Origin: a virus
Reading direction: 5' to 3' (one strand)
Virus record (IMG/VR): IMGVR_UViG_3300031512_000011
Location: 1-21,020 of that record
Length of the DNA: 21,020 bases
Shown: one piece after another, positions 1-21,020 of the stretch
Layout of the letters: each line of letters begins with the position of its first letter
Numbering within the stretch: position 1 is the first letter of the stretch
Notes under the pieces: generated by a model
Database searches by the model: none
What the model was told of the DNA's origin: nothing
What the model saw: the letters and a program-made list of their open reading frames with translations, nothing else
Position numbers and translations under genes: made by a program

Positions 1-117
1 GCATTAGGGCTGACCGCCAAACAGCTCATCAATACCCTGCTCTACCAGACGGTCAGCAAATACGCGAAACACGAAACCAAAATCGTTGCGCCTGAGGCGC
101 ACAAAGGAGGTGAATAA
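1..117 (+). CDS. 3' end of a tail-completion or connector-type protein (partial)
   Basis: The window opens inside an open frame that gives 38 residues (starting ALGLTAKQLI, ending in APEAHKGGE) before TAA at 115-117. The 5' part lies outside the window. It sits directly before the tail tube gene, where siphoviruses usually carry head-tail joining or tail terminator genes, so that role is inferred from position only. The last codons also encode the strong Shine-Dalgarno AAAGGAGGTGA (103-113) of the next gene, and the TAATG junction overlaps the next start by one base, suggesting translational coupling. No domain can be recognised in so short a tail. Confidence 0.55.
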   Translation, partial: ALGLTAKQLINTLLYQTVSKYAKHETKIVAPEAHKGGE

Positions 118-1088
118 TGGCAGTTTACGGACTGCGTAAAATGCAGATTGGAAAAGAGACAACCTGGGGAACGGCAGTTACGCCTACTCTGGAACTGCGC
201 GGCATCAGCGACCTATCGTTTGAGTTCGACCCCGCCATCGAGCTGAAGGGAGAAGTCGGACATTTCACGCCCAGCATCATCAAGGAACGCATCCCGGAGG
301 TGAGCGCGTCGTTCGAGATGGACGTTTCTTATCAACACGTTCTTTATCCGCTGGCTATGGCTTTCGGCGAGCCGACTCCATCCGGCACGGGGCCTTATAC
401 CTGGACGTTCAACGCGCCGTATTCTGCGCCGTCCAGCCCGAAGTCTTTTACTGCCTATTATGGCTTCTCCGGCGCCGGGATTTACAAAGCCGCCGGGCTT
501 CTGGCGAACAGCCTGACCATCTCCGGCAATGCCGATGAAGACGTGATGCTTTCCTTTGAAGGACTGGCGCGCACGCTGGAGACTCAGTCGATTTTCCAGA
601 CGTTGACGCTCGAAGATGTCCAGTACGTCTCCGTCCGGCACGGCTCGTTTTATCTCGACTCCTTCACGGGGACGATAAAGACAACCCAGGTGAACGGCAC
701 GCTGATTGAGTTCGAGCTTTCGGCGGACTTGGCGCGCCATCTCAAGAAGTTTATCTCCGGCGCGACCCAGCCCGAAAGCTACGGCGAGGGCGCCTGGGAC
801 ATCGGATTGCGGATGGTTTATGAGTGGAACAGTACGTCTAAGACATTGCTGGATGAGCTGACCACCGGGACGGTAAAACGTCTTATTTGTGTCAGCTTCA
901 CGACCGGCAGCGGCGCCGGCGAACGTCTGTTTGAAATCCAGATGCCCGGCGTACTTGCCGAACCGGTTACGCTCTTTTCTGAGCGGGACGGCAATGCCAC
1001 GGTCGAGATGAACTGGAAAGCCATCTACCAGTCCACGCTCGCAACGCAATTGAAAATCATTGTCAAGAACGATAAGAGTACGTTATGA
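117..1088 (+). CDS. Major tail tube protein
   Basis: This 323-residue protein most likely polymerises into the hollow tail tube around the tape measure protein. The N-terminus (YGLRKMQIGKETTWGTAV) has the pattern of siphovirus tube proteins of the Phage_tube type: a glycine/threonine-rich start after which the chain is predicted to be almost entirely beta strand (FEMDVSYQHVLYPL, SLTISGNADEDVMLSFEG). No signal peptide or membrane segment is visible. The ATG at 117 has an excellent Shine-Dalgarno AAAGGAGGTG six bases upstream. Gene order (tube, chaperone with frameshift, tape measure) is the classical long-tail order and is the main support. It ends at 1088, overlapping the next ATG at 1085 by four bases. 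The tube assignment is by family resemblance and synteny; a search was not possible. Confidence 0.8.
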   Translation: MAVYGLRKMQIGKETTWGTAVTPTLELRGISDLSFEFDPAIELKGEVGHFTPSIIKERIPEVSASFEMDVSYQHVLYPLAMAFGEPTPSGTGPYTWTFNAPYSAPSSPKSFTAYYGFSGAGIYKAAGLLANSLTISGNADEDVMLSFEGLARTLETQSIFQTLTLEDVQYVSVRHGSFYLDSFTGTIKTTQVNGTLIEFELSADLARHLKKFISGATQPESYGEGAWDIGLRMVYEWNSTSKTLLDELTTGTVKRLICVSFTTGSGAGERLFEIQMPGVLAEPVTLFSERDGNATVEMNWKAIYQSTLATQLKIIVKNDKSTL

Positions 1089-1477
1089 GCGAGCAACCCC
1101 AAAACGAGAACGAAAACGAGAACGTTCGTGATATTCGGATTCACGTCCGGCCGGGTTTCACCCGCAGGCCCGGCACACTTCGCCTGCGCCAGAAGTTCTT
1201 TCGCCTGTCGGCGCAAGCTGCGGAGCTGGAAGAACTTGCGGCACAAAACGACAAGAAAGCGCAGAAAGAGGCTTTGAAGCTGTTCGTCAAATACGACATG
1301 CTCCTTGAGCATGTCTTGCGCATCGGGTGCGAAGTGGAGGGCGGAACGATTGATGAAGCTCTGGACAATCTCTCTGCCGATGAAGCCGACGAACTGTTCC
1401 GTCAGGTTCTCGGAATCGGCGGGAGCAGCCATTTTTTCGGGAGCAATACGAATGGGACTACGCCAGAAGCATCCTGA
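1085..1477 (+). CDS. Tail assembly chaperone, short (pre-frameshift) form
   Basis: This 130-residue protein occupies the lambda gpG position between tube and tape measure. The start is low complexity (acidic and Asn-rich, NENENEN), followed by a helical, charged body (FRLSAQAAELEELAAQNDKKAQKEA) and an acidic helix (DEALDNLSADEADELFRQVL), as is usual for these chaperones. The family coats the tape measure protein and recruits tube subunits during assembly and is absent from the virion. The ATG lies in an ATGA overlap with the tube gene. Near its end, TTTTTTC at 1432-1438 is an in-phase slippery heptamer that permits a -1 extension. The short form ends with a poorly conserved-looking Asn/Ser/Thr tail before TGA at 1475-1477, immediately followed by TAA. 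Confidence 0.75.
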   Translation: MSEQPQNENENENVRDIRIHVRPGFTRRPGTLRLRQKFFRLSAQAAELEELAAQNDKKAQKEALKLFVKYDMLLEHVLRIGCEVEGGTIDEALDNLSADEADELFRQVLGIGGSSHFFGSNTNGTTPEAS

Positions 1478-1608
1478 TAATGGCCCAGGAATGGGGTACA
1501 CCCCCCTGGGAGGTAGAAAGGGAGCTGTCGCTCTACTGGTATGAAGCATTCGTCAGGTTTACGCGAGAGCGCGACCGCGAACTGAAGAGACTGTCGCGCA
1601 AGAGGTGA
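1085..1608 (+). CDS. Tail assembly chaperone, -1 frameshift fusion (G-T type)
   Basis: Ribosomes that slip back one base at T-TTT-TTC (1432-1438) continue in the frame that reads CGG at 1438 and stop at TGA 1606-1608. The fusion has about 174 residues: 118 shared plus 56 new ones beginning REQYEWDYARSILIMAQEWG and containing the motif-like stretch PWEVERELSLYWYEAFVRF. A short, basic/aromatic extension with a W-x-E-V-x-x-E pattern is typical of the T part of lambda gpGT-like products, which bind the tape measure protein. The T frame has no plausible start codon with a ribosome site of its own, and its stop overlaps the tape measure start region, as expected for this architecture. The frameshift is inferred from sequence and synteny. 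Confidence 0.75.
1432..1438 (+). promoter_or_regulatory. Programmed -1 ribosomal frameshift site (T TTT TTC)
   Basis: The heptamer matches X-XXY-YYZ with X=T, Y=T, Z=C and lies in the correct phase: zero-frame codons are CAT TTT TTC GGG, and slippage re-pairs both tRNAs on TTT. It sits 13 codons before the zero-frame stop. No stable hairpin is obvious at the usual 5-9 base distance; the nearest strong one starts about 46 bases downstream. Confidence 0.75.
1484..1510 (+). other. Stable RNA hairpin downstream of the slippery site
   Basis: CCCAGG (1484-1489) pairs perfectly with CCTGGG (1505-1510), and inside it GGGG (1493-1496) pairs with CCCC (1501-1504) around a TACA loop, leaving a 3-base bulge AAT. 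It lies inside the T part of the frameshifted gene, too far from the slip site for a standard stimulator but possibly able to pause ribosomes. Confidence 0.4.
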
Positions 1609-1610
1609 AA

Positions 1611-3968
1611 ATGGCCGGAGAAATCAGGGTACATATCATCGCCAAAGACCTTGCCTCCCCGGCCATCCGGGGAGTGGCTGGGTCTTTGCGGTCTCTGCAA
1701 GCCGAGGGACACGCGGTCGGCGGCGTGTTCGGCTTTTTGCGGGATGCGGCCGCTTCGGCGATGGGGTTTATCTCTGCAACAATTGTCAACAGCGGTGTGA
1801 TGGCACTGCGCAATCTCGGCGCCGAAGCGCTGAACGCAACGATGAATTTTGAGAGCTTGAGTATCATGCTTGAGGGGATGGTGGCAAGGGACCTCAAGCG
1901 CGCGTCCGATGGAACGCTGTCCTATGGCGACGCGCTCAAACAAGCCGGGGGAGCGTCTCAAGAACTCTTGCAATGGATTGAACAATTAGCCATCCGCTCT
2001 CCGTATGCCACGTCTGCCGTGACGGAGAGCTTTGCCCAGATGGCGCGCTACGGCTTTCCTATCGAGGAAGCCAAAGCGATGACACAAGCACTGCTCGATA
2101 TGGGCGCGGGCTCCGGCTTGACCACTGCCGAGCTCAACAGGGCTGCGTATGCTCTGGGGCAGATATATGCTTCCGACAAACTGCTCATCCAGGACTTGCG
2201 CCAGCTCATGAACGCCGGGATTGACGTGCGCTCGATTCTCGACCGCATGGGGGAGAGCTTCGAGAGCCTGCGGGAAAAGCAGGACAAAGGCGGAATCTCG
2301 ACCAAGGCATTTCTCGAAGCCTTCCGCGAGGTGGCGGGCGAGGACTACGCCGGAAACCTCGAACGCATGACCAAATCCTGGGCAGGTCTGGCAGGCGCTT
2401 TGCAGGACGTGAAGGAAATCGGCTTGCGGAAACTGTTTCAAGGGACGCTGGAAGTCTTGCAGCCTCTGGTTGCTCGTTTTACGGAGTGGATTTTGGGTCC
2501 GGGACTGGCGCGCCTGGAAGCCATCGGAAAGAGCCTTGGCGAGCTGACAGACAAAATTATCCGCATCGGGACGGCATTCTTCCAGACCGGCCCGCTGTCG
2601 ATAGAGTTTGCCGAATCGCTGCAGTTGGTCAGTGAGCGGTTCGGCGAGACCTACCGGGATAGGATAATCCCGGTGCTGGAGGATGTCTGGAGGAAGTTTT
2701 TGGAGTTCGGGGGGAAAATCAAGAACCTGTTCTCAACGCTTTTTGCCGAAGGGTTCTTCAGCGATGCCTTCCGCAAATCGGTTTATGACCTCTCTCCGCT
2801 TCTCGGCAAAGTTTATGACGACCTGTCATCCAGGCTAAAGCCGGCGATAGAGTGGATTATCGCCAACAGGGGAGCACTGCTTGAGACGGCAAAAGCCGTT
2901 GGGGCGGTGCTGCTGGCAGTCAAAGCCTTTTCCATCGTTTCAGGCGCTTTGTCGGGGCTCTCGGCTTTGCTTACGGCGCTGCTCTCCCCCATTGGGCTGC
3001 TCATCCTTACGGTTGGACTTCTCGCCTTCGCGTGGAACACAAACTTTGCCGGAATGCGTGACCAGTTGACGGCACTCTACAACGAGAGCATCCTGCCGAC
3101 CTTTGAGGCGATGAGACTTAAATTCGGCGAACTGAGCTTATCCCTGTCACAGATGGGCATCGACTGGCAGAGGATTTGGGGCGTTATCACAGGCTATTTC
3201 GCGTTTGCATTTGTCAATATGCGTCATCAGTTTGGCATGGTTTTGGCGCTTATCCGCGGCGACTTTGACGCGTTCGGGATGCACTTGCGGGAGTGGTTGG
3301 TAAACATCGGAGAGAAAATCGTCTCCCCCCTTATCAAGTGGCTGACGGGGATAGAAATCGATGCTCGCAAAGCCATCACGGGTTTTGGGACTTATATTTG
3401 GATGGCGATGGAGCTTTTGACGCTCAAAGTTTCCGGCGCTATCGAGACCATGAAAGCCAATGTCATCAACGGCTTTATCGGCATGTATAACGCCGTTATC
3501 GGGCAGGTAAACCGCTTTGCGGGTATCGCCGATGGCGTTATCCAGAAAATCAAGTCCGCCTTCAGCCCGGCGAGATTTGTTGGCATCGGAAAAGACATCG
3601 TGGACGGCATCATCAAAGGAGTACTCGATAACGCTTACCGTATTGCGCTGGCTTTCAACGGAGCGCTCATCCCGGTTATCAATGCCATCAAGGCTCTTCT
3701 TGGCATCTCGTCGCCAAGTAAGGTGTTCGCCCAGATTGGGCAGCAGATGGCGGCCGGGCTTGCTTTGGGCTATCAGCGCGGTCTGGGAGAGATAGCACTC
3801 CCCGGTGTCAAGATGACCTCTCTGCCTGCCGCAACCCCGGCGCCGGTCAGTATCAGCGTTGTCATCAACGCTCAAGTGAGCAGTGATATTGATTTGCAGA
3901 CTATGGCGCGGCGGGTAGCGGAGGAAATCCGCATGCGGGCGCTGCAAGGAAGAGGAGCAATTATCTGA
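1611..3968 (+). CDS. Tape measure protein
   Basis: This protein of about 785 residues sets the length of the tail and lies inside the tube before DNA ejection. The N-terminus (GEIRVHIIAKDLASPAIRGV) is the usual opening of the tape measure domain, followed by long amphipathic helices with heptad-like spacing. A strongly hydrophobic block at about residues 425-475 (AVGAVLLAVKAFSIVSGAL, then LLILTVGLLAFAW) and another near 520-548 could span the host membrane during DNA entry. By the usual relation of about 1.5 angstrom per residue, the tail would be roughly 115-120 nm, somewhat shorter than lambda's. The ATG at 1611 is preferred because AAGAGG (1600-1605) stands five bases before it; an in-frame GTG at 1605 is the alternative and overlaps the stop of the frameshifted chaperone. 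No lysozyme or peptidase motif is recognised. Confidence 0.85.
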   Translation: MAGEIRVHIIAKDLASPAIRGVAGSLRSLQAEGHAVGGVFGFLRDAAASAMGFISATIVNSGVMALRNLGAEALNATMNFESLSIMLEGMVARDLKRASDGTLSYGDALKQAGGASQELLQWIEQLAIRSPYATSAVTESFAQMARYGFPIEEAKAMTQALLDMGAGSGLTTAELNRAAYALGQIYASDKLLIQDLRQLMNAGIDVRSILDRMGESFESLREKQDKGGISTKAFLEAFREVAGEDYAGNLERMTKSWAGLAGALQDVKEIGLRKLFQGTLEVLQPLVARFTEWILGPGLARLEAIGKSLGELTDKIIRIGTAFFQTGPLSIEFAESLQLVSERFGETYRDRIIPVLEDVWRKFLEFGGKIKNLFSTLFAEGFFSDAFRKSVYDLSPLLGKVYDDLSSRLKPAIEWIIANRGALLETAKAVGAVLLAVKAFSIVSGALSGLSALLTALLSPIGLLILTVGLLAFAWNTNFAGMRDQLTALYNESILPTFEAMRLKFGELSLSLSQMGIDWQRIWGVITGYFAFAFVNMRHQFGMVLALIRGDFDAFGMHLREWLVNIGEKIVSPLIKWLTGIEIDARKAITGFGTYIWMAMELLTLKVSGAIETMKANVINGFIGMYNAVIGQVNRFAGIADGVIQKIKSAFSPARFVGIGKDIVDGIIKGVLDNAYRIALAFNGALIPVINAIKALLGISSPSKVFAQIGQQMAAGLALGYQRGLGEIALPGVKMTSLPAATPAPVSISVVINAQVSSDIDLQTMARRVAEEIRMRALQGRGAII

Positions 3969-5305
3969 TGACCATCTTCCGCCTGCGCTTCGATGATGTC
4001 GTTCTGGCAAGCAAGACGCTGACCCTGACGGCGTCGAACGGCTACGGCGTGCTGGACTATGAATGCGGCGCAGAAGAGGACGCGCTGACGCTCGCTCTTC
4101 TTGGGACATCGACCACACAAAACCTTTCCCTGCTTGGAGACCTGGAATGGGTGGCCGAGCGGGTGAGGGATTACAATAAAAACTCCGGCTTTGCGCGTGT
4201 ATATTTAGAACGTGACGTGAGCGACAGCGGCACAGATTATTACCGCACGCCGATTGATGACCTGCAGATTGAGCTTGACCGCGACTTTTACCGCGACCTG
4301 AACGGGCGCAAGCCGGAGGTGACGCTGAAAGTGAAACACCCGGCTTACTGGGAATCGGGCGAAGTTGGATTGAAAATGTACAACCCGCACGTCGCCGGCG
4401 ACACGGCTTCCCCGATTCGGGTTGACAATCTGACGAGCAATCAGGGCGGGACGCTGGGAAACTTCTACAGCTATCTGACCTATAACTACGCCGCGCACAC
4501 AAACGATTTTTCCAGCCATCTACCCTATCCGCTGAAAATCGAGTTGACCTCTCAAGACAGCAACGCCATCGATGCGGTTATCCTGACCGTTGGCAACCAG
4601 ATGAACAGCGGGGACAAGAATCAGCGCGTCTTCGACGCAAAGGACGGCGCGGGCGGTACGCAAAAGCCAGGGACGGCAGACTATAACAATTATCAATACG
4701 GATATTACAAAGAGCTAAACGTTAGTACAAGCTGGTCGAGCGTGATAAGCTGGACGATTAGTGATTTACGCATGTTCGAGTACGACCCGCTTCTGGTACT
4801 GGCGCGGGTGCTCAATCCCTCGGCAAATGTGAGACTTGGGGTGCGCATCGGCAAAGGCTCGGCGGTTTTCTCAGAATGGCGGCAGACCGAAGCCGAATCT
4901 GTCGAACTGATAAAGACGGGCATTCTGCGCACTACCGCGCTTGACCTGAGCACAAAATACGACACGACTTACAATCTGTCCCTGCTTGCCATAGCAGGGA
5001 CGAATACAACGCTCGAACTAGACTACTTGGAAATTTTTCCCGCTCAAGACCTGGTCGAGGTCTTTTCGGCTTCTGGGCGGGGTCTTGCAAACGGGGAGAA
5101 GCTTATCATCGATGGCGCAGAGCGCAGAGCATACGTCCAGGATGGCACTGGCAAAGTGATTGACCACTGGGTAATCCGGGGCGGGGGAAGTTTTACCTGC
5201 CTTCCGGGAACGGGCGCAGTAATCTATATCAAGATGCGCGGCGCGGGACATGTGTTGAAACGGGTCAACGCGCAGGTGTTTGCGAGAGCAAGGACGCGGG
5301 CATGA
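3968..5305 (+). CDS. Distal tail / baseplate protein (Dit-like)
   Basis: This 445-residue protein follows the tape measure gene with a TGATG overlap, the position of distal tail proteins that cap the tube and attach the baseplate. The N-terminal 130 residues (FRLRFDDVVLASKTLTL, LLGDLEWVAERVRDYN, PIDDLQIELDRDFYRDLNGR) resemble the siphovirus-type tail component fold in alternating beta pattern. A middle part of about 150-350 looks like a beta-sandwich, possibly carbohydrate binding (LKIELTSQDSNAIDAVILTV). The C-terminal part returns to a tail-like pattern ending in LKRVNAQVFARARTRA. No enzyme motif is visible. The family call rests on synteny and overall pattern; it could equally be named a generic minor tail protein. 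It overlaps the next start by four bases (ATGA). Confidence 0.6.
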   Translation: MTIFRLRFDDVVLASKTLTLTASNGYGVLDYECGAEEDALTLALLGTSTTQNLSLLGDLEWVAERVRDYNKNSGFARVYLERDVSDSGTDYYRTPIDDLQIELDRDFYRDLNGRKPEVTLKVKHPAYWESGEVGLKMYNPHVAGDTASPIRVDNLTSNQGGTLGNFYSYLTYNYAAHTNDFSSHLPYPLKIELTSQDSNAIDAVILTVGNQMNSGDKNQRVFDAKDGAGGTQKPGTADYNNYQYGYYKELNVSTSWSSVISWTISDLRMFEYDPLLVLARVLNPSANVRLGVRIGKGSAVFSEWRQTEAESVELIKTGILRTTALDLSTKYDTTYNLSLLAIAGTNTTLELDYLEIFPAQDLVEVFSASGRGLANGEKLIIDGAERRAYVQDGTGKVIDHWVIRGGGSFTCLPGTGAVIYIKMRGAGHVLKRVNAQVFARARTRA

Positions 5306-6792
5306 TACGGGCAAAGATACTCAGCCGTCAATCGCTTTACGTGCTGTTCACGGAGGACGACCTGCGGGTTGAGCGCATGACCCTGGCCGCGTTCGGCGGA
5401 TTGGTAAGCGCAGAGGTTATCCTGCCGTTTGCCGGAGTAGAGGAGGAATACTTAGCGCTTGTCGGCAACTACGTAGAGCTATGGGACGAGGAAGAGCTGG
5501 GACGCTGGGTCGGTCTGATTACCAACGTGCGCGTTCCGCATGGTCAGATGACCCTGCAGGCGAGCCTGGATGATATGGCTAACAGCGTCAAGGTGATTTC
5601 TGCCCTCGGCATGAAGAACGTCCAAACGGACTGGGTAGAAGATGTCGTGAGCATTGCCACATACGGGCGCAAGCAAAAGCTCCTGACCGTCTCGGAAAAG
5701 ACCGAAGGCGAGACAAATACGCTGGCAGGCAAATACCTTGAACTGCACAAAGAGCCGAATATCGGATTGGACGTTGCCGGTATGGGCGGGGATGAGGTCG
5801 TCATCGGCGTTATCGGACTGATGCAGACCCTGGATTGGATGTACTATGCTAACGACAAAGGTTATGAGGGTTATTCCGAGACCGGTTCGGGCGGACGGGA
5901 AATCGGGGAAGATGACCGACCGAAGCTCGCGCAGCAGATACAACTATCGTCGACTTCCGGCTGGTCGGCAAAGAAAATCCGCATCCGACCGTGGAAGTAC
6001 CCGGAAGCCAATCCCCCGACCGATAACCTGGTTGTCAAGCTATGTCAGGATGCCGGTGGTGTCCCCGGCACGGCTCTGGCAACCGTAACCATCCCGGCGG
6101 GTGAAATCGGGACATCTTCCGATTGGACGGAGAAGGAGTTTGCAAGCGCGGTCAACCTGTCGCCGGGCACGATATACTGGATAACGGTTGAGCGCTCCGG
6201 GTCGGTAGATGCAAGCAAATATTTCATGGTCGACACCAATCTGGATTTAGGCTATCCGCGGGGCGACCTGTACCTTTGGTACACCAACTTATCGGCTTGG
6301 AAGCACGCGCCGCAGAAGGGAGACCTGAACTTCGAGCTTATCGGCATGGGGAGCGTGAAGGAGCAAATCGAGAACATCGTCACGACCTGCGGACAATTTT
6401 TGAATGGTGTAGAATTCCAGAGCAGTTTCGGCACAGAGACCAGGGTATTCCGCGAGGGATATAACACGGCTCTTTACGAGTTGAAAGAACTGCTCAAGCT
6501 GGAGAGCAATCGGGCAATTGCTTACGTAGATTCTAATCGCAAGCTGGTTTGTAAACTTCTCCCCTCCGAACCATCTACGGAAAGCGATTACTATTATCTG
6601 CGCAGGGATGGAAAGACGCGCTATCGAGCAGACGTTTTCGCCGGCGTCAAACTCGGCGAGTACTACTTGCTCGAAGATGCCAGGTTGAAGGTCGGCTTCT
6701 TGCCGGAAGAAGTCGAGTATCAGGGTGGAAGATGGCGCATTAGTCGGATTGCCGGACGCAGCAGTCCTTACCTGCTGGGGGAGGTGTACTGA
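5302..6792 (+). CDS. Tail hub / baseplate protein with inserted beta-sandwich domain
   Basis: This 496-residue protein comes second after the tape measure, where the tail hub or tail-associated receptor-binding baseplate protein is expected. The first 180 residues (YVELWDEEELGRWVGLITNV and following) show the pattern seen in hub proteins that wrap the tail tip. Residues about 206-350 look like a separate jelly-roll insert (WSAKKIRIRPWKYPEANPP, SPGTIYWITVERSGSV), resembling the choice-of-anchor R type of surface domain. The C-terminus (residues 360-496) resumes hub-like strands and ends in PYLLGEVY. The gene starts in an ATGA overlap and ends by overlapping the next ATG by one base. No protease motif typical of endopeptidase tails is recognisable. 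Binding to host surface polymers is an inference from the insert. Confidence 0.6.
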   Translation: MIRAKILSRQSLYVLFTEDDLRVERMTLAAFGGLVSAEVILPFAGVEEEYLALVGNYVELWDEEELGRWVGLITNVRVPHGQMTLQASLDDMANSVKVISALGMKNVQTDWVEDVVSIATYGRKQKLLTVSEKTEGETNTLAGKYLELHKEPNIGLDVAGMGGDEVVIGVIGLMQTLDWMYYANDKGYEGYSETGSGGREIGEDDRPKLAQQIQLSSTSGWSAKKIRIRPWKYPEANPPTDNLVVKLCQDAGGVPGTALATVTIPAGEIGTSSDWTEKEFASAVNLSPGTIYWITVERSGSVDASKYFMVDTNLDLGYPRGDLYLWYTNLSAWKHAPQKGDLNFELIGMGSVKEQIENIVTTCGQFLNGVEFQSSFGTETRVFREGYNTALYELKELLKLESNRAIAYVDSNRKLVCKLLPSEPSTESDYYYLRRDGKTRYRADVFAGVKLGEYYLLEDARLKVGFLPEEVEYQGGRWRISRIAGRSSPYLLGEVY

Positions 6793-7574
6793 TGACGGAA
6801 ACGGCGCATGAACTCTGGGAGCGCTTACGTCCCTTCGCCATGCGGGACATCGAGCAGCTTGCCAACCTTGCCAAGCGCACTTCTAGCAGCGAGGGAGGGG
6901 CGGAAATCGTGCTTTATGGTTCGAAGGTTCGCAGGTACACGGCAGATGAGGACGGATTGCGTGCGGCGATTGGTGCCGCTGCCGACTACGATACGATTAC
7001 CATCCCTGCTGTACATATCCAACTCAACAGTACGCTAAGTATCCACAAGAAGATAAAACTTATCGGAGTTCGAGACCCTGTGCGGAACGTTTCTTTGGAC
7101 ACTTATCACAAAGGAGCCGTAATCAGTAATGCTCCTGGGTTTGTGAGTGGAAACTTAGTCTCTATCACTACTGGACAGGTTGCACTGGATAATCTCGCGT
7201 TTTTGTTCGCTGCGAACTCTACGACTCTTGCACGTGGAATTTATTGTCAATCTTCGGGATACTCCTTTCGAGATTTGCTAGTGTATGCTAGCAACAGCAG
7301 TTCTGGGACAACTTATGCAATTCAAGTTGCTTTAATGGCTGCCTTGAGTCGAGTTTACACATTTGCTTCAACTTCCTCTGGGACAGCTGCCGGTTTAGTC
7401 GTGGGACCCCATTCTGCAACAACACTTTACGCGGACTTGTGTTACTTCGAAGGGATTTCTACTTCTGGACAAGGGTATGGATGCATTACTTATTCTTGTA
7501 CAGGTCAAATCGCACATTGTGGTTTTAGAGGTACGACTTACGGATTACAAATAGCAAGTTTTGGAGGTGGATAG
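6792..7574 (+). CDS. Short beta-helix (pectate-lyase-like) tail protein
   Basis: A 260-residue protein. After an N-terminal helix (ETAHELWERLRPFAMRDIEQ), likely the attachment part, it shows a pattern typical of right-handed beta-helix spike proteins: DEDGLRAAIGAAADYDTITIP, then LSIHKKIKLIGV, GNLVSITTGQVALDNLAF and repeated short strands rich in Ser, Thr, Gly and Asn. Such proteins form trimers that bind or cut host surface polysaccharide; no catalytic Asp/Glu set can be assigned here. It stops abruptly with ASFGGG and the next ATG follows at once, so it looks shorter than most phage beta-helix spikes, which usually carry a trimerisation tip. Composition becomes less GC-rich from about 7000 on, unlike the genes before it. 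Confidence 0.55.
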   Translation: MTETAHELWERLRPFAMRDIEQLANLAKRTSSSEGGAEIVLYGSKVRRYTADEDGLRAAIGAAADYDTITIPAVHIQLNSTLSIHKKIKLIGVRDPVRNVSLDTYHKGAVISNAPGFVSGNLVSITTGQVALDNLAFLFAANSTTLARGIYCQSSGYSFRDLLVYASNSSSGTTYAIQVALMAALSRVYTFASTSSGTAAGLVVGPHSATTLYADLCYFEGISTSGQGYGCITYSCTGQIAHCGFRGTTYGLQIASFGGG

Positions 7575-9101
7575 ATGGCTGTGATCAAGGTAATCGGGAG
7601 TTACGCTAATAAGGTTTTCGTCGCGGCAGGGGAGGAGTTACAAGTTTACGCGATGCAATATGATACGATTACCGTCGACGGCACACTGACCAAACTCAAT
7701 GGTGACCTGAGTGGTGGGACGTCTACGTTTATCGGTCTTACGGATACGCCGAACAGTTATTCAGGTCAAGCCAACAAGGTTGTCTCCGTCAAATCTGCCG
7801 AAGACGGTTTGGAGTTCAAAGTCATCCCACAAGGTACGGGGTCGCAAAATCAAGTCGTCTTTTGGGACGTGAATAACCAGATTAAAGCCATAACGGGTAT
7901 CGAATATGAGTCCACTTTGGACGCTCTAGCACTTATCGGCGACACCCTCTACGGAGATTATGGCGAGACCTTTTGGTCTCGTGGCTATGTAGACATACGA
8001 CGCATAACCGATAGTTATAATCCGTTCTTGGCTTTTTGGCGCTCTCGCCAAAGTGGAAGTGGAGCGGTGCAGAACAACGACCTGCTCGGTCGAATTTCCG
8101 CTCTCGGTCATGACGGCACTGATTGGGCTAGTGGAAGTCGGGTAAGGATAAATTTGCGAGCAGCACAAAACTGGTCGAGCACGGCACACGGTACAAAGCT
8201 GGACGTGGAAGTCACTCCAACGGGAAGTACTACTCCCGTCACTGCGGTCACGATTGACGAAAATGGGCTCAAAAACGAGCGCACTAACACGGTGCGAACA
8301 AAGGATTATACACTGACCGTGCCAGGGACTGGAACGGCAGTGTTGGGTTCAGGGACAACTAATACTATCCCCAAATTTACGGGGACGAATGCGATTGGGA
8401 ATAGTGTAATGAGTGAGATTTCGGATGGAGTGCAGATTCAAACTGGAAAGACTTTGGTACTAAATGGGTATGGGTTGGATACTATAGGTTATTTGGCAAA
8501 ATTTCCTCAAAATACTATTAGAGACCACTTCACAACTAGTAATATGTCATCCTATTGGAATGGGTGGACATATACTCCAGGTACTGTTAATTACAGTTCT
8601 CGTAATCATTTTCTTATTCCTTATAGCAATGCTGCTAATAGTACTTTTTTCTTATACAAGACTCAAACTGTTCCAACAGATGGATCTCAAATGGAGGCAT
8701 GGATTGGGACAGACCTGAAACAAACTAGTGCAGGAATACGTATGGATAATGGTTACGTTGACAATACAAATGAATACTCTGTAGAACTTTATCTAAAATC
8801 TGGAGTTGGGTCATATCCTTCAGGTGTTGCATTGTTTCTCCGAAGAAATGCTTATGGAACAATAACAGAAACGCAATTATGCGACCAATTTCCACCCTCC
8901 AAAGCGTATAGAGTAATATTACTACTTACTGGCACAACTGTATATGTTTATGCAGGGGATGAAATATTTATTGGTGTGTCAAGTTTAGGTGAAACTACAA
9001 TAGGTTCTAATATAACATTCCAAAGACATGGATTATTTGTCAGAGCAACTACCTCAGCTCAACGAATGGGACAATTTCATTATTACGCAACCAATTTCTA
9101 G
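7575..9101 (+). CDS. Tail fibre / receptor-binding protein
   Basis: This 508-residue protein has the modular look of a tail fibre. Residues about 50-80 contain the fibre-type repeat pattern FIGLTDTPNSYSGQANKVV and SAEDGLEFKV, seen near the shaft start of many fibres. The middle is beta-rich with Gly/Thr/Asn repeats (TNTIPKFTGTNAIGNSVM), and the last 200 residues look like a separate beta-sandwich tip. The GGAGGTG within the preceding frame (7563-7569) serves as ribosome site for ATG 7575, which follows the previous stop without a gap. From about 8430 to the end the DNA is markedly AT-rich with different codon use, suggesting that the host-recognition tip was exchanged by recombination. There is no signal peptide. 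Target receptor unknown. Confidence 0.65.
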   Translation: MAVIKVIGSYANKVFVAAGEELQVYAMQYDTITVDGTLTKLNGDLSGGTSTFIGLTDTPNSYSGQANKVVSVKSAEDGLEFKVIPQGTGSQNQVVFWDVNNQIKAITGIEYESTLDALALIGDTLYGDYGETFWSRGYVDIRRITDSYNPFLAFWRSRQSGSGAVQNNDLLGRISALGHDGTDWASGSRVRINLRAAQNWSSTAHGTKLDVEVTPTGSTTPVTAVTIDENGLKNERTNTVRTKDYTLTVPGTGTAVLGSGTTNTIPKFTGTNAIGNSVMSEISDGVQIQTGKTLVLNGYGLDTIGYLAKFPQNTIRDHFTTSNMSSYWNGWTYTPGTVNYSSRNHFLIPYSNAANSTFFLYKTQTVPTDGSQMEAWIGTDLKQTSAGIRMDNGYVDNTNEYSVELYLKSGVGSYPSGVALFLRRNAYGTITETQLCDQFPPSKAYRVILLLTGTTVYVYAGDEIFIGVSSLGETTIGSNITFQRHGLFVRATTSAQRMGQFHYYATNF

Positions 9102-9109
9102 GAGGACTT

Positions 9110-9568
9110 GTGGACATTTATCGTACAAAACACAACTCAATTTATACACAATCCAAAAAATACCCAGCTTTGTGGGTAGAAATAATGCTATCTGACAAGG
9201 ATACAGAAGAAGCTGCAGAGCAAAAATTGTTAGAACAATTGCAAAAAGCAGAAGCAGAATACGAACAAAATATGCATTTTATGCCAGACGAGGAAGGTAA
9301 TCTAATCGAAATTCAAAAAGACAAACCAACATTATCAACTATTAAACGCTGGATTCGCCAGTATCGCAATCAATTACTTGCCGAGAGTGATTTTGCTGTT
9401 TTACCTGATGTGCAAACTAACAAGTCTGCATGGCAAGCATATCGGCAACAATTGCGGGATTTGCCAGAGACGTGGAGGTTAGATACCGAGACTCCGAGTG
9501 TGGATGTATCGCAAATTCTGGAGTACGCGGATGTGGTAAAATTGCCGTTTCCGCAGAAGCCGGGTTAG
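9110..9568 (+). CDS. Tail fibre assembly chaperone (Phage_tail_APC-like)
   Basis: This 152-residue protein has an unstructured, Lys/Glu/Gln-rich first half and a C-terminal motif at residues about 83-120 (RQYRNQLLAESDFAVLPD followed by SAWQAYRQQLRDLPE). This closely follows the W-x-x-YR-x-x-LR-D-x-P signature of the tail assembly chaperone family commonly found right after tail fibre genes. Such proteins help fibres fold or trimerise. It begins with GTG at 9110, supported by GGAGGA at 9101-9106; an ATG in good position is lacking. The first half keeps the AT-rich composition of the fibre tip, while the last third returns to the surrounding composition, so chaperone and fibre tip may have been acquired together. 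Confidence 0.7.
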   Translation: MDIYRTKHNSIYTQSKKYPALWVEIMLSDKDTEEAAEQKLLEQLQKAEAEYEQNMHFMPDEEGNLIEIQKDKPTLSTIKRWIRQYRNQLLAESDFAVLPDVQTNKSAWQAYRQQLRDLPETWRLDTETPSVDVSQILEYADVVKLPFPQKPG

Positions 9569-9582
9569 AGGAGAAGCGGACA

Positions 9583-9795
9583 ATGGATGGATTCGTTGTT
9601 AATAAATTCCTGAGGCAAATCGGTTATATAACCGTTCGGTCCGGCGTGTCTTGCGAAAAATGCGGCGGTAGACCCAAGGCGGTATTGCTCCATAAGGGCA
9701 AACATCACGTTTATTGTCAGACTTGCTTTGAGAAGTTGAAACCTCCCAAAGACATAAGCATATCCGATTTACATCGCAAAGAGGACTCGTTATGA
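9583..9795 (+). CDS. Small zinc-ribbon protein
   Basis: This 70-residue protein starts at ATG 9583, selected because GAGGAG (9568-9573) lies nine bases upstream; the open frame extends further 5' only through the previous gene. Two CxxC pairs (C24, C27 and C45, C48) on either side of a beta-hairpin-like stretch (KAVLLHKGKHHVYC) predict one bound zinc. The fold would be a treble-clef or rubredoxin-like knuckle. Its role is unknown; placed between the fibre chaperone and the lysis cassette, it could be a structural or regulatory accessory. It overlaps the next gene by ATGA (9792-9795). Confidence 0.7.
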   Translation: MDGFVVNKFLRQIGYITVRSGVSCEKCGGRPKAVLLHKGKHHVYCQTCFEKLKPPKDISISDLHRKEDSL

Positions 9796-10172
9796 CAGAG
9801 CAGACAACAAGCGAGCGGAGACGAGATTATCCGGAAATCCTGAAACGCATCGAGAGCATCGAGGAGACCTTGCGCGGCAACGGCAAAGACGGGTTGATGG
9901 TGCAAGTAGCGCTCATCAAGCAGGAAAGCCTTGTCATCAGCTCGAAAATCGATGACATCGAAAGTAAGCTGAGCGACATTACCTGCACCATCAACGAACT
10001 GCGCCTCGGACTAGAGGTAGAAAGGAGGACGCGCGCGGAAGAGAAAGAGCAGAAAATCGATTTTCGGTTTATCGTTGAGCATATCATCATCCCGATTGCC
10101 ATCCCCCTCATCGGCGGGGCAATCTGGGCAACCATCTATATCTCAATCAATGCAAAAGGAGGTATCCCATGA
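9792..10172 (+). CDS. Coiled-coil protein with C-terminal membrane anchor, lysis-associated
   Basis: The 126-residue protein has a long charged helix (residues about 14-90, with heptads such as KRIESIEETL, KIDDIESKLSDI) and one hydrophobic segment at about 95-119 (IIIPIAIPLIGGAIWATIYI). It therefore sits in the host membrane by a C-terminal tail anchor with the coil inside or outside. This layout resembles XhlA-type holin partner proteins of Gram-positive phages, and its position directly before a holin candidate and the endolysin fits. The resemblance is architectural only. It is translationally coupled on both sides by ATGA overlaps. Confidence 0.55.
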   Translation: MTEQTTSERRRDYPEILKRIESIEETLRGNGKDGLMVQVALIKQESLVISSKIDDIESKLSDITCTINELRLGLEVERRTRAEEKEQKIDFRFIVEHIIIPIAIPLIGGAIWATIYISINAKGGIP

Positions 10173-10435
10173 ACGGACAAGACGTTGTCAACGGCATTCC
10201 CATCTTGTTTGTCGTTATCGCCGTGGTCGAGTATCTCAAAAAGCTCGGAGTTGACGGCAAAGCCCTGACGGTAGCCAGTCTGCTTACCGGGGCAGTACTC
10301 GGCATCGCTTACCAGCTTCTTTATCTCAACTTACCGCCGACCCCGGAAAACGTCTTTACTGCTGTCGTTTACGGGCTGGTGCTGGGGCTGACGGCAAGCG
10401 GTGTGTATGATGCCCAGAAGAGCGCCGCAAAATGA
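10169..10435 (+). CDS. Putative holin
   Basis: An 88-residue hydrophobic protein with three likely membrane segments at about residues 9-24 (IPILFVVIAVVEYL), 34-55 (LTVASLLTGAVLGIAYQLLY) and 63-82 (VFTAVVYGLVLGLTASGV), plus a short charged C-terminus (DAQKSAAK). Small size, membrane topology and placement four bases into the endolysin gene are the classical holin signature: such proteins form the membrane lesions that release or activate the endolysin at the end of infection. A strong ribosome site, AAAGGAGG at 10158-10165 (AAAAGGAGGTATCCC), precedes the ATG at 10169. The sequence cannot be assigned to a specific holin family by eye. Confidence 0.65.
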   Translation: MNGQDVVNGIPILFVVIAVVEYLKKLGVDGKALTVASLLTGAVLGIAYQLLYLNLPPTPENVFTAVVYGLVLGLTASGVYDAQKSAAK

Positions 10436-11055
10436 AAGCGTTGAAGTATCCCTTCGTGGGAAGCTATCCAATCACCCAAAAGTTCGGCGAGAACCCGCAG
10501 GTTTACGCCCGTTTTGGCTTGGACGGGCATAACGGCGTTGATTTCGGTCTCCCTGTCGGAACGCCCGTCCTCGCCTGCGCCGACGGCGTGATTGAGCAGG
10601 TCAAGATGGATGCGCAGGGTTATGGACTGCATATCCGCCATCGGCTGGATTCGGCGTTTGGCAGGTATCTGGTCATCTACGCCCACCTGAGCCAGACGCT
10701 GGTCAAGCCGGGGGACTGGGTGATGTCCGGGCATCAAATCGCCTTGAGCGGTAATACCGGCTTCTCCACCGGCCCGCATCTGCACTTCGAGGTTCGGCTG
10801 GATAACAAAGCCGTTGACCCTCTGCCGCTGCTGGAGACAAGCGCAGAAGATGCCCAAAGCGAGAAGCTCCAGCCCGGCTTTGCGCGGGTGAGCGCCGAAG
10901 CCGGGCTGGTCATCCGCCTGAGCGGGCAGAGAGACGGAGACAACCGCCGGGGCTTGCTCAAGTACGGCGACACGGTCGAGGTCGTGCGGGAAGCGAACGA
11001 GAACGGCTATGTCGGCATCGTGCTGTATGTCAGCGAGAAGTACTTGACAAAGTAA
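10432..11055 (+). CDS. Endolysin, M23 (lysostaphin-type) peptidase with SH3-like C-terminus
   Basis: This 207-residue enzyme should cleave peptide bonds in the host peptidoglycan. The M23 zinc site is intact: H33-N-G-V-D37, Y83-A-H85 and H116-L-H118 in GPHLHFEV, where H33, D37 and H118 would bind zinc and H85 and H116 assist catalysis. The N-terminal part (YPITQKFGENPQVY) is the usual substrate-groove start of the family. Residues about 140-207 (FARVSAEAGLVIRLSG, YGDTVEVV) look like an SH3-type wall-binding domain. There is no signal peptide, so it depends on the holin. It starts in an ATGA overlap. Its final codons hold the -35 box (11044-11049) of the promoter for the first downstream small RNA. 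Confidence 0.85.
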   Translation: MKALKYPFVGSYPITQKFGENPQVYARFGLDGHNGVDFGLPVGTPVLACADGVIEQVKMDAQGYGLHIRHRLDSAFGRYLVIYAHLSQTLVKPGDWVMSGHQIALSGNTGFSTGPHLHFEVRLDNKAVDPLPLLETSAEDAQSEKLQPGFARVSAEAGLVIRLSGQRDGDNRRGLLKYGDTVEVVREANENGYVGIVLYVSEKYLTK

Positions 11056-11072
11056 TACTTTCGGCGTATAAT
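11044..11072 (+). promoter_or_regulatory. Consensus sigma-70 promoter P1 (small RNA 1)
   Basis: TTGACA (11044-11049), exactly 17 bases, then TATAAT (11067-11072): a perfect consensus match in both boxes and spacing. The -35 box lies inside the last codons of the endolysin gene. The predicted start is near 11080, which is precisely where a GGAT hairpin arm begins. Confidence 0.8.
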
Positions 11073-11079
11073 CTATGTT

Positions 11080-11147
11080 GGATTGAGACGGCGCCCCCTA
11101 CGTTCTCATCCTTTACCGCCCGCGACTTCCCGGGCGGTAAGTCTTTT
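11080..11147 (+). ncRNA. Predicted small RNA 1, about 68 nt
   Basis: From the expected start at 11080, the transcript folds into a first hairpin: GGAT (11080-11083) pairs with ATCC (11108-11111), GAGA with TCTC and CG with CG, with single-base bulges and an exposed C-rich loop GCGCCCCCTA. One base later a terminator hairpin begins and ends in a T-run at 11147. The two stems leave nearly no unpaired sequence outside the loop, and no open frame with a ribosome site exists. It is not a family I recognise. It could alternatively be the leader of the replication operon with a terminator that is read through under antitermination. Confidence 0.55.
11113..11147 (+). terminator. Intrinsic terminator T1
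   Basis: TTACCGCCCG (11113-11122) is the perfect complement of CGGGCGGTAA (11131-11140), with an 8-base loop, followed by GTCTTTT. It ends small RNA 1 and would also stop late lysis transcripts. Confidence 0.85.
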
Positions 11148-11155
11148 AACCCCGC

Positions 11156-11184
11156 TTGACATCGGTCAGGAAGTACTGTAAAAT
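11156..11184 (+). promoter_or_regulatory. Sigma-70 promoter P2 (small RNA 2)
   Basis: TTGACA (11156-11161), 17 bases, TAAAAT (11179-11184). Only nine bases separate the end of terminator T1 from the -35 box, so this is an independent transcription unit. Expected start near 11191. Confidence 0.75.
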
Positions 11185-11190
11185 AAAACC

Positions 11191-11264
11191 GGCATGGAAA
11201 TTAGCTCCTTTCTTGCCTTCCTTCACTTTGCAATAGCCGTGCGAAACGGCTATTGCAATTTTTT
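11191..11264 (+). ncRNA. Predicted small RNA 2, about 74 nt, with anti-Shine-Dalgarno loop
   Basis: From the expected start, GGCA (11191-11194) pairs with TGCC (11214-11217) and GAAA (11197-11200) with TTTC (11209-11212), displaying the loop TTAGCTCC (11201-11208). A short pyrimidine-rich linker follows, then a strong terminator. The loop is the exact complement of GGAGCTAA, which occurs at the ribosome binding sites of the genes starting at 12436, 13865 and 18498; for the last two the complementarity extends to 14 bases. By analogy with known C-rich-loop bacterial small RNAs, it could repress or tune translation. A tiny ATG frame inside it has no ribosome site. The alternative is a transcription attenuator before the replication genes. 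Confidence 0.55.
11228..11264 (+). terminator. Intrinsic terminator T2
   Basis: TTGCAATAGCCGT (11228-11240) and ACGGCTATTGCAA (11246-11258) form a perfect 13-bp stem with a 5-base loop, followed by six T. One of the strongest terminators in the window. Confidence 0.9.
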
Positions 11265-11278
11265 AATCTTTTAGAGCA

Positions 11279-11290
11279 AGTCATATGACT
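11279..11290. promoter_or_regulatory. 12-bp perfect palindrome, candidate operator for the initiator gene
   Basis: AGTCATATGACT is a perfect palindrome 66 bases before the initiator ATG. The following AT-rich stretch (TATATT at 11310-11315) could hold a weak promoter, but no good -35 box stands at the proper distance. Either this is a controlled promoter, or the initiator is transcribed by read-through from P1/P2. Confidence 0.35.
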
Positions 11291-11355
11291 CAAAATCCGA
11301 GAAATCGTTTATATTTGTATTGACCAGATTTTCCAGAATAGAAAGGAAGTCCAAA

Positions 11356-12405
11356 ATGTTTTACAACCCCGGCGAAATTCTAATCATCAACCCAAGGTTA
11401 GCCGCTAAGCTGGGTCTCAACGAAGCCATCATCCTCCAGCAGCTCCACTATTGGCTTGAGATGCCCGGCGTCGGTGAGATTGACACCGACGGCCACAAGT
11501 GGGTTTATAACACCTACGACCAATGGCACGAGAACTTTCCGTTTTTCTCCGTCATGACCATCAAGAGAACGTTCCTAAAACTTGAAAAGGACAGCATCAT
11601 CGTTGCAAAACACAAAGCGCGTTGCGGGAGACGAACGAAGTACTACCGCATCAACTACGAAGCCCTGCGCCGTCTGGAAATTGAAGAAGCCAACCCGGGA
11701 ACGCCAGAAACACCGGAAGACTACCGCGGCGAACTTCCCCTTCCCCCAACTCTAGAAGAGCTTGATAGATTGGAGGAAACATCGTATCAAAATGACATCC
11801 AAAGCGATGCATTAACATCATCATATCAATTTGAAACGCAATCATTGTGTCAGATTGATACGTTAGCATCATATCAATCTGACACGTTCTTAATTAACAA
11901 AGACTACGAATCCAAAGACTACGGTTTAACAGAGACTACAAAGGCGCGCTATCGCGCGCGCGAGCCAGGGGGGGTTGATTTTTGCGAACGACCGGCTGTT
12001 CAGGAAAGCGAGGACTTTCGGGAAAAACGCGCGAAGCGGAGCGACGCGCGGAAAGGCGCCGCCGCGAATTGCGCCGTCCTTGAGGAGGTGCCGCAGGAGG
12101 AAGTTTCCGCGGGCGATTTCCGCTGGCTCAAGAAGCAGTATCATGAGCTTGCGCGTGCCTTTCTGGAATTTGCCGGAGATGTCTATTACCCGCGCACGGC
12201 ATCGGAGCGCAAGCTCTGGTACAAGACGTTGCATGAGTGGTATCTGATTGACGCGCGCCGCGAGGATGTGCGGGAGGCCGTCCTGAAACTGCGCAAGGAC
12301 GGCTTGACGATTGGGGGAATCCAGAGCATCACCAAGACCTTGCGCGCCGTGAAAGCATCTGCGCATTACGACCCGCTTGAACTGCTCGGTTATCAGCGGC
12401 TTTGA
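11356..12405 (+). CDS. Replication initiator with winged-helix N-terminus (DnaD / lambda O-like)
   Basis: A 349-residue protein. Residues about 1-100 form a winged-helix domain of the phage replisome-organiser type (LAAKLGLNEAIILQQLHYWL, then TIKRTFLKLEKDSIIVAK and KYYRIN). A variable linker follows (about 105-230, with repeated SYQxD elements) and then a helical C-terminal domain (WLKKQYHELARAFLEFAGDV, REAVLKLRKDGLTIGGIQ). Such proteins bind iterons at the origin and load the helicase, encoded here immediately downstream. The linker region of the gene carries four 17-bp iterons and an AT-rich repeat tract, the same design as lambda O with its internal origin. ATG 11356 is chosen for the ribosome site AAAGGAAG (11342-11349); an in-frame TTG at 11320 lacks one. 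Confidence 0.75.
   Translation: MFYNPGEILIINPRLAAKLGLNEAIILQQLHYWLEMPGVGEIDTDGHKWVYNTYDQWHENFPFFSVMTIKRTFLKLEKDSIIVAKHKARCGRRTKYYRINYEALRRLEIEEANPGTPETPEDYRGELPLPPTLEELDRLEETSYQNDIQSDALTSSYQFETQSLCQIDTLASYQSDTFLINKDYESKDYGLTETTKARYRAREPGGVDFCERPAVQESEDFREKRAKRSDARKGAAANCAVLEEVPQEEVSAGDFRWLKKQYHELARAFLEFAGDVYYPRTASERKLWYKTLHEWYLIDARREDVREAVLKLRKDGLTIGGIQSITKTLRAVKASAHYDPLELLGYQRL
11783..11886. repeat. Four 17-bp iterons, consensus CRTATCAATYTGACACG
   Basis: Copies lie at 11783-11799 (+, four mismatches), 11822-11838 (+), 11846-11862 (reverse strand) and 11870-11886 (+). Copies 3 and 4 together form an inverted repeat with perfect 14-base arms, GTGTCAGATTGATA (11847-11860) and TATCAATCTGACAC (11872-11885), around an 11-base spacer. 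The last three copies are 24 bp apart centre to centre. They fall in the variable linker of the initiator gene, and the encoded SYQxD repeats are their by-product. Confidence 0.75.
11783..11939. other. Predicted replication origin inside the initiator gene
   Basis: Iterons are followed directly by an AT-rich segment (TTCTTAATTAACAAAG, 11887-11902) and three direct repeats of the type CAAAGACTACG at 11898-11908, 11913-11923 and (as CAGAGACTAC) 11930-11939. Iterons followed by an AT-rich unwinding region inside the initiator coding sequence, with the helicase gene next, is the arrangement of the lambda origin in gene O. The call is inferred from this architecture. Confidence 0.6.
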
Positions 12406-12435
12406 GCGGATTTTCTGCAAGACAGGAGCTAAAGG

Positions 12436-13749
12436 ATGGAGGAAGTCTTATTTTGCAACCAAGATGCCGAGAAGGCCGTTCTGGGGGCATTTTTAATCGA
12501 CCCCAACCTGTACTATGAGTGTGACCTGACCCCGGAGCATTTCGCGCTCGGCAAGCATCAGGTCATCTTCCGCGCCATCGAGCGTCTGGTCAAGGCGGAT
12601 GTCAACCCTGACCTCGTGACCCTGCGCGAGGAAATCGAGCGGATGGGAAGCGGGGAAGTCGTGACCTATGCCGATTTGTTGGAGCTAATCAATGCCACGC
12701 CGACCACATTGCACTTCGACCATCACGTGGGGGTCGTCAAGCGCCACCACCAGCGCCGCATCTTGCTCTCGGTCTTGCAAGATGCGGTTGGGCGGTTATC
12801 TCTTGATGATGACCCGGATGCGGTCAAAAAGCAGATTGTGGATGGCGTGTCGATTGCGTCTGAGGGAAGGGGGGCGGTAGGACTGCTTGAGCACCTGGAT
12901 GCCGTATACGATGAGATTTACTCCAGATTCCGCGGGGGGCGCAGGCTTCCAGGTCTGCCGACCGGCTTTTCGGATTTGGACGATGCCATCGGCGGGGTGG
13001 ATATCGAGAACGGCATGCTGATATACATCGCCGGCGAGCCCGGGGCAGGCAAAACGGCATTTGCCCTACAGCTTGCCGTCAACCTTGCCGATGAGCGCTA
13101 CGGCAATACGCCGGGAGCGATATACTCGCTTGAGATGTCCGCCAAGCAGCTAATTTACCGCATGGCGTCAATGGTCGGCGAACATTCCATTTCAAAGCTG
13201 GTTATCGGCGATATCGGCGGTTGGGAGGATGAGCTTGTCAAGACATTCGACCGTCTATCCGGTCTACCTGTTTATCTCTGCGAGGACGCATCGCTGACCA
13301 CGGCGTCCTTACGCGCGGATTTGGCGAGACTGCGCCAGAAGGGCGTGCGCTGGTTTATTCTCGACTATCTGCATCTGCTCAACGGCTACAATCAGCTTGA
13401 CGACGTCCAACGCACCGAGAGACTGTCGCGCGACCTGGTCGAGATATGCCGGACGTTTCGCATGGCGGGGATTGTACTTGGGAGCGTGACCAAGGACGTG
13501 ATGGACGGCTCTGCGCCGACCAAGCGGAGTCTACGCGGTTCTGGGCAGATAATCCATGATGCGGATGTCGTGATGTTCATCGCCGAGGCGCAGAAGGGGT
13601 TGGTGGTTGGAAACAACGGGAGTCTGGCGCGGACGGTGATGATAGAAAAGAACCGCAACGGCAAGAGCAAGGTTGCGTTTGACGTTATCCTGAACCCGGA
13701 TCGGGGGATGAAATTCCTGCCGGTCCTCAAGACAGAGATAAGGTTTTAG
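12436..13749 (+). CDS. dnaB: Replicative DNA helicase, DnaB family
   Basis: A 437-residue hexameric helicase that unwinds the fork during phage replication. The N-terminal DnaB domain is complete (NQDAEKAVLGAFLIDPNLYY at residues 8-27). The RecA-like domain has Walker A GEPGAGKT at 200-207, the SLEMSAKQL element at 231-239, Walker B WFILDYLHLL at 306-315 and the conserved ending with RGSGQIIHDADVV at about 367-379. At the position where bacterial DnaB has the SQLSR-like element this protein has GSVTKDVMDG, a variant seen in phage-type helicases. Length is close to bacterial DnaB (about 450-470). The ribosome site AGGAGCTAA (12424-12432) includes the GGAGCTAA octamer complementary to small RNA 2. 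No separate loader is recognised apart from the initiator upstream. It ends just before promoter PA. Confidence 0.9.
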   Translation: MEEVLFCNQDAEKAVLGAFLIDPNLYYECDLTPEHFALGKHQVIFRAIERLVKADVNPDLVTLREEIERMGSGEVVTYADLLELINATPTTLHFDHHVGVVKRHHQRRILLSVLQDAVGRLSLDDDPDAVKKQIVDGVSIASEGRGAVGLLEHLDAVYDEIYSRFRGGRRLPGLPTGFSDLDDAIGGVDIENGMLIYIAGEPGAGKTAFALQLAVNLADERYGNTPGAIYSLEMSAKQLIYRMASMVGEHSISKLVIGDIGGWEDELVKTFDRLSGLPVYLCEDASLTTASLRADLARLRQKGVRWFILDYLHLLNGYNQLDDVQRTERLSRDLVEICRTFRMAGIVLGSVTKDVMDGSAPTKRSLRGSGQIIHDADVVMFIAEAQKGLVVGNNGSLARTVMIEKNRNGKSKVAFDVILNPDRGMKFLPVLKTEIRF

Positions 13750-13757
13750 CTTTAGGA

Positions 13758-13779
13758 AAGATTAAAGTAAGATTAAAGT
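13758..13779. promoter_or_regulatory. Tandem 11-bp repeats upstream of PA (candidate regulator site)
   Basis: AAGATTAAAGT occurs twice in direct tandem (13758-13768 and 13769-13779), one helical turn apart, flanked by GGAAA and TTTCC. The second copy ends 12 bases before the -35 box, a typical activator position. Copy B has the same pair with two changes. Confidence 0.55.
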
Positions 13780-13791
13780 TTCCAAAACCTC

Positions 13792-13820
13792 TTGACATCT
13801 TTAGAATAATATGTTATGAT
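13792..13820 (+). promoter_or_regulatory. Sigma-70 extended -10 promoter PA
   Basis: TTGACA (13792-13797), 17 bases, TATGAT (13815-13820), with TG one base before the -10 box (extended -10). The start is expected near 13827. A small dyad TAGAC-(12)-GTCTA (13822-13843) overlaps the start and could be an operator. It should drive the operon 13865-18407. Confidence 0.8.
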
Positions 13821-13864
13821 ATAGACAATCAAACGGAAGTCTAACAAAAAGAAAGGAGCTAAAA

Positions 13865-14173
13865 ATGAACCCCAACACCAAAAAACTCTCGAAAAAGCAA
13901 AAAGCGACAGTACAAGCGCATTCTTTAGGTGATGTGCTGATTGTTAACCGCTACACTGCCCCTGAGTTTATCGGAACTTATTACCAAGACGGCATCCGCT
14001 ACAAGCTGTTTTACCAGTTTGACCTGGTGAAGCAGCTTCACTGCATCGGAATTTGGAAATATTGCGAGTTTAACACTATCAAGGCTACAAGTCGTTACTA
14101 TGACGGCGCAATCACGAAAGAGCAGGCGATTTCGGCCGTTATCGATGCGTTTTCTTTGACCGAAGGGGGGTAA
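13865..14173 (+). CDS. Unknown 102-residue protein, first gene of the PA operon
   Basis: I do not recognise this protein. It begins MNPNTKKLSKKQKATV, a basic flexible start whose first six codons are shared with the gene at 18498 as part of the duplicated promoter-leader. The rest is a mixed alpha/beta domain (residues 20-100) with many aromatics: VLIVNRYTAPEFIGTYYQDG, then YKLFYQFDLVKQLHCIGIWK and a C-terminal helix KEQAISAVIDAFSL. No metal or nucleotide motif is seen. The ribosome site AAGAAAGGAGCTAA (13850-13863 region) is the site complementary to small RNA 2. The stop at 14171-14173 is followed within two bases by the GTG of the ATPase gene, suggesting coupled translation and perhaps a common role. 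Confidence 0.75.
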   Translation: MNPNTKKLSKKQKATVQAHSLGDVLIVNRYTAPEFIGTYYQDGIRYKLFYQFDLVKQLHCIGIWKYCEFNTIKATSRYYDGAITKEQAISAVIDAFSLTEGG

Positions 14174-14174
14174 T

Positions 14175-15116
14175 GTGAACGTGAGCTATATCGACCAGAT
14201 TAAAAACTGCCTTCAAGCCAGCATCGATGCTGGCTTGAACGCCATCCTGATTTCCCCCCCGGGCTGGGGAAAATCCAAGATGGCATTTGAGAGCGCCCGG
14301 TCGCTCTACGGCGACCAGGTGCTCTTCCTCGAGCTTTCCCCCTCGACGCCCCCGGAAGTAGTCGAGGGGGCAATTGACCTGGCCGCCCTGCGGGAAGGGC
14401 GTCTGGCGCGCAACATCGAACGCACGCCCTACGACCCGTCTGTCAAGCTCGTCATTTTGGACGAGTTATGGCGGGCGAACGAGGTGGTGTTCGATTTACT
14501 ATTGCACGCCACCCAGCCGGTAACGCGCGTTTCTCCCCCAGTTTTCTGGGGGACAAGCAACTTTATCAGCAGGGACAAGCGGTTCGATGCCCTGCGCGAC
14601 CGTTTTGCCTTATGGCTCTGGCTTGAGCCGGTCTTCACTCGCGACGCCATTTTAGATTCGCTTGACCTCGCCCTCACCCCTCCCGGCGAGCCGGTCATGG
14701 AAACCGCCGAGGCGCGGGAGCGCGCTTTCCAACTCGCCGAGCAGGCAATCGGGAGCGGGTTTGGGGTCAACCCGCGCATTTTCGGCTACTGGGTGCGGGT
14801 GTTCGAGCGCTGCCCCAATCCGCTCGATGCTTTGTTGTACTGTTACCCCCTAGAGGGACCCGACCAGGCGTCCCGCTGGTCGGAGGTTATATCGGCAATC
14901 GCCGACCCGGAGGCGGCCGCCGTCCAGGGCTTCATGGCGACCGTGGAACTGCGCCTGAAAGACCTTGACGGCATGAGCCGGCATGACGGCATTGCCCTCT
15001 TTGGCGAGCTGGTCGCAGAAGCCGAGCGGGCGCTCGGCGGATATGAAAAGGGCAAGGAAGCGGTAGAGGTGCTGAAGAAACGATTTTTAGATTACGTTGC
15101 CGGAGGGAAGTCATGA
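14175..15116 (+). CDS. MoxR-family AAA+ ATPase
   Basis: A 313-residue ATPase with Walker A PPGWGKS at residues 28-34, Walker B LVILDE at 92-97, sensor 1 GTSN at 126-129 and a DALRDRF segment (138-144) holding the likely arginine finger. The short N-terminus and the W in Walker A fit MoxR/RavA-like ATPases, which work as chaperone motors with VWA-domain partners to insert metal cofactors or remodel protein complexes. The partner gene follows with an ATGA overlap. It starts with GTG (14175) after a G-rich ribosome site AAGGGGGG (14163-14170); the overlapping ATG at 14173 is in a frame that stops at once. Its function in a phage is unknown; virion assembly, remodelling of host complexes or counter-defence are all possible. 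Confidence 0.85.
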   Translation: MNVSYIDQIKNCLQASIDAGLNAILISPPGWGKSKMAFESARSLYGDQVLFLELSPSTPPEVVEGAIDLAALREGRLARNIERTPYDPSVKLVILDELWRANEVVFDLLLHATQPVTRVSPPVFWGTSNFISRDKRFDALRDRFALWLWLEPVFTRDAILDSLDLALTPPGEPVMETAEARERAFQLAEQAIGSGFGVNPRIFGYWVRVFERCPNPLDALLYCYPLEGPDQASRWSEVISAIADPEAAAVQGFMATVELRLKDLDGMSRHDGIALFGELVAEAERALGGYEKGKEAVEVLKKRFLDYVAGGKS

Positions 15117-16354
15117 CCGGCATTCCCTCTTCGGTCGGCGGCATCATGGCGACCAGGGTTGGTCTTGACCCGATGCTGGTTGCCCTCGGTCGTCGGCTTC
15201 CTAACCCGCTGATGAAGGATGATGACTTCCAGGCCGGCATCGCCAACGACCTTTTCTGGAAGTTCTTCGCGGGTGGGGAGCTTCCCCACGACCCGCGCGT
15301 CCGCCCGAACGCAGGTCTCCTAGACATCCTGGAGGAGCGGAACGTCTTCGGACGCAAGACGGTCGGGCGCCTGTTCCTCTCCCGCGCCGCTGCCGTCCTA
15401 ACCTGGGAGGCGATTGCGGAACTTGCGCGTGAATATCGCCAAAATACCACCCGAGTTGTGAGCCAGCAGGATTCCTTCCGTGAGCTGTTCGAGGAAGGAA
15501 AACTCTCTCCAACCTTTTCGGCAATGCTTGCCGAAAAACTTGCCCAAGTCCCAAAGGACCTGGAGACCGCGAATGCGATTGTGCGGTCTGTCGGCAAGGA
15601 GGAGGGGGAACTCGGCCAGGTCGACGTCACGGGAATTATCAATCTGGCGCGCAAGCTCGACGCCGAGGTCTTGCGCCGTTTTCTCGGCGCGGCGCGGGCG
15701 ATGCTTGCGCCGCGGAAGGTACGCGTTCGAGAGTCGCGCCTTACGCGCGATATTCTCAACGCCTTTCCGACCGAGCGCCTACTGCTCTTTGACGAGCAGT
15801 TCGGCGACTATAAACTGCTCCAGTATGCCCGGCATGGGCTGCTGGGGCTTGAGCCCTTCGCCGAAGGAGGACATGGCGGGGACATCTTCGTCCTCATCGA
15901 CGGCAGCGGGTCGATGCTGGATGATAACCGTCTGGTATGGGCGCATGCCCTATTCCTGGCGTTGCTTGAGGCAAGCAGGGATAGCCGCCGCCGCTGCCGG
16001 GGCGCGGTATTCGGCTCGGCAGGAGAGTATCTCTTCCGCGACGACCCGCTGGGCATCATCGGCTTTTCCTTCGGCTTAGGGACATCATTCGACTACGCTC
16101 TGACCGAGACGATGAATCTTGTTAAGCCCGGTGAGGAAATTATCATCCTCACCGACGGCGAAGACAGCGTCGGCGAGGACGTCAGGCAGAAATTCCTCGC
16201 CGGCAGTTACAGGCTGACCACCATTCTCATAAGGTCAGGTAATCAGTCTCTAAAGGAGCTATCGCGCGCCGTAATCTCCATCGATAACATCTCGCAAGGC
16301 GCGATTGAACGCGCAGCCGAACAGCTACGCAAAAGTATTTTTGAGGAGGAATAG
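15113..16354 (+). CDS. VWA-domain (MIDAS) partner of the MoxR ATPase
   Basis: This 413-residue protein ends in a von Willebrand factor A domain (about 255-405) with a complete metal ion-dependent adhesion site: DGSGS at 263-267, T324 in GLGTSFD and TDGED at 347-351. The N-terminal 250 residues are helical with basic patches (LARKLDAEVLRRFLGAARAM), as in CoxE or ViaA-like proteins that bind the ATPase and its client. Gene order, overlap and domain set match MoxR-VWA pairs of the RavA-ViaA and CoxD-CoxE kind. ATG 15113 is favoured by the ATGA overlap; Met12 is a possible later start. No signal peptide or membrane anchor is visible, so it acts in the cytoplasm. Its client is unknown. Confidence 0.85.
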   Translation: MTGIPSSVGGIMATRVGLDPMLVALGRRLPNPLMKDDDFQAGIANDLFWKFFAGGELPHDPRVRPNAGLLDILEERNVFGRKTVGRLFLSRAAAVLTWEAIAELAREYRQNTTRVVSQQDSFRELFEEGKLSPTFSAMLAEKLAQVPKDLETANAIVRSVGKEEGELGQVDVTGIINLARKLDAEVLRRFLGAARAMLAPRKVRVRESRLTRDILNAFPTERLLLFDEQFGDYKLLQYARHGLLGLEPFAEGGHGGDIFVLIDGSGSMLDDNRLVWAHALFLALLEASRDSRRRCRGAVFGSAGEYLFRDDPLGIIGFSFGLGTSFDYALTETMNLVKPGEEIIILTDGEDSVGEDVRQKFLAGSYRLTTILIRSGNQSLKELSRAVISIDNISQGAIERAAEQLRKSIFEEE

Positions 16355-16356
16355 AC

Positions 16357-16866
16357 ATGGGAATAGACATGGGAAACGAAGAATTTAAAAAGGCTATGAA
16401 GTTGGTCGAGGGAATGATGAACGGCATTGAAGTTGTTGCGGAAAATCTCGACCTGATTTTCGGCGTCTTTACCGCCTGTCTGGATGTCGCCCGCACGGCT
16501 TTGACCCTTGAACGGGTCGAAGCCGGCGCTTTTCGCGACCTGCTCATCGAACTTACCGGCTATTTCGAGCGCCAGGACGCCGCCGGACAGTTTATCATCC
16601 AGCGCTTTATCATCGCCTGGATGATAAACTTCGTCCGCATGATGGCGGACGAGTTCGAGTCTACCGACAAGGGCCGGGCGCATGAACTGCGCCTGCTGGT
16701 CGGGCGCGCCTTGCGCTCAATGGGGATTTACGATGAGCAGAGCGGTGACTGCAAGGTCTGCGGCGCCGCGTCACTATTTGGCGTCAACCCCCATGAAGAA
16801 GATTGCGTTTACGGGGGGACGCGCTATAAGAATTTGTACATTCGTGGGGGTAGGAATGGCGAGTAG
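16357..16866 (+). CDS. Unknown helical protein with C-terminal zinc site, third gene of the MoxR-VWA set
   Basis: A 169-residue protein of unknown function. Residues 8-125 are predicted helical (KKAMKLVEGMMNGIEVVAEN, then FIIQRFIIAWMINFVRMMAD). The C-terminal 45 residues carry C132-x2-C135 and H146-x3-C150 (DCKVCGAA and PHEEDC), a likely single zinc site. ATG 16357 is chosen since GAGGAGGA (16343-16350) is at ideal distance; a 12-base direct repeat puts a second, in-frame ATG at 16369. It directly follows the VWA gene with only two bases between, and could be an adaptor or client of the pair. Similar three-gene sets of ATPase, VWA protein and variable third protein exist in bacterial conflict systems, but homology to those third components is not evident here. 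Confidence 0.7.
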   Translation: MGIDMGNEEFKKAMKLVEGMMNGIEVVAENLDLIFGVFTACLDVARTALTLERVEAGAFRDLLIELTGYFERQDAAGQFIIQRFIIAWMINFVRMMADEFESTDKGRAHELRLLVGRALRSMGIYDEQSGDCKVCGAASLFGVNPHEEDCVYGGTRYKNLYIRGGRNGE

Positions 16867-17116
16867 TTATCCGGCCGGATTGGTGAGGGATGTCTTGCGC
16901 ATCTGTCTGCAGATGCTTGAGTCTTTGTCGTCAGAAGAGATTGCCTTTGAGAGTGAGGATGACTTGCGTTTATTCCTGCTCTCATTGTTGATGGTAGTTG
17001 GTGCGGTTGCTGACAGTTATGAAGAAGATGGAGAAGGTGTCCTGAGGATTATATCTCGGGGGCTGATTCATATGATAGCGGAGGATATACATGGAGACGG
17101 CGAGCAGACATATTAG
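16856..17116 (+). CDS. Unknown small acidic helical protein
   Basis: An 86-residue protein starting MASSYPAGLVRDVLRICLQM. It is acidic and helical throughout (ESLSSEEIAFESEDDLRLFL, SLLMVVGAVADSYEEDGEG) with no recognised motif. Start ATG 16856 lies inside the end of the previous gene (11-base overlap) and follows GGGGGTAGGA; the frame continues further upstream but only as a shadow of the previous gene. Its helices resemble the middle part of the preceding protein in style (RFIIAWMINFVRMMADEFES against FLLSLLMVVGAVADSYEEDG), so a diverged relation is conceivable, but this is a visual impression only. Confidence 0.6.
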   Translation: MASSYPAGLVRDVLRICLQMLESLSSEEIAFESEDDLRLFLLSLLMVVGAVADSYEEDGEGVLRIISRGLIHMIAEDIHGDGEQTY

Positions 17117-17444
17117 TTTGCTTCTCTTATTGTCCACTTTTGCGCTGGCGGCGGCGTCTGTTTTAGCGATAGCGCCGGTTGAGGACTTGGTCATCCTTCC
17201 CCATGCGCTTGGTCATTCGGCAGAGCTATGGTGTGCCGAGCGCATCCAGGCGTATATGTCCGGCAAGTGCAAGCCCCAGGTCTGTCAATGTCAAACGCGC
17301 TCTTATTACCTCTGCCCCGACCCGCGCCACGGCGCGCGCTGGCTGGGGCTGGTTGTGACCGGTGACGGCAAGGTTATCACCGGTTTCACCGCCAGGCGGG
17401 AGTACTGGCAGAAGAAAATCAAAAACTGTCTTTGCATGAGGTGA
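17091..17444 (+). CDS. Cysteine-rich exported or membrane-anchored protein
   Basis: A 117-residue protein with an N-terminal hydrophobic segment (SLLLLLSTFALAAASVLAIA, about residues 9-28) preceded by one Arg and one His. It is a signal peptide or anchor. The mature part has seven cysteines (including KCKPQVCQCQ and NCLCMR) and ends with a beta-rich stretch GLVVTGDGKVITGFTARREY. The pattern of His-containing helix, strands and a TGF/YW ending is faintly like small BECR-fold nucleases or DUF4258-type domains; this is weak. GGAGGA (17080-17085) five bases before ATG 17091 fixes the start. It overlaps the previous gene by 26 bases. Placement amid small membrane proteins suggests a host-surface task such as superinfection exclusion, not demonstrated. 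Confidence 0.6.
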   Translation: METASRHISLLLLLSTFALAAASVLAIAPVEDLVILPHALGHSAELWCAERIQAYMSGKCKPQVCQCQTRSYYLCPDPRHGARWLGLVVTGDGKVITGFTARREYWQKKIKNCLCMR

Positions 17445-17450
17445 AAGAAG

Positions 17451-17585
17451 ATGGAAAAGATAATCTGTCTGTCTGTGTTGATTGTTCTGGTCTTCTTCTA
17501 TTCCGTCCTGCTGTACTCGCTCCTGCGGGTAGCGTCTTGGGCGGACGATAAAATCGAGGAGATGCGCGATGAGCGGGAAGTATAA
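17451..17585 (+). CDS. Very small single-pass membrane protein
   Basis: A 44-residue frame starting MEKIICLSVLIVLVFF, with one membrane segment (about residues 4-27) and a charged C-terminal tail DDKIEEMRDEREV. The upstream AAAGAAG is a weak ribosome site, but the gene fits exactly between neighbours and its tail encodes the ribosome site GAGGAG (17556-17561) of the next gene. Function unknown. Confidence 0.55.
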   Translation: MEKIICLSVLIVLVFFYSVLLYSLLRVASWADDKIEEMRDEREV

Positions 17586-17769
17586 AGTGCTTGAAGGCTT
17601 CGCGTGGCTGATGATAGCCGCGCGGGACGAAGACGAAGCCCTGGCGATTGCCGGGCGGTTCTACGGCGTTGATGAGGACAATATCGACATCGTCTTTGTC
17701 AACGGTTATTATTTCGCGCGCGTGCGCGAGGAGGCAAAAGATGGAAGAGATAATCCACAAGGGAAATGA
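17569..17769 (+). CDS. Unknown 66-residue protein
   Basis: This small alpha/beta protein starts MSGKYKVLEGFAWLMIAARD and continues with EDEALAIAGRFYGVDEDNID and a strand VFVNGYYFARVREE. It resembles a single ferredoxin-like or ubiquitin-like unit, without a recognised family. ATG 17569 stands seven bases after GAGGAG (17556-17561) and overlaps the preceding small membrane gene by 17 bases. The next gene starts inside its end. No function can be assigned. Confidence 0.6.
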   Translation: MSGKYKVLEGFAWLMIAARDEDEALAIAGRFYGVDEDNIDIVFVNGYYFARVREEAKDGRDNPQGK

Positions 17770-18091
17770 CGTTTACGTCAAGGTCGATGGGGAGGTCTAC
17801 AAGCTGATGCGCATCAAGCGCATCGTCCGCACGCATCTTGCCGACTACTACGTCATCGACCGCGACTATTTCATGCCCGACAAGCAGCAGATATTGTTTG
17901 CTGGCGTTAACAGAGATGACCTGTCGTCGAGGTCGCTCGATTCCGTTATTACCCTGCGCGCGCAGGGCATCGACATCGCCGAGATGTGCGGTTACCGGCT
18001 AATCGATGTCGTCTACCTCGGCGACATGGCGGTTGAGAACCTGCTCCATGACGTATACATCTTCGTCCGCGTCCATGAGTCCGAACTATAG
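17741..18091 (+). CDS. Unknown 116-residue protein
   Basis: A predominantly beta-strand protein starting MEEIIHKGNDVYVKVDGEVY, then YYVIDRDYFMPDKQQILFAG and a C-terminal part IDVVYLGDMAVENLLHDVYI. No motif is recognised. ATG 17741 follows GAGGAGG (17728-17734) by six bases, which decides it over an upstream ATG in the same frame that lies deep inside the previous gene. It overlaps its neighbours by 29 and 17 bases, indicating coupled expression with the nuclease gene that follows. Confidence 0.65.
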   Translation: MEEIIHKGNDVYVKVDGEVYKLMRIKRIVRTHLADYYVIDRDYFMPDKQQILFAGVNRDDLSSRSLDSVITLRAQGIDIAEMCGYRLIDVVYLGDMAVENLLHDVYIFVRVHESEL

Positions 18092-18407
18092 CCGTACAAT
18101 CAATCTTATCTGCGACCGCCTGGGGATAGAGCGTCCCCAGGCGGAGTTTCGTTTTCACCCGGTGCGCAAGTTCCGCTTTGATTACGCCTGGCCGTCGCGC
18201 CGGTTATATGTCGAGATAGAGGGGGGCATATGGGTGCGTGGTCGGCACGTCCGCCCGGCGACGTACGAAGTCGACTGCGAGAAGTATAACCTCGCAACCC
18301 TGATGGGCTGGCGCGGCTTCCGCTTCACGCCGGCGATGCTCAAGGACGGGCGGGCACTTAGGACGCTGGCGGACTATTTCAGAGCGGAAAGATTAAAGGA
18401 AGATTAG
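18075..18407 (+). CDS. Vsr-like PD-(D/E)XK endonuclease
   Basis: This 110-residue protein has the layout of small phage nucleases with the very-short-patch-repair fold: E24 in QAEFRFHP, D36 in FRFDYAWP, the E47-x-E49 pair in YVEIEGGIW, H58 in RGRHVR and K70 in DCEKYN, then GWRGFRFTP near residues 78-86. The acidic residues would bind magnesium for cleavage of DNA. Phage members of this group are often found beside replication and recombination genes and are suspected to resolve branched DNA or nick specific sites. The start at ATG 18075 has no visible ribosome site but overlaps the previous gene by 17 bases, so it is probably translated by coupling. It is the last gene of the PA operon; no terminator is seen before the next promoter. 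Confidence 0.75.
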   Translation: MSPNYSRTINLICDRLGIERPQAEFRFHPVRKFRFDYAWPSRRLYVEIEGGIWVRGRHVRPATYEVDCEKYNLATLMGWRGFRFTPAMLKDGRALRTLADYFRAERLKED

Positions 18408-18411
18408 AGTT
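18390..18411. promoter_or_regulatory. Tandem 11-bp repeats upstream of PB
   Basis: AAGATTAAAGG (18390-18400) and AAGATTAGAGT (18401-18411) form the same head-to-tail pair as at copy A, again ending 11 bases before the -35 box. Confidence 0.5.
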
Positions 18412-18422
18412 TCCAAAATCTC

Positions 18423-18451
18423 TTGACATTGCTATCATAATATGTTATTAT
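18423..18451 (+). promoter_or_regulatory. Sigma-70 extended -10 promoter PB
   Basis: TTGACA (18423-18428), 17 bases, TATTAT (18446-18451), with the same TG-T extension. Start near 18458. The dyad TAGAC/GTCTA recurs at 18453-18474. It should drive the genes from 18498 onward. Confidence 0.8.
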
Positions 18452-18497
18452 ATAGACAATCAAACGGAAGTCTAATAAAGAAAGGAGCTAACGAAAA

Positions 18498-18668
18498 ATG
18501 AACCCCAACACCAAAGTAATCTGTTCAAAGTGCGGCAAGGCTGAAGAATACCATCGAGCCCGTTCTCAGGGCTGGCTGGTAGCGTTACGCAAGGGCTCGG
18601 ATTGGAAAATGGTCATCCGCTGTCCAAAGTGCGTGACACCTTATGCCAAAAAGATTGCCGTAAAGTAG
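18498..18668 (+). CDS. Small zinc-ribbon protein sharing its start with the 13865 gene
   Basis: A 56-residue protein starting MNPNTKVICSKCGKAEEYHR and ending in PKCVTPYAKKIAVK. C9-x2-C12 and C42-x2-C45 form a classical four-cysteine zinc ribbon, with a basic, aromatic middle (GWLVALRKGSDWKMVIRC). Such tiny ribbons are common in phages as DNA, RNA or polymerase-binding proteins; the exact role is unknown. The first six codons and the whole promoter-leader are duplicated from copy A, so this gene was probably fused behind a mobile or duplicated start cassette. The ribosome site AAGAAAGGAGCTAA (18480-18493) is complementary over 14 bases to small RNA 2. Confidence 0.75.
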   Translation: MNPNTKVICSKCGKAEEYHRARSQGWLVALRKGSDWKMVIRCPKCVTPYAKKIAVK

Positions 18669-18773
18669 CGTGAATTAAAAGCGAGGGTCTCCAAAAGTCA
18701 GTAAACTTACATCTTCCTCAGGAGACCCTCACTCAATCCAAAAGTCAACCCAAAAGAAAGGAGCAAACGAAAA
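18669..18773 (+). promoter_or_regulatory. Intergenic leader with long-loop hairpin and repeated 11-mer
   Basis: GAGGGTCTCC (18683-18692) and GGAGACCCTC (18721-18730) form a perfect 10-bp stem with a 28-base loop. TCCAAAAGTCA occurs twice, once across the 5' arm/loop (18690-18700) and once after the stem (18737-18747). No T-run follows, so it is not a standard terminator. The end of the region (from about 18752) repeats the leader of copy B almost base for base through ATGAACCCC, with GGAGCAAA in place of GGAGCTAA, but no promoter copy precedes it. Confidence 0.55.
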
Positions 18774-19127
18774 ATGAACCCCAGAAAATTCAAATTCATC
18801 AATCTGACACCGCACACCGTCCGTATTATTCACAATGAAGAAGTCATCGAAATTCCGCCATCCGGAACGGTTGCCCGGGTGGATACCATCCGGAAGCAGA
18901 CTGGCACTATCAATAATATTCCTGTTTATTCCGTGCGGTACACCAGCATCAACCTCCCGGACCCTGAGTTATATACCTTTTACATCGTCTCTTCCCTGGT
19001 GCAACAATATGCCCCCTGGCGTAAAGACCTTGTCAGCCCCGATACGTCGCCCGACTCCGTCGTCCGCGACGGCGACGGCAACATCGTTGCCGTGCGCGGC
19101 CTTATGCGCCTTGGGGACGCGAGTTGA
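18774..19127 (+). CDS. Conserved phage protein of unknown function
   Basis: A 117-residue beta-rich protein. Its start (FKFINLTPHTVRIIHNEEVI) and the elements IPPSGTVARVDTIRK, LYTFYIVSSLVQQYAPWRKD and DGDGNIVAVRGLM follow a pattern I know from many phage hypothetical proteins (LTPH-V-IPPSG-AR ... YIVS ... R-DL-P ... VRD-G-I-AVR). No function is established for them to my knowledge. The ATG at 18774 has AAAGAAAGGAGC nine to eleven bases upstream and lies in the third, partial copy of the duplicated leader, with MNP as its first residues. No metal or catalytic motif is visible. It probably belongs to the PB transcript. Confidence 0.7.
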   Translation: MNPRKFKFINLTPHTVRIIHNEEVIEIPPSGTVARVDTIRKQTGTINNIPVYSVRYTSINLPDPELYTFYIVSSLVQQYAPWRKDLVSPDTSPDSVVRDGDGNIVAVRGLMRLGDAS

Positions 19128-19130
19128 GTT

Positions 19131-19143
19131 GAAAGGAGGTGAT
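19131..19143 (+). promoter_or_regulatory. Orphan perfect Shine-Dalgarno sequence
   Basis: GAAAGGAGGTGAT matches the complement of a typical 16S rRNA 3' end over 13 bases, but the only nearby ATG (19142) overlaps it. The real gene has its own copy, CGAAAGGAGGTG, at 19205-19216. Confidence 0.5.
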
Positions 19144-19168
19144 GCCATCTTCTCTTCTTCTCCCAATC

Positions 19169-19188
19169 AAGGGGGCGCAAGCCCCCTT
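19169..19188 (+). terminator. GC-rich hairpin, possible weak terminator
   Basis: AAGGGGGC (19169-19176) pairs with GCCCCCTT (19181-19188) around a GCAA tetraloop. The following CTCGTATTT is a poor T-run, so it may act as a processing or pausing element, or as partial terminator ahead of the regulator gene. Confidence 0.4.
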
Positions 19189-19219
19189 CTCGTATTTAAT
19201 CAATCGAAAGGAGGTGTAT

Positions 19220-19414
19220 ATGAGGTACAGTGAGCCGTACGACAAAAGGCTTAACATCGTTCTCCCGGAGCGCATCTACAAGATGCTGCTCCAGGTGTGG
19301 GAAGCCGAAAAGCGCTCCGACCCCTCCCGGCGGTTGACCCTCTCGGACGTCGTCCGCCGGGCGCTCATGGAATATTTCAAACAGAAAGGAACTTCTAACA
19401 ATGGAGGAAGCTAA
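19220..19414 (+). CDS. Ribbon-helix-helix DNA-binding protein
   Basis: A 64-residue protein with the CopG/Arc-type ribbon-helix-helix pattern: strand RLNIVLP at residues 10-16, helix 1 ERIYKMLLQVWEAEKR at 17-32 and helix 2 TLSDVVRRALMEYFKQ at 40-55. Dimers insert the paired strands into the major groove and usually repress or regulate nearby promoters. ATG 19220 has an ideal ribosome site AGGAGGTG (19209-19216); the open frame runs further upstream to 19139, but that start would overlap the orphan Shine-Dalgarno and run through the hairpin. It overlaps the next gene by 14 bases. It is the only transcription-regulator candidate in the window and thus a candidate ligand of the tandem 11-bp repeats; that link is inference. 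Confidence 0.75.
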   Translation: MRYSEPYDKRLNIVLPERIYKMLLQVWEAEKRSDPSRRLTLSDVVRRALMEYFKQKGTSNNGGS

Positions 19415-19892
19415 AGTAGTCACTTTCTTAAAGGTCAAGACCGCGCAGGGAGACGATTTGCATATCACCATGCGCGGCGATGACGAGGGTATCATCCTCG
19501 CGCTCATCGAGTACGTCGCCATGATGAGAAGTAAAGGATATTTCCAATTTCCGGACTTTCCCCAGCCCTCTCCCCAACCTCAACCCCCGCAAACCGTCCA
19601 ACCCAAGCCGTCTCCACCCCCTGCCCAGACCACCCCGCCTCCCCCTCCAAAGGATAACGGAACGGGCGAAACAGAGGAAATCGATGTCGTAAAACTGCGC
19701 CGAATCGTCAGCAAGACCGGCGCAGACATCTTGGTCGTATTTGCCTCAGACAACGCCGAGTTTTTCTACTATGATAAAAACCACCCTTCTCACTGGGTGC
19801 AGTGGCCGCTCCGCACCGACTTCTCCCCGCCGGACGGCATGAAGCGTGCCAGGGTGGATGTCGAAAAGAAAAGAGTTCTGTCTTTTATCTGA
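19401..19892 (+). CDS. Unknown protein with proline-rich linker
   Basis: The 163 residues form two small domains. Residues 1-48 are beta then helix (TFLKVKTAQGDDLHITMRGD, LALIEYVAMMRSKGYF), and residues about 95-163 are a second alpha/beta part (VVKLRRIVSKTGADILVVFA, then strands to RVDVEKKRVLSFI). The Pro/Gln-rich linker at about 50-88 has many PQP, PPP and PSP triplets. I do not recognise either domain. Long PQ linkers occur in phage single-strand-binding and recombination-associated proteins, but there is no OB-fold evidence. ATG 19401 follows AAAGGA (19384-19389) and overlaps the regulator gene by 14 bases. Confidence 0.65.
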   Translation: MEEAKVVTFLKVKTAQGDDLHITMRGDDEGIILALIEYVAMMRSKGYFQFPDFPQPSPQPQPPQTVQPKPSPPPAQTTPPPPPKDNGTGETEEIDVVKLRRIVSKTGADILVVFASDNAEFFYYDKNHPSHWVQWPLRTDFSPPDGMKRARVDVEKKRVLSFI

Positions 19893-19904
19893 GGGGGAAA
19901 AAAG

Positions 19905-20648
19905 ATGAATTGGTGGGAAGGCGAGGAATATAAAGACTACGCCCAGGCGATATGCACGGTCTCCGGGCTGTCGCCTGGGCAGTATCATTATGGGCAAGTA
20001 CTGCTTGCCCCAAACGGCGCTTATGGAGCTTACGGACTCAAGCAGCGCTCGAAATCCGTCAGCTCCGAAACGCTTGTCCTGGTCGGATACTGTCCGATGC
20101 GCTGGATTATCCAGTTATCTCAGGATTTGCGCATCGTCTTTGATTTCTGGCCCTGCGGAGAGTCCTCTCCGCAGGGTTATGAGAACCTGGGCATGGAGGA
20201 CATCATGTTCTTCGACAACGACGCCTCCAGGCTCAAGACGATTAGTGCCTTGGGAGACGCGCAAATCTCCGTTTCCCTCCGCAACATCTACGAAGCCATG
20301 TTTTCCGTCTGGGAGGGAAAGCGGAAAATAAGCGCCAACCCGTTTTACAAGATGCAGGGGGGATATGCTTCTTACACTTATTCCATCCTCCGCTACGCCG
20401 AGCTGCTTGTCAACGACGACACGCGCCTGTTCATCCGCAACTACCCCGATGGGGAATTTCTCCCCATCGGTCAGGCGAATCTCGAACAGGCCATCAATGA
20501 CCTGCTCAACGGCACAGACACGGTGTATTTAGGAGATGTCTATAAAATCGAGCAGAACGTCAAGCTTCTCGAAAAGCTACTCAAGCGCGAAGAAACCGCG
20601 TTGCAAATCTATTTACAGCTTGCAGAAAGGAGGAAAAACAAAGAATGA
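19905..20648 (+). CDS. Unknown 247-residue protein
   Basis: Not recognised. The first half is beta-rich with many Gly, Tyr and Trp (MNWWEGEEYKDYAQAICTV, then SPGQYHYGQVLL and WIIQLSQDLRIVFDFWPCG). The second half is helical (YSILRYAELLVNDDTRLFIR, then EQNVKLLEKLLKREETALQI), ending in a charged tail ERRKNKE. No catalytic motif, membrane segment or signal peptide is seen. ATG 19905 is preceded by the purine run GAGGGGGAAAAAAG (19891-19904), a serviceable ribosome site, 12 bases after the previous stop. It ends in an ATGA overlap with the next gene, so the two may be functionally linked. Confidence 0.65.
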   Translation: MNWWEGEEYKDYAQAICTVSGLSPGQYHYGQVLLAPNGAYGAYGLKQRSKSVSSETLVLVGYCPMRWIIQLSQDLRIVFDFWPCGESSPQGYENLGMEDIMFFDNDASRLKTISALGDAQISVSLRNIYEAMFSVWEGKRKISANPFYKMQGGYASYTYSILRYAELLVNDDTRLFIRNYPDGEFLPIGQANLEQAINDLLNGTDTVYLGDVYKIEQNVKLLEKLLKREETALQIYLQLAERRKNKE

Positions 20649-21020
20649 AAGTCGACATCAACTCATGCTATGTCATCGACAAAAATCATTACGTTTTTTG
20701 CGGTGACATCTGCGACCCGCGCTTTGTCTCCGATGTTCTGTCCCCGTCTCTACCCCCTTATTTTGACCATATCTTCATCGACCCGCACTGGGGGACGGTT
20801 ACCTTGCGTGTAGTCTACGATGAGCTTGGTCTTCCCCAGCCTTCGTATCCGGACTATCTCTCATCGCTTTTTGTTCTCTGTGCTTTACATTCCATTTCGA
20901 GCTCAACCATTGCCGTTGCCGCCCCGCCCCGCGCGCCGGGTTTGGTTTTCAACGAGCTATTCAAGCTCGGCTTCACCCAGTCCTGGCGGGTTCTCGTCCC
21001 TTATGGGATTGGGGATTTCG
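20645..21020 (+). CDS. Possible methyltransferase-like protein (partial, runs off the window)
   Basis: The first 125 residues of a protein starting MKVDINSCYVIDKNHYVFCG. The run YVFCGDICDP (residues 16-25), followed at 41-50 by DHIFIDPHWG, resembles the acidic strand and DPPY/DPPW catalytic motif of amino-methylating DNA methyltransferases, with DPHW in place of DPPW. A following Rossmann-like alternation (SSLFVLCALHSISSSTIAVA) fits. The missing C-terminal part prevents a firm call; it could also be a diverged, inactive relative. GAAAGGAGG (20627-20641 region, GCAGAAAGGAGGAAAAACAAAG) supplies the ribosome site for ATG 20645, which overlaps the preceding stop as ATGA. Confidence 0.45.
   Translation, partial: MKVDINSCYVIDKNHYVFCGDICDPRFVSDVLSPSLPPYFDHIFIDPHWGTVTLRVVYDELGLPQPSYPDYLSSLFVLCALHSISSSTIAVAAPPRAPGLVFNELFKLGFTQSWRVLVPYGIGDF

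What the first reader, a model, noticed from the sequence alone, without database searches (positions are those of the whole stretch)
11201..11208. Loop of small RNA 2 is the exact complement of a ribosome-site octamer shared by three phage genes
The loop TTAGCTCC pairs with GGAGCTAA, present at the ribosome sites of the helicase (12425-12432), the PA operon leader gene (13856-13863 region) and the PB leader gene (18486-18493). For the last two, pairing extends to 14 bases (AAGAAAGGAGCTAA) and includes flanks outside the Shine-Dalgarno core. The 18774 gene has GGAGCAAA. Other genes in the window use GAGGAGG or GGAGGTG instead. This would be a phage-encoded trans-acting RNA that coordinates translation of the replication gene and the two duplicated-leader operons. 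Caution: any strong ribosome site is partly complementary to CTCCTTTC, as is 16S rRNA, so the GCTAA flank carries the argument.
Basis: partly seen in the sequence, partly recalled or inferred. Interest (0 to 1): 0.8.

Follow-up and report, generated by a model that had tools for sequence, protein, structure and literature searches.

The report
Phage antisense RNA for ribosome sites
An uncultured phage carries a gene for a roughly 75-base RNA whose exposed loop is the exact mirror partner of the ribosome-landing sites of its DNA helicase and of two other operons, so it probably acts as a self-made switch that damps translation of those genes together; this is inferred from sequence and has not been shown by experiment.

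Summary
The complementarity is real. RNA 2 (about 11190-11264) has its own near-consensus sigma-70 promoter, a 5' hairpin whose 8-nt apical loop is UUAGCUCC (11201-11208), and a strong terminator. The loop plus descending stem arm (11201-11214) pairs 14/14 with the gene starts at 13865 and 18498, 13/14 at 18774, and 15/16 (11201-11216) at the helicase, 12436. Using overlapping contigs I covered the remaining 10.2 kb of the 31.2-kb genome: on the coding strand, this is the only 14-mer complementary (at most 1 mismatch) to four of 43 gene starts; nothing outside it reaches two. Shuffles give about 5e-5, or 0.003 when the anti-Shine-Dalgarno core is held fixed. Three of the four targets are paralogous leaders, so there are only two independent targets. 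Best explanation: a trans-acting phage antisense RNA that blocks ribosome entry, like P1/P7 c4, CyaR or RNAIII in mechanism but matching no Rfam family. Transcription, pairing and effect are all inferred. No diverged relative carrying the element was found, so the covariation test could not be made. Rivals: a leader RNA acting in cis, or a vestigial inverted gene start.

The parts
11156..11184 (+). Promoter of RNA 2: TTGACA, 17-nt spacer, TAAAAT (11/12)
11190..11264 (+). RNA 2, putative small RNA of about 75 nt (start inferred 6-7 nt after the -10 box, end at the T run)
   Evidence: promoter and terminator; fold -29.4 kcal/mol, z = -5.7; transcription itself not shown
11191..11217 (+). 5' hairpin of RNA 2, GGCA.GGAAA / UUUCUUGCC
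11201..11208 (+). Apical loop UUAGCUCC, complement of GGAGCUAA; opening cost about 0 kcal/mol
11201..11216 (+). Seed region: loop plus descending stem arm, 14-16 nt complementary to gene starts
11228..11264 (+). Intrinsic terminator of RNA 2: 13-bp stem, 5-nt loop, T6
12417..12432 (+). Target 1: ribosome site of the DnaB-like helicase (start 12436), 15/16 paired, duplex -22.1 kcal/mol
   Evidence: helicase by PHROGs, Pfam and NCBIfam
13849..13862 (+). Target 2: ribosome site of the PA leader gene (start 13865), 14/14, duplex -20.9
18478..18491 (+). Target 3: ribosome site of the PB leader gene (start 18498), 14/14, duplex -20.9
18754..18767 (+). Target 4: ribosome site of gene 18774, 13/14 (GGAGCAAA), duplex -18.5; paralogue of targets 2 and 3
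13755..13848 (+). PA promoter repeat (94 nt, 89% identical to 18386-18479), carries TTGACA-17-TATGAT
18386..18479 (+). PB promoter repeat, carries TTGACA-17-TATTAT
11044..11149 (+). RNA 1, tandem upstream small-RNA gene: promoter TTGACA-17-TATAAT (12/12), hairpin with C-rich loop, terminator 11112-11141. Not part of the pairing, but shows that the gap holds two promoter-RNA-terminator units
   Evidence: no comparable target match

Best explanation
RNA 2 is a phage-encoded, trans-acting antisense small RNA. It is transcribed from its own promoter between the lysis genes and the replication genes. It presents the loop UUAGCUCC as a seed, which docks on GGAGCUAA in accessible ribosome sites. The helix then zippers into the descending stem arm to 14-16 pairs, covering the Shine-Dalgarno sequence and stopping 30S binding. 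Its targets are the DnaB-like helicase (but not the DnaD-like loader in front of it) and the first genes of two operons driven by duplicated promoters, with a fourth weaker target at 18774. The expected result is a joint brake or delay on helicase level and on the two accessory operons. Shown here: sequence, predicted folds, statistics. Inferred: transcription, pairing in vivo, the sign and timing of the effect.
For: It is the only 14-mer on the 31.2-kb coding strand, apart from positions overlapping it, that matches two or more gene starts, and it matches 4 of 43. Shuffle frequencies are 5e-5, or 0.003 with the anti-SD core fixed. The loop boundary coincides with the complementary octamer and needs no opening energy. 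The helicase site is matched independently of the leaders, on both sides of the SD (GCAAGA and CTAA). Duplexes of -18.5 to -22.1 kcal/mol exceed anti-SD pairing (-8.9 to -12.6); net of opening costs they are -10.2 to -13.6, and the targets are cheap to open, 2.2-2.6 kcal/mol. An 11/12 promoter precedes and a 13-bp plus T6 terminator follows on the same strand. In 239 sequences (the window and 238 loci) scanned the same way, no other intergenic candidate had a promoter of 10/12 or better. No GGAGCTAA site, and no site within 3 mismatches of AAGAAAGGAGCTAA, exists in the 10.2-kb structural half.
Against: No RNA data exist. Three of the four targets are duplicates of one leader. CTCCTTTCT is also the 16S 3' end, so part of the match is what any anti-SD would show. 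All contigs with RNA 2 are one species, so nothing can be said on selection or covariation. The opposite strand reads AAGAAAGGAGCTAATTTCC-ATG with a 9-codon frame, so an inverted gene start is conceivable.
Confidence: 0.66

Rival explanations
1. RNA 2 is a terminated leader (attenuator product) of the DnaD-DnaB operon that acts mainly in cis: read-through transcripts carry the hairpin, which folds back on the helicase ribosome site 1.2 kb downstream.
For: No promoter of 9/12 or better lies between the terminator (11264) and the DnaD start at 11356, so the replication operon may depend on read-through.
Against: The 5' hairpin and the terminator are separate and do not form alternative folds, so there is no attenuation switch; cis action would not explain the exact match to the PA and PB leaders, which have their own promoters.
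Confidence: 0.14
2. The site is a vestigial or inverted copy of the phage's leader ribosome site, or a chance match inflated by the common Shine-Dalgarno core, without regulatory function.
For: The minus strand reads AAGAAAGGAGCTAATTTCCATG followed by a 9-codon frame; the CTCCTTTCT core is shared with 16S rRNA; the octamer count alone is at expectation.
Against: Homology stops at the 14-16 paired bases and the flanks differ; no minus-strand promoter is predicted nearby and the recognisable genes lie on the plus strand; the core-fixed null still gives only 0.003; promoter, hairpin and terminator all sit on the plus strand.
Confidence: 0.14
3. RNA 2 is a general anti-Shine-Dalgarno decoy that damps host (AAAGGAG-type) translation, and the phage matches are secondary.
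For: The loop contains CUCCUUUC, the same letters as the 16S 3' tail; other strong SDs in the phage also pair moderately.
Against: The UUAG flank gives the phage targets extra pairs; other gene starts tested pair about 5-13 kcal/mol more weakly with the seed.
Confidence: 0.06

Closest known systems
c4 antisense RNA of phages P1 and P7 (Rfam RF01695)
   Same: Short phage RNA whose loops are complementary to a phage mRNA around the ribosome site and block translation (review PMC12197685)
   Different: c4 controls the ant operon; RNA 2 has no Rfam match and several targets, one of them a helicase
E. coli CyaR and S. aureus RNAIII/Rsa RNAs with C-rich or anti-SD hairpin loops
   Same: Hairpin loop with an anti-SD or C-rich motif used on several mRNAs (PMC2837412)
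   Different: Those are bacterial regulators; RNA 2 is phage-encoded and its specificity lies in the UUAG flank of the core
P4 CI RNA
   Same: Phage antisense RNA that keeps phage replication genes down (PMC4825925)
   Different: CI RNA acts by transcription termination in the lysogenic state; here the match is to ribosome sites, and the genes tested gave no integrase or repressor match
P22 sar RNA, lambda OOP RNA
   Same: Phage antisense RNAs acting on phage mRNAs, sar by interfering with translation initiation (PMC12197685)
   Different: From general knowledge both are encoded opposite their single target; RNA 2 is encoded elsewhere and pairs by 14-16 nt with several

Membership tests
Trans-encoded base-pairing small RNA | Separate transcription unit with promoter and intrinsic terminator | tested here: met
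   (sequence prediction only; no RNA data)
Trans-encoded base-pairing small RNA | Accessible seed complementary to mRNA ribosome sites beyond chance | tested here: met
Trans-encoded base-pairing small RNA | Changes target translation or stability | not testable with these tools
   needs reporter or infection experiments
Trans-encoded base-pairing small RNA | Seed and targets conserved or covarying in relatives | tested here: inconclusive
   only same-species contigs carry RNA 2
c4 antisense RNA (RF01695) | Match to the covariance model | tested here: not met
   no hit at gathering score nor at E up to 10
Attenuator / riboswitch leader | Mutually exclusive terminator and antiterminator folds | tested here: not met
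   independent hairpins in the fold of the RNA
Leader-peptide mRNA | Translated short ORF with ribosome site | tested here: not met
   the AUG at 11194 is 4-5 nt from the predicted 5' end, has no SD, and its frame runs through the terminator hairpin (read from the sequence)

The most novel reading that the evidence does not exclude
A phage regulates its own helicase and two accessory operons as a small 'RNA regulon': one trans-acting RNA whose loop acts as a second, phage-specific anti-Shine-Dalgarno, with targets multiplied by duplicating the leader that carries the site. A second tandem RNA (RNA 1, C-rich loop) may serve another class of ribosome sites.
Probability: 0.4. Interest if true: 0.68.

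Novelty: new variant of a known kind. Interest (0 to 1): 0.55.

Why it matters
The phage antisense RNAs described in the review read here mostly silence one phage gene, or act on host genes. A phage RNA with several phage targets, including a replicative helicase, would be a compact way to time replication without a protein. It also gives a simple search rule for other uncultured phages: a same-strand, promoter-led hairpin loop complementary to several gene starts. That rule was tried on 239 sequences here and picked out only this case.

Tried and rejected
Relatives by the loop sequence in viral contigs: 14 hits, only L008 (same phage) in a promoter-hairpin context. Promoter-plus-loop pattern: two further hits, L288 and L289, judged chance (coding or antisense of a gene start). 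Relatives by helicase, PA ATPase, DnaD alignment, terminase and endolysin: the terminase has many relatives at 44-57% identity, but 30 records tested, mostly these, have no DnaD match, and no diverged relative has the RNA. Chloroflexota genomes (400 per query) gave no close prophage. De novo scan of 239 sequences for same-strand multi-target 13-mers: the higher-scoring ones in enterobacterial prophages (CATTGGTCA...) lack a strong promoter and are probably antisense of gene starts that my gene caller missed. RNA 1: no multi-target match; a 10-nt match at 18732 is at chance level.

Full report
What is there. The gap between the M23 endolysin (ends 11055) and the DnaD-like loader (starts 11356) holds two tandem promoter-RNA-terminator units, all on the coding strand. 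The second, RNA 2, has TTGACA-17-TAAAAT, a predicted start at about 11190, a 5' hairpin closing the 8-nt loop UUAGCUCC, and a 13-bp terminator with T6; it folds far better than shuffles (z = -5.7). Rfam has no match.

The match. The loop is the complement of GGAGCUAA. With the descending stem arm it pairs 14/14 with the starts at 13865 and 18498, 13/14 with 18774 and 15/16 with the helicase start at 12436.

Is it chance? Contig L187 overlaps both ends of the window, giving a closed map of 31,184 bp. I took 43 gene starts (manual list) and scanned all 14-mers of the coding strand. Only 11201-11214 is complementary, with at most one mismatch, to four; apart from the two positions overlapping it, nothing reaches two; the reversed sequence gives none. 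Shuffling the 5' segment gives four targets in 1 of 20,000. Holding CTCCTTTCT fixed, the fair null because any anti-SD would carry it, gives four targets in 57 of 20,000 and helicase plus leader in 72 of 20,000. The gene-start list and the choice of word length were mine, made after seeing the finding. The bare octamer with one mismatch is at expectation.

Energetics. Seed opening costs 0 for the loop and 5.9 kcal/mol for 14 nt; targets cost 2.2-2.6; duplexes are -18.5 to -22.1, against -8.9 to -12.6 for canonical anti-SD pairing. The PA leader is essentially unstructured. The host's own 16S tail is not known; the canonical one was used.

Independence. PA, PB and 18774 leaders are copies of one another, so they count as one target plus duplications. 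The helicase site is the second.

Relatives. IMG/VR contig L015 is a second strain of the same phage: from 9456 on, through RNA 1, RNA 2 and the helicase, it differs by one base before the leader. It lacks the stretch between the two leaders (about 13.85-18.48 kb), apparently by recombination between the 94-bp promoter repeats, and keeps one leader with the 14-nt target. It therefore gives no test of covariation. Terminase relatives are common, but 30 records tested, mostly these, have no DnaD match. The best host hint is Chloroflexota for the DnaD-like protein (L106); this is weak.

Mechanism. I commit to translational repression in trans by blocking the ribosome site, at 0.66. It would leave the DnaD-like loader (3 mismatches) free while braking the helicase, and damp both accessory operons. 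Whether this delays replication, sets copy number or serves as immunity cannot be told; the genes tested gave no integrase or repressor match, though not every gene was tested.

Rivals. A cis-acting leader is possible because no good DnaD promoter was found, but it would not explain the PA/PB matches. A vestigial inverted gene start is possible because the minus strand reads SD-ATG with nine codons; the plus-strand promoter, hairpin and terminator speak against it.

Known relatives in mechanism. c4 of P1/P7, sar, OOP, P4 CI RNA, CyaR and RNAIII. It works like these; by sequence and structure it is not a member of an Rfam family.

Noticed in passing
window 13850-18480; L015 5355-5484: The PA operon (AAA/MoxR-like ATPase and others) is missing in strain L015, which carries a junction of the PA promoter with the PB leader, consistent with recombination between the 94-bp direct repeats.
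   Followed up: partly
window ends; L187 1-1400 and 11565-15045: L187 overlaps both ends of the window, so the phage map closes at about 31,184 bp with genes apparently all on one strand.
   Followed up: yes
window 11044-11149: RNA 1: a 12/12 sigma-70 promoter, hairpin with loop GGCGCCCCCUAC and a terminator. Target class unclear; AGGGGG occurs at the gene starts 14175 and 19905.
   Followed up: partly
L292 5853-5970: Downstream of a 48%-identical endolysin in a distant prophage lie a 9/12 promoter, a 16-bp hairpin with a C-rich loop (CCCCCCU) and a second stable hairpin: same layout as RNA 1, but no phage gene start with the full complement was seen.
   Followed up: partly
window 18732-18741: 10-nt exact complement of the 5' end of RNA 1 (TTGGATTGAG), 33-42 nt upstream of gene 18774; about 0.8 such matches are expected by chance in the genome.
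   Followed up: no
window 18774-19127: Product matches PADLOC Unk_01, 'unknown small protein, sometimes fused to CARF' (E 6e-25), and PHROGs 21731 and 30542 of unknown function.
   Followed up: no
L187 2386-3540: ABC-type ATPase fused to a GNAT acetyltransferase domain (phrog_11143, unknown function).
   Followed up: no
window 8401-9455: Sharp rise of divergence between strains (about 74% identity at 8401-8790) in the gene 7575/9110 region, typical of a variable tail-end module.
   Followed up: no
window 3968 gene start (3943-3975): GCAAGGAAGAGGAGC pairs with RNA 2 at -25 kcal/mol with interruptions, a possible fifth, weaker target.
   Followed up: no
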